Shown in pieces: positions 1-64,000 of a DNA stretch of 64,000 nucleotides (its first letter is position 1; each line of letters opens with the position of its first letter). The stretch spans positions 1,325,501 through 1,389,500 of the forward strand of contig NZ_CP076443.1 of assembly GCF_018866345.1 (NCBI RefSeq), in the 5' to 3' direction. Below the pieces are notes generated by a model. It searched no databases and had not been told where the DNA came from. It worked only from the letters and a program-made list of their open reading frames with translations. The position numbers and the translations under genes are program-made. Source of the stretch: Gemella sp. zg-570 (lineage in GTDB: Bacteria; Bacillota; Bacilli; Staphylococcales; Gemellaceae).

Positions 1-570
1 ATTCATATTTAAAATATTAACATTATAGTCAAAAAAAGTCAATAGATAAAAATTAATTTTTTGATTTTTTTTGACTTTTATTTTAAAAACTATATTTTAC
101 TTATTTACAGTAGCCTGTATTAAAAAATAATTTATTTTAAATTTATTTGAAGTAATATTTTTTATAAATTTTTTTGAAATTAAAATCATATATTGAGATT
201 ATTTTTTTAAAATTTAATAAGGTTACTTAAATTCATAAAAAATTAAATTGGATAAAAATCTCTTGATTGAAATAATTTTTTAAAATGATAAACTTAGACT
301 TATTTTTATGAATTTATTATAAATAGAATAAAAATATTTTTAAGTCTTATTAAAAGAAATTTTTAAAAATTAGTTTGTTTCAAGGAAATTAAAAATAATA
401 TCCTTTAAATATTTGTATAAAAATTCCTTAGACTAATTTGCCATATAAAATTTAAGTATTACAAAAATAATTTTTCTTAAATAATTTCTACTAAATTTTA
501 AAAATTAAGTTGCAGACTAAAATTTAACTACAAAAAATTACATCTAACAAAATTAAGTTAGAGCAAAATA
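1..570. other. AT-rich intergenic region, no gene seen
   Basis: About 570 bases made almost entirely of A and T runs. I see no open frame with a ribosome binding site, no RNA gene and no strong repeat. It lies downstream of the pseudouridine synthase gene and separates it from whatever precedes the window. Confidence 0.6.
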
Positions 571-600
571 AAAAACGTCAAATTTTTATTTGACGTTTTT
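571..600. terminator. Bidirectional intrinsic terminator overlapping the stop of the pseudouridine synthase gene
   Basis: A perfect 13-base inverted repeat (arms 571-583 and 588-600, core ACGTCAAAT) with a 4-base loop and A/T tails on both sides. The minus-strand gene's last codons and its stop (586-588) lie inside the hairpin. Confidence 0.85.
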
Positions 601-1467
601 TATTAAGCAAGCCATATCATAAGTTAATTCACTTTTAATATTAATTTTTTTATTGGTTATGGGGTGATTGAAAATTAAATTATGACAATGTAGCGCCTGC
701 CTTTTAATCAAGTCTTTTTTACCGCCATATAATTCATCTCCCAGAAGTGAATGTCCTATACTCTTAGAGTGAACTCTTATTTGATGTGTTCTACCTGTAT
801 ATAATTTGAATTTTACCAAAGTAAAATCAAATTTTTCATTATAGGCTAATCTTTCTAAAGAAGTCTTTGCATATTCTCCATCAGGACTTATTATTCTTTC
901 TATAATGCTATTACTTGCACAAGCAATATTTTTTTCTATTATTAATTCTTTGGGGCTATTGCCATGTAGCAAAGCCAGATAGTATTTATCAATATCTATT
1001 TTGCTAAGTAAGGAGTGAATATGCCTGTGTTTTGCTATTAGAACTAAACCACTTGTATTTTTATCAAGTCTAGTAACTATGTGTGGAATCGTCGAAAAAT
1101 TATTTTTTACAAAATACCCATTTATCTGTTCTAATAAACTTTTATCCGAGGAGTTTCTTGACGGAATTGTGGGGAGGTCTGCTCCTTTTTCTACTATTAA
1201 AATATATTCATCTTCATATAAAATATTTATTTTATCAAAAAAGTAGCGGATATGACTAGAAAAACTTTCACTAGGTAATGTAATTTCAACCACATCTCCT
1301 AGTAAAAGTTTATATCTAACATTTTCTTCTTTATTATTAACCTTAATACTGCCGTCTTTATCAAATTTAATTCTAATAAGAGTTTTTTTAGAAATATTTT
1401 TACTTAGTAGGAAATCTCGTAAAATCTCTTCTTTTTTAACCACATATCTTAAAGTTAAATTATTCAC
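586..1467 (-). CDS. RluA-family ribosomal large subunit pseudouridine synthase
   Basis: This 293-residue protein probably isomerises specific uridines to pseudouridine in rRNA. The diagnostic catalytic motif RLDKNTSGL, containing the active-site aspartate, is present near residue 133, and the C-terminal HQIRVH signature follows. The first ~70 residues resemble an S4 RNA-binding domain. The gene overlaps the upstream NAD kinase by 8 bases, the same pairing as B. subtilis yjbN-yjbO, so the two are co-translated. An intrinsic terminator ends the operon inside the last codons. The family is secure. Assignment to RluD specifically (positions 1911/1915/1917) is an inference from the family and neighbour. 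Confidence 0.9.
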   Translation of the reverse strand: MNNLTLRYVVKKEEILRDFLLSKNISKKTLIRIKFDKDGSIKVNNKEENVRYKLLLGDVVEITLPSESFSSHIRYFFDKINILYEDEYILIVEKGADLPTIPSRNSSDKSLLEQINGYFVKNNFSTIPHIVTRLDKNTSGLVLIAKHRHIHSLLSKIDIDKYYLALLHGNSPKELIIEKNIACASNSIIERIISPDGEYAKTSLERLAYNEKFDFTLVKFKLYTGRTHQIRVHSKSIGHSLLGDELYGGKKDLIKRQALHCHNLIFNHPITNKKINIKSELTYDMACLIKNVK

Positions 1468-2272
1468 CGATAAACGACCTCTTAACCCTTTGCCAAAAAC
1501 TCACTTGATTATATCTGATAAATGAAATTTTGCGTGTTTTCGATAGGGTTACTTCTATTTTAGATAGGGAGTCATAGCTATAAAAAGATTGGTCAATGCT
1601 TAATCTGTGATTATTGTCTTGTTTCTTTGGTTTAATAGTAAGTTTTTCATCTTTTGATAAAATCATAGAATTACCTAAAGTTCTATACACTAAATTATTT
1701 AATGCCGCTATTTCAGTTACTTGAAAAACGTCAAGCCCTGGGTGAATAACCGCTCCAGCTAAACTTTTATTATAGGCTGTTGAGCCTGTTGGGCTACTTA
1801 TGCAAATTCCATCGCCTCGAAAATTTTCAAAATGTTCGCCGTCAATAAGTAATTCTGCAATGTAGGTAGTCCCCAAAGAATTATTTAAGGTTATTTCATT
1901 TAGGGCGTAACTCTTCGTTAATAAATTACCACTTTTACAATAGGCTTCCACTGCCACAAGAGGATAACTTTCAATTTTTGGTTCTTTTGAGAGCATATCG
2001 TCAAAAATTTTTTCATAGTCCTTTGCTTGATAGTCTGTATAAAATCCTAAATGTCCTGTGTGGATAGATAAAAATTTAACCTTGTTAATTATATCTAGGT
2101 ATTTTCTAAAAGCCTTTAATACCGTACCATCGCCACCGACTACAAAAATATATTCAGGACTTGTTTCATCTTCTTGCATCTTATTTTTTAATAAAAAATT
2201 TTTTAGTTTCAAAGCTATTTCTTCTGAAATTTTATCTTTTCTAGTTATTACTGTAAACTTTCCTAGCAACAT
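1460..2272 (-). CDS. nadK: NAD kinase
   Basis: This 270-residue cytosolic enzyme phosphorylates NAD to NADP. The nucleotide-binding motif GGDGT is present (VVGGDGTVLKAF, near residue 47), and so is the second family signature SPTGSTAYN around residue 160. The length is normal for Gram-positive PpnK/NadF. It sits one base after the DUF402 gene and overlaps the pseudouridine synthase gene by 8 bases, so the three minus-strand genes form one operon. Its product NADP is the cofactor of the gnd and zwf enzymes encoded elsewhere in this window, though nothing here shows co-regulation. Confidence 0.95.
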   Translation of the reverse strand: MLLGKFTVITRKDKISEEIALKLKNFLLKNKMQEDETSPEYIFVVGGDGTVLKAFRKYLDIINKVKFLSIHTGHLGFYTDYQAKDYEKIFDDMLSKEPKIESYPLVAVEAYCKSGNLLTKSYALNEITLNNSLGTTYIAELLIDGEHFENFRGDGICISSPTGSTAYNKSLAGAVIHPGLDVFQVTEIAALNNLVYRTLGNSMILSKDEKLTIKPKKQDNNHRLSIDQSFYSYDSLSKIEVTLSKTRKISFIRYNQVSFWQRVKRSFIGE

Positions 2273-2273
2273 A

Positions 2274-2825
2274 TTAATAAACCTGCTTTTTCATATTTTC
2301 ATAATTTTCAGTCCATACATGGATAAATTCTTTAGAAAAAGGTCCCAAGTCGTAGTCAATCCAATGTTTTAATTTATTGACATTATATCGTAATATCTTG
2401 TCTATATTTTCCCCATAATTATGCTGAAGTTTATGTAAGTTATATTCATCTTCATCTAATAAAAAATACTTGCCGTCAGGATATCTCTTAATATCCAAGT
2501 CATAATCAATATATTTAATACCGTCTACATCTGATGCGAATGGTGAACTCAAATTGCAGTAGTAGTGTATCCCGTCTTCCCTAAGCATACAAACTATATT
2601 GAACCAACAATCTATATGAAAATAAACAAAGGCTGTTTCTTTAGTAACCCAAGTACGATTATCACTTTCTGTTACAGATGTTTTATGGTTGGCTAGTATC
2701 ACAAATTTTTCACTAGCTTCTAATACGGTATTTTTATGCCAAATTCTGTGAATAGAACCATTATGTTTATATGCAATAATTTTTACAATATCTCCCTTTT
2801 TAGGTTTTATATTATCTCTATACAT
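2274..2825 (-). CDS. DUF402 protein, probable nucleoside tri-/diphosphate phosphatase
   Basis: A 183-residue protein resembling the DUF402 family (B. subtilis YgaC / S. aureus Ntdp), whose characterised members hydrolyse nucleoside tri- and diphosphates. It has the family's basic N-terminal beta-rich part (GSIHRIWHKNT) and the acidic stretch DYDLDIKRYPDGKYFLLDEDE near residues 117-140, which in the family binds metal. I chose the ATG at 2825 because an AAAGGAGG ribosome binding site lies just upstream; the upstream in-frame ATG at 2840 precedes that site. It is the first gene of the minus-strand operon with nadK. Family moderately sure; activity inferred. Confidence 0.75.
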   Translation of the reverse strand: MYRDNIKPKKGDIVKIIAYKHNGSIHRIWHKNTVLEASEKFVILANHKTSVTESDNRTWVTKETAFVYFHIDCWFNIVCMLREDGIHYYCNLSSPFASDVDGIKYIDYDLDIKRYPDGKYFLLDEDEYNLHKLQHNYGENIDKILRYNVNKLKHWIDYDLGPFSKEFIHVWTENYENMKKQVY

Positions 2826-3004
2826 ACTGCCTCCTTTCAAAAATTTCTAAAAAATATTAATCTATATAATTATAACACAATTTAAAAATATTAAGAAAAA
2901 ATAAAAATTATTTTCCAAATTTTTTTATATGTTATTTTATACTATTTTTTAAGTAAGTGTGTTATAATAAATTAACTTAATAAAGATGAAACGAGGAATT
3001 TATT

Positions 3005-3598
3005 GTGGTAAAAATATCAAAATTACTATTACTAGGTGCTGGAGCCTATGCTGTTAAGTACTATCTAGATAATCCAAAAAAAGCTGAAGAACATAAAGAA
3101 ATTTTAAAAGAAAAGGCTAATAATTCTATATCTTATACAAAATGTATGTGGAACTATACAAAAGAAAATGGTATAGCAGAATCTGCTGAACACCTGAAAA
3201 ATGACTTGGAAAGAGTTACCAAAGAAAATATAGAAAAATTAAATAACAAGGTAAATGATACGGTAGAATACGGTAAGCAACTAGCTAACGACAGTGTGGC
3301 TATTAAAGACAGTGCCTTTGCTATTAAAGACAAGGGAGCTGAACTTACTAACAATCTAACAGAAGCTACAAAAATTTTAAAAGAAGAAATCACACCTGCC
3401 TTAAATAATTATATTAATGATGTGAAGGATATAGTCAGCAGAATTTCATTAAAATCTGAAGAACTTAAAGAAATTGTAAAAAAAGACAATGTCGAAGGAA
3501 AAATAAAAGAATATAAAGAAGATATTGATTCAATAGTTGTAGAAACTAAAGAAAAAATAGAAGAAATTTCAAGAGAAGAAAAATCTGAAATAGCATAA
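3005..3598 (+). CDS. YtxH-like protein with one membrane segment and long helical tail
   Basis: A 197-residue protein starting with GTG after the ribosome binding site CGAGGAA. Residues ~5-20 (KLLLLGAGAYAVKYYLD) form a short hydrophobic anchor, and nearly all the rest is highly charged helix rich in K, E and D (apparent coiled coil). This layout is that of YtxH/YhcB-like general stress or membrane-associated proteins, whose functions are poorly defined. It is followed after 28 bases by a tiny sorting-signal peptide gene on the same strand, so the two probably share a transcript ending at the terminator at 3757. The function is unknown. Confidence 0.6.
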   Translation: MVKISKLLLLGAGAYAVKYYLDNPKKAEEHKEILKEKANNSISYTKCMWNYTKENGIAESAEHLKNDLERVTKENIEKLNNKVNDTVEYGKQLANDSVAIKDSAFAIKDKGAELTNNLTEATKILKEEITPALNNYINDVKDIVSRISLKSEELKEIVKKDNVEGKIKEYKEDIDSIVVETKEKIEEISREEKSEIA

Positions 3599-3626
3599 TA
3601 AAATAAATCAAGCTAAAGGAGTTCTT

Positions 3627-3755
3627 ATGAAATTATTAGCTAGACTGCCCCATACTGGAGAAATAATAAGTGATTATAGTTCTTATGTAGGACTCGTGTT
3701 ACTATTTATAATAATTTCTTACTTGGTATGGCGTAAAAATAATAAGAAAAAATAA
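3627..3755 (+). CDS. 42-residue peptide consisting of an LPXTG sorting signal
   Basis: A small frame with a good ribosome binding site (AAAGGAG, 3616-3622). The peptide starts MKLLAR and goes straight into LPHTGE, then a polar spacer, a hydrophobic span (VGLVLLFIIISYLVW) and a basic tail (RKNNKKK). That is a complete cell-wall sorting signal, but there is no secretion signal and no mature domain. It could be the surviving 3' end of a lost surface-protein gene, or a genuine micro-protein; the intact ribosome binding site argues it can be translated. A perfect terminator follows immediately. Confidence 0.55.
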   Translation: MKLLARLPHTGEIISDYSSYVGLVLLFIIISYLVWRKNNKKK

Positions 3756-3756
3756 A

Positions 3757-3785
3757 AGATACGGAAATATTTCCGTATCTTTTTT
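3757..3785 (+). terminator. Intrinsic terminator after the LPHTG micro-gene
   Basis: A perfect 24-base palindrome (3757-3780, half site AGATACGGAAAT) followed by a T run. Confidence 0.9.
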
Positions 3786-3910
3786 ATATGTAAATATTAA
3801 TAAAAATATTTTTATTATCTTTTCTTAAAATAATTTTTTAAATATTTATTTTAAATTATTTTTCTAAATTTTTAATGATAGAAAATTTACATTAGAAAAT
3901 TTTTACTTAA

Positions 3911-5287
3911 TTACTTCTTTACTACTTTTACATAGATAAAACTTACCACAAATCCTACAAGAGAGAATCCTAGCCAACCTAGAGAATAATTTCCTAGAGG
4001 TACTGTTTCTGTAAAGAATTTTGTTACACCTGCTGGAACTTTAAACCATTCTGTCAGGGCAGAAAATGTTGAAATAGAATCATACAGGGCTGGGACAAAT
4101 GTGAACCCTACCGTAGTAGCATAGACTTCTCTTCTACTATCAAAAATTTTATCTAAAAATGTAATAAATACTAAGATTACTGTTGGCGGATATAGTAAGT
4201 AAAGGACTGGTACTGACCATTTAATTATATTTGTTAAACCGTTAAAATAAAGTAATGTTGAAATTATTGTAAATAATGTTACCCAAAATCTTTCTGAAAA
4301 TTTTGGCATTAATCTATGGAAATATTCAGAACAAGCAGTAACTAAACCTGTAGAAGTAGTTAGACATGCTAAAAATATTATAGCAGCTAAGACAACTTGT
4401 CCTAAATTACCTAAAAAATAATCAGAAGTTAAACTTAATACTATACCACCTGAAATGGCATCTCCTTTATAAGTTAAAGCTCCTCCTTGTAATGAAAACA
4501 AATCTTGTGATATTGCTCCTATTCTGGCAATAAATATATACACTACAGCAAGTAATGATACAGATAATAAACCTGATTTTAAAGTAATAGATGATACTTC
4601 TTTTCCTGTTTTCGCTCCAAATAATTTAGCCGCATTGATGACTATAATTGCAAAAGCTAAAGAGGCCAAAGTATCCAATGTTCCATATCCTTGAATAAAC
4701 CCCGCTACAAAAGGAGTGTCAGCGAAAGAATCAGCTACTCCCTTACCTGAATTTAAAGGTGTACCATAGCCTGAAGTTGCTTTTAAATAAGACGCTGTCG
4801 CCAAAATGCCTATAACTATTAACAAACTAGGTGTTAAAAATTTACCCACACGATCAGCAATTTTGCTAGGGTTAATTGCTAGAAAATATGTAATACCAAA
4901 AAATACTAAAGCGTAGATAATTTTAACAGTAAGACTTGTTCCAAATATAGGCTCTATACCTATAGAATAAGAAGTTGCTCCAGTTCTAGGTATGGCAAAA
5001 AGTGGTCCTATAGACAAATAAAGGGCAACTGCAAAAAATACACCAAAAGTTTTTGATACACGTCCAGCATAATCTGCAACATCAGAAGAACCTGAATAAG
5101 CAATAGCCGCTACCCCCAACATAGGTAAACCAACACCCGTAATACAAAAACCTAATATTGCAAGCCAAACATTTTCTCCTGAATAGGCTCCAAGAAAGGC
5201 TGGAAATATTAAATTACCTGCCCCAAAAAATAGGGCAAATAGCATTAGTCCTATGGTTACATAAGAATTTTTTAAAAATTTTGACAT
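3911..5287 (-). CDS. brnQ: Branched-chain amino acid carrier of the LIVCS family
   Basis: This 458-residue integral membrane protein imports leucine, isoleucine and valine with a cation. It has about 12 hydrophobic segments and the typical N-terminal signature LFFGAGNLIFPAFLG (residues ~19-33), where the GAGNLIFP stretch is strongly conserved in BrnQ. The length fits the family (430-460). The gene stands alone, with a TTGACT/TAATAT promoter and a CodY-box-like sequence upstream, so repression when branched-chain amino acids are plentiful is likely. The ATG at 5287 has a clear AGGAGG site. Confidence 0.92.
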   Translation of the reverse strand: MSKFLKNSYVTIGLMLFALFFGAGNLIFPAFLGAYSGENVWLAILGFCITGVGLPMLGVAAIAYSGSSDVADYAGRVSKTFGVFFAVALYLSIGPLFAIPRTGATSYSIGIEPIFGTSLTVKIIYALVFFGITYFLAINPSKIADRVGKFLTPSLLIVIGILATASYLKATSGYGTPLNSGKGVADSFADTPFVAGFIQGYGTLDTLASLAFAIIVINAAKLFGAKTGKEVSSITLKSGLLSVSLLAVVYIFIARIGAISQDLFSLQGGALTYKGDAISGGIVLSLTSDYFLGNLGQVVLAAIIFLACLTTSTGLVTACSEYFHRLMPKFSERFWVTLFTIISTLLYFNGLTNIIKWSVPVLYLLYPPTVILVFITFLDKIFDSRREVYATTVGFTFVPALYDSISTFSALTEWFKVPAGVTKFFTETVPLGNYSLGWLGFSLVGFVVSFIYVKVVKK

Positions 5288-5348
5288 AAATACCTCCTAA
5301 ATAAATAATATTTCAAAAATTTTATATTTCAAAAATTTTATGAAATAT

Positions 5349-5414
5349 ATATTAATATATATTCATAAAAAAGTCAATATTTTTTTCAATAACTTTTTGA
5401 ATTGTCAGAAAAAT
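5349..5414 (-). promoter_or_regulatory. brnQ promoter with an upstream CodY-box-like site
   Basis: On the minus strand there is a -35 TTGACT (5372-5377), a 17-base spacer and a -10 TAATAT (5349-5354). Just upstream, 5400-5414 reads AATTGTCAGAAAAAT on the plus strand. That matches the CodY consensus AATTTTCWGAAAATT at 13 of 15 positions. The match is seen; CodY control is inference from the known regulation of brnQ in related bacteria. Confidence 0.6.
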
Positions 5415-5942
5415 TATTTTAATATACAAAAATATAGCATTCTAATACTTATAATTATAATTATTTTCTAAAATTTCTATTATATTATATTTATAAATAT
5501 AAATATAATATATAACTTACTAGAAGTTTATTATTTCTACACCATACTTTAAAATTTGCATTTTTTATTATTCCTTATTAATTTCATTTATTTTAGGATA
5601 TTTATTAAAATTTATGTTTTGTGAAATAATGTTTACACAAGATGAAATTTTTTCACTTTAACTAGATATAAATAAATTACCTTTTAAAAGTTATCTATAT
5701 TTTTCCATATGGAATATTATCATTCACTTGAAGATTATAATTATTTTCTTCTATAAATTAAAGATAGGATACTACATATTTATTATTAGTATCATTAGTA
5801 AAATACTTTAAAAACTTTTAACAAAAGTTATTACTAGAAAAATTTTTTATTTTTTATAAATATTACTATATAGCAGATTTTTATCTAAAAAATAAAATAC
5901 AATAAAAATAATTTTTATCGTATTTTATCATCTTCTTAAAAA
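5415..5942. other. AT-rich intergenic region, no gene seen
   Basis: Roughly 530 bases between the brnQ promoter and the 3' end of the HD-domain gene. The sequence is simple and AT-rich on both strands. I find no frame with a ribosome binding site and no convincing RNA structure. Confidence 0.55.
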
Positions 5943-7166
5943 TTAATTTAGTTTTGGATAGAAAATTGTTCCCTCTTTTTTTGTGTCTCCCTTAGTTATG
6001 GCAGCAACTATATTACTAGCTTTTTCTAGGGCTATAATCTCTCCGTTTTTCTTTTCGATTAGAATTTTTTGCCCAGTATAGGGCGTGTAGGGGCTTTTTT
6101 CTATATTTTCTTCTCTTAAATAATATTTTTCATCTAAATTATATTTTTTTAATTTCTCTTTTATTTCTAGTAATTTTTCTTCTGAATAATCTACATATTC
6201 AAAAAGTTTTCTATTTAATAATCTACTTGCTAAATCTTTAGCTATTTCATCGTCTTTTTCTTGAATTATATTGCAATAATACTGCACAACACTTTCATCA
6301 AGTTTAAAATATTCTTCTTCTGTAACTTCTTCTTTGGTTAAAAATGGAATAATCACAGGCAAGTCTTTAAAATATTTTTTATTTTCCTTGTAAATATCTT
6401 TTAGTCTGCTGAAAAGTTGAATAAATATTGCTTCGTAACTTCTGGCTACTGGGTGAAAATAAACTTGCCAATACATTTGGTATCTTGCCATAATATAATC
6501 TTCTACACTATGTATACCACTTTCTTTAGTAACTATATATTTTTTTCCGTCAGTATGTTCTCTTACCCTAAATGTTCTAAGTATTCTTTCCAAGTCAAAT
6601 TGACCGTAACTTGTCGCTGAAAAATAAGAATCACGCAATAGATAGTCCATTCTATCTGCATCTAATTGGGCTGATACAAGCTGATTTAACAAATCATTTT
6701 TATGTTCATGATTAATTATAGCTACAACATCTTGAGCAAGACTAGCAGATACTTTTGTTAAAATTTTATTTATTTCTGTATCACCTAAAAGTATTTTTAT
6801 TGTATAGTCTTCGTGATTATGACTTGTTACCTGTTCAAAGGCGTGAGAAAATGGACCATGCCCTATGTCATGTAAAAGTCCTGCAAGCATTACTGCAAGT
6901 CTGTCATATTCACTTAATTCTGCATGCAAGGATTTTATTTCTGTAACCATGCGTCTAACTATTTCATAAACACCTAGCGAATGTGTAAATCTTGAATGTT
7001 CTGCAGTTGGATAAACTTGAAAATCTCCACCCAACTGATGAATACGTCTTAAACGTTGAAATTCTTTTGTGTCTATGGCCTGCCAAATAATTTTGTATTC
7101 TATATTTATATAACCGTGTATAGAATCTCTTATAACTTTTCTTTCTGATAATTTTTCTAATTTCAT
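5943..7166 (-). CDS. HD-domain phosphohydrolase (YwfO-like)
   Basis: A 407-residue metal-dependent phosphohydrolase of the HD superfamily. The motif set H...HD...D is visible: HSRFTHSLGV near residue 58 and the HD pair in LLHDIGHGPFSHAFE near residue 98. The start RKVIRDSIHGYI is typical of YwfO/dNTPase-like proteins, some of which hydrolyse dNTPs. It is transcribed alone, divergent from the UPF0371 gene, with about 165 bases between the two starts. The C-terminal ~100 residues are charged and less conserved. The fold is secure; substrate unproven. Confidence 0.85.
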   Translation of the reverse strand: MKLEKLSERKVIRDSIHGYINIEYKIIWQAIDTKEFQRLRRIHQLGGDFQVYPTAEHSRFTHSLGVYEIVRRMVTEIKSLHAELSEYDRLAVMLAGLLHDIGHGPFSHAFEQVTSHNHEDYTIKILLGDTEINKILTKVSASLAQDVVAIINHEHKNDLLNQLVSAQLDADRMDYLLRDSYFSATSYGQFDLERILRTFRVREHTDGKKYIVTKESGIHSVEDYIMARYQMYWQVYFHPVARSYEAIFIQLFSRLKDIYKENKKYFKDLPVIIPFLTKEEVTEEEYFKLDESVVQYYCNIIQEKDDEIAKDLASRLLNRKLFEYVDYSEEKLLEIKEKLKKYNLDEKYYLREENIEKSPYTPYTGQKILIEKKNGEIIALEKASNIVAAITKGDTKKEGTIFYPKLN

Positions 7167-7301
7167 ATATTCTTCCTCTTAGACTTATTACTAAAATTTT
7201 ATAAACTAATCTATTTATTGGTATTGTATCACTTTATAAAAAAATAATAAAGTTTTATTGAAATTTACATTAAAATTTTTCCAATATAGATAAATTTTTG
7301 T

Positions 7302-7331
7302 TATAATATTTGTTTGAGGTGAAAAAATATT
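7302..7331 (+). promoter_or_regulatory. -10 box and ribosome binding site of the UPF0371 gene
   Basis: TATAAT at 7302-7307, then a GAGGTG ribosome binding site 9 bases before the ATG at 7332. No strong -35 box is seen. Confidence 0.5.
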
Positions 7332-8816
7332 ATGAAAAAACAAGCATTCGATTCAGAAAAATATTTGAATTTACAACGTAACCATATACTAGAAAGAATT
7401 AATCAATTCGGTGGCAAACTCTATATGGAATTTGGCGGGAAAATGTTAGAAGATTTTCACGCTGCAAGAGTATTACCTGGTTATGAACCAAATAATAAAA
7501 TAAAATTATTAAAAGAGTTAAAAGATGAGGTTGAAATTGTTATTGCTATTAACGCTAATAATATTGAGCAATCTAAAGCTCGTGGCGACTTAGGAATATC
7601 TTACGACCAAGAAGTTTTAAGACTTATCGATACATTTAATGAACTTAATATTTATGTAGGTTCTGTCGTTATTACTCAATACGCAAACCAAAGTGCTGCC
7701 GATAACTTTCGCAAGCAACTAGAAAAAAATAGTATTAAATCTTACCTGCACTATCCGATAGATGGCTATCCTACAAATATAGATTACATCATATCTGAAA
7801 ATGGTATGGGAAAAAATGATTACATAGAAACAAAACGCAACTTAATTGTTGTTTCTGCTCCAGGCCCTGGGTCAGGTAAATTAGCAACTTGTATCTCGCA
7901 ACTTTATCATGACCAAATAAGAGGTATTGAATCTGGTTATGCAAAATTTGAAACATTCCCAGTCTGGAATTTACCTTTACACCACCCAGTAAACTTGGCT
8001 TACGAAGCGGCAACAGCAGACTTAGATGATGTTAATATGATTGACCCATTCCACCTAGAAAAATACGGAAAAACTGCCGTTAATTACAATCGTGATATTG
8101 AGGTATTCCCCGTTTTAAATCGTACATTTGAAAGAATTTTAAACAAATCACCTTATTCTTCACCTACTGATATGGGTGTAAATATGGTTGGCTTTTCGAT
8201 AATTGATGAGGAAGATGCAATAGAAGCATCAAAACAAGAAATTATTCGTCGCTACTACCAAACACTTGTTGACTTAAAAGCAGAACGTGTTAGTAAACAA
8301 GCAATTAAAAAAATAGAATTATTGATGAATGAAATTGGAGTTACTCCAAACGACAGAAAAGTAACAGACATAGCTAGGGAAAAATCAGAAAAAACTAACT
8401 CTCCTGCCCTAGCATTAGAATTGCCAAATGGCGAAATAGTAACGGGAAAAAGGTCGGAACTATTTGAACCGTCAGCTGCACTTATAATTAATGCAATTAA
8501 AAAATTAGGAAACATAGATAAGGAAACTAGACTAATAGAACCAGAATACGTTAAACCTATCCAAAATCTAAAAATAAATCATCTGGAAAATAAAAATCCT
8601 CGTCTGCACGCCAACGAAATTTTAATAGCCCTAGCCATAACTGCTATGAACAATAAAGATGCCAACAAGGCAATGAAAGAACTTGGAAATCTAAAAGGTA
8701 GTGAGGCTCATTCTACTGTAATGCTAAAAGAAGAAGATAAAAATACCTTGAGAAAATTAGGAATAAACCTAACTTTCGACCCAGTATTCCAACAAAATAA
8801 ATTTTACAGAAAATAA
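7332..8816 (+). CDS. UPF0371 (DUF1846) family protein
   Basis: This 494-residue protein matches the highly conserved UPF0371/DUF1846 family, recognisable from its start ([19 protein letters not shown]), the region [20 protein letters not shown] (residues ~35-54) and [13 protein letters not shown] near residue 176. The last looks like a phosphate- or nucleotide-binding loop. The length equals the family norm. The function is not established; structures of relatives show a multi-domain fold. It is monocistronic, with its own promoter and terminator. The family call is firm; no enzymatic role can be stated. Confidence 0.92.
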
Positions 8817-8860
8817 ATTTTAAAATTAATAATAACCAACTTATCTAAAAAAATTATAAA

Positions 8861-8890
8861 AAATGGTTGAATTTAAAATTCAGCCATTTT
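8861..8890 (+). terminator. Intrinsic terminator of the UPF0371 gene
   Basis: Stem AAATGGTTGAATTT / AAATTCAGCCATTT followed by T6. The same stem sequence recurs almost unchanged in the terminators at 9454 and 10870. Confidence 0.85.
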
Positions 8891-9111
8891 TTATTATATT
8901 AAAATTTAGTTTTAAAATTAGTAGTTGAAAAAATAATTTTTTGAAAATTTTTTAAATTTTGAAATCGCAATACCCTTTATTATACCATATATTTTTTAAA
9001 AAAAGATAATTCTTGTTTTTTTTATAATTTTAGTGATATAATAAAAATGAAAATAAAAGAGCTAATGCTATTTAAAATATAATAATTTACTCATAAAGAA
9101 AGAAAATTAAT

Positions 9112-9237
9112 ATGAATAAATAATTCAAATTTACTAGTGCTGTTTTAGCATCTATCTTAATTATCACACCTATTTCTACTTTAGTTTATAATTATAAAAA
9201 TGTGGCAAAAGCTGAAAAAGTAAAAAATAAGATTTGA
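9112..9237 (+). pseudogene. Broken copy of the small secreted protein gene at 10139
   Basis: An ATG with a promoter (TTGTTT at 9013, TATAAT at 9037) opens a frame that hits a TAA at codon 4. It then continues as FKFTSAVLASILIITPIS and YNYKNVAKAE, clearly the same signal-peptide region as the intact gene at 10139 (FKILSAVLSASLLITPIY, HNYKNVVRAAE). After about 41 codons it stops, so the mature domain is missing. It is a decayed paralogue, followed at 9249 by a small membrane protein gene just as the intact copy is followed by one at 10615. Confidence 0.75.
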
Positions 9238-9248
9238 AGTGATATAAA

Positions 9249-9455
9249 ATGAAAAGAGACCTTATAGTAACAACTTTATTTGTAATATTATTTGCATACC
9301 TATATTATAGAAATGTATTATCTAAATATATGTCTTTTACTCAAGAAAATATTAACTTTCTAATATTTTCTATAATATTTATGTATACCTATGCAATCAC
9401 CTCAAATATAGTAAGAAAATATATAAAAAATCTCAAGAAAAAACAAACAAAATAA
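9249..9455 (+). CDS. Small two-span membrane protein, possible immunity-like partner
   Basis: A 68-residue protein with two hydrophobic segments (residues ~5-20 and ~37-54) and a strongly basic C-terminus (KYIKNLKKKQTK). I recognise no family. Its place right after the broken secreted-protein copy mirrors the pair 10139/10615, where the second gene also encodes a ~70-residue two-span protein with a basic tail. A bacteriocin-immunity or peptide-export role is a guess from this arrangement. The ribosome binding site is weak. A terminator overlaps the stop codon. Confidence 0.5.
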   Translation: MKRDLIVTTLFVILFAYLYYRNVLSKYMSFTQENINFLIFSIIFMYTYAITSNIVRKYIKNLKKKQTK

Positions 9456-9485
9456 ATGGTTGAATTTGAAATTCAACCATTTTTT
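9454..9485 (+). terminator. Intrinsic terminator after the small membrane protein gene
   Basis: Stem AATGGTTGAATTT / AAATTCAACCATT, tail TTTTT. It overlaps the stop codon and is nearly identical to the stems at 8861 and 10870. Confidence 0.85.
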
Positions 9486-9653
9486 AGTTGCATATTTTTT
9501 GAAGTCATTAATTTATTTTTTAAAGATATAAAAACAGTTTTTTTCTTTATGTATGCTATAATGAATAATATAAATATACTTTCATGCTTATTTAGTAATG
9601 TGTTGTTATTGCAGTTGCATATTAACCTTTATTTCATAAAAGGAGGAGTCCTT

Positions 9654-9779
9654 ATGAATAATAAATTTAAAAGCATGCTTACTTTAGTTGATAGGATTTA
9701 TCAAAATTATGGTTATCTTAAAATTACATCACATGATTTTAAAATTGGAGATACCTTTGAAATGGGGGCAGTACGATGA
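9654..9779 (+). CDS. 41-residue peptide with a strong ribosome binding site
   Basis: A short frame behind a near-perfect AAAGGAGGAG ribosome binding site and, about 90 bases further up, an extended -10 promoter (TGCTATAAT at ~9552). The peptide (starts MNNKFKSML, ends FEMGAVR) is mixed in charge, with no signal peptide or membrane span. It overlaps the next frame by 4 bases (ATGA), so the two are translationally coupled. No family recognised. The good signals make a spurious frame unlikely; a signalling or bacteriocin peptide is one possibility. Confidence 0.5.
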   Translation: MNNKFKSMLTLVDRIYQNYGYLKITSHDFKIGDTFEMGAVR

Positions 9780-9871
9780 TTCAAATCTTATGTAATATTT
9801 TGTTAGTATTGTGCTTACTAGGAATAATATCAAATTATAAATTATTAAAAAAGCGTAGAAAAAAAGATTAA
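9776..9871 (+). CDS. 31-residue single-span membrane peptide
   Basis: Starts at the ATG overlapping the stop of the 41-residue peptide gene (ATGA). The sequence is a hydrophobic span (ILCNILLVLCLLGII) followed by a very basic tail (KLLKKRRKKD). This is the shape of a membrane-acting toxin, holin-like or transport peptide, but I recognise no family. It depends on translational coupling, as it lacks its own ribosome binding site. Short length keeps confidence modest. Confidence 0.4.
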   Translation: MIQILCNILLVLCLLGIISNYKLLKKRRKKD

Positions 9872-10055
9872 ATATTAAGAATTTATCTAAAAATACAAAA
9901 TAGAATAACTTTAAAAATAAATGCTTGTATTTTTATTTTAAATTACATCATTTATTTTTTCATTATCTTCTTAAATTTTTTATTTCAAATAAAAAACCTA
10001 ACCTTTAAAAGCGGTAATTATTTAGTTATATCATATATCCCTTAAAGTTTGTGGC

Positions 10056-10084
10056 TTGATTTTTATATTTTAATATGTTATAAT
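10056..10084 (+). promoter_or_regulatory. Promoter of the secreted-protein/membrane-protein pair
   Basis: TTGATT (10056-10061), 17-base spacer, TATAAT (10079-10084). The first gene starts 55 bases downstream. Confidence 0.7.
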
Positions 10085-10138
10085 AAATTTCATAAGTATA
10101 CTTATTAATTATAAATATTTACAAAGAGAGGTAATATT

Positions 10139-10609
10139 ATGAATACACAATTTAAAATATTAAGTGCTGTTCTTTCAGCTAGTTTGTTAATTACTCCTAT
10201 TTATGCTTTGACTCATAATTATAAGAATGTGGTAAGAGCAGCTGAATTAAGTAATAATGACGAATTTCAAAGACTATATAATAGATTAAATTATAATAAA
10301 AAAATAGAATTTAACAAACTAAAAAAAGAATTAAAACTCACTAAAAAACAACAACTAGAAATACTAAAAGATAAGGAGATAATGGATAATCAACCAACTG
10401 ACAGGTGGAAATTAGCAGTTATAAAAAAAATAGCTAAGTGGATTTCTTTAAAAGTTGGAGAAAAAAGCGTAGCGGAGATAACAGATTATTTATTAGAATG
10501 GGAAGACGATTTACAAACTGGGATAGAGAATTTTTTAGTAGAATATTGTGGCTTTAGTAGAGGATCTGCTCACTGGACAGCTAAAACAGCTATGTTCATA
10601 GCCTTTTAA
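10139..10609 (+). CDS. Secreted 156-residue protein, possible bacteriocin or peptide toxin
   Basis: An N-terminal signal peptide is clear (basic start MNTQFK, hydrophobic LSAVLSASLLITPIYA). The mature part is charged and helical, then the C-terminal ~45 residues carry a distinctive tail with a single cysteine (EYCGFSRGSAHWTAK) ending in hydrophobic residues. The ribosome binding site is AGAGAGGT. It is followed after 5 bases by a two-span membrane protein, and a broken paralogue of the same pair lies 1 kb upstream. Secreted protein plus small membrane protein, duplicated and decaying, suggests a bacteriocin/immunity locus. I do not recognise a named family, so the function is inference. Confidence 0.55.
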   Translation: MNTQFKILSAVLSASLLITPIYALTHNYKNVVRAAELSNNDEFQRLYNRLNYNKKIEFNKLKKELKLTKKQQLEILKDKEIMDNQPTDRWKLAVIKKIAKWISLKVGEKSVAEITDYLLEWEDDLQTGIENFLVEYCGFSRGSAHWTAKTAMFIAF

Positions 10610-10614
10610 ATTCT

Positions 10615-10827
10615 ATGAAAAAAAATTCCATAAAAAAATTTTTATTTTTCTCTATAACAATATTTTTTTTAACTTTAAGTATTATTAGACAATTTTTTTA
10701 TCCAGAATTAACTAATATAATAAATAATTCAGTTAAAGACTTAAATATATATATAAAATTTACAATAATAATAGGCTCAATAATTATTTTATATATACTC
10801 TTCCCATATAAAAAGAATGATAAATAG
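10615..10827 (+). CDS. Small two-span membrane protein paired with the secreted protein
   Basis: A 70-residue protein with two hydrophobic segments (LFFSITIFFLTLSII, and FTIIIGSIIILYILF near residues 48-62) and a lysine-rich end. It starts 5 bases after the secreted-protein gene and shares its transcript, which ends at the hairpin at 10870. It has the same size and shape as the protein at 9249. Immunity to the neighbouring peptide is plausible but unproven. Confidence 0.5.
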   Translation: MKKNSIKKFLFFSITIFFLTLSIIRQFFYPELTNIINNSVKDLNIYIKFTIIIGSIIILYILFPYKKNDK

Positions 10828-10869
10828 TCATTTTTCTAAAAAATAGAAAACCTTTACTTTAAAATATAA

Positions 10870-10906
10870 AAAATGCTTGAATTTGAAATTTCAAATTCAA
10901 GCATTT
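10870..10906 (+). terminator. Intrinsic terminator of the secreted-protein pair
   Basis: Stem AATGCTTGAATTTGAAA / TTTCAAATTCAAGCATT with T6 tail. Confidence 0.9.
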
Positions 10907-11287
10907 TTTATTATCATTAAAATTATCAATAATTAACTTTAAAATTTGTATATAACACTTATTAAGTCTTTATAATTAAATTTTAATAAATATAATTAAG
11001 CTCCTACTTTTATTTTAATAATAAAATATTATAAATAAAATTTCTAAATACCATACAGCCCCTAATTTTATTTATAAAAATTAGCTTCAACTAAAAATAA
11101 AATTTTCTTCCATATATTATATTTTATAAATTTTCAATTTTTATTTACTAGTATTTTTTAAAATTTTTACTAAATTTTTAATTTTTCTATATAATATTTT
11201 CAAAATAAATAAACAAAAAATATTATACTTAGCAAGTCTCTAAAAAGTAACGATAAAATTAAATCCTTATAAAAAAATAATTAATTC
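10907..11287. other. AT-rich intergenic region upstream of the surface-protein promoter
   Basis: About 380 bases with no frame carrying a ribosome binding site. The sequence is simple A/T. The only notable elements are the regulatory repeat and -10 box at the right edge, listed separately. Confidence 0.5.
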
Positions 11288-11341
11288 TTAAGAAATATTT
11301 AAGAATTAGCTAAAAACTACTTAATAAATATCTGTTATACT
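11288..11341 (+). promoter_or_regulatory. Direct hexamer repeat and extended -10 of the SSURE surface-protein gene
   Basis: TTAAGA-AATAT-TTAAGA (11288-11304): two hexamers with an 11-base repeat period, the layout bound by OmpR-family regulators. An extended -10 (TGTTATACT, -10 at 11336-11341) follows with no good -35, as is usual for activated promoters. An OmpR-type regulator is encoded just downstream at 12832. Binding is inference. Confidence 0.5.
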
Positions 11342-11372
11342 TAGTCTATCATAAAATATAAGGAGATTAATT

Positions 11373-12713
11373 ATGTTAAATAAAAAACAATTAAATATAT
11401 TTTCAATTAGAAAATTTAAAGCAGGAGTAGCTTCTGTTTTAATAGCTAGTGCCTTTTTACTATTTGCAGGAGGAAATAATGCTCTTGCACAGATGGAAAA
11501 TATGCCAGTTGCAAACAGCGAAGTAGCCATGCCTATGAATGAAAATCAACCCAATATGAAAGAGGCTACTAAAGAAGATATTAAAATGGCAGTTGAGAAA
11601 AATATAAAAGCAGAAACTGAAGTTCCTGCCTCTTACCTTGAAAAGGCAAAAGAAGATGGAACAGGTCCTTTCCTTGCTGGTGTAAACAATGTTATTCCAT
11701 TTGAAGCATTTGGTGGCGATGGAATGCTTACTCGATTATTACTTGAAAAATCTAAAGATGTGGCTTGGTCTGATAATGGTGCAGATATGAATGACGCAAT
11801 AGCACCCCTAGAAAACTTAAAAGATATGGAATACTTCTATACAGTTTCTCTTGAAGGAACTGATGGTAAGGTTGGTAAAGAGTTGTTAAACAAGCTTAAA
11901 GACAATGGAACTCGAACTTATAATGCGGATGTCAATGTTTTCGGAAAAATTGGTGATAAAGCAGATGAAAGTAATGTTATTGCTAGCAGAACAATTAAAG
12001 TAACTATTAATGGGCTAACTCCTACTAGTGATGTTATAAAAGCAGTTGAAGAAAATATAAATGAAGAAACAGAAGTACCTACTTATTATGTTGAAAATGC
12101 AGATTCAGAAGCTATGGGTCCTTTCCTTGCTGGTGTAAATAATACTATTCCATTTGAAGCATTTGGTGGCGATGGAATGCTTACTCGCCTACTTCTTATG
12201 GCTGCTAAAGATGCTCCTTGGTCTGATAATGGTGTAGATATGAATGCTCCAATCTTGCCTCTAAGTACATTAACGAACGGTCAATACTTCTACAAAGTAT
12301 CACTTGACGGAGTTGCAGCTGGTAAGACTGGTAAAGAATTATTAGAAGCACTTAAGGCTGCTGGTATAAATTCATACACTGCAACAGTAGAAGTTTTTGG
12401 CAACAAAAATGGAAAAGCTGACGAAACAAATGTAATTGCAAGCAGAAAAGTTACATTAAAAGTAAATATGAAGATGCTTGAAAAAATGAATATACAAGGT
12501 GAAATGTCAATGTCAGAAGAAATGAAAATGAAAGACGGAATGGTTATGTCTGACAAAATGACAATGCAAGATGAAATGAAAATGCCAGATAAAATGGATA
12601 AAAAACTTACAAAAACAGGTTCTACAACTTCTAATTCATTAGGTATTGTTAGTTTTATACTAACTATATTAGCTGGACTAGGTTTACACAAAAAATTTAA
12701 AATTAAAATGTAG
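11373..12713 (+). CDS. Cell-wall-anchored SSURE-repeat surface protein
   Basis: A 446-residue surface protein. Residues 1-39 are a YSIRK-type signal peptide (FSIRKFKAGVASV). Two ~115-residue repeats follow (roughly 65-210 and 220-365), each with GPFLAGVNN, IPFEAFGGDGMLTRLLL and W-S-D-N-G. These match the SSURE repeat of streptococcal adhesins such as PavB, which binds fibronectin and plasminogen. Residues ~365-409 are an unusual methionine/lysine/glutamate-rich linker (M-K-M, E-M-S-M, D-K-M steps). The sorting signal is LTKTG at 412-416, with threonine replacing the usual proline, then a membrane span and basic tail. It lies directly upstream of a two-component system and probably mediates host binding. 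Confidence 0.85.
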   Translation: MLNKKQLNIFSIRKFKAGVASVLIASAFLLFAGGNNALAQMENMPVANSEVAMPMNENQPNMKEATKEDIKMAVEKNIKAETEVPASYLEKAKEDGTGPFLAGVNNVIPFEAFGGDGMLTRLLLEKSKDVAWSDNGADMNDAIAPLENLKDMEYFYTVSLEGTDGKVGKELLNKLKDNGTRTYNADVNVFGKIGDKADESNVIASRTIKVTINGLTPTSDVIKAVEENINEETEVPTYYVENADSEAMGPFLAGVNNTIPFEAFGGDGMLTRLLLMAAKDAPWSDNGVDMNAPILPLSTLTNGQYFYKVSLDGVAAGKTGKELLEALKAAGINSYTATVEVFGNKNGKADETNVIASRKVTLKVNMKMLEKMNIQGEMSMSEEMKMKDGMVMSDKMTMQDEMKMPDKMDKKLTKTGSTTSNSLGIVSFILTILAGLGLHKKFKIKM

Positions 12714-12776
12714 TAATTAAAAAATAAGCAAATATAATTTTTTAAAATTAAGTAGCTTAACTTGAAGGACTTTCTA

Positions 12777-12815
12777 AAATAGTGTTATACTTGCATAAGT
12801 ATAGCACTATTTTTC
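12777..12815 (+). terminator. Intrinsic terminator between the surface protein and the two-component genes
   Basis: Long stem AAATAGTG-TATACTT / AAGTATA-CACTATTT with one bulge and GCAT loop, then T5. It sits 17 bases before the response-regulator ATG, so read-through or attenuation is possible. Confidence 0.8.
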
Positions 12816-12831
12816 ATAAAGGAGGGGTAGG

Positions 12832-13533
12832 ATGAATAAAACAATATTATTAGTAGATGATGAAATTGAAATAAAAGAAATAAACCGTCGTTATCTAACT
12901 CAAGAAGGATACACAGTAAAAATTGCCAACAACGGTCTTGAAGCCTTAGAAATTTTTAAAAAAGAAGAAATTTCATTAATTATTACAGATATAATGATGC
13001 CTCTTATGGACGGCTATGACCTAATAAGTCAAGTGCAAAAAATTTCACCAGACCAACCATTTTTATTCATCACAGCAAAAACTTCTGATATGGATAAAAT
13101 TTATTCACTTAGCATAGGTGCAGATGATTTTATAAGCAAGCCTTTTAGCCCGCGTGAGCTAGTCTTACGAGTAAATAACATATTACGCCGTATCAATGGC
13201 AATAAAGAAACAAAGAAAAATAAGGACTACTTACAAATTGGAGATTTAAAAATAAATAGCAGAACAAGACAAGCCTTTATTGAAGAAAAAGAACTTTCTT
13301 TAACAAATAAAGAATTTGACCTGCTTTGGATTTTTATTAGCAATCCAAAAAAAGTTTTTTCAAAAACAGAACTTTATGACAATATTTGGAATGAAGAATA
13401 TATTGACGACACAAACACCCTAAATGTTCATATTCATGGTTTACGTAGTGCAATATCTAAACATTCAACAGAGAAAACACCAACAATAAAAACTGTTTGG
13501 GGTCTTGGTTACAAATTGGAGGTGCAAGTATAA
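12832..13533 (+). CDS. OmpR-family response regulator
   Basis: A 233-residue DNA-binding regulator. The receiver domain (1-115) starts ILLVDDE, has the phospho-acceptor aspartate in IITDIMMPLMDGYD (Asp near 51), the threonine/serine in FITAK and the lysine in SKPFSPREL. The C-terminal winged helix (~130-230) includes LTNKEFDLLW and TVWGLGYKLE. The ribosome binding site is AAGGAGGGG. It is followed 3 bases later by its histidine kinase. It is a plausible regulator of the surface-protein gene upstream, whose promoter holds a tandem hexamer. Confidence 0.95.
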   Translation: MNKTILLVDDEIEIKEINRRYLTQEGYTVKIANNGLEALEIFKKEEISLIITDIMMPLMDGYDLISQVQKISPDQPFLFITAKTSDMDKIYSLSIGADDFISKPFSPRELVLRVNNILRRINGNKETKKNKDYLQIGDLKINSRTRQAFIEEKELSLTNKEFDLLWIFISNPKKVFSKTELYDNIWNEEYIDDTNTLNVHIHGLRSAISKHSTEKTPTIKTVWGLGYKLEVQV

Positions 13534-13536
13534 ATA

Positions 13537-14565
13537 ATGAAATTAAAATATTATATTTTGATAGGTTACTTAACATCTACAATAATTACTATCTTGGCCT
13601 TAATTTGGGCAATAAACAGAATGCTTATCCCTGAAGAAGGAGAAATTTTTATAGTCTTAACAACTATATCAGCCAGCTTAATAGGTGCCTTAGTTAGTAG
13701 ACTACTTATTAAAAAAGTATTCAAATCGCTAGAATATTTAACAAATCATATAGAGGGTATATCAAAAAATAATTTTGAAACTATTGAAAATATAAAAAAT
13801 CCTATTGAATTTCAAGAATTTGCTAAAACTTTAAACGATATGACACGCAAGTTAGAAGAAAGTTTTCAATCCCTAGAAGATAGTGAAAAGGAAAAAAATA
13901 TCATGATTGCTCAATTATCTCATGACATAAAAACACCTATCACTTCTATTCAAGCTACTATCGAGGGAATGCTAGACGGTATAATATTAAAAGATGAACA
14001 AGAATACTATCTAAAAACAATCAGAAGACAAACTGACAGATTAAATAAATTGGTTGAAGCCTTAAATGAAGTTACACTAAATAAAATAAACAATAAAGAA
14101 AAACCTCTACAAGTAATTTTTATTGATAAACTACTTATTGATACCCTATCAGAATTTCAATTAAAATTAGATAAGGAAAATAGACAAGTTGATATTAAAG
14201 TAGAACCAACTTCAGCTAAAATTTTTAGCGATTATGACAAAATCTTGCGTATCTTAGTTAATCTTGTAAGCAACGCCCTAAAATATTCACCAAGTGGTTC
14301 AGCCTTGAAGATACAGGCTAAATTAGATGATAAGAAATTAAATATTAGTGTTAAAGATGAGGGACAAGGTATTAAGAAAGACGACTTGCAAAAAATTTTC
14401 AACCTACTTTATAGGGTAGAATCTTCAAGAAATATGAATACGGGAGGATATGGTTTAGGGCTTTATACAGCCCAAGAATTAGCAAGTCAATTAAATGGTC
14501 AAATAAGTGTGCAAAGTGAATTTGGAAAAGGTAGTTCCTTTACCCTAACTATAGAAAATAAATAA
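13537..14565 (+). CDS. Membrane sensor histidine kinase
   Basis: A 342-residue kinase with two membrane spans at residues ~5-25 and ~35-58 and almost no extracellular loop, so it resembles intramembrane-sensing kinases. A HAMP-like linker follows, then the phospho-acceptor motif QLSHDIKTPITSI (His near 130), the N box NLVSNALKYSP, the G1 box VKDEGQGI and the G2 box GGYGLGLYTAQEL. All catalytic boxes are intact. It is cotranscribed with the regulator 3 bases upstream and ends at a strong terminator. Short-loop kinases in Bacillota often sense cell-envelope stress through partner proteins; the signal here is unknown. Confidence 0.93.
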   Translation: MKLKYYILIGYLTSTIITILALIWAINRMLIPEEGEIFIVLTTISASLIGALVSRLLIKKVFKSLEYLTNHIEGISKNNFETIENIKNPIEFQEFAKTLNDMTRKLEESFQSLEDSEKEKNIMIAQLSHDIKTPITSIQATIEGMLDGIILKDEQEYYLKTIRRQTDRLNKLVEALNEVTLNKINNKEKPLQVIFIDKLLIDTLSEFQLKLDKENRQVDIKVEPTSAKIFSDYDKILRILVNLVSNALKYSPSGSALKIQAKLDDKKLNISVKDEGQGIKKDDLQKIFNLLYRVESSRNMNTGGYGLGLYTAQELASQLNGQISVQSEFGKGSSFTLTIENK

Positions 14566-14595
14566 ATTTTTAGAAAATTATAAATCTGTAAAAAT

Positions 14596-14625
14596 AAAAA
14601 CACTGGAAAATCCCCAGTGTTTTTT
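14596..14625 (+). terminator. Intrinsic terminator of the two-component operon
   Basis: Stem AAAACACTGG / CCCAGTGTTTT with an AAAATC loop region and a T run. Confidence 0.9.
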
Positions 14626-14890
14626 GTTGAACTGACTAGATATTAACAAAAATATTATTTTAGGAATATCAGATAGCAAAATATATTTTGTATGGAATAA
14701 TAGCTATAATAATTTCTAAATTTTCTCTATAACAATAGCTAATAATTTTTATTAATAAACTTATTTTATTATGATTTTTAATTACAAAATCTTTAATAAT
14801 TAATAAATTTTTTTATTAGCTTCATCAATAGAAAATAGAATTTAAAAATAAATTTAAACTTTATAATAAAATTAAATTATTTCTAAAATA
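14626..14890. other. AT-rich intergenic region, no gene seen
   Basis: Simple AT-rich sequence between two converging terminators; no frame or structure of note. Confidence 0.5.
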
Positions 14891-14911
14891 AAAAGAGGTT
14901 GTTAGCAATCT

Positions 14912-15308
14912 CTATTCATATAGTAATTTCATAATTTGTAATTCAATCATTTTTAAATCATTTTCCTCCTTTTGTCTAGCAATTCCTAAAAAAATATCTT
15001 TGGAAAATCTAGGTAAAGATAGGAGCGATGATAATTCTTAATATTACATCTTCTCTAAGTTCTTTATTTACCCTATCGTCTTTTTTTAAAACAGCTTGTA
15101 TTATATTTATAAATTCTGGTAAAACTGGCTGGAAACTTAGCAATAATTTTTTACGAATTAGGCTTAAAGTTTGCACTTCTTGAATAATAATTTTTACAAG
15201 GTTAATATTAGCACTTGCAAAAGCAAATCTGTCTTGAACTAAAAAATTAATCCTACTCGGTAAGTCTTTGTATTTTTTAAATTTCATTTCCTCATTAAAT
15301 AAAACCAT
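14912..15308 (-). pseudogene. Decayed TetR-like regulator, C-terminal part
   Basis: From 15308 a 99-residue frame reads like the ligand-binding half of a TetR/AcrR regulator (FVQDRFAFASANI-like helices, IIQEVQTLSLIRKKLL, LPEFINIIQAVLKK). It stops at 15009, but a neighbouring frame continues in the same style (FSKDIFLGIARQKEEN, then LQIMKLLYE) to a stop at 14912. That points to a frameshift near 15010. A small stem with a T run (14891-14914) marks the original gene end. No intact N-terminal helix-turn-helix is found upstream (15309-15440). The TetR assignment is by pattern and only moderately sure; the broken state is well supported. Confidence 0.55.
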
Positions 15309-15444
15309 TATATTATTTATAAAATCATCTTAAGTAGTCTCCTATTTCAAAATCTTTTTATCAAATAATTTTTTTAATTTCTTTCCTAGATAATCTCCTA
15401 TATTTTAGTAGTATTTCATTTTTAATTATTTTGTATTAGTGGTA

Positions 15445-15475
15445 TAATCGTATTATTATAAATTTGGAGGGAACA
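15445..15475 (+). promoter_or_regulatory. Extended -10 promoter and ribosome binding site of gnd
   Basis: TGGTATAAT (-10 at 15445-15450) lies 26 bases before the gnd ATG, and GGAGGG provides the ribosome binding site that fixes the start at 15476. Confidence 0.6.
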
Positions 15476-16888
15476 ATGAATAATATAGCAGTAATCGGTT
15501 TGTCTGTTATGGGTAGTAATCTAGCCCTTAATATAGCAGATAATGGATACAAGGTAGCAGTTTTTAATCGTACAACTTCTGTTATGGAAGAAATGATTGA
15601 AAAATTTCCGCATAGAAATATAGAAGGAAAAAAAACATTAGAAGAATTAGTTAAGAGTTTGGCAAAACCACGTAAATTTATTATCATGGTTAAGGCTGGC
15701 TTTGCTGTTGATGCAGTGATTGAACAGTTGTTAGAATATGTAGAAGATGGAGATATTATTATTGATGGTGGTAATTCATTTTTCAAAGATACACAAAGAA
15801 GATATGAATACCTATCAGAAAAAAATATTCACTTCTTCGGTGTAGGTATATCAGGTGGTGAAGAGGGAGCTAGACGTGGTCCTGCCATGATGCCAGGTGG
15901 AAATGAAAAAGCCTATGAAGAAATAAAAGCAATTTTAGAAGCTATATCTGCTAAGGTGAATAATGTAGCTTGTTGTAGTTATACTTCTACTGGCGGTGCT
16001 GGTCATTATGTAAAAATGGTTCATAACGGAATTGAATACGGCGATATGCAACTTATCTCTGAAGCCTATATGATATTAAAACACTTAGGAGGATTTACTA
16101 ATCAAGAATTACAAGAAATTTTTGAAAAATGGAACAGTGAAGAGCTAGAATCTTACCTAATAGAAATCACGGCAAATATTTTCAAGGTGAAAGACTCCGA
16201 ATCAGAAGAATTTTTAGTTGATAAAATCCTTGACAAGTCTGGACAAAAAGGAACTGGAAAATGGACAACAGAACAGGCAGTTGATTTGGGAATAGATATT
16301 TCTGTAATTTCTAGCTCACTAAATGCTCGCTACATGTCTAGCTTTAAAGATGAAAGAGTTAATGCAGAAAAAATATTTAACCGTAAAGCTTATGAAGTAG
16401 TAAAAGACCCTTCTAATTTAGTAAAAATTGTAAAAGAATCTTTATTTGTAGCAAAAATAATTTCTTATGCACAAGGTTTTAAATTATTACAGGCTGCCGA
16501 AAAAGAATATAATTGGTCATTTGATTATTCACAAATCGCTAAAATATTCCGTGGTGGCTGTATTATCCAAGCAAAATTATTACAAAATATTATAGAGGCC
16601 TATGAAGCCAATCCAAAATTAGAAAATTTAATCCTAGACCCATTCTTTAAAGAAACTATTAAAAATAATCAAGCTAGTTTAAGAGAAGTAGTAATATTAG
16701 CAATTCAAAACTCATTACCTGTAACATCACTAAGTAGTGCTTTAACATATCTTGATGTTTACACTACTGCCAATAGTGGTGCTAACCTAATCCAAGCCCA
16801 AAGAGATTATTTCGGTGCTCACACATTTGAAAGAACAGACAAGGCTGGTTCATTCCACTATGATTGGGTTGGAAACAATGCAAAATAA
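15476..16888 (+). CDS. gnd: 6-phosphogluconate dehydrogenase (decarboxylating)
   Basis: A 470-residue enzyme of the oxidative pentose phosphate pathway that converts 6-phosphogluconate and NADP to ribulose 5-phosphate, CO2 and NADPH. The Rossmann start is MNNIAVIGLSVMGSNLALN, followed by IDGGNSFFKDT, the family signature GISGGEEGARRGP (residues ~125-137) and the active-site lysine region HYVKMVHNGIEYGDM. Length and C-terminus (AQRDYFGAHTFERTD) fit full-length homodimeric Gnd. The ATG at 15476 follows GGAGGG; an upstream in-frame ATG at 15464 lacks a ribosome binding site. Its 3' end overlaps zwf by 11 bases. Confidence 0.96.
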   Translation: MNNIAVIGLSVMGSNLALNIADNGYKVAVFNRTTSVMEEMIEKFPHRNIEGKKTLEELVKSLAKPRKFIIMVKAGFAVDAVIEQLLEYVEDGDIIIDGGNSFFKDTQRRYEYLSEKNIHFFGVGISGGEEGARRGPAMMPGGNEKAYEEIKAILEAISAKVNNVACCSYTSTGGAGHYVKMVHNGIEYGDMQLISEAYMILKHLGGFTNQELQEIFEKWNSEELESYLIEITANIFKVKDSESEEFLVDKILDKSGQKGTGKWTTEQAVDLGIDISVISSSLNARYMSSFKDERVNAEKIFNRKAYEVVKDPSNLVKIVKESLFVAKIISYAQGFKLLQAAEKEYNWSFDYSQIAKIFRGGCIIQAKLLQNIIEAYEANPKLENLILDPFFKETIKNNQASLREVVILAIQNSLPVTSLSSALTYLDVYTTANSGANLIQAQRDYFGAHTFERTDKAGSFHYDWVGNNAK

Positions 16889-18248
16889 GGCAATAACAAT
16901 TTTTGGTGGCAGTGGCGATTTAACATATCGTAAACTTCTACCAGCCATGTATAATCTCCATGTTCTTGATCAACTAGACGAAGATTTTAAAATTATCGGA
17001 CTGGGGCGTCGTGATTACACAACAGAGGACTATATAGAAATAGCTCGTGGTTGGATGAAGGAACATTCGAGAAAAAAATATGTTGAAAAAGTTTTTAATG
17101 AGTTTGCACAAAGAATTACTTATTTTAAAATAGATATTTCTAATGAAGATGAATATGCTAGGTTACAAGAATTTTATATTGATAAAGAAATTAAAGAACA
17201 TATATACTACTATGCAGTAGCTCCTGAAATGTTTTTGACAGTTACTAACGGATTAAAAAAATATTGCAGTAAAAACAAGGCTAAAGTAATTATAGAAAAA
17301 CCTTTTGGAGCAAACTTAGAAAATGCTTCTAAACTAAATAATAAATTAGCAGAATTTTTTGGACAAGATGAAATTTATCATATAGACCACTATCTCGGCA
17401 AAGAAATGATACAAAATATTTTATCTGTACGTTTTAACAATGCTATATTCAAGGGAATTTGGAATAAAGATTTTATAGAAAGTGTCCAAATAACAGCAGC
17501 AGAAAGTGTCGGAGTCGGAACTCGTGCTGGTTACTACGATAAGAGTGGGGCTATGAAAGATATGATCCAAAACCACCTACTACAAGTATTGTCAATAGTG
17601 GCCATGGAAAAACCGACAGGTACAAGTATGTACAAGGAGCAACTAGAATTATTAAAATCATTAAAACCTATTACTAATATTGAAGATAATTTAGTTATGG
17701 GGCAATATGACGGATACTTAGAAGAAAGTAACATTGCACCAGATTCAAAAACGGAAACTTATGTTGCTTTAAAAGTAGAAATTGATAATGAACGCTGGCA
17801 AAAAGTTCCCTTCTTTATAAGAACAGGAAAAAAATTAGCAACTAGAGAAAGTCAAGTTGTAATTAAATTTAAGGCAGAAAATGACGCTCCTCAAAATATG
17901 TTGATTATAAAAATACAACCAACAGAGGGTATTTATTTGAAATTTAACGCTAAAAAACCAGGAACAGCCAATGACTTGCAGGAAGTTTCTATGGATTTTT
18001 GCCAAAGTTGTATCTTAGAAAATCGTTTGAATACTCCTGAAGCCTATGAAAGATTATTGTACGCCTGCCTTGTTAATGACAGAATGCTATTTTCACAATG
18101 GGATCAAATAGTCGCTTCTTGGAATTATATTAACGATATTTTAGAAAAATATCACTCTTCTGGTGCTAAATTATACACTTACGACCAAGATTCTATGGGA
18201 CCAAAAGAAGCCTACAAGCTAACAGACTGGATATTAGATTTAGAATAA
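16878..18248 (+). CDS. zwf: Glucose-6-phosphate 1-dehydrogenase
   Basis: A 456-residue enzyme catalysing the first step of the oxidative pentose phosphate pathway and producing NADPH. The N-terminal dinucleotide-binding motif is FGGSGDLTYRKLLPA, the conserved EKPFGANLENA follows, and the active-site signature is HIDHYLGKEMIQN (residues ~170-182). The ATG at 16878 is chosen because the FGGSGDL motif then starts at the usual distance from the N-terminus. It overlaps gnd by 11 bases in another frame, so translation of the two is coupled. It is somewhat shorter than the usual ~490 residues, with no domain visibly missing. Confidence 0.95.
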   Translation: MQNKAITIFGGSGDLTYRKLLPAMYNLHVLDQLDEDFKIIGLGRRDYTTEDYIEIARGWMKEHSRKKYVEKVFNEFAQRITYFKIDISNEDEYARLQEFYIDKEIKEHIYYYAVAPEMFLTVTNGLKKYCSKNKAKVIIEKPFGANLENASKLNNKLAEFFGQDEIYHIDHYLGKEMIQNILSVRFNNAIFKGIWNKDFIESVQITAAESVGVGTRAGYYDKSGAMKDMIQNHLLQVLSIVAMEKPTGTSMYKEQLELLKSLKPITNIEDNLVMGQYDGYLEESNIAPDSKTETYVALKVEIDNERWQKVPFFIRTGKKLATRESQVVIKFKAENDAPQNMLIIKIQPTEGIYLKFNAKKPGTANDLQEVSMDFCQSCILENRLNTPEAYERLLYACLVNDRMLFSQWDQIVASWNYINDILEKYHSSGAKLYTYDQDSMGPKEAYKLTDWILDLE

Positions 18249-18346
18249 TAAATTTTTAATCTAAATTTAGATAAGAAATTTAAATTTTAAAAAATATTTA
18301 GGGCTAATTTTATCAAAACTAAATAATAAGAAAATTTTAATATAAT

Positions 18347-18379
18347 AAAAGCTACTAAATTAATTTTTAGTAGCTTTAT
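18347..18379 (+). terminator. Intrinsic terminator of gnd-zwf
   Basis: Stem AAAGCTACTAAA / TTTAGTAGCTTT with an AT-rich loop and T-rich tail. Last clearly chromosomal signal before the mobile-element remnants. Confidence 0.8.
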
Positions 18380-18501
18380 TTCTTATATAGTTATTAATCT
18401 TTAGCTAGTTTCCTGTTTTTAATCCTTAAATTTTATTTAACTAACTAAAAAATTAGTATTATAGATTTTTAACTTAAAAATAAGTCGTTGCAATAAAAAA
18501 T

Positions 18502-18532
18502 AAACCTTGAAAAAATTTTTAATCAAGGCTTG
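18502..18532 (-). terminator. Intrinsic terminator at the left edge of the SNF2 remnant
   Basis: Stem AAGCCTTGA / TCAAGGTTT read on the minus strand, followed by T-rich sequence. It follows the stop codon at 18540 of the frame that runs through the truncated SNF2 gene, so that reading frame has a natural gene end. Confidence 0.7.
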
Positions 18533-18539
18533 TTTTTTC

Positions 18540-19772
18540 TTATTCTAGCACGTTAATAAATTCTCTTAATTTACCAGCTTCAATTTGTCCTGGCGCTGAC
18601 ACTTGACCCACTGCATTTGATCTTTGACTTTCAACTCTTCTGTTATCCCCATATTTTTCATCATCTCTGGTTTCATTTTCTCCATAAAGTTTTCTGCTTG
18701 TGTCTGAATTTCTATAAGATGTTTCAACAATGTTTTCTCTTGATACATCTGTTGTAACATGATTTGATGTTTCTCTTCTTGTGAGTTCATCAAAAAGTTC
18801 AATCTCTCCTTAGTAAAGAAACTCATCGGTGCTTGTTTGTAAAGTTCTTGCCTTGTCAATTCTACTATCTTCTCTAAGATTTCCTCTGTTGTTGGCATCT
18901 CTTGAAATGAATTTTCTTTCTTCTCCATTAAGTTCATCTCCAATGCTTGATCGAAGTCCATCATCTTCTATTCCTCCTTTAATCTGTGTATGATTTTCAA
19001 TATTTAATTCCTTGTTTTTTATATTGTACTGCTTATCAGCCTCTTTTGTCTGCTCATTTAATCTGAAAATTTCTTTTTCTGCTTCTATTACGGTTGTTAT
19101 GATATTTTTATTTATTGTGCTTAAATATGCTCCTAAATTTTGAAAAGATATCTCATCAAAATCTTGTAAATGATTTTTTAATAGTTCAACTTTAGGAACA
19201 TGATTTATACCTAATCTTTCAGATACAGATATTAATAAACTTTCTTCCAAAAAGTTCCTAAAATCATTCTGTTTAAAGGCTTCTATTTTCATTTCATTAG
19301 CAATTACTGAATAATTTGCATTAATAAACTGTTTAATGACCTCCTTTAGTTTTGAAATACTCGTATCGTGTTCATCTATATTCATGTATGCTTTTTTTAA
19401 AATATTATCTAATGTGTCATTCCTTAAATCAGCATTCATCTTCCAAAGATTTATTTCATTAACATTTCTATCTTTTGAAACAGTTTGAGAAACATCAAAA
19501 ACATAAACAACCTTTTTATATTCGCCAAATTGCCTTAAAGTCGGAATACCTTTTTGCCCTCTTTTCACAACACGATTAAATGTTTTTTGCCAAAAATCAT
19601 ATTCTCCACAAGCTGTTGCCTCTTTATTGTGATAGGCTATACTGACTTGACTATTAAAATCATATTTCGAGTTATTTCCAATAACTTTAAGTAATGCAAC
19701 ATATCTTTCGCTATCTTTTAGATTTTCCTCTAACATTTTTTTTAATAGATGTTCATAATCATTTATTCTCAT
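18540..19772 (-). pseudogene. Truncated 5' fragment of the SNF2-helicase/methylase gene fused in frame to a foreign C-terminus
   Basis: The first 320 codons are identical to the intact gene at 38009-45757. Codon 321 is TAA instead of CAA (the base at 18812), so translation should stop at 18810. Homology continues in frame to 18606, where the sequence changes abruptly. The frame then runs on as GQVSAPGQIEAGKL...FINVLE and stops at 18540, just before a terminator. I do not recognise that C-terminus. It may belong to the host gene or to another element gene joined by recombination. A different frame covering 18566-18964 is a shadow of this gene. Confidence 0.85.
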
Positions 19773-19783
19773 TTTTACCTCCT
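18606..19783 (-). repeat. Left copy of an 1178-bp direct repeat (SNF2 5' region)
   Basis: Aligns without gaps to 44591-45768 at a constant offset of 25,985 bases. I found one difference (A at 18812 versus G at 44797), though I compared by eye. Both copies have the same orientation. The block runs from within the SNF2 coding region to the AGGAGGTAAAAATGAG start context; immediately upstream of the start the two copies diverge. Confidence 0.93.
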
Positions 19784-19787
19784 CTTT

Positions 19788-19827
19788 AAAAAGAAAAAGA
19801 CAAGCAGTCTTTTCTACTTGTCTTTCG
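19788..19827 (-). terminator. Terminator hairpin upstream of the truncated SNF2 copy
   Basis: Stem AAGACAAG / CTTGTCTT followed by T5 on the minus strand. Sequence and position match the hairpin upstream of the Rep gene (63727-63762), not the one upstream of the intact SNF2 gene (45783-45814). This copy therefore has a different upstream history. Confidence 0.7.
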
Positions 19828-19859
19828 TTGGTTTATATTTAGTTTATTTTAATTATTAT

Positions 19860-20022
19860 TTGTTATCCTCGTCCTCAGCTTCTTTGGACTTAGCTACATC
19901 AGCTATTAACTTTCTAAAATCAATAGCATTCTTAGATGTTATAATAGAATTTCCTGTTTCTTCGATCTCTTTTCTTAGAACTTAATTTATGCTTGAAAAT
20001 CTTTAAGTTTTAATCCAATCAT
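19860..20022 (-). pseudogene. Remnant of a type III restriction (Res) gene
   Basis: An ATG at 20022, overlapping the stop of the mod remnant by 4 bases (ATGA) and preceded by AAGGAGGTT, opens MIGLKLKDFQA, the kind of start seen in type III Res subunits. It stops after 11 codons. Another frame ending at 19860 reads VLRKEIEETGNSII and RKLIADVAKS, a likely C-terminus. Almost the entire helicase/nuclease body (normally ~900-1000 residues) is deleted. The identity rests on the start motif and its coupling to a mod fragment, so it is an inference of moderate strength. Confidence 0.5.
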
Positions 20023-20510
20023 ATTTCGCCAACCTCCTTAAGTTCACTTCTGTAGTAATATTCTGGAATTTCTGTTATGCTTATCTTTTTTTCGTCTAGT
20101 ATTCTTTGATGGCTTCTTGATAGGAAGATACCCGAGCTAATAAATAGTTTTCCATATTCTTTTATAGTATTAACTATTTCATCAAGTTTATCTTCATCAT
20201 CTAAAATAATATATTTTTTATTGTCTATTTCAATATGATGTTCAAGTTCAATTAGTTCTTTAATATGTTCTAGCATTTTTTCAGAGATGGTTTTTTCATC
20301 TTCATCACTTTCATATTTAGAAATAAATTCTGTTTTAAAGTATTTTAAGTTATGGGGTAAGTCTTCTTGAATATTTTTTAATCTTTGGTAGGTTACTTCC
20401 TCGCAAATATTATTTTCATTATTGGTGCAAAGAATATATTTACGATTTCCTCCGTCTTCTTTATTTAGTTGCATTACTGCATGCCCCGTTGTGCCAGAAC
20501 CCTCTGATGT
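20019..20510 (-). pseudogene. 3' fragment of a type III modification methyltransferase gene (mod)
   Basis: The frame from ~20510 to the stop at 20019 contains GSGTTGHAVMQLNKEDGG and then KYILCTNNENNICEEVTYQR. This is the SAM-binding motif I region and downstream strand of type III Mod N6-adenine methyltransferases. Mod enzymes of this type carry the DPPY motif and target recognition upstream; all of that is missing. The open frame extends to 20564, but the residues before GSGTTG do not fit Mod and belong to the adjoining element end. The break lies exactly in the conserved methylase codons, suggesting site-specific insertion. Confidence 0.8.
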
Positions 20511-20583
20511 CAAGGGTATGCCACTTTTTATTACATATAATTCTTCATAAATTAATGTCATCAAAAATTATGTCTAATAAAAA

Positions 20584-20612
20584 TCAAAAAGAGAGTGATT
20601 TCTCACTCTCAA
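20584..20612 (-). terminator. Intrinsic terminator of the recombinase operon
   Basis: Perfect stem GAGAGTGA / TCACTCTC with a 4-base loop, followed by TTTTTGATTTTT on the minus strand, just after the stop of the third recombinase. Confidence 0.92.
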
Positions 20613-20617
20613 AGGTC

Positions 20618-22117
20618 TTAGTTCCTATATTTAACTTCTACAATTTCTTTATCATATACATATATACTCTCAATATGTTTTTCAACTACATCTCTAGTTA
20701 ATTTATCAATCTTAATTTCCTTAATTTCTTTTTCAGATAACACTTTTAATTTAGTTTTTAGAGTAGCTATTTCACTATCAAGTAAGTTTTTTGTATCAAT
20801 AAATTTTTCTCTAGATATTTTACCCAATTTGTATTTTTCATAAGATATATCTTTTTTAGCTTCTATCTTTTTAATATCTTCAGCAATAAATTTTGCTTCG
20901 TACTCTTGTTTTTGTGTATTACTTGATTCAATGTTATATCGTTCTTTTAATAAATTAAATATATTTCTTTCAATCTTATCTGCTCTAACACTGTTTTGAG
21001 ATTCTCCTCTTTGTGGGCAAATGCGACATCTAAAGTAAGTTACAATATAAATACTCCCATCTTTTTTCTTCCTACTTGTAACCTGACAATTTAAGATATG
21101 ACCACAATTTTTACATCTAACAAATGATTGTAAAGGCGATTTTTTATACCATTCATAATCTGAATTCTTCCCTCTAAGAAAACTATTTTTATTTTTAAGT
21201 TCACTAACTTTATTAAAAACTTCATAAGATACAATAGGTTCATGATTATTTGGTACTCTTTCCCATTCTTCTTTCGGAAGAGATCTTGCTTTAGTTCCTC
21301 CTACTTCTAATTTTGGTTGCATATTAAATACATAAGTTCCAGTATAGTTTTCATTCATCAAAATATCGGTAACAGTCCCATTAGTCCAAGATGGTTTTGT
21401 ATTCATATAGTCAAGTATATTATAAGAATAATCCATATTTGTAATTTGTTTTTTCCTAACACTTGGCATGATGTAGTCTTTTTCATTCATTAATTTGGTA
21501 ATTTTTCTAATAGATAATCCATCTAAATATAATTTAAAAATTTCTCTAACTACTGGAGCGACTACTTCATCAATAATAATTCTATATTTATCATTTGGAT
21601 CTTTCATATATCCATAAGGCGGACTCCAACCCAAATACTTACCTTGTTTCTTTTGTATTCTCATAGATGTTTTAACTTTATCTGAAACATCTTTTGAGTA
21701 GAAATCATATAGTAAACTTTTAAACTGAATATCTAAATCTGTTCCATTTCCTTTTTCTTTAAAACTATCATATCCATCATTAATTGAAATGAAGCGTACA
21801 TTTAAAAACGGAAATATATTTTCTAAATAATCACCAATTAAAATATAATCTCTTAGAAATCTTGATAAGTCTTTTACGATAATGCAATTAATCTTTCCTA
21901 GTTTCACATTTTCCATTAGATTTGTAAAACTGGGTCTATTTATATTAGTTCCTGAATACCCATCATCAATATATTCTATCTTTTCATATGTTCTTAACTC
22001 ACTATCTTTTAGAATAAAATCTGTAATTAAAAGTCTTTGACTAGAAATACTTTCACTTTCTAGCCTGTCCCCAAATTCCTCAATGGATATTCGCATGTAA
22101 AGAGCAATTTTATTCAT
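20618..22117 (-). CDS. Large serine recombinase, third of three
   Basis: A 499-residue site-specific recombinase of the TnpX/large-serine type. The resolvase-like domain (1-150) has the catalytic serine in YMRIS (Ser11), with IDDGYSGTNINRPSF and IVKDLSRFLRD following. The recombinase domain (~170-290) carries PPYGYMKDP. A zinc ribbon is intact (CKNCG ... CRIC, residues ~337-365), then a coiled-coil tail. It overlaps the second recombinase by 8 bases. Three tandem large serine recombinases occur at the end of some streptococcal ICEs and mobilisable elements, where all may be needed for excision and integration. Confidence 0.95.
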   Translation of the reverse strand: MNKIALYMRISIEEFGDRLESESISSQRLLITDFILKDSELRTYEKIEYIDDGYSGTNINRPSFTNLMENVKLGKINCIIVKDLSRFLRDYILIGDYLENIFPFLNVRFISINDGYDSFKEKGNGTDLDIQFKSLLYDFYSKDVSDKVKTSMRIQKKQGKYLGWSPPYGYMKDPNDKYRIIIDEVVAPVVREIFKLYLDGLSIRKITKLMNEKDYIMPSVRKKQITNMDYSYNILDYMNTKPSWTNGTVTDILMNENYTGTYVFNMQPKLEVGGTKARSLPKEEWERVPNNHEPIVSYEVFNKVSELKNKNSFLRGKNSDYEWYKKSPLQSFVRCKNCGHILNCQVTSRKKKDGSIYIVTYFRCRICPQRGESQNSVRADKIERNIFNLLKERYNIESSNTQKQEYEAKFIAEDIKKIEAKKDISYEKYKLGKISREKFIDTKNLLDSEIATLKTKLKVLSEKEIKEIKIDKLTRDVVEKHIESIYVYDKEIVEVKYRN

Positions 22118-23777
22118 GATAATTACCCCCAGTTAAATAATGAACTGAAAAGGTAAAGACTATTTCAAATTCAGTTTTGTTTTTTACAATAATTTTATCA
22201 ACAAGAGCTTCTATTAATTCTCTAGATAATCTATCACTTTTATTTGCAGTATATAAGTTTTCAATCCATAATAATGCTTTTTTAAGTTCCATCTCTAGAA
22301 AATTCTTTTTATTTTCTAATTTTACTAACTCTGCTTGATAATTTTGTCTGTGATTAATGAATATTTCTCGTTTTAATCGATATTTTTCTAAACTCAGTTT
22401 ACTTTCTTTATATTTTTCATATGATTTTTCAAGGTCAATCTCTTCTCTTTCAAGTTTTTTAGTTAGCTTTAAAACTTCTGTATTTAATAAGTCAAAAGAT
22501 TTTTTGTATCGTGAATTGACTTTATTTACTAAACTAGACTGACAAGTATCTTTACTTATAAATTCTCTAACTAATTCAGTTAGTTTATCATCAATTACTT
22601 TTTCAACAATGTGAATATTAGGTTCTTCATTTAACTTTCCAGTAGATCTTTCGTTTCTAAAGATATAATGAAACTTATCTTTATTCTTACCATAAATGAC
22701 CATTCTTCTATAAAGTTCTTTTCCTGAATAGAAACTATAAATCTTACCTTTAAATCTATTTTCAGGATCTCTATCAAAATCATGTTTCTTCCTAGAAAAA
22801 TAGCTAAGATATTTTCTTTCTTTTCTAGCTTCTAATATTTTTTGATATTCTTCTTCCGTTATGATAGGTTCATGAGCATTTTCAAAAACAATATATTCAT
22901 CTTTATTTGTAAAATGTTGTTTTATTCCTTTAGCAAGATTTTGTTGTTTAACTCCTTGAACTAATTTTCCAGTATAAGTAGGCTTAGTTAATATCTTTGA
23001 AATGCTACTCTTACTCCATTCAGGATCATCTGGAAGTCTTTTTAATCTTCCAGTTTTATAATAAACCATAGGCGTTGTATACCCTTTGGTATTAAAGATT
23101 TTAGCAACTTCAAATTGGGATAAACCACTTAGAGTTAGGTCAAACATCTCTCTAGCAATCCCACAAGTATTTTTATCTAATTCTAGTTTCTGTCCTTCTT
23201 TTAATTTAACAACCTTATAGCCATAAGGTGGAACAGAGCCAATAAAATATCCATTCTTCGCACGATTTATTTTTGAAGATTTTATCTTTACAGAAATGTC
23301 TTTTGCATACAAATCATTGATAATATTCTTTAAAGTTATCTCAAATGACTTCTTAGAATCTGTGTTATTTAAAGTATCTAACTTATCATTTACAGAAATA
23401 AACCTAACTCCTAAAAATGGAAATACTTTATCAATCAATCTACCCATTTCTAAATATTCACGCCCAAGTCTTGATAAATCTCTTATGATGATACAATTTA
23501 TTCTTCTATTTTTGATATCATCCATCATTCTAATAAACGATGGTCTTTCAAAATTTGTGCCACTATATTCATAGTCAGTATAAACTTCTAAAATATCGAT
23601 ATTTTCTTTTAAAGCATATTCCCTACAAGCAATAGTCTGTGTTTCAATAGAATAAGATTTACTTCTCCATTCCTCACTTCTTTCATTGGAAAGCCTTGTA
23701 TAAATACCAGCTCTAAATCTTGATTTTGCTTCTTGTAGTACTTCTGTTTGAAGGTGTCTTTTTGATGTTCTACCCAT
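22110..23777 (-). CDS. Large serine recombinase, second of three, with degenerate zinc ribbon
   Basis: A 555-residue recombinase starting at the ATG at 23777, one base after the stop of the first recombinase, with AGGAGGTG 7 bases upstream. The catalytic serine is in YTRLS (Ser30), with YEYSGTNFERPSF and IIRDLSRLGRE also intact. Where the other two have zinc-ribbon cysteines, this one reads KIYSFYSGKELYRR, so both cysteines of the first pair appear replaced by serine. A coiled coil follows. The active site looks functional but DNA recognition may differ, consistent with division of labour inside the triplet. Confidence 0.93.
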   Translation of the reverse strand: MGRTSKRHLQTEVLQEAKSRFRAGIYTRLSNERSEEWRSKSYSIETQTIACREYALKENIDILEVYTDYEYSGTNFERPSFIRMMDDIKNRRINCIIIRDLSRLGREYLEMGRLIDKVFPFLGVRFISVNDKLDTLNNTDSKKSFEITLKNIINDLYAKDISVKIKSSKINRAKNGYFIGSVPPYGYKVVKLKEGQKLELDKNTCGIAREMFDLTLSGLSQFEVAKIFNTKGYTTPMVYYKTGRLKRLPDDPEWSKSSISKILTKPTYTGKLVQGVKQQNLAKGIKQHFTNKDEYIVFENAHEPIITEEEYQKILEARKERKYLSYFSRKKHDFDRDPENRFKGKIYSFYSGKELYRRMVIYGKNKDKFHYIFRNERSTGKLNEEPNIHIVEKVIDDKLTELVREFISKDTCQSSLVNKVNSRYKKSFDLLNTEVLKLTKKLEREEIDLEKSYEKYKESKLSLEKYRLKREIFINHRQNYQAELVKLENKKNFLEMELKKALLWIENLYTANKSDRLSRELIEALVDKIIVKNKTEFEIVFTFSVHYLTGGNYHE

Positions 23778-23778
23778 T

Positions 23779-25434
23779 TTACGCACCTCCTACAGATACA
23801 TGTCTACTTTCAACAAGTGAATCGTGTAGAGCTTTTCTAAAATTCATTATTCTATTTTTCTTTTTTGTTTCTGGTTCAGATACATCTACTGACTCTGAAA
23901 TTTGTTTTAATAATTCTACTTCTTCATAGTTATTTAAAACGACATCAATACGATTATCTTCTTCAATAAAAATTTTATCTACAAAAGATACAAGCGTTAA
24001 TCTATCAATTTCTTGCACTTGTTTATAATTATCCGTAGACAGTTTTGAAATGTTTTCTTTTAAGACTTCTACAATCTCTTTTTTCTTTGAAATTTGACTT
24101 TCTATCTCTCTTATTTTTAATAGATAATTCTTACGATATCTTTCAAATTCTTCGCTAGAGATAAGTTCATCTTCAAGATCAAGATATAAAGATTGTCTTA
24201 GTTTTTCATATTTAGATTTTTCTTTCTCAAGACTTGCAACATCAACTTTAACTTCTAATTTAGTAAAATCAATGTTTTTAATTTTATCAAGTAATATTTG
24301 ATAAACTTTTATATGATTTGTTAATACATATTCAAGTGCTTCTAGTATTTCTGTTTCTTTTATGCTATGTCTTGAACAATTTCCCGTTCTATTATTCTCT
24401 GAACAAATATAAAATATGTCTTCTCCACTTGCTTTTTTTATTTTTCTCCTAACCATAGATGAACCACAATCTTTGCAATAAAGCATACCTGCAAGCAAAC
24501 TTGGTTTTTGTTTTGAGGTATTCAAATCTCTTAACATCATCTTATTAGCAAGTTCAAAAATACTTTTATTAATAATAGGTTCATGGCTATCTTTAATCAC
24601 AATCCAGTCATCTTTAGATACATCTACAATTCTAGTAGATTTATAATTGAGTTTTGTTGTTTTCCCTTGTTCAAGTATTCCTATATAAACCTTATTTTCT
24701 AAAATACGATTTATCATTTTCGCATCCCATTTTCCATTTTTTATAGAAAATCCATTACAGTTCATATAAGTATTTTCTTTATACTTACCAGGTGTTACTT
24801 CTCCAATACTATTTAAGAAATCAGCAATAGCTTTTGAAGAATACCCTTCAATTTTCATATCAAAAATTCTCTCAACTATATGAGATACATTTTTATCGAT
24901 TATCAATTTGTGTTTATCATTGTCATCTTTTTTGTAACCAAAAGGAGCAAATGAGGAAATAAATTCTCCATTCTTTCTTTTGATTTCTTTTGAAGATTTC
25001 ACTTTCATTGAAATATCACGACAATAACTATCGTTGATAAAATTTCGGATTGGTAAAATTAGATGTGTATCACTGACATCAGCATTTTCACTATCATAGT
25101 TGTCATTTACCGATATAAAACGAACTCTTTTTTCAGGAAATATTTTTTGTAGATATTTGCCACTTTCAATATAATCTCTACCAAATCGTGATAAGTCTTT
25201 TACAATAATGATATTAAATTTTTTATTGTTTAAATCTTCTATCATTCTAATAAAATCAGGACGATTAAAATTAGATCCAGTATAACCATCATCTATATAT
25301 TCGGCTACAATATTAATACCATTATTTTTTGCAAATAATTCAATAATCTGTCTTTGACTAGATATTGAATTACTTTCATTTGTATCTCCATCTTCTTTTG
25401 AAAGTCTGAGATACATACAAGCTAATTTGCTCAT
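23779..25434 (-). CDS. Large serine recombinase, first of three
   Basis: A 551-residue recombinase. The catalytic serine is in YLRLS (Ser12), then IDDGYTGSNFNRPDF and IVKDLSRFGRD. The recombinase domain has APFGYKKDD, an intact zinc ribbon (CKDCG ... C ... C, residues ~318-350) and a coiled-coil C-terminal region. The ATG at 25434 follows AAGGAGGTAA. It is the first gene of the recombinase operon, driven by a CTGACA/TAAAAT promoter, and is preceded by a 51-residue small protein gene. It likely acts with the other two to cut and join the element ends. Confidence 0.95.
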   Translation of the reverse strand: MSKLACMYLRLSKEDGDTNESNSISSQRQIIELFAKNNGINIVAEYIDDGYTGSNFNRPDFIRMIEDLNNKKFNIIIVKDLSRFGRDYIESGKYLQKIFPEKRVRFISVNDNYDSENADVSDTHLILPIRNFINDSYCRDISMKVKSSKEIKRKNGEFISSFAPFGYKKDDNDKHKLIIDKNVSHIVERIFDMKIEGYSSKAIADFLNSIGEVTPGKYKENTYMNCNGFSIKNGKWDAKMINRILENKVYIGILEQGKTTKLNYKSTRIVDVSKDDWIVIKDSHEPIINKSIFELANKMMLRDLNTSKQKPSLLAGMLYCKDCGSSMVRRKIKKASGEDIFYICSENNRTGNCSRHSIKETEILEALEYVLTNHIKVYQILLDKIKNIDFTKLEVKVDVASLEKEKSKYEKLRQSLYLDLEDELISSEEFERYRKNYLLKIREIESQISKKKEIVEVLKENISKLSTDNYKQVQEIDRLTLVSFVDKIFIEEDNRIDVVLNNYEEVELLKQISESVDVSEPETKKKNRIMNFRKALHDSLVESRHVSVGGA

Positions 25435-25496
25435 TTTTATTACCTCCTTAATATCTTGTGGTAAAAGTCTATTAAGGAAGTGCTTCTACATCTAAT

Positions 25497-25525
25497 ATTT
25501 TACCGCACCCTATAATTTATGTCAG
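25497..25525 (-). promoter_or_regulatory. Promoter of the serine recombinase operon
   Basis: On the minus strand: -35 CTGACA (25520-25525), 17-base spacer, -10 TAAAAT (25497-25502) preceded by CGG. The same CTGACA ... CGGTAAAAT arrangement drives the membrane protein gene at 29426, suggesting common control. Confidence 0.65.
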
Positions 25526-25534
25526 GTCATCTGA

Positions 25535-25690
25535 TTAAATTTTAATACAAGCTGCACATAAATAATTTTCAATGATATCCTCTAGACTTAATTTATTACC
25601 GTTAGAAAAACTTACTTTTACTTTATCTCTAATTTTTTCTTCTTTAGTTTTTTCTTCTTTTTCTTTTGATAATTTATTTTTACTTTTCAT
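25535..25690 (-). CDS. 51-residue protein upstream of the recombinases
   Basis: A short frame with a good AAAGGAG ribosome binding site. The N-terminal half is almost all lysine and glutamate (SKEKEEKTKEEKIRDK), followed by VKVSFSNGNKLSLEDIIENYL and a CAAC pair near the end. I recognise no family. Its place between a regulatory region and the recombinase promoter, and its strong start signals, suggest it is real, possibly an excision or regulatory factor. Confidence 0.5.
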   Translation of the reverse strand: MKSKNKLSKEKEEKTKEEKIRDKVKVSFSNGNKLSLEDIIENYLCAACIKI

Positions 25691-26137
25691 AATAAATCTC
25701 CTTTATAAGATTTAAGTTTTTTGACATTAGTAGGTGCATTGGTTGCTACATTGGCATCTCACCACTCCCTTTTTCTCGACAGGAAGCTCAACGTATTGAA
25801 GTATCATTATCACTATTTATTTCATTGCATACAGTTTCCACACTATATGTTTAGGTATTCCTATTTATCGCTCACTTTCTTTTATCCTTTGTATAAGACA
25901 GATACAAGTATTCATTTAAACCCTTAAGCAGAAAGGTCATTGCGTAAGTCCTAATTCTCTATAAATAGATAAAGTCCTACTTTGGTCTATTCAGTTGTCA
26001 ATGAACTATTTAAATATTTTTAGAAGAATAGTTTTATCCCTCTATATGTATAAGTGAATTTTTGAGGCTAGTGTAACACTTTTTTTGAAAAAAATTTAAA
26101 AAAGTGGTTATTTTTTTATAACCACTTTAAGAAATAA
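25691..26137. other. Regulatory intergenic region, no convincing gene
   Basis: About 450 bases between the 51-residue protein and the sigma-like gene. Base composition is less AT-extreme than elsewhere. A plus-strand frame at 25721-25927 lacks a ribosome binding site and has an odd composition (H, Y, L rich), so I do not call it. A T-rich end at 26085-26130 with the stem AAAGTGGTTA / TAACCACTTT looks like a terminator for the sigma-like gene. Confidence 0.5.
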
Positions 26138-26554
26138 TTAATCAGCTAACCATTTTCGTATCTTATTTAATATACTTTTATGTTTTCTACTGATTTTCAT
26201 AACATTCGTTTTATTTTCCTTTGCTAAATCTCGCATTGATTTCTCATCAAAATAAATAGCATCAATTATTTTTCTTTCTTCCTCATTTAATTTGGAAATT
26301 GCCTTATATAAATCTTCTATTCTCATCTTGGCTTCAACTATTTTTTCCACATCAACAGACTTATCTTTTATATGATCTATAAAATTATCATTTTCTTTAT
26401 CAAATTCAGAAAAATACAATAAATTATTTTTTCTATCTAACCTTTTTAAATAATTTTCTCTATTTAATTCTTTGCAATGCTCAAGATATACTTTTCTTGT
26501 TACAGGAATTCTTTTACCATTGACTTTTAGGTAATATTCTTTTTTGTCTTTCAT
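26138..26554 (-). CDS. Sigma-70 region-4-like regulator
   Basis: A 138-residue protein whose C-terminal half resembles sigma factor region 4: LYKAISKLNEEERKIIDAIYFDEKSMRDLAKENK followed by a recognition-helix-like MKISRKHKSILNKIRK. The N-terminal part (KVNGKRIPVTRKVYLEH) resembles small sigma-like proteins of conjugative transposons, such as those near the integrase of Tn916 relatives. The ribosome binding site is GGAGGAAAATTAAA. It lies between the recombinase operon and the mobilisation genes, a usual place for a regulator of excision and transfer. Role inferred. Confidence 0.75.
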   Translation of the reverse strand: MKDKKEYYLKVNGKRIPVTRKVYLEHCKELNRENYLKRLDRKNNLLYFSEFDKENDNFIDHIKDKSVDVEKIVEAKMRIEDLYKAISKLNEEERKIIDAIYFDEKSMRDLAKENKTNVMKISRKHKSILNKIRKWLAD

Positions 26555-27060
26555 TTTAATTTTCCTCCATTTCTTCTCTTGTTTTGAAAAGAAATAAAGG
26601 AGGGCTTCTACATCGAATAGTTAGTTTAGCTTTAAGCATCAAAAAATATTTCATTCAATAAAAGCCCCCTTCCTTGTCAGAAGTAGACTTCTAAAAAACA
26701 AAAAAAGGGAGCGATTAAATAAAATCGAACCCTGATAAACACAATAATTCTTCTTAAAGACCGATTCCCTTTAGTCATAAGATATTTAGTAATTATTGCT
26801 AAGCAAACTAAACAACGGTATTATAGGTCATAAAATAAAACGCCAAGAAATAATTTCTCAGATAAACTTTAATTATTTAGTATGGAATTAGCGAGAATTG
26901 TTGTTATACTCCTAACTATTTTCTATACTATAATTTTACAATACTTCCTCATACAATTAGTGAAATGTCTACATTAAAACGAAATTTTATTACATTTAAA
27001 CATATTCTTTAGAAAAGATTTATTTTTTGATTTATGCTATAATACTTTTATAGAATTAAT
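26555..27060. other. Long regulatory region before the mobilisation genes
   Basis: No gene seen. It includes a 16-base motif, GCTTCTACATCGAATA (26603-26618), matching GCTTCTACATCTAATA at 25482-25497 in the recombinase leader. It also has an extended -10 (TGCTATAAT, near 27035) on the plus strand that probably serves mobC-mobA. Confidence 0.5.
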
Positions 27061-27090
27061 GGCTTTTAGCTTGTATTATATTGTAGCAAG

Positions 27091-27193
27091 CACAGTAAGT
27101 GTGTACCCACTTACGAAAAAAATTGATAAAGCAGACCTTTTAAGGCTCTGCTTTTTTTGTTATCAATTTTACTTTTAGGGAGAACCCTAAGAC
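27091..27193 (+). other. Candidate origin of transfer (oriT)
   Basis: Just upstream of mobC are three nested inverted repeats. GTAAGTG-TGTACC-CACTTAC is at 27095-27114. A compound hairpin at 27121-27168 has outer arms AATTGATAA/TTATCAATT and inner arms AGCAGA/TCTGCT. TTAGGG-AGAA-CCCTAA is at 27175-27190, followed by GACCCC. Stacked inverted repeats next to a MobC/MobA pair are typical of a relaxase nick region; the middle hairpin could also act as a terminator. The nick site is not determined. Confidence 0.6.
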
Positions 27194-27221
27194 CCCTATA
27201 TTTTTTGAAAGGAGAAAACAA

Positions 27222-27578
27222 ATGGCAAATAGAACTAGAAAAATTCAGTTAAAAATCTGTCTTACAGATAAAGAAAAAGAACTTTTTGAAGAAAAAAGAC
27301 GATTATCAAAATGCTCATCTATGGCTTCTTTTATCAGAAAATCAATCTTAGAAAAAGAAATAATCGTTATCGACTTAGAACCTTTTTACAAAATTCAGCA
27401 CCTACTTTCTAATGCAACAAACAATATTAATCAGATTGCAAAATACACAAATACTTATGGTGTGATTTATAAAACTGATATAGAAGATATGAAACAAATG
27501 ATTAGTAAGACTTCTAAAAATGTGTTGGATATTCTCTCTTATTTACAAAATACAAACAAGATAAATGTTGAGGAATAA
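27222..27578 (+). CDS. mobC: MobC-like relaxosome accessory protein
   Basis: A 118-residue protein of the MobC type. The N-terminal ribbon-helix-helix-like part is RKIQLKICLTDKEKELFEEK with ASFIRKSIL. The C-terminal helix holds the family's ATNNINQIAKYTN stretch (residues ~67-79). MobC proteins bind oriT and help the relaxase open the strands. The ribosome binding site is AAAGGAG; the relaxase gene begins 3 bases after its stop. Plus strand, opposite to the rest of the element. Confidence 0.88.
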   Translation: MANRTRKIQLKICLTDKEKELFEEKRRLSKCSSMASFIRKSILEKEIIVIDLEPFYKIQHLLSNATNNINQIAKYTNTYGVIYKTDIEDMKQMISKTSKNVLDILSYLQNTNKINVEE

Positions 27579-27580
27579 CT

Positions 27581-28921
27581 ATGGCAATTACTAAAATTCA
27601 TCCTATAAAATCAACACTTAATCTTGCTATTAAATACATTACAAACGAAAATAAAACAGATGACAAAATACTTGTATCGACCTTTAATTGTCATGAAGAT
27701 ACTGCTTATATTCAATTTCAAAATACTAGAAATTTTTATGAAACAAAAGGAACTGTACTAGCAAGACATTTAATTCAATCTTTTCTTCCTGATGAAGTTA
27801 GTCCTGAACTTGCACACAAAATTGGAAAAGAATTATGTAATAAATTACTAAAAGATAACTATGAATATATTCTTACTACTCACATTGATCGTGGACATAT
27901 TCATAATCATATTATATTTAATAATGTTGGTTTTAAAACTGGAAAATGTTATCAAAGTAATAAAAGAACTTACCATACTATAAGAGCGATTAGTGATGAA
28001 TTGTGCAAAGAAAACAACCTAATCATTATTGATGAGTTTTATGAAAAATATAAAAAACTAAGAGCTAAAGGACAATCATATAAACAATATTTAGAAAATA
28101 AAAAAGGAACTTCTTGGAAATCAAAATTACAATTTGATATTGATAACTCAATTATTAAATCAAGTACTTGGAATAACTTTTTAGAACTAATGAAAGAAAA
28201 AGGCTACGAAATAAAATACGGAAAACATATTGCTTTTAAGTATAAAGATAAAGAAAGATACACTCGTTCTAAGACAATAGGTGAAGATTATACTGAAGAA
28301 AAAATAAAAGAAAGAATACTTAATACAAATAAAACAAAAATTAAAAAGCAAATTAAAGCTACTAAAAAATCTATTGGAAAAATTATTGATATTAAAAATA
28401 ATTCAAAAGCTAAAAATAGTAAAGGTTATGAAATTTGGGTAACAAAACACAATCTTTCTACAATGGCTGATTCTATCATTTCATTAAGAAAACTTGGTAT
28501 TAATAGTAAAAAAGAGCTTGATGAATACATTAAAAATAATTTTGAGAAAAGACAAAATTTACTTGATGAAATGAAAATTATTGACAAGGAACTCACTCAA
28601 CTCGATAAAATTGTAGAAGCTAGTCATAAAGTATATCAATATAAAAAAATTTATGATGCTTATAAAAAAGATGTAAAAAATCCTATTTTTAAAAATGACT
28701 ACTCAAATGAAATTAAAGAATATAAAAATGCTTTAAAACTTCTTAAAAACAATTATGATAAAATGCCAGATACAGAAACATTATGTAAAGAACTTGAAGT
28801 ACTACAAGAAAAAAAGAATACTTTATATGCTGAGTATTCTTCTATAAATGATTTGAATTACAAATTACAATTATTAAAAAATAACTATGATAAGTATATT
28901 AATAAAGACTTGGAACTATAA
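27581..28921 (+). CDS. mobA: MobA/VirD2-family relaxase
   Basis: A 446-residue DNA-nicking enzyme that starts conjugative transfer. The relaxase domain (1-~250) has a candidate nucleophile Tyr19 (in LAIKYI) and the metal-binding histidine triad motif THIDRGHIHNH (His101/106/108/110), matching the Relaxase (PF03432) pattern. The C-terminal half is a long lysine-rich helical region (KIKKQIKATKKSIG, then coiled coil), usual for MOBP relaxases. It is cotranscribed with mobC and ends at a bidirectional terminator overlapping its stop. It probably serves the whole ICE together with VirD4 at 60328. Confidence 0.93.
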   Translation: MAITKIHPIKSTLNLAIKYITNENKTDDKILVSTFNCHEDTAYIQFQNTRNFYETKGTVLARHLIQSFLPDEVSPELAHKIGKELCNKLLKDNYEYILTTHIDRGHIHNHIIFNNVGFKTGKCYQSNKRTYHTIRAISDELCKENNLIIIDEFYEKYKKLRAKGQSYKQYLENKKGTSWKSKLQFDIDNSIIKSSTWNNFLELMKEKGYEIKYGKHIAFKYKDKERYTRSKTIGEDYTEEKIKERILNTNKTKIKKQIKATKKSIGKIIDIKNNSKAKNSKGYEIWVTKHNLSTMADSIISLRKLGINSKKELDEYIKNNFEKRQNLLDEMKIIDKELTQLDKIVEASHKVYQYKKIYDAYKKDVKNPIFKNDYSNEIKEYKNALKLLKNNYDKMPDTETLCKELEVLQEKKNTLYAEYSSINDLNYKLQLLKNNYDKYINKDLEL

Positions 28922-28932
28922 CTCCAAGTCTT
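28905..28932. terminator. Bidirectional terminator between mobA and the membrane protein gene
   Basis: Perfect stem AAAGACTTGGA / TCCAAGTCTTT with an 8-base loop spanning the mobA stop codon; T-rich on both sides. Confidence 0.85.
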
Positions 28933-28937
28933 TGATT

Positions 28938-29426
28938 TTAGCTATTTAGTTTTTCCATTCTGACATTCCAAACTGGAATAGCAATTAGTATTGCTATAAG
29001 AATATACACTACTTTATCTGCCGTTACATTGTTAAGTAACTGTATGTGATTTGTAGGTTTAAAATTTGAATTAAAGATATTTATAATTGATGTTGCAAAA
29101 CTTGTAGCAAGTCTTATAGTAACAGAAACACCTATAAATGTAATAAAGTAATTTAGTCCTTTACTAACAATTGGAAGAAGTCGGTGTATCAATAAAATTA
29201 AGAACCCGTATATTCCCATTGCTAAAATTCCAAATACTATATCCCAGAAATAAACAACATAACCACTTGAAATTTTCACAGATACTGCACTATGCATAAA
29301 GGTAGTTGTGTATATAAAGATAAGCAAAAAATCAACTGCAAATGCTGTTATTTTAAGCGAAGATAATGCTAATAACTTGTAAAATCCAATGAATAATAAT
29401 GTTACTAAAATTATAGCTGGTATCAT
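28938..29426 (-). CDS. Polytopic membrane protein next to the relaxase
   Basis: A 162-residue protein with about five hydrophobic segments (for example PAIILVTLLFIGFYKLL, LLIFIYTTTFMH, VFGILAMGIYGFLILL, VVYILIAILIAIPVW). The ATG at 29426 is chosen because AGGAGGTG lies 6 bases upstream; the in-frame GTG further up is part of that site. No family recognised. It has its own CTGACA/TAAAAT promoter like the recombinase operon, suggesting it belongs to the element's core rather than to the defence cargo on its right. Function unknown. Confidence 0.6.
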   Translation of the reverse strand: MIPAIILVTLLFIGFYKLLALSSLKITAFAVDFLLIFIYTTTFMHSAVSVKISSGYVVYFWDIVFGILAMGIYGFLILLIHRLLPIVSKGLNYFITFIGVSVTIRLATSFATSIINIFNSNFKPTNHIQLLNNVTADKVVYILIAILIAIPVWNVRMEKLNS

Positions 29427-29455
29427 TCTATACACCTCCTATCTTTCTTAACTAT

Positions 29456-29485
29456 ATTTTACCGCATGGAGATGTGGTTTGTCAG
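29456..29485 (-). promoter_or_regulatory. Promoter of the membrane protein gene
   Basis: Minus strand: CTGACA (29480-29485), 18-base spacer, TAAAAT (29456-29461) preceded by CGG, as at the recombinase operon. It lies just after the end of the defence operon. Confidence 0.6.
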
Positions 29486-29496
29486 GTATGAGAAAA

Positions 29497-30642
29497 TTAA
29501 CTTGTTTTTCTAAATTTATTTAATAAAATATTAAGGTTAAGACCATATTTTAATTTTTCTTTATAATCCTTCATTTTCAAGTCATCATCAGACATATAAT
29601 CAAAATCTTTCGAATTATTCTTCAGATTTTCTAATTCATTTAAATTGGCGAGAATATAAGATTCAAATATTTCTCTTTCTTCACTATTTTCAAAAAATAG
29701 TATAACTTCTTTAAATCTATTAAAAGCATAATTAGCCTCTTCGTTACTTCTATCATACAGAAATTGTAATAACCTATATCTAAAACTATCCTTTAAATAG
29801 TACCTATATACTATATTATCTTTGTAATATTGAGTTCTATTAGAAATAAATCCCCACTCAGGAGTTGGAATAAAAAGTCTCCCTGAATCTAAGGTAACTC
29901 CTTGATAGAGATCAATCACTTCTCCCTTGTATTGAAGTTTTATATCCGAAAAGGAAGTTGATTCATTAATCACAGCATAAGAGTAAAAAGCATCAGCGTT
30001 ACTAAAATTCTCGTAACCATCTTCTATCTTAATTCTAAATTCAGGAAAATATGAGTTGTAATATTCTGGTTCAATGTAAGACCAATCCATTTTATTTACA
30101 AGTAAATCAAAAAAAATTTCTTTTTTTGTTTTATTAAATCCGAACCTTTTCTTCCAAAGTCTCTCTATCTGTGAAAATGTTGAATTTCCATTGTTAGGAG
30201 TATTTCGGTCTAATTCTCGTGAATATATACATCCAGACTTCATTTTTCCATATGGCTTATCAAGAAATAAAGGAGTATTATTTATATTTTTTATTACTAA
30301 TACATCTACTATTTTATCTTCTATATTAATTGTTTTTACCGAAAATATAGGTCTCTCAGCACAAGAAAAATATAATTTTGACATTGTATCTACAATTTCT
30401 GCCTGCTTTCTTCTTTCCTCGGGTTTAATGCCTATAACCTTAAACTCATCACTAATTCCAAAGAAAATATACGAATCCTTATCATGTACTGTATTTGTAA
30501 AACATATTATATCTTTGATTAAATCTTCTATATTTTCATGCCACTTAAGTTTGAAATCAAAAAACTCATCTTCTCGCTGGCTTTCCAAAGCATTCAAAAG
30601 AATTTTTTCTAAAAATTCTATATTCTTAATTTCATTATTCAT
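29497..30642 (-). CDS. Schlafen/AlbA_2-domain protein, last gene of the defence operon
   Basis: A 381-residue protein. Residues ~15-150 show the AlbA_2 (Schlafen-type) pattern: an acidic DEFFDFKLKW, then ICFTNT, then YIFFGISDEFKVIGI. Members bind nucleic acid or nucleotides, and several act in defence or as RNases. The remainder (~165-381), with WSYIEPEYYNSYFPEF and long C-terminal helices, is not recognised. It starts 2 bases after the CD-NTase stop, without a strong ribosome binding site, so it is coupled to it. It may be an extra effector or sensor of the SLATT/CD-NTase pair. Confidence 0.75.
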   Translation of the reverse strand: MNNEIKNIEFLEKILLNALESQREDEFFDFKLKWHENIEDLIKDIICFTNTVHDKDSYIFFGISDEFKVIGIKPEERRKQAEIVDTMSKLYFSCAERPIFSVKTINIEDKIVDVLVIKNINNTPLFLDKPYGKMKSGCIYSRELDRNTPNNGNSTFSQIERLWKKRFGFNKTKKEIFFDLLVNKMDWSYIEPEYYNSYFPEFRIKIEDGYENFSNADAFYSYAVINESTSFSDIKLQYKGEVIDLYQGVTLDSGRLFIPTPEWGFISNRTQYYKDNIVYRYYLKDSFRYRLLQFLYDRSNEEANYAFNRFKEVILFFENSEEREIFESYILANLNELENLKNNSKDFDYMSDDDLKMKDYKEKLKYGLNLNILLNKFRKTS

Positions 30643-30644
30643 TA

Positions 30645-31442
30645 TTAATTCACCATGAAATTAAGAATTTTTTCTAAACAATCTACACTATGTTCACAAT
30701 CAACTTCATCACAACTACCTGGAGCTTTAATTTTAATAATTCTCCAATAATATTTGTTCTTGTTGAAATAGTCTAGCAAAACTCTTTCATAAGTACCTGG
30801 TTCAGAAGAACTTTCACCTGAATTAACAAATTTCCAATCACCCATAGCATGATAAACAAAACTGTCAATAACTATTCCAGATAACTTATAACTCTTAAAA
30901 TAGTTATCTCTTATAAATCTCATATGCCTGCAAGTAGCTATTAACAATCCATTACTGGAATTATTCTTTTCTTTTATTGCACTTTGTTCCGCTTTCGGAT
31001 TTGTAGATAGCCAATTCCCTCCCATGTTAGTATCTGGATAAATATAATTATCATTCCAATTTTTAAACGCAGGTAGAACTTCAAATTTAATTCCATCACT
31101 AAAAAGTACTTTAACAATTTGACCGTCTGCTCTAATTTCGCTATTAGGATAACTATCTTTTATTGCATTTCTAACAGCCTGTAATAATCTTGATTGTGAA
31201 TTCCCACTTAAACTATCAAACCTATCAAACTCTTTTTCAGGTAGCTTGACTAATATATCAATATCACTCGTACTTATTGCTGTATTACGACCATATGAAC
31301 CAACAAAGATACTATTATTAAATTCACTTTCAGTTTTCCAAAATTCTCTATTAATGGCTCTAGTTATTCTTTTATATCTATAAGAAATAACATCTCTTAC
31401 ATCTTTAGGAATAACATTGTCATATTTTCTTACTCTCATCAT
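30645..31442 (-). CDS. CD-NTase (SMODS-type) nucleotidyltransferase
   Basis: A 265-residue nucleotidyltransferase. The catalytic signature GSYGRNTAISTSDIDILV begins at residue 48, with the metal-binding pair Asp60/Asp62. The third acidic position is Glu121 (FEVLPAF), where Asp is commoner. The C-terminal helical half includes ATCRHMRFIRDNYFK and YHAMGDWKF. Enzymes of this class make cyclic or linear oligonucleotide signals in CBASS and related systems. It overlaps the SLATT gene by 23 bases, the classic gene pair predicted as a nucleotide-triggered membrane suicide system. Its ribosome binding site is GGGGGAGG. No Cap2/Cap3 ancillary genes are present. Its product is unknown. Confidence 0.88.
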   Translation of the reverse strand: MMRVRKYDNVIPKDVRDVISYRYKRITRAINREFWKTESEFNNSIFVGSYGRNTAISTSDIDILVKLPEKEFDRFDSLSGNSQSRLLQAVRNAIKDSYPNSEIRADGQIVKVLFSDGIKFEVLPAFKNWNDNYIYPDTNMGGNWLSTNPKAEQSAIKEKNNSSNGLLIATCRHMRFIRDNYFKSYKLSGIVIDSFVYHAMGDWKFVNSGESSSEPGTYERVLLDYFNKNKYYWRIIKIKAPGSCDEVDCEHSVDCLEKILNFMVN

Positions 31443-32001
31443 TTTTCAACCTCCCCCTTTGTAAACTTTTCGGTAAATTGATATCAATCTTATCTTCTGT
31501 AAAATTATTATCTTTTTTAACATTCAAAGCTTCATGTGCCATTTTTACAGCTTTATCAGTAGTGTTTGGAGCGTTTTTATAAACATCCCAAAGCAAGTTT
31601 TGCAAATCTGTATATTTTATTAATAGTTCTTCAATATTATTATTTGCATGCATAATTTCTATCAGCAGTACCTTAAATTTATCTCTTAAAATAAGTAATT
31701 CTACAGCTGTTTTTTTATGATTTTGTATATTGTTTTGTAATTCAAAGGATTTAAAAAACATACTTATAAATGCACTTAAAAAAGATAGTAATGCTGATCC
31801 CAGTTTAACCCAAAACTCATCTACAAAAATTAATGATATTAATCCTGCTGATGTGAGTGAAGAGCAGATTATTCTTGCAACTTCATATCGTTTATACTTA
31901 TTGCTTAAAATATCCGCCTGTTTTTCTTGAATTTTATGTGCCCAAACAACACTCATAAATGTATTTCGCACATTATCTTCTAGGATAAAATAATCATTCA
32001 T
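31420..32001 (-). CDS. SLATT-domain membrane protein, predicted pore-forming effector
   Basis: A 193-residue protein with two adjacent membrane spans around residues 40-75 (ICSSLTSAGLISLIFVDEF and LGSALLSFLSAFISMFF). Flanking N- and C-terminal helices end in EALNVKKDNNFTED. This is the SLATT architecture, predicted in nucleotide-centred conflict systems to be a membrane effector opened by a signal from the partner nucleotidyltransferase. It follows the restriction gene after 2 bases (AAGGAGATG site) and overlaps the CD-NTase gene by 23 bases. Fold assignment is good; killing activity is inferred from the family. Confidence 0.82.
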   Translation of the reverse strand: MNDYFILEDNVRNTFMSVVWAHKIQEKQADILSNKYKRYEVARIICSSLTSAGLISLIFVDEFWVKLGSALLSFLSAFISMFFKSFELQNNIQNHKKTAVELLILRDKFKVLLIEIMHANNNIEELLIKYTDLQNLLWDVYKNAPNTTDKAVKMAHEALNVKKDNNFTEDKIDINLPKSLQRGRLKNDESKKI

Positions 32002-32003
32002 AA

Positions 32004-35000
32004 TTACATCTCCTTAATAGAAGTTTTAATATGATTACGTTCGTTTTCAGTTAAACTATATTTTTCAAATAGTTGAATATCTATCTCTTCAATAGATTTT
32101 GACCAGTCTATATCTGACTTATCACTAAAATCCTGTATAGGAACAAATCTAAATGTTTTAGATGTAGCATCTTGACTGGCTTTTGCAAGGCTATGCATAT
32201 ATCTTACAAACTTTGTTGTTAAATATTTTACTAAATTGCAACTAGATTTATTATCTAAATTCAAATTTGCTCCTATTGATAAGTAACTTTCCGTACAAAT
32301 CTCATTTGGTTTAGCTACAAAAGCATTTAAGTTATCATCATTTAATTCAGTACCTATGTTATTTGCTCTAGGTATAAACACTTTCCATGAGTCAATCCAT
32401 TCTGTATTTTTTCCAACTAATTCTCTCTCGACAAATCCAATTTTTTTTCCTTTTCCATAACATATAATTGGATTAATCATATCCTCTAAACTATCTTTGT
32501 ATTTTGGATCGGTTATAAAATAACCCCTAAATCCAAATGGGCGTAACGATGATACTTCTTCAGATATAGAATTACCTTTGCATTTATCAATAATTTCTAA
32601 ACCAATGCTGTCTCTAATAAAGATTTCAATACCCTCCACTAAAAGTTTTCTGTCGATATTAGAAATAACTTCTCGATTTTTATTCGTTACAACTTTAACC
32701 TCAGGCTTTACCTTATTAATATCACTTATAAAATAACATACTCCACCTCGATTATTTGTGTTTGGAAAGACATCCTCTGGAGTTAAAAAATCATGTAATT
32801 CTACAATAGAATTATCATTCAACATGTATTCTCTAAAATTATCTAATCCCTTTCCACCTGCAAACCATCTTGTTGGTGTTATAAAGCTTGTATAAGTATT
32901 AGATAATTGCTTCCCAAGTAAAACAAAATGATGGTAAATTGGTTTTGCACTCGATTGTGCTCCACCATCACTAACTTGATAAGGTGGATTGCCTACTATT
33001 GCTCCAAACTTCACTATTTTTTCACCTGCCTTTATTTCATCAGTTAAGTCAATTTCCCTAAATTTTTTATTTTGTTTAAGTAAATTACATATCTTTTCAT
33101 AATCTACATTATCAGATGTACTTTTTACCAAGTCATATGCATTAAAATTAATGGCAATGTTATCAATATCTAAATCCAATATTTCATAAAATCTTCTTGT
33201 AAATTCATAAGCAATAGAAGAGGTAGGAATAGAGTAAATAATGTCTTTTACTTCTTCATGAGAAAATCCTAAATCATTAATCAATCTTTTATATAGAGCT
33301 ACTGCATACTCACCAGACTTAGTTGCAATATCTAAAAGTTTATTTTTTTCATTTACTATTTTCCTTAATCCACCTTCTGGGATAAGATCAACCATTTCAT
33401 TACAAACTCTGGTTGGTGTTATCACCTCTGACTCTGACATTCTGTTAAATTTCTTTAAAGACGTTAAAGCCCTATCTAATGGACTAACACTATCATCCGA
33501 AGCAAGTTTTGAAATATTTTGTATTTTATAATCTAATTTACTTCTTTTAAAAGGATCCATTAAATACGATAATTTTTCTAAAACATTCTTATTTAAATAT
33601 AAATTTTTTGCTAATCGAGTATTTTCATCTTTTTGTATAACATTTAATATATCATCTAAAGATGCAACATTATCCTTAGTTAAGAAAGAAAAGAATAGCA
33701 CCCTTTGATAATAAGTTTTTATTTGTCCTTCTAAGCGTTTAATTTCTTCATCAGTTTTTTCTTCTTTGAATGACTTATTATCTTTATCTTTATTACTATT
33801 TGTATCCGATGAATCATCTGAAGAATCATCTATATCCAAGTCGTCGCCTTCACCTTGATTTGGATCTATTGTTAAACCTTGTTTAGAATTAAATTCTCCC
33901 TGCTCTTCAATTGCTTTTCTCACTTCGTCATCTTCTAAAATTGATAAATCTATAGGAATATCGACTACTTCATCTGAAACACTTCTCTTATTATTATACA
34001 AACTTACAGCTTCAAGTATATTTGTTGCATCAACTTGCTTAATCTTGTTATTATTCATCACTATTACAGGAGAAATACGTAGTTCTTCTTCTATTCTCTC
34101 CCTTAATTTTGAATTTCCATTTTCATCAGTGTTCACATTATATATTAGTGACTTTTGTTCTTGCATTCTGAATAGTCTATCTGGATCAAAGTCTACTAAC
34201 AATGTCTGCGGTTTTAAATTTTCTTTTATAATTCCACTTTCACTTGACAAAATTCTAATATACTGATTTTGTAATCTAAATATAGATTGATCGTATTCTT
34301 GTGGTGAAGCTGTATCCTTAAAATACATCATGGTATCCCATTGTTCTACAGTTGATCCTGTAAGCATTCTATTTACAGTTAATGTAAGAGTTTTTTTATT
34401 TTCCGTTTCATATTCCTTGATTTTATTTTTTATATCATTAGGAGTTCTAAATGTTTTACTTGAATCTACCCCTGAAATATTTAATATTTGATAATCATTT
34501 AAATTTCTAAAGGAATCTTTATGGGTAGTAATCAATTCTTCCATAGCATCACAAGAAGCACAGTAAGGTAAAACCATAACCATATGTCTACACATTTTAC
34601 CTTCTTTGATTTTGTCATAATCTAGGAATCCTAATAAGTCTTCATCATCTTTACTACCATCTATAACTTTTAGCAAATCAATTATTTCAGATTCATTTTG
34701 AAATTTTTTATGATTATTATTTTTACTATCCTTTTTTATAGATACAGGTTCAAATAATTTGGAAAAAGCAAAACTAACACCACTTCTTCTTAAAGCTTCC
34801 ATTTTTTGCCTAGAAGATTTATTAGGATTGAATGCAAATCTAATCATTTGCGGAAAACCATAATACGGATTATCCCATTCATTTACATCATCATTATTTA
34901 AGTTGTTTTTATCCCATTCTTCTTGTTCCTTAACAATATCAGAAAACTGAACAAAAGAAATAATATCTTCTTTTTCAAATTCACTTCCCATCAATATACG

Positions 35001-36050
35001 ATATGGGGTTCCTGATAAATGCAACCTTATAGAAGCATTAATTTTCTTTATTTCTTCCTTAGCATCAAGTACATCCATACTATCGTCAGATATTTTTTTA
35101 AAATTCTTTTCATCATTTTTATCATATCCAGCATCTTTTAGTATCTTTCCAAATGATTCTGCTCTTGCTCCAAAATGAGTTTCATCTACTATTAATAAAT
35201 CAATTTGTTCTTCGAATAATTGTTTATGTTTATCTTTTATTGTTTCACCTTGTAAATCTTGTAACGTTAAAAATAAAACAATTCTTTTATCTTCTGACTT
35301 TTTATCTTTTATAATTTCTTCATTTCTCAATAAATCTTCTGCATCTAAGAAAATATACTGATGGAAGTTTCCAGCACTTTCTACTGTTTTTTTCCATTCA
35401 TCTCTAACATCAGCTTTAGCAGAGAGAACTAACACTAATTCGGCATCCATTTTTAACGCACAACAAAGAGAAGTAAATGATTTACCAAATCGCATAACTG
35501 CATACATTAACAAATTTTTTCTTCCATTTTTAATCGCTTTGTCAAAGTTATTTACTGCTTCTAATTGATTTGGTCGTAAATTCCAATTATCTCCTCGCTG
35601 ATAATGAAAAGTTTGAGGCAGATTATTTTTTGAACTGTAATATTCATATTTACCAGTGTTTTCTATATGATTATTCTTTATATCATTAATGGCATTTTCA
35701 ACATCTTCAGGTGTAGCTCCTTTAAAAAATTCTTTACTATAATATAAATCATTTTCCAAATCAGAGGGTAATAATCTTATCTTCTTTAAATCGTCCTCTA
35801 AATATTTATGAACGGAATAGTCTCTAAAGTATGTCTCATCATCAATAAGTGCTTTGCTTTCATATTGTTTTTCTAGTTCTGGGAAGAATACTCTCCACTC
35901 ATTTAGTCTTTTCGCAACTGAACGATAAGTGTCTCCTACTTTTAAATAATTAGGAATAGTATTTGTTGTAAAAGCGTAAATATAAGGGTCAACTCTACCA
36001 ACAATTATCCTATCTAATATATCTATTGCTTCAATTTTATTGTCTCTCAA
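32004..36050 (-). CDS. GIY-YIG nuclease + SF2 helicase + N6-adenine methyltransferase restriction-modification protein
   Basis: A 1348-residue multidomain enzyme. Residues ~20-110 look like a GIY-YIG nuclease (YIYAFTTNTIPNYLKVGDT, then RLNEW). Helicase motifs follow: the Walker A-like FGKS (Gly189), the DETH box (Asp289), LSGTPYRIL near 345, and a motif VI region near SPQEYDQSIFRLQNQ. An acidic linker lies around residue 750. The methyltransferase half (~890-1348) has TPTRVCNEMVD, LLDIATKSGEYA and the catalytic NPPY at 1021. The C-terminal region probably recognises the target. The start is TTG at 36050, placed 9 bases after AAGGAGG and one base after the upstream stop; the in-frame TTG at 36071 precedes that site. 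Type IIG/ISP-like single-chain restriction, partner 36052. Confidence 0.85.
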   Translation of the reverse strand: MRDNKIEAIDILDRIIVGRVDPYIYAFTTNTIPNYLKVGDTYRSVAKRLNEWRVFFPELEKQYESKALIDDETYFRDYSVHKYLEDDLKKIRLLPSDLENDLYYSKEFFKGATPEDVENAINDIKNNHIENTGKYEYYSSKNNLPQTFHYQRGDNWNLRPNQLEAVNNFDKAIKNGRKNLLMYAVMRFGKSFTSLCCALKMDAELVLVLSAKADVRDEWKKTVESAGNFHQYIFLDAEDLLRNEEIIKDKKSEDKRIVLFLTLQDLQGETIKDKHKQLFEEQIDLLIVDETHFGARAESFGKILKDAGYDKNDEKNFKKISDDSMDVLDAKEEIKKINASIRLHLSGTPYRILMGSEFEKEDIISFVQFSDIVKEQEEWDKNNLNNDDVNEWDNPYYGFPQMIRFAFNPNKSSRQKMEALRRSGVSFAFSKLFEPVSIKKDSKNNNHKKFQNESEIIDLLKVIDGSKDDEDLLGFLDYDKIKEGKMCRHMVMVLPYCASCDAMEELITTHKDSFRNLNDYQILNISGVDSSKTFRTPNDIKNKIKEYETENKKTLTLTVNRMLTGSTVEQWDTMMYFKDTASPQEYDQSIFRLQNQYIRILSSESGIIKENLKPQTLLVDFDPDRLFRMQEQKSLIYNVNTDENGNSKLRERIEEELRISPVIVMNNNKIKQVDATNILEAVSLYNNKRSVSDEVVDIPIDLSILEDDEVRKAIEEQGEFNSKQGLTIDPNQGEGDDLDIDDSSDDSSDTNSNKDKDNKSFKEEKTDEEIKRLEGQIKTYYQRVLFFSFLTKDNVASLDDILNVIQKDENTRLAKNLYLNKNVLEKLSYLMDPFKRSKLDYKIQNISKLASDDSVSPLDRALTSLKKFNRMSESEVITPTRVCNEMVDLIPEGGLRKIVNEKNKLLDIATKSGEYAVALYKRLINDLGFSHEEVKDIIYSIPTSSIAYEFTRRFYEILDLDIDNIAINFNAYDLVKSTSDNVDYEKICNLLKQNKKFREIDLTDEIKAGEKIVKFGAIVGNPPYQVSDGGAQSSAKPIYHHFVLLGKQLSNTYTSFITPTRWFAGGKGLDNFREYMLNDNSIVELHDFLTPEDVFPNTNNRGGVCYFISDINKVKPEVKVVTNKNREVISNIDRKLLVEGIEIFIRDSIGLEIIDKCKGNSISEEVSSLRPFGFRGYFITDPKYKDSLEDMINPIICYGKGKKIGFVERELVGKNTEWIDSWKVFIPRANNIGTELNDDNLNAFVAKPNEICTESYLSIGANLNLDNKSSCNLVKYLTTKFVRYMHSLAKASQDATSKTFRFVPIQDFSDKSDIDWSKSIEEIDIQLFEKYSLTENERNHIKTSIKEM

Positions 36051-36051
36051 T

Positions 36052-36981
36052 TTAATATACCTCCTTACCAATCAAGTCTTTAAATATAACTTTCTTCTTG
36101 GACCTCCAATCTTTAATCACACAATAGTCATCTATGTATTCCTCTTCAAAGCCAATAAATGACATCTGTTCGTTTGGAGATACATACTTTTTAAATGGTA
36201 TTGTATAGGTCAAACCATCCATTTGCCATAAATTCCATGAAATGATTTTTGCAATTCTAATTAATTCTCTATGTGTTGGATACCTATTTAATTTAAATTC
36301 CATATTATCACAAAAAGTAGCCAGTAAATTTTCTCTAGCAATTAATAAGCTATCACCTTGAAATTCAAAACCATATACACTTTGAAATGCACGTTCACTC
36401 CATTCAAGCCAATCTTGCTCATTATCAGTATTTTCATTTACTATTCTTAATTTTCTATCTAAAATTCCAATCCTCTTATTAAGTTCTATATATTTTCCAG
36501 AAACTGTATCATATCTACTTACTAAATATGGAGCTTCTCCGCATGTAATCTCTAGCCTTTTCTCATCTACATATTTTTTCCATGACTTATTTTTTTCTTT
36601 AGGAAAAATAATTTTTTCTACAGTTGAGTCCCATGATTTCTCCGTTTCAACATTAAAAACATTACTCCTTCCAAACCAAGCAGCGTCAATCAAATTATTT
36701 TGTGCATTGCAAATCCAACTAGGCGTAAATACTTCTGCTTTAGACTTTGTTCTAATAATCTGATTTTCTTTAGACTTTAATATTCTAGGTTGAATAATAT
36801 TCCCTAGACTGCCTGTAATCAGATGATATTGTATAGGATATTTTGAATAATAAGAATTTCCTAGATATTCATAATCATCTGTTGCCCAGATGATATTTGT
36901 ATTTGTTGTTCTGTCTATCAAGAGTATTTCTAGAATTTCTCTACTCCACTTCTCTTCACTTACATCGATTTTTAAATCCAT
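36052..36981 (-). CDS. Methylase-like subunit ('restriction endonuclease subunit M' type)
   Basis: A 309-residue protein seen in other genomes beside large helicase/methylase restriction proteins. It has a motif X-like EVFTPSWICNAQNN (near residue 81), the conserved ITCGEAPYLVSRYDT (near 148), RIGILDRKLR and SVYGFEFQGDSLLIARENLL, which resembles motifs I-II of N6 methylases. No (N/D)PPY catalytic motif is visible, so it probably supports SAM or DNA binding for the big partner rather than methylating alone. It starts immediately at the XRE gene's stop and ends one base before the partner's TTG. The role is inferred from family and operon. Confidence 0.75.
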   Translation of the reverse strand: MDLKIDVSEEKWSREILEILLIDRTTNTNIIWATDDYEYLGNSYYSKYPIQYHLITGSLGNIIQPRILKSKENQIIRTKSKAEVFTPSWICNAQNNLIDAAWFGRSNVFNVETEKSWDSTVEKIIFPKEKNKSWKKYVDEKRLEITCGEAPYLVSRYDTVSGKYIELNKRIGILDRKLRIVNENTDNEQDWLEWSERAFQSVYGFEFQGDSLLIARENLLATFCDNMEFKLNRYPTHRELIRIAKIISWNLWQMDGLTYTIPFKKYVSPNEQMSFIGFEEEYIDDYCVIKDWRSKKKVIFKDLIGKEVY

Positions 36982-37200
36982 TTATTTATCCTCAACATCG
37001 GTTTTTATTAAATTTACAACATCACCTATATCAACATTTAATGATTTACATATTTTCCCTAAAACAGATAATGAGATAGCTTCCCCTCTTGTCATTTTTG
37101 ATATTGTTGTAGGAGAAATTCCAATAGTTTCTATTAAATCCTTCTTTTTCATATTTTTATCAATCAATATTTTCCACAATCCATTATAGTTAAACTCCAT
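36982..37200 (-). CDS. XRE-family helix-turn-helix regulator of the defence operon
   Basis: A 72-residue Cro/C1-type protein: KKKDLIETIGISPTTISKM is the helix-turn-helix, followed by LGKICKSLNVDIGDVVNLI, the usual end of this family. It is the first gene of the six-gene operon; its stop codon abuts the next ATG (TAAATG). Small XRE proteins heading restriction-modification operons are often C (controller) proteins that delay nuclease expression, a likely role here. The ribosome binding site is TAGGAGAA. Confidence 0.9.
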   Translation of the reverse strand: MEFNYNGLWKILIDKNMKKKDLIETIGISPTTISKMTRGEAISLSVLGKICKSLNVDIGDVVNLIKTDVEDK

Positions 37201-37262
37201 AATTTATTCTCCTAACTCCACTTTTATGTAATTATAATACATATTATACCATATTTTTATAT
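37201..37262 (-). promoter_or_regulatory. Promoter region of the defence operon
   Basis: On the minus strand a GGTATAATATG element (TATAAT at 37243-37248) and a second TATAAT-like box at 37231-37236 precede the XRE ATG. No strong -35 is seen, which fits control by the XRE protein, but no operator repeat is obvious. Confidence 0.5.
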
Positions 37263-37278
37263 AAATTTCTTCTTAGAC

Positions 37279-37306
37279 AATAAAAAAGACAGCCCCTAAG
37301 GGCTGC
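37279..37306 (-). terminator. Intrinsic terminator of the backbone SSB gene
   Basis: Stem CAGCCC / GGGCTG with loop TTAG, followed by T6 on the minus strand. It separates the conjugation backbone from the defence operon. Confidence 0.9.
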
Positions 37307-37313
37307 CACAACT

Positions 37314-37958
37314 CTACAACTCAACTCCTTTGTCTTTTTTATCATCCACTTTACTTTCGTTACTAATCTTATCTTTAAATTTAGCAATAGCATCTAAAGT
37401 TGACACTTTCTTGTTTTCAGTTTCTTTTTCTTGAACCTTAGCTTTTAAAACTTTAGAATAAATAGCTTTTACATTAAGATATTCATTACCTTTTTCATCA
37501 GTTGAATATCTTTCTTCTCCTGATATTTTTACAAAATCCCCTTTTTTCATATCTTCAACAAACTTCGTCTTTTCTCCATAGGCTGAGATATTAATAAATT
37601 TACTTTCACCTCTTTCATCATTGACTGCAATGTTAAAGTTTGCAACTTTGAATTTTCCATTTTTTCCTTCTATTTCTTCAACTTTAACATCAGACACAAT
37701 ATTTCCAACATACACATTAAGTTCTACTTCTTTTTCATTTTCTTTAATCACACCATTATTTGCTAATTCATCAATCATATAATCAAATTCTTCGTGTAGT
37801 AGATTCATTCCATCATTTTCCATAAATTGTTCGTAAAGGTTATTTAAGGCTTCTTGATTATTTACTCCTTTTTCTACACTAATAAGAGCTTTTACAAAGT
37901 CCTCATAGTTATTATTAATCATCTCGTTAAGGGTGTTTTTCATTTCTTTAAAATTCAT
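37314..37958 (-). CDS. SSB-like single-stranded DNA-binding protein with element-specific tail
   Basis: A 214-residue protein. The first ~75 residues are helical and unrecognised (MNFKEMKNTLNEMINNNYED). Residues ~80-175 form an OB-fold like SSB (LNVYVGNIVSDVKVE, FKVANFNIAVND, KFINISAYGEK, GDFVKISGEE). The tail carries STLDAIAKFKDKISNES, closely matching the C-terminal tail of the adjacent SNF2 protein, and ends DKGVEL rather than with the acidic DDDIPF tip of housekeeping SSB. It lies 50 bases after the SNF2 stop and probably protects transferred strands. The N-terminal extension is unusual. Confidence 0.8.
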   Translation of the reverse strand: MNFKEMKNTLNEMINNNYEDFVKALISVEKGVNNQEALNNLYEQFMENDGMNLLHEEFDYMIDELANNGVIKENEKEVELNVYVGNIVSDVKVEEIEGKNGKFKVANFNIAVNDERGESKFINISAYGEKTKFVEDMKKGDFVKISGEERYSTDEKGNEYLNVKAIYSKVLKAKVQEKETENKKVSTLDAIAKFKDKISNESKVDDKKDKGVEL

Positions 37959-37980
37959 TGTAAATCTCCTTTCAAATAAA

Positions 37981-38008
37981 CAAGGAGAAGCAATTGCTCC
38001 TCCTAAAA
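37981..38008 (-). terminator. Terminator or attenuator hairpin between SNF2 and SSB genes
   Basis: Stem GGAGGAGCAATTGCTTCTCC, imperfect and GC-richer than its surroundings, followed by TTGTTTATTT on the minus strand. Confidence 0.7.
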
Positions 38009-41000
38009 CTATCTTTCATTTTCTCTTTCTTGCTTTAATTCTGTTGAATTATTTTCATTACTAATCTTTTCTTTAAATTTTTCAATCATACCTAAAGTCG
38101 ATTCTTTTTGCTCTACTATTTCTTTTTCATCAATATCAAATGTAGATGACAAATAATCACTATCTTTAAAGTCATTGTCATACCTGTCAACAATACCGTC
38201 ATTATCTAAGTCTTTTTCTAGTGGATCATAAAAGTTTCCGTCATCATCTATTTTAAGCCCAAGTTTAGTATATAAATCATCTTCATTTACTCTCACAAAT
38301 TCACTAAAATCTCCATACTTCATATCTTCAAGTATTATTTTTAAAACATCTTCTTCTGTTCTATCTTTAGCTAAACTATCCACAGTAATAACTGTATCAT
38401 CAACATAAAGTGTGTAAGTATAGTCTTTTAAATTTACTTCAAATTGAATGGAATGTGCCGAATCTTCCGTTTCTGTATATGCTATTCCAATTCTACTTAA
38501 ATCACTAAATTGATTATCAAAATCTTCATAATTAAGACCACTATTATATTCTCTATTACAAAAATCAATAATTGCTTTTTTGACATCTTCAAGTAGTGGA
38601 TTAAGATTTTCTTTTTCTTCTACATCTCCTAAATCTAATAGTCGATTGATTTCTGCAAGTCTTAATGTTTTTTCTTTTAATTCTTCTGCTTTTTCAAAAG
38701 ACTTTTTAACTTCTATTTTTGCATTGCTTAGTTGATTTTTTGTTGCTTCAAGTTTTTGGATAGAATCTTCTAGCTTATCTTTTAGTTTATCAAGTACATT
38801 ATCCATTCTTGTGATATTACCATCTGAACTTTCTCCAATTTCTCTACTATGTTTTAATTGCCCATTTAATGAGAAAATAAACCTATTGAAAAAACTATCA
38901 TAACTAACTTCAATATCAAAATTTCTATATTTACCTATAACTTGATTTTCTTTTAACCTCATTGTTTTTAAAGTATCCAGTAACTTTTCACCAGCTTCTT
39001 TTTTATCTGTATAGGTAATTCCTTTAATTTCCATTTGAGTGAATTTTTTATCACTAGTTCCTAGTGGCTCTACATTTTGAATATCAAGTTTTAATTTTTC
39101 AATTCTGTCTTCAAGTCTTGTAATTTCTTTAGGATAAAATTTTATTATTCTATCTTCTAATTTATATACATTTGATTTATGATTTGCTTCAAGCATTTTT
39201 AATTTAGTTACTTCTACATCCAAATCCATTTTCTCTTTAATAAGTGGATTACCTGTTGCTAAGGCTTTAATTTCTGCATAAGATAATGTATTCTCGTCAA
39301 CATCTTCAGCAACCCTTACAGGTGTTTTACTTGTCATAATTTGAGAAATAAAGCGTTGTTTATTCTCTATTGTTTGCCACAAGTAACTATCAAATGTATT
39401 TTCCGTTACATATCTAAAAATATTTACTTCTTTATTTTCGTTTCCTTGTCGTACAATTCTACCTGCCCTTTGTTCTAAGTCAGACGGTCTCCAAGGAACA
39501 TCCACATCATGTAATGCAATTAGTTTATCTTGTACATTTGTACCTGCTCCCATTTTTTGTGTTGACCCAAGTAATACTCTTACTTCTCCTTTTTTTACTT
39601 TCGCAAACAATTCATCTTTTTGTTTTTCATTATTAGCATCATGTATAAAAGCAATTTCTGTTTCTGGTACTCCTAGATTAACTAGCTTATTTTTAATATC
39701 ATCATAAATATTAAATTCACCATATCCTTTAGGTGTAGACATGTCAGAAAACACAAGTTGTGTTGATTTCTTTTCTTTTGTTTTGTCCCAAATACTGAAA
39801 ATATTTTTTACACATACATTCACTTTAGAATTTTCATCATCAGCTAGTAATGGATTAATTAATCTTTGATCTAATGCTAATTTCTTGCCATCATTAGTTA
39901 TTTTAAGCATATTATCTTCTTCAGGTTCTACTCTTTTATCACGAACTTTATCAGCTCTCTCAGATAATGATTTTAGTATTTCTTTTTGTTCTTCAGTAGG
40001 TTTAGTTACAATTGTTTCATAATGTGCTGTTGGTGTAGGTAAGTTTAACATATCAGCAGTTTTTATATCTGCTACATCTTTAAACATACTCATTAATTCA
40101 GGAAGATTATAAAACTTAGAAAATCTTGTTTTAATTCGGTATTTATCTCCCTCAGGTGCTAATTCAATTGCACTAACTGTTTCACCAAATGTTGATGCCC
40201 AAGAATCAAAATGTTGTAGTCCTTTTTGTTGTAATTCATCATACTGCAAATACCTTTGCATTGTATATAATTCCGTCATGGAATTACTAACAGGTGTACC
40301 AGTGGCAAACACAATTCCTTTTCCATTTGTTACTTCATCAAGATAACGACATTTCATAAACATATCCGAACTTTTAAGTGCTTCAGATTGTCCTATCCCT
40401 GCTACATTACGCATCTTAGTGTATAGGAATAAATTTTTATAGTTATGTGCTTCGTCTATAAATAACTTATCTACTCCAAGTTCTTCAAATGTAATAACAT
40501 CATCTTTCTTAAAATCATCATTTAGCTTTTTAAGTCTTGTTTCTAATTTTTTCTTAGTATTTTGTAGCTGCTTAACAGTGGAATTTTGATCCCTACTATA
40601 TTTATATTGTTCAATATAGTCAATAATTTCAGCAATTTCAGCCTTAAGATGATTTTCTTGATATTCCTTAGACATTGGTATTTTTTCAAACTGTGTATGC
40701 CCTATAATGACTGCATCGTATTCTCCAGTTGCAATTTTACCAATAAATCTTTTTCTATTTTGTGGTTCAAAATCTTTCTTAGTCGCAACCATAATATTAG
40801 CTGCTGGATATAGTTGCATAAATTCTCTACCAATTTGTTCTGTTAAGTGATTAGGCACAACAAATAAAGACTTAGAACACATTCCAAGTCTTTTACTTTC
40901 CATAGCACTTGCCACCATTTCATATGTTTTACCTGCTCCAACAACATGAGCAAGCAAGGTATTCCCACCATATAAACTTCTTGCGATTGCATCTTTTTGA

Positions 41001-44000
41001 TGTGATCTTAAAGATATTTCAGAGTTCATTCCCTCAAGTAATAAATGACTTCCGTCAAATTCACGATTAACAACTGAATTAAATTTTTCATTATATATTT
41101 TTTCAAGTCTGTGTCTTCTTTCAGGATCTTCAAAAATAAAGTTTTTAAATTCCTCTTTAATTAATTCTTGTTTTTGATTAGCTAACATCGTTTCTTTTTT
41201 ATTTAATACCGATGTTTTAGAACCATCTTCATTAATAATTTGATCCCAAACTTTTGTATCACGAAGATTTAAGCAATCCTCGATTAATTTATAGGCACTT
41301 ACCCTACTTGTCCCATAAGTTAAATTGGCAAGGTCATTATTTCTGTCAACACTTTTCCCCTCTACATTCCATTCGCTTGTAAATGGAGAATATCTAACAT
41401 TAATATCCCACATAGCATAACCAGGTGTTTTAAGTAAATGAACCATAAATGACTTTATATCTTTTTCAGGAATCCATGTTGCTCCAAGCCTTACATTAAT
41501 TTCACTTGCTGTTAATTCTTTTGGCATAACTTCTTCTAATTTTTGTTTTTGAAATGTCAATTTGGATATTTCTTCTTTAATCTCAGTAATCTTATCTGCT
41601 TCTTTGTCAGATATAAAAGATAAAACATTACTATGATAAGCAATGTATTCATTCATAACAGCAATTTTTTCTCGAATATTTCCACTTAAATACTCATCTG
41701 CAGTTACATAGTTAAAGGCAAAATTTTCTTCTTTTTGTTTTTCTTTAAATGGAAACAAATTATTTTCTTTGTCAAAAAGTTTAATATCTAAAAATATTTG
41801 CCCTTTTAATTCATTAATAATACTATCTTTATTCATGTCACTTAATAAACTTGACATATAATCAAAGTCAATTCTTCCTTTTGATGCAACAGATAAAATT
41901 AATGCTTGCTCTACTGTATCTACTTTATCAATACTTTTTGCTTTTCTAATGGTGCGTTTATAGAAAATATCTCCTTTTTCTTTGAATTTTCCTTCTTTAA
42001 GTTTTTCAATAGATGATACAAGTGGATAATGACTATCTTTACTCAATAATTTATTATTTTGTTTTGCATTAATAAATTGATGTTTTTTAGAAAAGCTATC
42101 ATAGACTTCATTTAATTTATTTTGGGCTTCTTTAATTTCTTCATCAGAGTAATCTTCTTTTTGTAGCCTAATCACTTCTTTAAGTACTGATGTTAATTCA
42201 ATATAGTCTTTTATTTTTTCTCTTTCTTTATCATTAAATAAATATGCAACCATAACTGAATCTTCTCGGTAATATATTTCATCTTCCACTAAAGTAAAAG
42301 AAAAGTTTTTAACATCATCATTTGCTGGAATAACTTTTATATCATTATCTACATTTTTTAAAACTTCAATGTCAACTTCTTCATAATCACCCTTTAAATT
42401 TGAAACAGCTTGTTTAAGCATTTCTTTTAAATCTGTATTTTCTTTTTCTTCACAAGTCAGGACATTTCCAAAACGCCCACTAACTTCTTTTATTTCTCCC
42501 AGTACCATTTCAGGATTATCCACAAAGTATTTATTATATTTATTTCCATTAACATCATAAGCAAGATTATACCAACCCTGTTCTATGTCTTTAACACTAG
42601 TTTTTTTCTTTAAGAATAAAATATCACTTGTTACTTCTGTTCCTGCAACACCTTTAAAGGTTGTATTAGGTAATCGAATTGCCCCAAGCAACTCACAACG
42701 ACTACCTATATAGCGTCTAATCGTATCATCTTTTTTGTCCATTGTTCCACTTGATGTAATAAAGGTAATTACGCCACCAGGTCTTACTTTATCAATAGAC
42801 TTGGCAAAGAAATAATCATGGATTAAAAAATTATTTTTATCGTATTCACGATCACTTACTTTAAATTCTCCAAAAGGTACATTTCCTATTGCTACATCAA
42901 AAAAATTATTACTGAATTTACTTTCTTCAAAACCTTGTACTTTTATATTGCTTTCTGGATATAAAAACTGTGCTATTTTCCCGCTAATCGAATCAAGTTC
43001 AGTTCCATAAACTTTTGATTTGTTCAGCTCTACTGGTAAATTACCAATAAAATTTCCAATGCCTAAACTAGGTTCTAGTATATTTCCACCCTTAAAGCCA
43101 ATTTTTTCTAAGCCTTTATATATACCGTCAATAACAATTTTTGGTGTATAAAATGCCGTTAAAGTACTTTCCTTAGCATTTTCATATTCTTTAGATGTTA
43201 GATTTTCTTTTAAGAAATTTCTTGCAACTTCCCATTGTCCTTTTTTATCTTCGTCAAATACTTCTGCTAAACCACCCCAACCAACATATTTGGCTAAAAC
43301 TTCTTGAGCAGTTGTATCTAATTTTCTTTGTCCTTCTTCAATTCTTTTAAGCATAGAAATAGCTTCAAGATTGTGATTTAATCTCTCACTTGGGCTTAGT
43401 TTTTCTGCTTGTACTTCTTCAGTAATGACAAAATTGTTAATATGATTAACTTTTGTATTGTCTTTATTTCCTTCTTTATTATCTTCTTTTTGTAGCTTTT
43501 CTTCAAAAACATTCTCAATATTTAATTTATCTTTTAAATATTCATTAATTTTATAGACAGTAAATTCCCCACTATCAATTAGTCCATCCACCTTTGTGCT
43601 TTCAACAAAGGTAGTTCCTGAATATAACGGATATTGTTTACCTTCTACAAATACATGTTCATTTGAAGAATGTATGTCTAACTCAATTTCTTTAATATCA
43701 CTTTGAGATAATAAAATAAACTCTGTTCCTACTTTTACGGCAATTTTACTGTTTTTAAATGCCTCAATATCCTTTTCTAACTTTTCTATAAAGGGATTTA
43801 ATTCTGAATTATACATTAAGCTATTTGTACTGATATAACTAACTCGATATTCTCCGAGATGATTTTTAAAGAAATCTAAACGAATTAAGTCAAAAAAATC
43901 CTCATCTTCTTTAAATGGATTAAAATCTTTTAATGTCCTACCATCTCTAAACTCAAAATCCTTAAAGTATTCTTTTAAAATAGGTGAATCATAATCTTTT

Positions 44001-45757
44001 TTATCTACTCTAACAGATAAGCTAGTCGGTGTTAATTCACTTGAAATATATTCTTTTATATCCTCATTTTTATGATGAATAACAGGTATATCCGTTTTTT
44101 CAAGATTATCAATTTCTTTTTCTTCAAAACTTAATTCACCGTTAAATACAATTTGTAATTCTATTTCATTCATTTGTTTTCTAAGTTCTGTATCTTTAAG
44201 TTCTCTGAAAGTTTTTGGGAAATCTTCTAAAACAAGTCTTTCAGCACCAAGTTCTTCTAATTCTTTAATAGAAAAATATCCCCATTCAGCTTCCCCACCT
44301 AAAACTAAACCAAATGCTTCTTTAGTATCCTTATCGTATTCAGTCATATACCAAGTCCAATTAGATTTAAACGGAATAAAATAAGCTGCGTGTACTTGCT
44401 TTTCAGATGCTTTTACTTTTTCTTGTCCATATAATTTTGGTACTCTTGCAAGCATTTCATCTGTCATTAATTCACTAGGATTTTCTTTGGAATAGAAAAA
44501 GGAAGTAGTTTTTTCTACTTCCTCTAGTTGTAAACTATCTCCTCTAAGGTCATCTCCCTCAGGGTAGAATTCAAGTTGTTCATAAGACCTACCCACTGCA
44601 TTTGATCTTTGACTTTCAACTCTTCTGTTATCCCCATATTTTTCATCATCTCTGGTTTCATTTTCTCCATAAAGTTTTCTGCTTGTGTCTGAATTTCTAT
44701 AAGATGTTTCAACAATGTTTTCTCTTGATACATCTGTTGTAACATGATTTGATGTTTCTCTTCTTGTGAGTTCATCAAAAAGTTCAATCTCTCCTTGGTA
44801 AAGAAACTCATCGGTGCTTGTTTGTAAAGTTCTTGCCTTGTCAATTCTACTATCTTCTCTAAGATTTCCTCTGTTGTTGGCATCTCTTGAAATGAATTTT
44901 CTTTCTTCTCCATTAAGTTCATCTCCAATGCTTGATCGAAGTCCATCATCTTCTATTCCTCCTTTAATCTGTGTATGATTTTCAATATTTAATTCCTTGT
45001 TTTTTATATTGTACTGCTTATCAGCCTCTTTTGTCTGCTCATTTAATCTGAAAATTTCTTTTTCTGCTTCTATTACGGTTGTTATGATATTTTTATTTAT
45101 TGTGCTTAAATATGCTCCTAAATTTTGAAAAGATATCTCATCAAAATCTTGTAAATGATTTTTTAATAGTTCAACTTTAGGAACATGATTTATACCTAAT
45201 CTTTCAGATACAGATATTAATAAACTTTCTTCCAAAAAGTTCCTAAAATCATTCTGTTTAAAGGCTTCTATTTTCATTTCATTAGCAATTACTGAATAAT
45301 TTGCATTAATAAACTGTTTAATGACCTCCTTTAGTTTTGAAATACTCGTATCGTGTTCATCTATATTCATGTATGCTTTTTTTAAAATATTATCTAATGT
45401 GTCATTCCTTAAATCAGCATTCATCTTCCAAAGATTTATTTCATTAACATTTCTATCTTTTGAAACAGTTTGAGAAACATCAAAAACATAAACAACCTTT
45501 TTATATTCGCCAAATTGCCTTAAAGTCGGAATACCTTTTTGCCCTCTTTTCACAACACGATTAAATGTTTTTTGCCAAAAATCATATTCTCCACAAGCTG
45601 TTGCCTCTTTATTGTGATAGGCTATACTGACTTGACTATTAAAATCATATTTCGAGTTATTTCCAATAACTTTAAGTAATGCAACATATCTTTCGCTATC
45701 TTTTAGATTTTCCTCTAACATTTTTTTTAATAGATGTTCATAATCATTTATTCTCAT
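38009..45757 (-). CDS. Giant SNF2-helicase/N6-methylase protein of the ICE
   Basis: A 2582-residue ICE protein. Residues 1-~110 resemble ArdC-like ssDNA-binding N-termini ([19 protein letters not shown]). The methylase domain is at ~870-1000, with [10 protein letters not shown] near 893 and a variant NVPF in place of NPPF near 956. The SNF2 helicase core has VVGAGKT (Gly1607), the DEAH box (Asp1768), [10 protein letters not shown] and [12 protein letters not shown]. Coiled coil follows at ~2190-2400. Near the end is a [14 protein letters not shown] calcium-loop-like segment, then [17 protein letters not shown]. Such proteins are conserved in Tn1549-like ICEs and may counter restriction. The ATG follows AGGAGGTAAAA. 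A truncated copy lies at 18540. Confidence 0.92.
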
Positions 45758-45768
45758 TTTTACCTCCT
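44591..45768 (-). repeat. Right copy of the 1178-bp direct repeat (5' part of the intact SNF2 gene)
   Basis: Gap-free match to 18606-19783, same orientation, one base different by eye. Here codon 321 of the SNF2 gene is CAA, so the frame is open. Confidence 0.93.
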
Positions 45769-45782
45769 TATTTTATTACATA

Positions 45783-45814
45783 GAAAAAGACGATAGTGTT
45801 TCATCTATCGTCTT
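45783..45814 (-). terminator. Intrinsic terminator of the AlbA_2 gene, upstream of SNF2
   Basis: Stem AGACGATAGATG / CACTATCGTCT with T5 tail on the minus strand. A very similar GACGATAGAA stem follows virD4 (60252-60281). Confidence 0.88.
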
Positions 45815-45829
45815 ATAGTATCCATATTT

Positions 45830-47242
45830 TTAGTTTGTATCTTTTAAAGTGTATTTTCTGTTCTTGTTTTCACCTATAGCTTCTAATATATTATCTGATA
45901 CCAATAAAGATAATAATTCTCTTGTTCTTGATGATTTAAGTTCTAGTAATTCTTTTATATCATTAATGGTGAAATATTCAACTTCATTTGCAAATTGAAT
46001 AATTAATGCTTTTTGTTTTTCTTTTATCGCCGTTTTTTTATCGCCGTTTTTTATCGCCGTTTTTTTATCGCCGTTTTTTATCGCCACTTTATAATTCAGA
46101 TTTTTTAAAATAATATAAAATGAACTTTGTGTAGAACGAAATTCTGCTTTTAAAGTTTCATTATAGTTTTCTTGTATTTCATAATTATCTAAAATCTTCT
46201 TTAATCCACTTCCTCGTCTTTCCATTAAATTCATCCGACTAAAAAGATCAGCTATAATCGGATTTCGTCTTTTGGATGAAATTTGATAGGGATTTTGTTC
46301 TTGGATCAATGTCCCATCAAACATGCCACCAGGTGAGTAAATTTCTAGTCGATCATCATAAATATCAATATGAACTTCAGAACCTATTTCACTATAATCT
46401 CGATGGATTAGTGCATTTACCAAGGCTTCTCTTATTGCTATTTCAGGATAATCGGGATATTCTATTCTTGCTTCATTTCCCTTTTTCCACATTTTTTTAG
46501 AATTTGATTTAATAAAGTCTTCTCCACTTTGTAGTAGATATAAAAGACCACCCTCATATTCTTTATCATCTAAGGCTTCTAGTCGACTATTTGCCTTATC
46601 AAGTCCATTCCATCTTGTCGCAAAAATTCTTGATTGATAAACAAGTCTTTCATCAGCAAGTAATGCTCCTGCATAGGTTAAATATCCCTTATCATCAACA
46701 AGCGAAAAAGAAATTAAATCACTATCAACTAAATCTTTTTTCGTTTTTTGGTAATAAACAGCTTTTAGTTTACTAAAGGATGCCCTATCAATTTTAATAT
46801 CACTTGAAATACTGTCAAAAGTCTTGTTTATTCCTCTTAATACAAGATTTTTTAATTGATTACTATTAGCTATAACACTTTCGTTACCAATTCTTATAAA
46901 AGCTATCCTACTAGCACCATCAATTAAATAGTAGGGTGTTTCATTGCCTGAAAAAATACTTAATATAATAAAATCCTTATTATAGATTCTTTCAATATTT
47001 AATGATATCTGAGGAATGGGATCTAGTTTTGTCTTAATTATTTCGCTAATGATTTCAGAATCTTGCTTGGCATTTTCTAAACCCAGTAATTTATCATTAT
47101 CATCTATTCCAAAAAAGATTTTTCCACCATTTGTATTCGCAAATGCCACAACTGATTTTAACCAACTTTTGGGTCTTTTTACTTCTAACATAACTTTTTT
47201 ATCATAAGAACTTGTTTCACCAATATAGTTTGATAAATCCAT
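45830..47242 (-). CDS. AlbA_2 (Schlafen)-domain ATP-binding-type transcriptional regulator
   Basis: A 470-residue protein. Residues ~10-130 carry the AlbA_2 pattern (EVKRPKSWLKSVVAFANTNGG, IFFGIDDNDKLLGL). The middle has the family's REALVNALIHRDYSE (near 275) and DDRLEIYSPGGMFDG. Near 340 is MNLMERRGSGLKKILD. A C-terminal winged helix (~405-470) follows a 9-residue tandem repeat (KNGDKKTAI twice). Such proteins are common accessory regulators in ICEs. It lies between the C5 methylase and SNF2 genes, ending at a terminator. It is the same general family as the partial gene at 63778. DNA targets unknown. Confidence 0.85.
   Translation of the reverse strand: MDLSNYIGETSSYDKKVMLEVKRPKSWLKSVVAFANTNGGKIFFGIDDNDKLLGLENAKQDSEIISEIIKTKLDPIPQISLNIERIYNKDFIILSIFSGNETPYYLIDGASRIAFIRIGNESVIANSNQLKNLVLRGINKTFDSISSDIKIDRASFSKLKAVYYQKTKKDLVDSDLISFSLVDDKGYLTYAGALLADERLVYQSRIFATRWNGLDKANSRLEALDDKEYEGGLLYLLQSGEDFIKSNSKKMWKKGNEARIEYPDYPEIAIREALVNALIHRDYSEIGSEVHIDIYDDRLEIYSPGGMFDGTLIQEQNPYQISSKRRNPIIADLFSRMNLMERRGSGLKKILDNYEIQENYNETLKAEFRSTQSSFYIILKNLNYKVAIKNGDKKTAIKNGDKKTAIKEKQKALIIQFANEVEYFTINDIKELLELKSSRTRELLSLLVSDNILEAIGENKNRKYTLKDTN
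46026..46085. repeat. Short tandem repeat with T6/T7 tracts inside the AlbA_2 gene
   Basis: The unit ATCGCCG plus a run of 7 or 6 T recurs at 46026, 46040, 46053, 46067 and 46080. It makes two 27-base (9-codon) repeats, encoding KNGDKKTAI. The homopolymer runs could slip and shift the frame ahead of the winged helix. Confidence 0.85.
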
Positions 47243-47319
47243 TATTTACTCCTTTCTATTTATTTTGCATTAAATTGTCTTTACACTTTTGACATTGTAC
47301 CATTTTTTGTGCTTTTTCT

Positions 47320-48285
47320 CTACTCTAGCAATTGTATTTTATTTTTAAAAATTTCTTTTAAAATGGCTTCTAATACATCTACTACAATACTATTTCCTGC
47401 TTGTTTATATAGTATTGATGATGTTTTATTTTCTTTTTCTGGATATATCTCTCTTAATTTATTAAAATCATCATCTGAAAATCCCATTAATCTAAAACAT
47501 TCTCTTTCAGTTAGATATCTATACTTGCCATTTTTTAAATCAACGATGCCAGCATTTGGTATTCTCATCTGTTTTGTTGATATTGTGTAACAAAATTCTT
47601 GAACTATGTTTAATCTTCCTTTGAATTTTTTATTTGATTTATCATCTTGTATATATTTTAACATTGACGCTTGTTTTACTATATACTTATCACTACAATC
47701 AACTTCTAAAAATTCGTTGATAGCTTTCTTCTCTTTTTTCTCTAAGTGATTAAAGTCAAAATTGTTTTCTCCTAGATAACTTATCGCAAATATTCTTTCT
47801 CTATTTTGTGGTATTCCAAAATCTTTTGCATTTAGTAATTGATATTTTGTTTCATAACCAAGTCTATTCATTTCAGCAAGATAATAAAAAAAGGCAGCCC
47901 TCATATTTTTATCAAGGACGCCTTTAACATTCTCCCATATCACCCACTTAGGTTTATGTTTTGCATGTTCAATAATTCTTATTGTTTCAAAAAGCAAACT
48001 AGATCTTGTGCCACTTCCTTTTTCTCCACCTTTTTGTAGTCCAACTCTACTAAAATCTTGACATGGACTACCGTGCATTAAAATATCTATTTTTTCATTA
48101 GGTAATTCATAATCAATCACTGATTTAGGTTGATAATTTTCTTGATAAAGTTTGTTGTAGCTTTTTACACAATTTTTATCTATCTCCACATAGTCAATCA
48201 CTTTATAAGGAATTTGAAGATTAATAATAGCTTTTCTAACTGCACCAATACCTCCAAATAATTCTACAATTTTTAATATTTTGAT
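47320..48285 (-). CDS. C5-cytosine DNA methyltransferase (Dcm type) with ATC at the expected start
   Basis: A 321-residue methyltransferase. Motif I is ELFGGIGA, the catalytic cysteine is in GSPCQDFS (motif IV), motif VI is ENVKG, motif VIII QNRERIF, and motif X QAGNSIVVDVLEAI. All are intact, so 5-methylcytosine production is expected and may protect the element during transfer. The ribosome binding site GGAGGTG is 6 bases before ATC AAA ATA TTA, where MKILKIVELFGG would be expected. The only in-frame TTG (48300) precedes this site. Either ATC initiates weakly or the start codon has mutated. It ends 77 bases before the AlbA_2 gene. Confidence 0.85.
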   Translation of the reverse strand: MKILKIVELFGGIGAVRKAIINLQIPYKVIDYVEIDKNCVKSYNKLYQENYQPKSVIDYELPNEKIDILMHGSPCQDFSRVGLQKGGEKGSGTRSSLLFETIRIIEHAKHKPKWVIWENVKGVLDKNMRAAFFYYLAEMNRLGYETKYQLLNAKDFGIPQNRERIFAISYLGENNFDFNHLEKKEKKAINEFLEVDCSDKYIVKQASMLKYIQDDKSNKKFKGRLNIVQEFCYTISTKQMRIPNAGIVDLKNGKYRYLTERECFRLMGFSDDDFNKLREIYPEKENKTSSILYKQAGNSIVVDVLEAILKEIFKNKIQLLE

Positions 48286-48303
48286 TATTATCACCTCCAA
48301 ACA

Positions 48304-48338
48304 AAAAGGCGACTAAGTTCTTATACTTACTCGCTTTT
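48304..48338 (-). terminator. Intrinsic terminator of topB
   Basis: Stem GCGAGTAAGT / ACTTAGTCGC followed by T5 on the minus strand, overlapping the last codons of topB. Confidence 0.8.
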
Positions 48339-50063
48339 CTTTTTTACTATTTCATATAATTGTATTGTTGATTTTATAGTGTCTTCTATTTCTTTTAAAA
48401 ATTCTTGTTCACTAAACTTCCCAATAGAAATATCGTACAATTTCATTTCCCAAATAGCTGTTGTATTAGCATTCTTTAAAAAATCTGCAACTATTGTAAT
48501 TAATTGTATGCCTTTTTCTGTTACTAGAAGATTTTTCTTTTCACGAATTATAAAACCCTTCAAGATTAATGTTTCAATTATTCCCGCTCTAGTAGCAGGT
48601 GTGCCTAGTCCTTTTCGCTCTACCTCAACCTCTTTATCAATAAATTCAGTTCCAGCAATCTCCATCGCCTTTAAAATACTTTCTTCAGTGTAATGCTTAG
48701 GCGGACTAGTAAACTTCTCTTTTATTTCCTTATTTATAACTTCAAAAGTATCCCCTACATTTACATCATGTAAAATTTCTTCTTTACTTTCTTTTTTATA
48801 TTGTTTTAAATACTTTGTAAATCCTTCATCCACAACAACTTTCCCATTCGTTGTAAATTCGTAAGTATCTCCTTGAATTTCATAAACATAGATAATTTTA
48901 GTCGTGATTTCTTTTAAAGGATAACCAAAACTTGCATATGTTTTATTTAAGATTAAGTCATAAATATTTTTTTCTTTTGTATTTAATTTTGATAAATCAT
49001 ATTCCATACTGCTTGAGGTAGGTATAATAGCGTGGTGATCTGTTACTTTTTCTGAATTGAAAACCTCTTTAATTCTACTTGTATCAAAATCATACTTACC
49101 TAAAATTGAATTTATCGTACTTATAATCATATCATTGCTTAAATATCTACTATCCGTTCTTGGATAAGTAATTAATTTCTGCTCATATAATTTTTGTGCA
49201 ATATCTAATGTGTCTTTTGCACTTAATCCAAAATATCTATTGGCTTCTCTTTGTAATGTTGTTAAGTCATAGAGTAAATCAGGTCTTGTTGTTTTTTCCT
49301 TTTTAATAACATCTGTTATCTTGATATTAGTGCCAATAGCCTTATACACTAAGTCCTCTACAATTTCATAGTTATCCATTCTACCTGTACTTAAAGTAAA
49401 ACTTCCCAAATTTAATTCACCAACATAATATTTTTCCTTTTTAAAATTTTTGATACTTTCATCTCTATCCACAATCATAGCTAACACTGGTGTTTGTACT
49501 CGCCCCACAGAATAATGTTGGCGATATAAACAAGAATATAACCTACTCATATTCATACCAATTAACCAATCTGCTTTTGCTCTAGCTAGGGCTGATTGGT
49601 AAAGATGATTATAATTTTCTCCCCTTTTAAGATTTTTAAAACCCTCTTGAATGGCTTGATCCTCTAACGAAGAAATCCACAGTCTTTTTATTGGTAATGT
49701 AGATTTGCTTTGATTATAAACTAATCTAAAAATCAATTCGCCCTCTCTTCCAGCATCACAAGCATTAATTACTTCACTAATAGTTTTAGATGTGAGTAAT
49801 TTCTTTAGTACTTGATATTGTTTCTTTGTACTTTTAGAAACATCATACAAATATTCATTTGGAATAATAGGTAAATCCTCTATATTCCATTTACTATACT
49901 GATCATCATACTGTTCTGGATTTGCCATTTGAATAAGATGTCCTAAACACCAACTGACAATATAACCATTCCCCTCTATATAGCCATCTTTTTTATCTTT
50001 TACACCAAGCACCTTTGCAATACTCATTGCAACACTCGGTTTTTCTGCAATAACTAATTTCAT
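48327..50063 (-). CDS. topB: Topoisomerase III (ICE-encoded TopB)
   Basis: A 578-residue type IA topoisomerase. The Toprim domain is at the N-terminus (LVIAEKPSVAMSIAKVLG, and the acidic DAGREGELI near residue 103). The catalytic tyrosine is in LITYPRTDSRYL (~300), and GRVQTPVL (~182) is present. It is shorter than housekeeping TopB (~650-730) because it lacks the long C-terminal zinc or basic tail, as is usual for plasmid and ICE versions. It probably resolves intermediates during element replication and transfer. Confidence 0.93.
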   Translation of the reverse strand: MKLVIAEKPSVAMSIAKVLGVKDKKDGYIEGNGYIVSWCLGHLIQMANPEQYDDQYSKWNIEDLPIIPNEYLYDVSKSTKKQYQVLKKLLTSKTISEVINACDAGREGELIFRLVYNQSKSTLPIKRLWISSLEDQAIQEGFKNLKRGENYNHLYQSALARAKADWLIGMNMSRLYSCLYRQHYSVGRVQTPVLAMIVDRDESIKNFKKEKYYVGELNLGSFTLSTGRMDNYEIVEDLVYKAIGTNIKITDVIKKEKTTRPDLLYDLTTLQREANRYFGLSAKDTLDIAQKLYEQKLITYPRTDSRYLSNDMIISTINSILGKYDFDTSRIKEVFNSEKVTDHHAIIPTSSSMEYDLSKLNTKEKNIYDLILNKTYASFGYPLKEITTKIIYVYEIQGDTYEFTTNGKVVVDEGFTKYLKQYKKESKEEILHDVNVGDTFEVINKEIKEKFTSPPKHYTEESILKAMEIAGTEFIDKEVEVERKGLGTPATRAGIIETLILKGFIIREKKNLLVTEKGIQLITIVADFLKNANTTAIWEMKLYDISIGKFSEQEFLKEIEDTIKSTIQLYEIVKKKSE

Positions 50064-50081
50064 ATTTCCTCCTATCTAAAT

Positions 50082-50113
50082 ATAAGGCAGCTAAATGATT
50101 TAACTGCCTTGTC
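50082..50113 (-). terminator. Intrinsic terminator after the coiled-coil surface protein gene
   Basis: Stem AAGGCAGTTAAAT / ATTTAGCTGCCTT with one mismatch, then a T-rich tail on the minus strand. Confidence 0.85.
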
Positions 50114-50119
50114 TAATCT

Positions 50120-52057
50120 CTACTCCATTGATTTGTCTTGATTTTTTAATACAAACGAAAATTTGATTTGCATTTTCCCATTGGTATCTTTATTATAAAT
50201 AGCCTTTGGTGTTTTTAAATTAAACTCCCACCCATGTGTTTCATTCTTAAATGTTGCATATGCTATATCTTCATGAACCATTTTATATTCATTATTTTCT
50301 TTAATATATTTTGTAAAACGAATAACCATTCCACTTAAATCAATATCATCATTGTGTTTATATTGTCTTTTTGTTGGGAATTTTATAATTGTTTCAGGAT
50401 ACCATTGACCTATCTTAATATCCTTTGGCATATCAACATTTGTTCGTTTTATGTCATCTTTTAGTTTAATAACTTCATTCTCTAAACCTTGAATTAAATT
50501 AGTAATTCTAACAAGTTCTTCATGATTGACACAACAGCGTGCATCTTCATTTAGTTGCTTGATTTGTTTTTCAAGATCATTTATTTTAGCTTCTTTTTCT
50601 TTAATAATATCCTCTTTTTCGACTAACTTATGATTAAGTATATTATTTTCTTGTTGTAGATTTGCTTTTTCTTCTTCCAATGTTGTTTTTTCAACCATTA
50701 AAATTTCTTTTTCTTTCTCAAGAATTAAGATCTTACTTGCTAGCTTATTTATTTCATCTTCTTTTTCCTTAATCAAGCTATTTTTTTCTAAAAGCTGATT
50801 AGTTAAAATATCATTACTATTTTGCAAAGTTTCTTTTTCTTTTTCCAAATTTTCTTTTTCATTTGCTAGCATTTCTTTTTGATTATTTAGGCTAGTTATT
50901 TCATTGGTTAATTCTATAATTCTATCCTCTTTTTCTTTAATAATTTTATCTTTTTCAGCTATCTGTTTTGCTAATTCTAATTTTTCATTTTGTAGAGTAG
51001 TATTTTCTTCTGTTAAATTTTTCTTGTCTTCTTGTAAACTAACAACTTCTTTTTCAAGTTCTGTTATTCGTTTTTCTAGTTCAACAATATCTGCTTTTAA
51101 ATCAGCGATATTCCCTATTTTTTCATCTAAAAGTGTCTGAATATTCGCTAATTCTTCTTGTAATATTGTTTTTTCTTTTTCTAATTTCTCTACTCTTTCT
51201 TGTAATGCTTCATTTAAGTTATCTTTAGTTGATAAATCCTGTTCTAAAGTTGTCATTCTTGCTTGTAATTTTTTTACACTTTCTTCTAAACTAGAAATGT
51301 CATCCATAGTTAAATCGGTCATAACCTCTGTGTGTTTAACTCTTTTTACATTTTCTTCGATTGCTATTTTCAAAGGGACTTCCCTTCCAATATTTGAAAT
51401 CTCAATATATTCACCATTTATTGTGTAACTTGCATTCCCGTTCATATTTGGATTTGCTTTTTTAATATTATCAATAACTTTATATTTATCTTCAGTCTTT
51501 AATTCCCCATCATAATCAATGGTTACTTTTTCAATATGTCGATTCAAAATTCTTACAACATTTCTAACAATTTGACTTTTTAAATCATTACCATTCCATC
51601 TTGCAATTTCTCCTGAAAGAAAGGCGTATCCTAAATATCTATCTTTATTACTGTCTGTATCTAATAACAACACATTTACAGCTGTGCCAATAAGGTTGTA
51701 ATCTTCTTTACTTAACAGATATTTGCTATATGGTTTTTTAGTCCTATAATACCCATCCCCTCTACGAATAAAATCATTTTTATCTAGTGTAATACTTTTA
51801 TTCACTACTGAATGATCTGATTTATGTTCAAATGTATAACCTACTATCATTTTGAAATCAAACTCAAATCCTAACTGCTCAAAATGGTTGTCAGATGATT
51901 GTGAGTGAAAACTAGCTGTGTAGTATGTTTCATCTTCTGTCGCTACTCTTCCTTCATCACTTTCAATAGCGTAAACTGGTGTAACATTATGAATAATGTT
52001 TGTTGTTGCTAAACTTACAAGCATCATTACTGCTAAAAATTTTTTATATGTTTTCAT
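50120..52057 (-). CDS. Secreted coiled-coil protein of the ICE
   Basis: A 645-residue exported protein. Residues 1-~30 are a signal peptide (FLAVMMLVSLATTNII, with a likely cut after VYA). Residues ~30-235 form a globular domain of unknown type. Residues ~245-515 are one very long heptad-rich coiled coil (repeated LEKE, IKEKED blocks). A C-terminal ~100-residue beta-rich domain includes GQWYPETIIKFPT and GWEFNLKTP. There is no LPXTG or membrane anchor. It sits within the transfer operon and overlaps the DUF4366 gene by 14 bases, so a role in cell-cell contact or as a surface stalk during conjugation is plausible. I recognise no named family. Confidence 0.65.
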   Translation of the reverse strand: MKTYKKFLAVMMLVSLATTNIIHNVTPVYAIESDEGRVATEDETYYTASFHSQSSDNHFEQLGFEFDFKMIVGYTFEHKSDHSVVNKSITLDKNDFIRRGDGYYRTKKPYSKYLLSKEDYNLIGTAVNVLLLDTDSNKDRYLGYAFLSGEIARWNGNDLKSQIVRNVVRILNRHIEKVTIDYDGELKTEDKYKVIDNIKKANPNMNGNASYTINGEYIEISNIGREVPLKIAIEENVKRVKHTEVMTDLTMDDISSLEESVKKLQARMTTLEQDLSTKDNLNEALQERVEKLEKEKTILQEELANIQTLLDEKIGNIADLKADIVELEKRITELEKEVVSLQEDKKNLTEENTTLQNEKLELAKQIAEKDKIIKEKEDRIIELTNEITSLNNQKEMLANEKENLEKEKETLQNSNDILTNQLLEKNSLIKEKEDEINKLASKILILEKEKEILMVEKTTLEEEKANLQQENNILNHKLVEKEDIIKEKEAKINDLEKQIKQLNEDARCCVNHEELVRITNLIQGLENEVIKLKDDIKRTNVDMPKDIKIGQWYPETIIKFPTKRQYKHNDDIDLSGMVIRFTKYIKENNEYKMVHEDIAYATFKNETHGWEFNLKTPKAIYNKDTNGKMQIKFSFVLKNQDKSME

Positions 52058-52922
52058 CTTCTTCCTCCTTTACTTCTTCTTGATTTTCTTCGAAAAATTC
52101 ATCATCATTTTCATCTTCTTCAAAATCAAAATCTTTTTCTTGTTTAGGTTTGATAATTTTAAAATAATAACCTACTCCTAATGCTCCTAAAAGGACAAGA
52201 CCTAAAATAAAATAAGAACCTAAGCTATTGTCTTGCTTTTTAGGTTCTTTCTTCACTTCTTCTTTAGTTTCTTGTTTAACTTCTTGTTTTGGAATTTCTT
52301 TAATTTCTTTTGTTTCTATCATATTTAGTAAATCTCTTTCTGAAACTTCAGTTACTAATTGAACATTATCACTAGATTGATCATGATTTATAATTAAATG
52401 AAATACCTTGCCACTTTTCGTTTTAAATGTTAGAAACTGTCTAGCATCACTACTTGGTCTTTCTTTTGACTGAGTTGTATTGTTTTTACTATCACTTTTT
52501 GAAGTAGTTGATTTGCTGACAATATCTCGTCTAATTGGATATTCTTTATTATCAGCACCGACATTTTCTATTGATGTTCCCCTTGCTTTACTTTGTGGAG
52601 TTGCAAGTATTGGGCTATTATTGCTTGAATTTTTAGAATAGCTTTCTAAAAGTTCTTTCATTTCTTCCTTAGTAACTCCTTTATTTCCTTCATCAATTGT
52701 TTTTTCAGAGTGTTCTTTTTCAGATAGATTTGCTTTTTTATTTTCTTTTGTATCTTCTACCACATCAACTGTAAAGGAATTTTCTTTCGTAACATCTTCC
52801 TTACTTACCTCCATGGTAAAGTCTTTTTCTACTTCCTTTTTTTCACTTGCATATACACTTACTGGTATAGCCATAAAGCATAGTGTAAATACAAGAATTA
52901 TTTTTTTAAACTGTTCTTTCAT
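52044..52922 (-). CDS. DUF4366 membrane-anchored protein
   Basis: A 292-residue protein. A signal peptide is present (IILVFTLCFMAIPVSVYA). Then comes a low-complexity charged region, a compact domain (FLTFKTKSGKVFHLIINHD, near residue 167) characteristic of DUF4366, one membrane span (YFILGLVLLGALGVGYYF, ~235-252) and a very acidic cytoplasmic end (DEDENDDEFFEENQEE-like). DUF4366 proteins are found next to VirB4 and CHAP genes in Tn1549-like ICEs and are presumed part of the mating channel. It overlaps both neighbours. Confidence 0.82.
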   Translation of the reverse strand: MKEQFKKIILVFTLCFMAIPVSVYASEKKEVEKDFTMEVSKEDVTKENSFTVDVVEDTKENKKANLSEKEHSEKTIDEGNKGVTKEEMKELLESYSKNSSNNSPILATPQSKARGTSIENVGADNKEYPIRRDIVSKSTTSKSDSKNNTTQSKERPSSDARQFLTFKTKSGKVFHLIINHDQSSDNVQLVTEVSERDLLNMIETKEIKEIPKQEVKQETKEEVKKEPKKQDNSLGSYFILGLVLLGALGVGYYFKIIKPKQEKDFDFEEDENDDEFFEENQEEVKEEEDENI

Positions 52923-53127
52923 CTTTTTTCTCCTTATTCTTTAAAATGTTTATTAAATCAAAAAATCCAATGTTTTCTTCTTTTAGAATAACATTGACAT
53001 GATCTGCTTGAATTTTATTTTTCTCTTCTTGAATTTCTGCTAATTTTTGCTTAATATCTTCTTTTTTAGCATTGAGTTTTCTTTCCTCTTTTTCCAGTTT
53101 TATATATCTTGCTTCATTTTTTTCCAT
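52906..53127 (-). CDS. DUF4315 small coiled-coil protein
   Basis: A 73-residue, highly charged helical protein (YIKLEKEERKLNAKKEDIKQ) ending GFFDLINILKNKEK, matching the DUF4315 proteins that always accompany DUF4366 in this ICE family. The ATG at 53127 is chosen because AAAGGAG precedes it; an upstream in-frame ATG at 53142 lies before that site. The 3' end overlaps the DUF4366 gene by 17 bases. Its role in transfer is not known. Confidence 0.8.
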   Translation of the reverse strand: MEKNEARYIKLEKEERKLNAKKEDIKQKLAEIQEEKNKIQADHVNVILKEENIGFFDLINILKNKEKKDERTV

Positions 53128-53174
53128 TAGTTCTCCTTTCAATTTTTTAATAAAAATAATAGACCTTTATTGTT

Positions 53175-55478
53175 CTACAACCCATAATCAATATAGTAGC
53201 ACTGACTTGCATCTTCTTTTGAAATAGTTCTTGTTGAGATAATAAATTCTCCCTTAACATTCATTTCTGAAACAAGTACTGAACCATCTTCATTCACCTT
53301 TTCTACAAAGGCAATATGTCCATATTGTGGCGATGACCCTGCAACTCCTGGTGGAAAACTGATTGCTGTTCCTGCTCTTGCATTCCTTGACACTGAATAG
53401 CCATAATTTTGTGCGTAAAATGCCCACTCACCACCATTACCCATTGGACTATGCTTAATTGGTTTTCCAAGTTGTGAGAAACGATTATAAACATACCAAG
53501 TACATTGACCAGGGTAACCACCATTTAAACTAGCAACATAATTTGGATCAGGTTGTGGAAAATCACCTCCTGAAACATCAAAATCATATAAACTACTTAC
53601 TCCACTTGGAAAGACAGGAGAATTGGCATCAGAAAAGAATCTAGACATATTTCCTTTTGTTTCATACAACATTTCAAAATGTTTTATATTATCTGGATAT
53701 CCTTGTAACCTAGAAAGTATTTCATTTTTCATATCATTTTTACTAACAGTAACAATCAACTTTTTATACTCATAAGGAACTTCAATACTTTCTAATATTT
53801 CATTCCCATCTTCATCAATGGTTGTGTAATACTCTGTTTTATACCTTATTTCAATTTCTTCCTTGTACTCAACATCATAAATAGCCTTAAATAAACTTTC
53901 TAATTCATCTTCAACTTCATTCATGTTTTCAGCTTCTCCAAATCTTGATGTGATGTAAGAAAGAAGTAGATGAGTATCATGAGAAATATCAATATTATTG
54001 TGAATAATATATTCATCGTATCCTGGATTAGATGCTTCTACTCTTTCAAGTTCATTTTCTAAATTTAATTCTTTTGTTGAATAGCTTTGATTGATTGCTA
54101 AAAGTTTTGGTTCACTAGCTAAATAACTTGTTGCTAGTACATTATTTCCTGTACCTCCAAACATTCCTCCTATAGATGAAATTAGTTGAAATACCATCAT
54201 AAATAAAATTAAGAAACCAACTAATACTCCAACAATTTTCTTTGCATTATTAACTACTAATTTTGAAGAGGCAACTAAAATATCTTTTACTTTCTTTTTA
54301 ACTCTATCTCTAAAGCTGATTTCATATTTTTGATAGATTAGTTTTTTCATTTGTTTTCTTTGAATAAATCTTTTATAAATCGTTTTTTGTTTGTAACTAT
54401 CAGTATGAATTAGCGAACTTAATTTATCTTTGTATTCAAGTTTAGACTTTCTTTTTCGTATTCGTTTATTTAACTTAGATACTTTGCTTTCTTGCCTTTT
54501 TAAAAGTTTACTTTTTCGATTTCTTGAAAATCTTTTAACTAAACTCACTGATTGAGATATTTTATCTAAAGACTTCTCACTAGCTTCTGCTCCTACATTT
54601 TCATGACTACCATGTGATATATAGCTTGATAATATACCTGCACTACTTGCCATAGCTCCTAACATCTTTTTATTACCTTTATACAGTATTGAATCTTTAG
54701 GAACTTTTTTATTTAGTAAGTTATCTTTTTTACTTTTTAACTTTTTTAATTTTTTGTCCCTTGCACCTAACAAGCTATCCACATCACCAAAGCTTTGATC
54801 AATGTTACTTTCTTTAGATTTAGCAAGAACTTCCTCAACTTTCTCGCCTTGTGTCTTGTTCTTATCTCTCGTAAATATTTCATTTTTAAAATAATTTTTT
54901 CTTTTATTTTTTGTTTGAGTGATTACTTCCTTACTATTTTCTTTTTCGACATCATAAGTAGATGAAAAATAATCGCTACTATTTATATTGTTATCATATC
55001 GATCAATTACTCCATCATTATCCAAGTCTTTATTAAGTGGATCATAAACCTCAGTTACATTTGCGTCTGTATTTTCTTTGAATATTCTTTGATTTGATTT
55101 TTTCTGTAATGCCTTTTTATCTAATGAACTATCTGTAAAATCGTTTATATTATTTTTAGTTTCTTTACTATTTAATATCTTATTTTTAACACCACTATAA
55201 TTAGACTTTTCACTAAGATTAAATTCTAAAATATCATCATTTTTATTTCTTAAAAATCTTTTCTTTGGTTTTTTATCAGTTGTATTACTAGATAAGAATT
55301 TTGTCTTTGTATGTTCTATCTTTTCATCAAATCTTTTATTCTCACTAATTAGCTTACCTTTAAAGTCTTTCTGATGTTCTAAAAAATTAATTTCTAGTTT
55401 ATCAATATTTTTTTCATTAAAATCTTTTAATGATGTTGTAGAATCTCTTATTTTTTTACTTAATACTTTTCTATTCAT
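53175..55478 (-). CDS. CHAP-domain peptidoglycan hydrolase of the conjugation machine
   Basis: A 767-residue VirB1/Orf14-like protein. The long cytoplasmic, lysine-rich N-terminal region (~1-410) includes DLDNDGVIDRYDNN near residue 147, shared with the SNF2 protein. One membrane span (VGVLVGFLILFMMVFQLI, ~415-435) follows. The extracellular part ends in a CHAP amidase/endopeptidase domain with catalytic Cys659 (GQCTWYVYN) and His721 (YGHIAFVEK). It would cut peptidoglycan locally for the mating channel. Unlike many relatives there is no SLT lysozyme domain that I can see. It starts 3 bases after virB4. Confidence 0.9.
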   Translation of the reverse strand: MNRKVLSKKIRDSTTSLKDFNEKNIDKLEINFLEHQKDFKGKLISENKRFDEKIEHTKTKFLSSNTTDKKPKKRFLRNKNDDILEFNLSEKSNYSGVKNKILNSKETKNNINDFTDSSLDKKALQKKSNQRIFKENTDANVTEVYDPLNKDLDNDGVIDRYDNNINSSDYFSSTYDVEKENSKEVITQTKNKRKNYFKNEIFTRDKNKTQGEKVEEVLAKSKESNIDQSFGDVDSLLGARDKKLKKLKSKKDNLLNKKVPKDSILYKGNKKMLGAMASSAGILSSYISHGSHENVGAEASEKSLDKISQSVSLVKRFSRNRKSKLLKRQESKVSKLNKRIRKRKSKLEYKDKLSSLIHTDSYKQKTIYKRFIQRKQMKKLIYQKYEISFRDRVKKKVKDILVASSKLVVNNAKKIVGVLVGFLILFMMVFQLISSIGGMFGGTGNNVLATSYLASEPKLLAINQSYSTKELNLENELERVEASNPGYDEYIIHNNIDISHDTHLLLSYITSRFGEAENMNEVEDELESLFKAIYDVEYKEEIEIRYKTEYYTTIDEDGNEILESIEVPYEYKKLIVTVSKNDMKNEILSRLQGYPDNIKHFEMLYETKGNMSRFFSDANSPVFPSGVSSLYDFDVSGGDFPQPDPNYVASLNGGYPGQCTWYVYNRFSQLGKPIKHSPMGNGGEWAFYAQNYGYSVSRNARAGTAISFPPGVAGSSPQYGHIAFVEKVNEDGSVLVSEMNVKGEFIISTRTISKEDASQCYYIDYGL

Positions 55479-55481
55479 AAT

Positions 55482-57959
55482 CTACTCCACTTCTTCAGGT
55501 TTTGTTGTCATTTTCTTGTAAAGTACAGTATGTTTAGGGAACTTATCTATAAATGGAACGATTGTATTCCCAAAAAATAAAAGCCCCTCTCCAGCATTTG
55601 AATTAGTTACATAGTTTAGCTGATAAGGGGATATTTTTAATTTTTTAGCAAGTATTTCTCTATCGCCACTTGCTTGATTTAACATTAATACAAAATCTGT
55701 ATTATCAAATATATTTTCAATTTCTTTACTTGCCAATAAATCTTTTACATTCTGAGTTAATCCTGTCGGAATACCTCCCCATTTACGAAATCTTTTCCAA
55801 ATTTCTACTGAATACTGGGCTGTTTGTTCTTCTTTTAAAAGCAAGTGAAACTCATCAATATAATACCTTGTTGCTTTTCCCTCCACTCTATTTTTTGATA
55901 CCTTATTCCATACTTGGTCTTGAATAACAAGCATGCCTATTTTTTTAAGTTGTGTGCCAAGTTCCTTAATATCAAAACATAAGAGTTTTTTATCTAAATC
56001 AACGCTTGAATGATGATTAAAGACATTTAAAGAACCTGTTACATATATTTCCATTTCTGTTGCTAGTTTTTTTCCTACAACTTCTTCTTGATTTTTTAAC
56101 ATATTATATAAGTCTTGTAGAATTGGCATATTTTTTGGAATTGGATTATCAAAATATTTTTCATAAATCTTAGGTAAACATCTATCAATAACTGATTTTT
56201 CAGCTGCACTTAAACCACTTCCTCCTACCACAAGTTCAAGCATCGACATAATAAAATTTGCTTTATCTTTAAGTGGTGCATCACCATCACCATAATTCAT
56301 ATTAATATCTAATGGATTTAAATAGTCTTTACTTTTTGCACTGATTTTAATCACTTCTCCATTAAATTGTTTAACTAAATTGCCATACTCTCCCTCTGGA
56401 TCACAAACAATAATATCATCATTTGTTACTAGAATAGCATTTGTTATTTCCCTTTTTGCACTAAAACTCTTTCCACTACCAGGCGTTCCTAAAATTAAAC
56501 CATTAGGATTTTTTAATCTTTTTCTGTCTGCCATAATTAAATTATGGCTGAGGGCATTTAAGCCATAATATAAACTTGCTTCACTACTCATAAATAGTTC
56601 TTGTGTCGTAAATGGCATAAAGACTGCTGTTGACGATGATGTAAGTTGTCTTTTCAGACTTAACTGATTTATGCCAAGTGGAAGTGAAGATATTAAACCT
56701 TGTTCTTGTCGATGATCAAGCAATTTAAGTGGGCAGTTATGTCTATTACAAATACTTGCAATATTTTCTACACTAGCATCTAACTTCTGTTTACTTTTTG
56801 CAACATTTAAAATTACAAAAGAAACCATAAACATCTTTTCATCTCGTGATTGTAAATCATTGAGTAATCTTTTAATATCTTCTCCATAAGTAATTAAATC
56901 TGATGGCAAAATATCCATATCATAACCACTGCGAATTGCCTTTTTATTTTCTTCAATTCTCATCTTATCAATATCTGTATTTTTTCTTTTAATCATCTTG
57001 ATTGCTTCTACTTGATCAAGTGCTTGAATGTGTATAGAAACATACATGTTCTCTTCTAAAGATAAAATTTCAGACAGCATTCTATCCGACAATTCACTTG
57101 CCATAATAATAAAATGACTAGCAGAACCTAAATGACTACCTAACTTAAAAAAGTCTTTAGGTGTAAAATCTAATGCACTTGGAATAATATAGGCTTTGGA
57201 TTGTTTTTTCTTTCTATCCTTACTGCTGTCTTTTTCGTTTGATTGTTCAAGTACCATTGATACATCTTCATAAGTCGGCATAAAACTTTTACCAACATTT
57301 AACATATCATGCATAATCTTTAATCTTTCAAAGCCATCTAAACTTTCTGCCCTAACTCCCATTGCTTTTAATTGTGATAGTATTTCAATTTCAAGTCTTT
57401 CAAGTTTTACCTTAGCTTGCTTGAAATAATCTGCATGTACTGTAAAAATTATATATCTTTCTTTTTTCAGACCGTTATTCCCCTTGGAAAGTTGATTTTT
57501 AAGCATTTCTCTAAATTCACTTCGGACATCATTAAAACCATCTTCTTTTTCAGGAATATTAATAACTTTCTCCATTTCCCTTAATCTACCTAATTGATTG
57601 GTAAAACAAAACTGAATGCTAACACTTGGATCAAAGGAATTTAAAAAGTTAGCAAACTGATTGAAAATCATATCTCTTGCTTCTTCAAGTGCTAATTGAT
57701 AATTAATATCTTCAAAAGAAATCATTTTATTATAGGTTGTTTCATTTACTTTACAAATACCATCATCATACATTATTTCATAAGGAATGCTATCTTCTAG
57801 TGTATATCTCTTATCTTCAAGTTTGAAAAAATTAAATGTTGTTTCAAAAATTCCTTTTTTCTTTTCTTTACCTAGATTTTTTAAATCTTTTTTACTTCGA
57901 TTTAAATTTTTTTGATCTTGATTTAACTTTTCTACTCTTTTTCTTTGTTTGTTTTGCAT
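55482..57959 (-). CDS. VirB4/TraE-family conjugation ATPase
   Basis: An 825-residue cytoplasmic ATPase that powers the type IV secretion channel. The Walker A is TPGSGKSFSAK (Gly494-Ser498 GSGKS), the Walker B YYIDEFHLLL (~680), and the arginine/Q-motif region GLTQNVKDLLAS. Its N-terminal half matches the VirB4 CagE-like domain. The first ~35 residues are very basic. Its start overlaps prgI by 68 bases in another frame, so the exact start is less sure; MQNKQRK has a ribosome binding site-like AAGGAGGAAATAAG upstream. Confidence 0.93.
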   Translation of the reverse strand: MQNKQRKRVEKLNQDQKNLNRSKKDLKNLGKEKKKGIFETTFNFFKLEDKRYTLEDSIPYEIMYDDGICKVNETTYNKMISFEDINYQLALEEARDMIFNQFANFLNSFDPSVSIQFCFTNQLGRLREMEKVINIPEKEDGFNDVRSEFREMLKNQLSKGNNGLKKERYIIFTVHADYFKQAKVKLERLEIEILSQLKAMGVRAESLDGFERLKIMHDMLNVGKSFMPTYEDVSMVLEQSNEKDSSKDRKKKQSKAYIIPSALDFTPKDFFKLGSHLGSASHFIIMASELSDRMLSEILSLEENMYVSIHIQALDQVEAIKMIKRKNTDIDKMRIEENKKAIRSGYDMDILPSDLITYGEDIKRLLNDLQSRDEKMFMVSFVILNVAKSKQKLDASVENIASICNRHNCPLKLLDHRQEQGLISSLPLGINQLSLKRQLTSSSTAVFMPFTTQELFMSSEASLYYGLNALSHNLIMADRKRLKNPNGLILGTPGSGKSFSAKREITNAILVTNDDIIVCDPEGEYGNLVKQFNGEVIKISAKSKDYLNPLDINMNYGDGDAPLKDKANFIMSMLELVVGGSGLSAAEKSVIDRCLPKIYEKYFDNPIPKNMPILQDLYNMLKNQEEVVGKKLATEMEIYVTGSLNVFNHHSSVDLDKKLLCFDIKELGTQLKKIGMLVIQDQVWNKVSKNRVEGKATRYYIDEFHLLLKEEQTAQYSVEIWKRFRKWGGIPTGLTQNVKDLLASKEIENIFDNTDFVLMLNQASGDREILAKKLKISPYQLNYVTNSNAGEGLLFFGNTIVPFIDKFPKHTVLYKKMTTKPEEVE

Positions 57960-58287
57960 TTCTTATTTCCTCCTTTCTTTGCTTGATATATTCACTTTCC
58001 TTTATTCTTTTTTTCGGTTGATAAAATTGGTGAAGATACATGGCTTTAAAATACTCTTCTGCCTTTAAACCGTCTTTTTCATAAAAAGTCATAAATAAAA
58101 ACGGAAAAGCTAAAAGAACCAATAGTATCATAGAAATATCGTTTCCAAGTACAGATCGTGTATTTAGATATACTGGAACAGAGACAATACCAGCTAAACA
58201 AAAACCTATCAGTTGTCTTTTTGTTAAGTTAAAAGCTATTTTTGTCTTTACTTTATTTAAGTCTTTTGGTATTCCTACATAAGCCAT
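57892..58287 (-). CDS. PrgI-family membrane protein
   Basis: A 131-residue protein with two membrane spans (QLIGFCLAGIVSVPVYL and ISMILLVLLAFPFLFMTFY). It begins with AYVGIPKDLNKVKTKI, the hallmark of the PrgI/VirB3-like family of Gram-positive ICEs. The C-terminal ~35 residues are extremely lysine/arginine rich and overlap the virB4 start by 68 bases. It lies between the VirB6-like and VirB4 genes, as in Tn1549 relatives. Confidence 0.92.
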   Translation of the reverse strand: MAYVGIPKDLNKVKTKIAFNLTKRQLIGFCLAGIVSVPVYLNTRSVLGNDISMILLVLLAFPFLFMTFYEKDGLKAEEYFKAMYLHQFYQPKKRIKESEYIKQRKEEIRNAKQTKKKSRKVKSRSKKFKSK

Positions 58288-58289
58288 AG

Positions 58290-58598
58290 CTATACCTCAA
58301 CTTGTTTCTTGTCTGATTTATCTAATTGTTTACTTAATGTTTCGATATGGTCATAGCAAACAATAATTTCGTTTTTTACTTCTTCCATATCATTTGTTAT
58401 ATCTTGGTATCTTTCATCTTGTAAATCGACACATGTATTATATTTGCTTGAAAACTCAGTAAAATTAGTATCTACATGTTCTCCTAAATAATTTACTTTT
58501 TCATCCACTTTTCTTATCCTAATACAATTAACAACTATACCTACTAAACCTAATACCACTCCACCTAATAAAATATTTTCTTTATTCTTTATATTCAT
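58290..58598 (-). CDS. Small membrane-anchored coiled-coil protein
   Basis: A 102-residue protein with one N-terminal membrane span (ILLGGVVLGLVGIVVNCI) and a helical cytoplasmic or external remainder rich in D, E and K. It lies 2 bases before prgI and 9 bases after the VirB6-like gene in the transfer operon. I recognise no family; a small structural part of the channel is plausible from position. Confidence 0.6.
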   Translation of the reverse strand: MNIKNKENILLGGVVLGLVGIVVNCIRIRKVDEKVNYLGEHVDTNFTEFSSKYNTCVDLQDERYQDITNDMEEVKNEIIVCYDHIETLSKQLDKSDKKQVEV

Positions 58599-58607
58599 TT
58601 TTTCCTC

Positions 58608-59471
58608 CTAATGTGCATTCATAATACTTTTTGCGATTGTTCCACTCTTTAACATCATAAGACCTAGCAAAATCGTATAAGCTAAAATCATAAATGTTGA
58701 TGTGTGGATATCTGTTATGTTTACTGTTTTGATTAAAACAGCATAAATCCCAAGACAAATCATCAAGAATAATCCTTGTAACGCCAAAGCAAATAGTCCT
58801 TTAATATAATTTGTACCAATACTTCCCCATTCTTTATTTCCCATTGTAGAAAATGGAATAGAAGCAACAGCACTATATACATAAATTTCAAACATACGAC
58901 CATAAACAATGATTGTGATTAAAATAGATACACCTTGAATCAACATTTTTACAAGTGATGTTTCTAAGGCAATAGCAATCAATTCTCCTACCTCTTTTTG
59001 TTTCAATGCTTCTATCATCGAAATAAATTCTGATGATGATAAATTAGAACTTGTATTAATCACTCCTGCTGCTTTTACTACTAAATTTTGTGCAACATCA
59101 AATGAAGCCATAGCAAATTCAAAAGCATGTGAAACTAAATACACTGCAATTGCCATTTTTATAATATATTTGAAAAATTCAAAACTATCTCCATCATGCA
59201 TATTATTCTTATTCATAACCATTTGAATAAGTTCAATACACAAAACTGCTGTAATAATTAAACCTGCAATAGGTATAATCACAGTATCATTGATATTTTT
59301 AATAAAGGAAAAAACCTCAGCATTAAAACTTTGAGGTGTTTTTCCTACTTCACTTGATACAAATGTTACTTTATCATTTATATCGACAAACATTACTTCT
59401 AAATTTGACTGGATTATTCCGATAAAAATATCTTGGAAAAATTCTTTTATTTTATCGAATATCCCAAACAT
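58608..59471 (-). CDS. VirB6/TrbL-like polytopic membrane protein
   Basis: A 287-residue protein with about six membrane spans (for example TVIIPIAGLIITAVLCIELI, ALETSLVKMLIQGVSILIT, GLFALALQGLFLMICLGIYA, TFMILAYTILLGLMML). The layout and size fit the CD0415/VirB6-like family in Tn1549-like ICEs, which forms the inner-membrane channel. It is preceded by Maff2 and followed by the small coiled-coil protein. Confidence 0.85.
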   Translation of the reverse strand: MFGIFDKIKEFFQDIFIGIIQSNLEVMFVDINDKVTFVSSEVGKTPQSFNAEVFSFIKNINDTVIIPIAGLIITAVLCIELIQMVMNKNNMHDGDSFEFFKYIIKMAIAVYLVSHAFEFAMASFDVAQNLVVKAAGVINTSSNLSSSEFISMIEALKQKEVGELIAIALETSLVKMLIQGVSILITIIVYGRMFEIYVYSAVASIPFSTMGNKEWGSIGTNYIKGLFALALQGLFLMICLGIYAVLIKTVNITDIHTSTFMILAYTILLGLMMLKSGTIAKSIMNAH

Positions 59472-59481
59472 AGATTACTCC

Positions 59482-59697
59482 TTAATTAAAGACATTTGAT
59501 AGTAGTGGGATTAGTTTTAATCCAATAAGGACAATGCCACCACCTGCCATAAGTTGCTTAATTCCTTGTGATTTTGCACCAGGGTTATCATTTCCATAAC
59601 CTTCCATTAGGTTGATTACTCCCCAACCTCCTAGACCTGCACCTATTGCAATGACTAAAGTCTTTAAAACATCTACTCCTTGTGTAAAAAATTCCAT
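59482..59697 (-). CDS. Maff2-family membrane protein
   Basis: A 71-residue protein with two spans (VLKTLVIAIGAGLGGWGVINL and QLMAGGGIVLIGLKLIPLL) around NDNPGAKSQGIKQ, the unmistakable Maff2 pattern. Maff2 proteins are pilin-like or VirB2-like small subunits in Tn1549-like ICEs. The ATG at 59697 is chosen because AAGGAGGAAAA precedes it and it follows the ssb stop by one base; an upstream in-frame ATG overlaps ssb. Maff2 genes are known insertion sites for some mobilisable elements. Confidence 0.93.
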   Translation of the reverse strand: MEFFTQGVDVLKTLVIAIGAGLGGWGVINLMEGYGNDNPGAKSQGIKQLMAGGGIVLIGLKLIPLLSNVFN

Positions 59698-59698
59698 G

Positions 59699-60010
59699 TT
59701 ATTTTTCCTCCTTATTTTCTTCTTTTTCAATTTTATTTAATGATTTTACGATAAAGTTCTTATATACTTTATCTGCTTTTTTGTTTTCCTTGTAATATCC
59801 ATAGACATGAATAAAATCACCTTTTTTAAAATTTTTGGTAATTTCTGTTTTTTCTCCATATACAGAACAGTTGATATATTCCTTTCCACTACCATATTTT
59901 TTCACTAATGTGAAATTAGCTACTGTTACTTCCTTATCATCTTTTGTAAAAGTATTGGTTTTAATTTCATCAACTAAATTTGCATTGATATTAATCATTT
60001 CATTATTCAT
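59699..60010 (-). CDS. Short SSB-like OB-fold protein
   Basis: A 103-residue OB-fold protein (INANLVDEIKTNTF, VANFTLVKKYG, YINCSVYGEKTEI, GDFIHVYGYYKENK) related to SSB and to the second SSB-like protein at 37314. It lacks an acidic tip. The ATG at 60010 has AAAGGAATTT upstream. It heads the ssb-maff2-virB6-prgI-virB4 operon and is preceded by a leader peptide and terminator-like hairpin. Expected to coat single-stranded DNA of the element. Confidence 0.8.
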   Translation of the reverse strand: MNNEMININANLVDEIKTNTFTKDDKEVTVANFTLVKKYGSGKEYINCSVYGEKTEITKNFKKGDFIHVYGYYKENKKADKVYKNFIVKSLNKIEKEENKEEK

Positions 60011-60039
60011 TTTAAATTCCTTTCTCTTTAAAAAATAAA

Positions 60040-60070
60040 AACGACTAGATACCACTTATCTACTCGTCTA
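60040..60070 (-). promoter_or_regulatory. Terminator-like hairpin between leader peptide and ssb (possible attenuator)
   Basis: Stem ACGAGTAGATA / TATCTAGTCGT with one mismatch, loop AGTGG, then TTTTATTTTTT on the minus strand, 30 bases before the ssb ATG and 4 bases after the stop of a 13-codon leader frame. Confidence 0.65.
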
Positions 60071-60073
60071 AGA

Positions 60074-60115
60074 TTACATGTTAAATTTTATTGTTGGAGC
60101 TCTTATCCTTTTCAT
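60074..60115 (-). CDS. 13-residue leader peptide
   Basis: MKRIRAPTIKFNM, with a strong ribosome binding site (AAAAAGGAGAGAAAAA) directly upstream and a terminator-like hairpin directly downstream. The arrangement of leader peptide, hairpin and operon is that of ribosome-mediated attenuation or of an arrest peptide. It would control the ssb-maff2-T4SS operon. Too short to assign by sequence; support is from the signals around it. Confidence 0.55.
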   Translation of the reverse strand: MKRIRAPTIKFNM

Positions 60116-60251
60116 TTTTTCTCTCCTTTTTAGGATTTTCTGCTTTTTGTTCGTATATATAAATTGAGGGGCATTTGAAATACTAGTTAGTTCCTCTGCG
60201 AGTTTTCTCTATTTATTAATCGCAATACAAATGGAAAATAGATATAAAAAA

Positions 60252-60281
60252 AGACGATAGAAATAAAAATTCTATCGTCTA
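60252..60281 (-). terminator. Intrinsic terminator of virD4
   Basis: Stem AGACGATAGAAT / ATTTCTATCGTCT followed by T7 on the minus strand. Confidence 0.92.
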
Positions 60282-60327
60282 ATGTATTTTATTCAGTAAA
60301 AATATAATTTAATTAAAATACAATCCA

Positions 60328-62115
60328 TTACAATCTTGTAACAAGGATATTTTCTTTCAAATTTACTTTCCCTTTTCTCTTCATATAGTATTCAATATCA
60401 AATAAATTCCTTTTATCATAATCTTCAAGTAATCTATAATTCTTGTGCTTAGTAATATCAAACTTATCTGAATAAAAGGGTCTTGACCCTCTTATCTCCA
60501 AAATACATTTTCCACCGTCCATAACTTTTATTTCATCTCTACTCATTAGTTCTTTTCCTGTCTTTTGATAGTTAAGTCCAAATGATTTTTGATTTGATCT
60601 AGTTTCTGATGTATTGTAAAGATCAATAGTTTCTTTTCCTAAGTTTTCAGATAATTCTTTAAGTGTTGTTCCCTCTTTACCACCTAAGAATAATTCACTA
60701 TCACAGTTACCAATAATGGTATCTGCATTATCCTTATAAATTGCCTTTAATTGTGATTTAGCTTGTAGAATAATACTTGCTGATATTTCTCTACTTCTGA
60801 TTGTTGCGATTAACTTCTCAAATCTTGGTATAAGTCCAATATTGGCAAACTCATCAAGTAAACATCTAACATGAACTGGTAATCTTCCACCATATTCATC
60901 ATCTGCCTTATCGCAAAGTAGATTAAATAATTGAGAGTACATAATGGACACTACAAAGTTAAAAGTGTCATCTGTATCTGAAATAATAACAAATAATGCT
61001 GTTTTCCTATCTCCCAATGTATCAAGTTCTAATTCATCTTCACTCATTAAGTTTCTAAGTTCTTCAATATCAAATGGTGCAAGCCTTGCTCCACAAGAAA
61101 TTAAAATAGACTTAGCAGTTTTTCCCGCAGCTAATTTGTATTTTTTATATTGCTTGACTGCAAAGTGATTAGGATTTTTTTCTTCTAAAACTTCAAACAT
61201 AAGGTCAATCGCATTTTTAAAAGTTTCATCATCTTCTCTAACTTCACTAGCATCAATCATTGCAAGTAAGGTATTGAAATTCTTTTCCTCTTTAGGACTT
61301 TCATAGTAAATATACCCTATAAGTGCTTGATAGTATAACTTTTCAGCTTTTACCCAAAAATCTTCTCCAGACTTTTCTCCATCTCCTTTTGTATTAGCGA
61401 TAATAGTCTGCACAAGTTTTAAAATATCTTTTTCACTTCTAAGATAGGCAAAGGGATTGTATCTCATACTCTTTTTAAAATTAATGGTGTTTAATATTTT
61501 TATCTCATACCCATTATTTTCAAGCATCTTTCCACACTCAAGTACAATAGTCCCTTTTGGATCAGTTACACAGTAACTAGAGTGCATCTGCATTAAATTT
61601 GGCTTTACAAAAAATCTAGTTTTACCACTTCCAGAACCACCAACAATTAACACATTTTTATTTCGTGCATATTTTGGGTTAGATGGTCTTCCATTCATCG
61701 TAAGTCTTTCGGTATTCGTAAGTAATATATTGTTTTCAAACTTCTCCTCTACATAAGGGGCAATGTCTTTTGAATTTCCCCATCTTGCTGAACCATATTC
61801 CTTACCCTGTCTAAATTTCTTAGCATTTTTCCCTTTTGAGTAAACTATTAGCTTGATTACTACTGAAAAAATTAGTCCTATCGATATATCAATTATATCA
61901 AAACTGGGTAAAAAGCTCATCTTATTTAATTCTAATGTTGCTTTAAATATCCTATCAAATACATCTCCACCACGATAACTATTCACATGACTTGCAAAGA
62001 TATTTCCTAAATAAAAAAATACAAGATAAGGTATATTGTGCTTAATAAATGCCTTTTTATCTTGTATCTTAAATAAATTTTGAATATCTTTTATAATTGC
62101 ATTAACTATCTTCAC
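60328..62115 (-). CDS. VirD4/TraG-family type IV coupling protein
   Basis: A 595-residue membrane ATPase that brings the relaxase-DNA complex to the channel. Two N-terminal spans (YLVFFYLGNIFASHV, IDISIGLIFSVVIKLIVY) come first. The Walker A is GGSGSGKT (159-166), then YCVTDPKGTI and the Walker B LLDEFANIG (~380). The C-terminal NCDSELFLGGKE and SRDEIKVMDGG are typical of TraG. The ATG follows AGGAGGTAGTATG. It acts with PcfB, encoded 13 bases upstream, and with MobA at 27581. Confidence 0.95.
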   Translation of the reverse strand: MKIVNAIIKDIQNLFKIQDKKAFIKHNIPYLVFFYLGNIFASHVNSYRGGDVFDRIFKATLELNKMSFLPSFDIIDISIGLIFSVVIKLIVYSKGKNAKKFRQGKEYGSARWGNSKDIAPYVEEKFENNILLTNTERLTMNGRPSNPKYARNKNVLIVGGSGSGKTRFFVKPNLMQMHSSYCVTDPKGTIVLECGKMLENNGYEIKILNTINFKKSMRYNPFAYLRSEKDILKLVQTIIANTKGDGEKSGEDFWVKAEKLYYQALIGYIYYESPKEEKNFNTLLAMIDASEVREDDETFKNAIDLMFEVLEEKNPNHFAVKQYKKYKLAAGKTAKSILISCGARLAPFDIEELRNLMSEDELELDTLGDRKTALFVIISDTDDTFNFVVSIMYSQLFNLLCDKADDEYGGRLPVHVRCLLDEFANIGLIPRFEKLIATIRSREISASIILQAKSQLKAIYKDNADTIIGNCDSELFLGGKEGTTLKELSENLGKETIDLYNTSETRSNQKSFGLNYQKTGKELMSRDEIKVMDGGKCILEIRGSRPFYSDKFDITKHKNYRLLEDYDKRNLFDIEYYMKRKGKVNLKENILVTRL

Positions 62116-62128
62116 ATACTACCTCCTA

Positions 62129-62626
62129 CTACAAACTCTGTTCTTTCTGCTTATTTTTAATCTTGTCTTTGTCGCTAAACATTGCTTTTGATTTTTCTTG
62201 AAATTCCTTAATTTTTTTGATTGTCGATTCTTTCTTATCGTGTTTTTTCTCTGCATTTTTTATTGCCTTAGTAAATGCTTTTTCCATGACTTTTGTATCC
62301 TTAGCTTGATAGAATACTGAGTATTCTTTAGTTTCTTTATCTTTCATCACAGAAAAATTAACACCATAACGATTTAATAGTTTTTTAAGTTCTTTTAATT
62401 CTCCTTTAGAAATATTTAGACTTTCAAGTTGTCCTTTTTTTACCATTTGGCTTAGTGGTTTTGCATTTGATTTAAATTTATCATCAATAAATTTATCTAG
62501 CTTTACTTTATTTTTATTTGCTTTACCCACGATAAGTTTTAGTGCTTTAATCACTTCACTTGCAGTTGCTTTTGTTATTTTCGTTTCAATGGTTATTAAC
62601 TTATGCGTTAATTCTTCATTTATCAC
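62129..62626 (-). CDS. PcfB-family (DUF3801) accessory protein
   Basis: A 165-residue protein like PcfB/DUF3801. The N-terminal ITKATASEVIKALKLIVG and the central NISKGELKELKKLLNRYG / FSVMKDKETKEYSVFYQAKD match the family. In pCF10, PcfB links to the coupling protein PcfC. The tail KKESTIKKIKEFQEKSKAM resembles the STL-x-x-I tail of the SNF2 and SSB proteins. It lies between rep and virD4. Confidence 0.85.
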   Translation of the reverse strand: MINEELTHKLITIETKITKATASEVIKALKLIVGKANKNKVKLDKFIDDKFKSNAKPLSQMVKKGQLESLNISKGELKELKKLLNRYGVNFSVMKDKETKEYSVFYQAKDTKVMEKAFTKAIKNAEKKHDKKESTIKKIKEFQEKSKAMFSDKDKIKNKQKEQSL

Positions 62627-62641
62627 TTTATCCCTCCTTTA

Positions 62642-63706
62642 TCAGTGATTACAATCAAATCCCACTTTATTGGTATAGTAAGATTGAATTGTTGTTAGAA
62701 TGTTATAGGCTGCTGTTAAGATAAAAGCCCTGATATTTCTAACTTCTGTATCATGATTTTTTAAAATTGTTACCAAGTGTTCTAAATGATCATATCTAAG
62801 TTCTAAAAATCTTTCTCTAACAACGCTAGCTTTCATATTTATTTGATTTATTTTTATATAGTCATTATCGTCATATACCATAACATCTGCAAGAACTGTC
62901 AGAATTTCATCTATCTCTTCTGCTCGGTAATGATTACCAACTTCTAAATGATCATAATAGCATGTGTTTTTTCTAAGTATTTCTAAATAGTCATGATAAC
63001 TTTTTTTATTTTCCATCCCTCCTTCTTTCCATATTTCTATATTGTTATCCTCATACTCTATATTTTTTTCTTGTGTTTGTGTCCATAATGGAATGATGGA
63101 AGGATTTGTAGAAATATCTGAAGTAATCTCTGTTGTATTCTTTGTAGTAATCTTTGGTAATGGTTGGGGCAAATTGCCATATTGCATCGGGGCATTTTGC
63201 ATAAATGCATTGGTGCAATTTGAACTATTGCATTGGTGGATTTTGCCCTTTTCCATTGGGGCATTTTGCCCTAATGCATTGGGCATTGTATTAAATTCTG
63301 TAAAGTTATCCACATTTTCTTGTAATATCTTTAGCTCTTCTTCTTTTTTCTTTTGTTCTATTTTTTGATATAATTCTATAAGTTTTTCATCATTTAATGT
63401 ATACCATTTTGTTTTATCTCTTGGGTCTTTATTGAAATTTCCACTTAGTAAGTAGCCTTGTTTTTCTAACTTAGCAAAAGTTCGTTTTACAGTATCAAAA
63501 CTCATATAGTCAAAATCATTTTCTTGCCATTTCCTAATTGAATTGTATGTCCAATATCTTCCCTCATAAAAGTTATTTCCAGTTTTTTTGTTTATTTCTA
63601 TCCAATAATTTATTTGTTGTAATATTAGTGCTTCATTTAATCCAATTTCTCTAGCAAGTGTTTTGTTTGCGATGATTGGATGTTCATCAAATAAATACAT
63701 ACTCAT
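62642..63706 (-). CDS. Replication initiator with DUF6017 C-terminus
   Basis: A 354-residue protein. The N-terminal winged-helix initiator domain (1-~115) includes EIGLNEALILQQINYWI, KWQENDFDYMSFDTVKRTF and LEKQGYLLSG, as in RepA_N/phage-type initiators. The low-complexity middle (~120-215) is encoded by an iteron array. The C-terminal DUF6017 domain (~235-354) includes ENKKSYHDYLEIL, YYDHLEVGNHYR and AFILTAAYNIL. Such Rep proteins are standard in Tn1549-like ICEs and are likely to start replication of the excised circle. The ATG follows AGGAGGTAAAAATGAG, the same start context as the SNF2 gene. Confidence 0.88.
   Translation of the reverse strand: MSMYLFDEHPIIANKTLAREIGLNEALILQQINYWIEINKKTGNNFYEGRYWTYNSIRKWQENDFDYMSFDTVKRTFAKLEKQGYLLSGNFNKDPRDKTKWYTLNDEKLIELYQKIEQKKKEEELKILQENVDNFTEFNTMPNALGQNAPMEKGKIHQCNSSNCTNAFMQNAPMQYGNLPQPLPKITTKNTTEITSDISTNPSIIPLWTQTQEKNIEYEDNNIEIWKEGGMENKKSYHDYLEILRKNTCYYDHLEVGNHYRAEEIDEILTVLADVMVYDDNDYIKINQINMKASVVRERFLELRYDHLEHLVTILKNHDTEVRNIRAFILTAAYNILTTIQSYYTNKVGFDCNH
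63167..63281 (-). repeat. Five 23-bp iterons inside the rep gene, candidate replication origin
   Basis: On the minus strand, units starting CAATG/CGATG lie exactly 23 bases apart (first bases at 63281, 63258, 63235, 63212, 63189). The consensus is CAATGCAWTAGGGCAAAATG plus three bases. Twenty-three is not a multiple of three, so the repeats are conserved as DNA and the protein there has no regular repeat. Iterons within the initiator gene are a known origin layout. Confidence 0.85.
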
Positions 63707-63726
63707 TTTTACCTCCTCTTAAAAGA

Positions 63727-63762
63727 AAAAGACAAGCAGTCTTTATCTACTTGTCTTTCGTT
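63727..63762 (-). terminator. Intrinsic terminator upstream of rep
   Basis: Stem AAGACAAGTAGAT / CTGCTTGTCTT followed by T5 on the minus strand, ending the AlbA_2 gene's transcript; nearly identical to the hairpin at 19788-19827. Confidence 0.85.
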
Positions 63763-63777
63763 GGTTTATATATTTTT

Positions 63778-64000
63778 TTAGTTGTTTTTTAATTTCCAAT
63801 AACCTTTTTTTGAACTTCCGATATATTCTAATTTATTTTCTTTTTTTAGTTTTGCAAGTTCTCTTCTAATTGTAGATTTTGATAAACTCAATATATCTTT
63901 CATTTCATCTGCTGTTATCTGTGGATTATTTTTAATTAGTTGAATGATTTGTTCGCCTCTGTTAATAAATATTAATTTTTGGGTGTCATTTTGGGTGTCG
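63778..64000 (-). CDS. C-terminal end of a probable AlbA_2-type regulator (runs off the window)
   Basis: The last 73 residues of a minus-strand gene whose start lies beyond base 64000. They include INRGEQIIQLIKNNPQ, EMKDILSLSKSTIRRELAKL and GYWKLKNN: a winged helix-turn-helix. This is the C-terminal layout of AlbA_2 (Schlafen-type) regulators such as the complete one at 45830, which likewise precedes a backbone gene and ends at a terminator. A DeoR-like or other winged-helix protein is the alternative. Confidence 0.6.
   Translation of the reverse strand, partial: DTQNDTQKLIFINRGEQIIQLIKNNPQITADEMKDILSLSKSTIRRELAKLKKENKLEYIGSSKKGYWKLKNN

What the first reader, a model, noticed from the sequence alone, without database searches (positions are those of the whole stretch)
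32004..36050. GIY-YIG nuclease, helicase and adenine methylase in one chain, with a separate methylase-like partner
Single-chain ISP-type enzymes usually carry an Mrr-like nuclease. Here the N-terminus reads as GIY-YIG (YIYAF ... KVGDT), followed by FGKS/DETH helicase motifs and NPPY at residue 1021. The second subunit (36052-36981) carries methylase-like motifs but no visible (N/D)PPY.
Basis: partly seen in the sequence, partly recalled or inferred. Interest (0 to 1): 0.65.

Follow-up and report, generated by a model that had tools for sequence, protein, structure and literature searches.

The report
DrdVI-type fused restriction-modification system
A mobile element carries a two-gene DNA-defence enzyme that marks the cell's own DNA with methyl groups and probably cuts unmarked foreign DNA; it belongs to a known but little-studied family whose methylase seems to be shared between two proteins.

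Summary
The large ORF (32004-36050, TTG start just after an AAGGAGG ribosome site) has an N-terminal GIY-YIG domain of the T5orf172 type, a ResIII/DExH translocase, and a gamma-class adenine methylase with NPPY at residue 1021. All key nuclease and helicase residues are invariant in 73 non-redundant relatives. The 309-aa partner (M1) has intact SAM-binding motifs but no (N/D)PP(Y/F) motif; none of 136 non-redundant M1 relatives has one. This is a known kind: the DrdVI-type 'split methylase' restriction-modification systems (M1, M2 and a GIY-YIG/translocase R), here with R and M2 fused. PADLOC already holds both proteins end to end. M1 lies beside the large gene in 64 of 66 fused relatives. New from this work: M2's own SAM-binding half (M2N) is degenerate. 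M1 is repeatedly fused straight onto the catalytic half (M2c), between motifs III and IV, including R-less phage methylases that have dropped M2N. One natural M1-M2c fusion folds (AlphaFold2, pTM 0.89) as a single CamA-like methylase. M1 therefore most likely supplies SAM to M2c. M2N-M2c also folds well alone, so this is not settled. New member of a known kind.

The parts
36052..36981 (-). M1: small subunit, 309 aa, N-terminal (SAM-binding) half of a gamma-class adenine methylase: motif X EVFTP, motif I LEITCGEAP, motif II YGFEFQGD, motif III NLWQMD; DW where NPPY would be
   Evidence: PADLOC PDLC03390 494 bits; motif conservation in 136 relatives; beside the large gene in 64/66 fused relatives
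36060..36066 (-). AAGGAGG ribosome-binding site of the large gene, inside the end of M1
   Evidence: read from sequence
32004..36050 (-). R-M2 large subunit, TTG start, about 1348 aa: GIY-YIG + DExH translocase + adenine methylase with target recognition region
   Evidence: PADLOC PDLC03626 2319 bits full length
35682..35999 (-). GIY-YIG (T5orf172-type) nuclease domain, residues ~25-130 in P0001 numbering
   Evidence: T5orf172/MUG113 in relatives; invariant Y32 K44 G46 R55 D84 H88 E114
33912..35591 (-). ResIII/DExH translocase, residues ~161-720 (RFGKS, DETH, SGTP)
   Evidence: Pfam ResIII E 7.7e-14; conservation
33036..33440 (-). M2N: second, degenerate SAM-binding half, residues ~878-1012 (motif X' VITP, I' DIATKSGEY with Lys for the first Gly, no acidic residue in II')
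32007..33035 (-). M2c: catalytic half with NPPYQ (NPPY at 32979-32990) and target recognition region, residues ~1013-1355
   Evidence: Pfam Eco57I E 1.9e-24; window M2N-M2c model matches CamA, Z 21.0

Best explanation
It is a DrdVI-type ('split methylase', Type IIG-like) restriction-modification system on an integrative conjugative element, in the layout M1 + [R-M2]. The target recognition region at the end of the large chain is inferred to bind a short asymmetric site and one adenine in it to be methylated, protecting the cell's DNA. On DNA without the mark, the ResIII motor is inferred to use ATP and bring the GIY-YIG nuclease to cut. Most likely M1 supplies the SAM-binding half of the methylase and pairs with the NPPY/recognition half (M2c). 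The large chain's own N-half (M2N), which has lost standard SAM contacts, most likely serves the link to the motor and nuclease. Shown here: gene content, domains, motif conservation, operon pairing, family membership, M1-M2c and M2N-M2c model folds. From the literature: M1+M2 of DrdVI and MaeIV methylate adenine when cloned. Inferred: which half binds SAM here, cleavage, ATP use, the site, and that this copy is active. The confidence given is for identity as a DrdVI-type RM system; for M1 as the SAM half it is about 0.6.
For: Family: full-length PADLOC matches; 25.6% identity over 84% of the large chain to the DrdVI locus, E 3e-48 (genes), and the same PADLOC model also matches DrdVI's R and M2; published DrdVI and MaeIV methylation and 'fused translocase and REase' with a GIY-YIG domain. 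Pairing: M1 in 64/66 fused relatives, median spacing 0 nt. M1 as SAM half: motif I E144 and G148 136/136, acidic residue in motif II 136/136, NPPY 0/136; M2N: Lys for the first Gly of motif I in 67/73 and no acidic residue in motif II among the residues listed (P, C, A, T) (aligned with DrdV's DPATGTG). M1 is fused straight to M2c in L114, L117, L171/L340, L011, L017, always between motifs III and IV. R-less M1-M2c chains without M2N in phage contigs L167 and L169, 58% identical to each other; L167's M1 is 82% identical to that of a three-gene system. AlphaFold2 of the natural fusion: pLDDT 92.6, pTM 0.89, one continuous match over residues 61-647 to nearly whole CamA, Z 18.7.
Against: M2N-M2c of the window protein also folds as a complete methylase (pLDDT 91.3, pTM 0.86, Z 21.0 to CamA), so the models do not decide which N-half is used in vivo. 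M2N's T885, P886, G920 (73/73) and K918 (67/73) are conserved, so M2N is not simply decaying and might bind SAM in an unusual way. L053 and L276 lack a detectable M1 in their loci. Cleavage by the window enzyme is unproven, and the B. subtilis DnmA-YeeB-YeeC set, similar in parts, is reported as a restriction relic.
Confidence: 0.85

Rival explanations
1. Same RM system, but the large chain's M2N-M2c is the complete methylase, binding SAM through its unusual KSG motif I; M1 is a structural pseudo-methylase partner.
For: M2N and M2c are contiguous in the two commonest layouts; the window's M2N-M2c folds as a full methylase; TP of motif X' and G920 are invariant.
Against: M2N lacks the acidic residue of motif II and the first Gly of motif I, whereas M1 keeps both in every copy; R-less phage methylases keep M1-M2c and drop M2N.
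Confidence: 0.35
2. A Type ISP (LlaGI/LlaBIII-like) single-chain enzyme whose Mrr nuclease was replaced by GIY-YIG.
For: Order nuclease-motor-methylase-recognition is the same; the methylase part matches LlaGI and LlaBIII structures (Z 18-19).
Against: The best structural match of that part is CamA, not ISP; a separate conserved M1 accompanies it, which ISP enzymes lack (general knowledge); the close family is DrdVI-type with separable R and M2.
Confidence: 0.06
3. A restriction relic: only methylation remains, used for gene regulation, as proposed for B. subtilis DnmA-YeeB-YeeC.
For: That locus is reported inactive against phages; R-less M1-M2c phage methylases exist.
Against: In the window every GIY-YIG and helicase key residue and the reading frame are intact and it sits in a tight operon with other defence genes.
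Confidence: 0.1

Closest known systems
DrdVI (M1.DrdVI, M2.DrdVI, DrdVI; Deinococcus wulumuqiensis pDrdVI, GCAGCC, m6A)
   Same: Same three parts: M1 with SAM motifs and no NPPY, M2 with KSG motif I, NPPY and recognition region, R with GIY-YIG and translocase; all adjacent.
   Different: R and M2 are separate genes there; about 25% identity; here R-M2 is one chain and M1 has about 60 extra N-terminal residues.
M1-M2.MaeIV (Methanococcus aeolicus, GCACY)
   Same: Named in the same split-methylase family, m6A on one strand.
   Different: Sequence not compared here.
PADLOC PDLC03626 (Type IIG REase-MTase) and PDLC03390 (MTase_II)
   Same: Match both window proteins over their whole length (2319 and 494 bits): the fused layout is already catalogued.
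   Different: The models carry no statement about GIY-YIG or about the split of the methylase.
Type ISP enzymes LlaGI, LlaBIII
   Same: Nuclease-motor-methylase-recognition in one chain; similar methylase fold.
   Different: Mrr-type nuclease and no M1 subunit (general knowledge).
Bacillus subtilis DnmA-YeeB-YeeC and OspHL35III-like systems
   Same: Adenine methylase, helicase and GIY-YIG/T5orf172 protein.
   Different: MmeI-like single methylase, separate GIY-YIG and helicase proteins, no M1 described.
CamA (Clostridioides difficile orphan adenine methylase)
   Same: Best solved fold for both M1-M2c and M2N-M2c.
   Different: One chain, no nuclease or motor.

Membership tests
DrdVI-type split-methylase RM system | M1 subunit with methylase SAM motifs but no (N/D)PP(Y/F), adjacent to M2/R | tested here: met
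DrdVI-type split-methylase RM system | M2 with NPPY and target recognition region, homologous to M2.DrdVI | tested here: met
DrdVI-type split-methylase RM system | R = GIY-YIG nuclease fused to a ResIII-type translocase | tested here: met
   literature
DrdVI-type split-methylase RM system | m6A on one strand of a short asymmetric site when M1+M2 are expressed | not testable with these tools
   shown for DrdVI and MaeIV; no methylome of this genome
GIY-YIG superfamily (T5orf172 clade) | Invariant Tyr, KIG, Arg and Glu; profile match | tested here: met
   73/73 conservation; T5orf172 in 32/50 relatives, none in the window copy itself
GIY-YIG superfamily (T5orf172 clade) | Fold confirmed by structure prediction | not tested
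Type ISP | N-terminal Mrr/PD-(D/E)xK nuclease | tested here: not met
   N-terminus is T5orf172-type GIY-YIG
Type ISP | All functions in one polypeptide without a further methylase subunit | tested here: not met
   conserved M1 partner
Type IIG | Restriction and methylation in one polypeptide | tested here: met
   large chain; but it also carries an ATP-type motor

The most novel reading that the evidence does not exclude
The family holds one catalytic/recognition half (M2c) and two alternative N-halves: M1, which carries SAM, and M2N, which cannot use it in the usual way and is tied to the motor and nuclease. Exchange of the N-half on M2c would switch the same recognition domain between methylating (M1-M2c) and restricting (M2N-M2c) states. 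The evidence here does not exclude this, but no exchange has been shown.
Probability: 0.2. Interest if true: 0.75.

Novelty: new member of a known kind. Interest (0 to 1): 0.4.

Why it matters
DrdVI-type systems occur across many phyla in the sets searched here, yet the papers found only name them 'split methylase'. The comparison gives a concrete, testable reason for the split: the SAM half and the catalytic half lie on different chains, beside a degenerate duplicate of the SAM half fused to the nuclease-motor. That would make them a simple case of a methylase active site built across subunits, and would tell annotators that the small gene labelled 'subunit M' or 'restriction endonuclease' is needed for methylation.

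Tried and rejected
Direct Pfam match of the window N-terminus to GIY-YIG: none; relatives were needed. Sequence search of PDB with the large and small proteins: nothing; with the GIY-YIG profile: nothing meaningful; with the M2 profile: DrdV plus chance sortase matches; with the M1-M2c profile: nothing. A natural single chain holding M1, M2N and M2c, which would show which half pairs with M2c: none found among about 340 loci, many overlapping. Phage PTm1 first looked like a clean M1+M2c pair without M2N; closer reading shows M2N upstream, broken by a frameshift that may be a sequencing error, so it is not counted. L118 looked like M1 + M2c as two genes but may be a frameshifted fusion. Phylum-wide genome searches gave few hits.

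Full report
What is there. On the minus strand, 36052-36981 encodes a 309-aa protein (P0002, here M1) and 32004-36050 a protein of about 1348 aa (P0001 as translated from 36071 is 7 residues longer; residue numbers below follow P0001). The large gene starts at a TTG one base after the M1 stop, with AAGGAGG in place.

Domains of the large chain. Pfam finds ResIII (164-357, E 7.7e-14) and Eco57I methylase (945-1102, E 1.9e-24). The N-terminus has no Pfam match of its own, but 32 of 50 aligned relatives match T5orf172 (best 4e-13) and 19 match MUG113, both GIY-YIG-type families; a relative 62% identical in this stretch scores 30.3 bits against a cut-off of 20. Y32, K44, G46, R55, D84, H88 and E114 are identical in all 73 non-redundant fused relatives, as are the Walker lysine and the DExH residues. 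I regard the GIY-YIG assignment as secure by profile and conservation; its fold was not predicted.

Family. PADLOC models from the Type II/IIG set match both proteins end to end (2319 and 494 bits). The plasmid search brought up pDrdVI of Deinococcus wulumuqiensis, where small MTase, MTase and helicase genes lie in a row. DrdVI is described: M1-2.DrdVI methylates GCAGCC (m6A, IIG; PMC6430315); DrdVI is 'a fused translocase and REase' with a GIY-YIG-containing relative in Bibersteinia (PMC4996451); MaeIV is placed in the same 'split methylase' family with site GCACY, its M1-M2 locus cloned together (PMC10113651). So this is a known kind with R and M2 fused.

Relatives and layouts. Related loci were fetched from genomes and viral contigs and classified with profiles made here. 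Loci overlap between searches, so those counts are not independent. Layouts: (a) M1 | GIY-HEL-M2N-M2c, as in the window; (b) M1 | M2N-M2c | GIY-HEL, as in DrdVI; (c) M1 and M2c, separate or fused, with M2N attached to the end of R. In a FastTree of 109 non-redundant motor domains the layouts need at least 10 changes; some of these may be broken or cut genes. The window's nearest relatives are from Oceanivirga (Fusobacteriota) and an Erysipelotrichaceae genome. Among 66 non-redundant fused large genes with enough upstream sequence, 58 have M1 directly upstream, 6 have it elsewhere in the locus or slightly beyond the cut-off, and 2 have none.

The two N-halves. M1 has motif X (EVFTP), motif I (CG-E/S-A/G), an acidic residue in motif II (136/136) and motif III, but in place of NPPY a conserved D/E-W (W in 127/136); 0/136 have an (N/D/S)PP(Y/F/W/H) motif (motifs X to III). 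The large chain has its own N-half, M2N: motif X' is kept, but motif I reads D-x-x-(S/T)-K-S-G (K 67/73) and the acidic residue of motif II is replaced (the residues listed are P, C, A and T); against DrdV the K takes the place of the first Gly of GTG. So the chain with the catalytic motif lacks usual SAM contacts, and the chain with those contacts lacks the catalytic motif.

Evidence that M1 completes M2c. In L114, L117, L171/L340 and L011 (and in a different M1 subgroup, L017) M1 continues directly into FDxIIGNPPY, giving the textbook order X-I-II-III-IV, while M2N sits on R where R's end is held. In phage contigs L167 and L169 a single M1-M2c chain of 520-523 aa has neither M2N nor R nearby; the two are 58% identical and both intact, and L167's M1 is 82% identical to that of a three-gene system (the contigs, 35 and 20 kb, may be fragments). 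AlphaFold2 of the natural L117 fusion (663 aa) gave pLDDT 92.6 and pTM 0.89, and one continuous alignment from residue 61 to 647 with nearly the whole of CamA (Z 18.7, 421 residues).

Evidence that keeps the question open. AlphaFold2 of the window's residues 838-1355 (M2N-M2c) is equally good (pLDDT 91.3, pTM 0.86; CamA Z 21.0). Either N-half can therefore complete M2c in a model, and each model was given its halves in one chain. No prediction of the two-protein complex could be run. I give M1-as-SAM-half about 0.6 and M2N-as-SAM-half about 0.35. The 0.85 confidence in the best explanation refers to its identity as a DrdVI-type RM system, not to the choice between the halves.

Mechanism. By the named families: sequence-specific adenine methylation of one strand; when the site is unmodified, ATP-driven action of the ResIII motor and cutting by GIY-YIG. 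Shown here: parts, conservation, operon, family, model folds. Literature: methylation by DrdVI and MaeIV M1+M2. Inferred: restriction, ATP use, site, activity of this copy.

Context. The window is a conjugative element (large serine recombinases, MobA relaxase, TraG/VirB4-like and T4CP proteins). The RM genes head a tight minus-strand run with a SLATT_4 effector and a CD-NTase (a CBASS-type pair) and an AlbA_2 protein that PADLOC lists as candidate PDC-S50.

Verdict. Observation confirmed; ordinary at the level of 'which kind of system', of moderate interest for what the comparison says about the split methylase.

Noticed in passing
window 30645-32001: SLATT_4 two-helix membrane effector (31420-32001) and SMODS CD-NTase (30645-31442) form a CBASS-type pair that follows the large gene after 2 bp on the same strand.
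   Followed up: partly
window 28938-30642: SLFN_AlbA_2 protein (29497-30642) matching PADLOC candidate PDC-S50 with 391 bits, then a membrane protein without family match; same strand, 2 bp after the CD-NTase.
   Followed up: no
L015:58-3492: In another genome (G224) a CD-NTase 61% identical to the window's lies directly downstream of a helicase-family R gene of this kind, so the RM-CBASS neighbourhood occurs at least twice.
   Followed up: no
window 20618-28921 and 50120-62115: Conjugative element backbone: three tandem large serine recombinases, MobA-type relaxase, TraG/VirB4-like ATPase, T4SS coupling protein; sigma-70 region 4 protein at 26138-26554.
   Followed up: partly
window 25748-25810: Rfam pemK RNA (RF02913) at 40 bits, the only Rfam hit in the window, next to the serine recombinases.
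   Followed up: no
L008:3600-5200: Tenacibaculum phage PTm1 carries M1 and M2c with no R match in its 224,680-bp record; M2N upstream is interrupted by a frameshift (possibly a sequencing error).
   Followed up: partly
L039:8010-12084: The closest relative (Oceanivirga miroungae) has its large gene split into two ORFs at 9473/9475, suggesting a frameshift or stop within the helicase.
   Followed up: no
L031 (Prevotella phage Lak-A2): Lak megaphages carry a GIY-YIG/helicase relative of the large chain (30.6% identity over residues 29-636) without the methylase in the same match.
   Followed up: no
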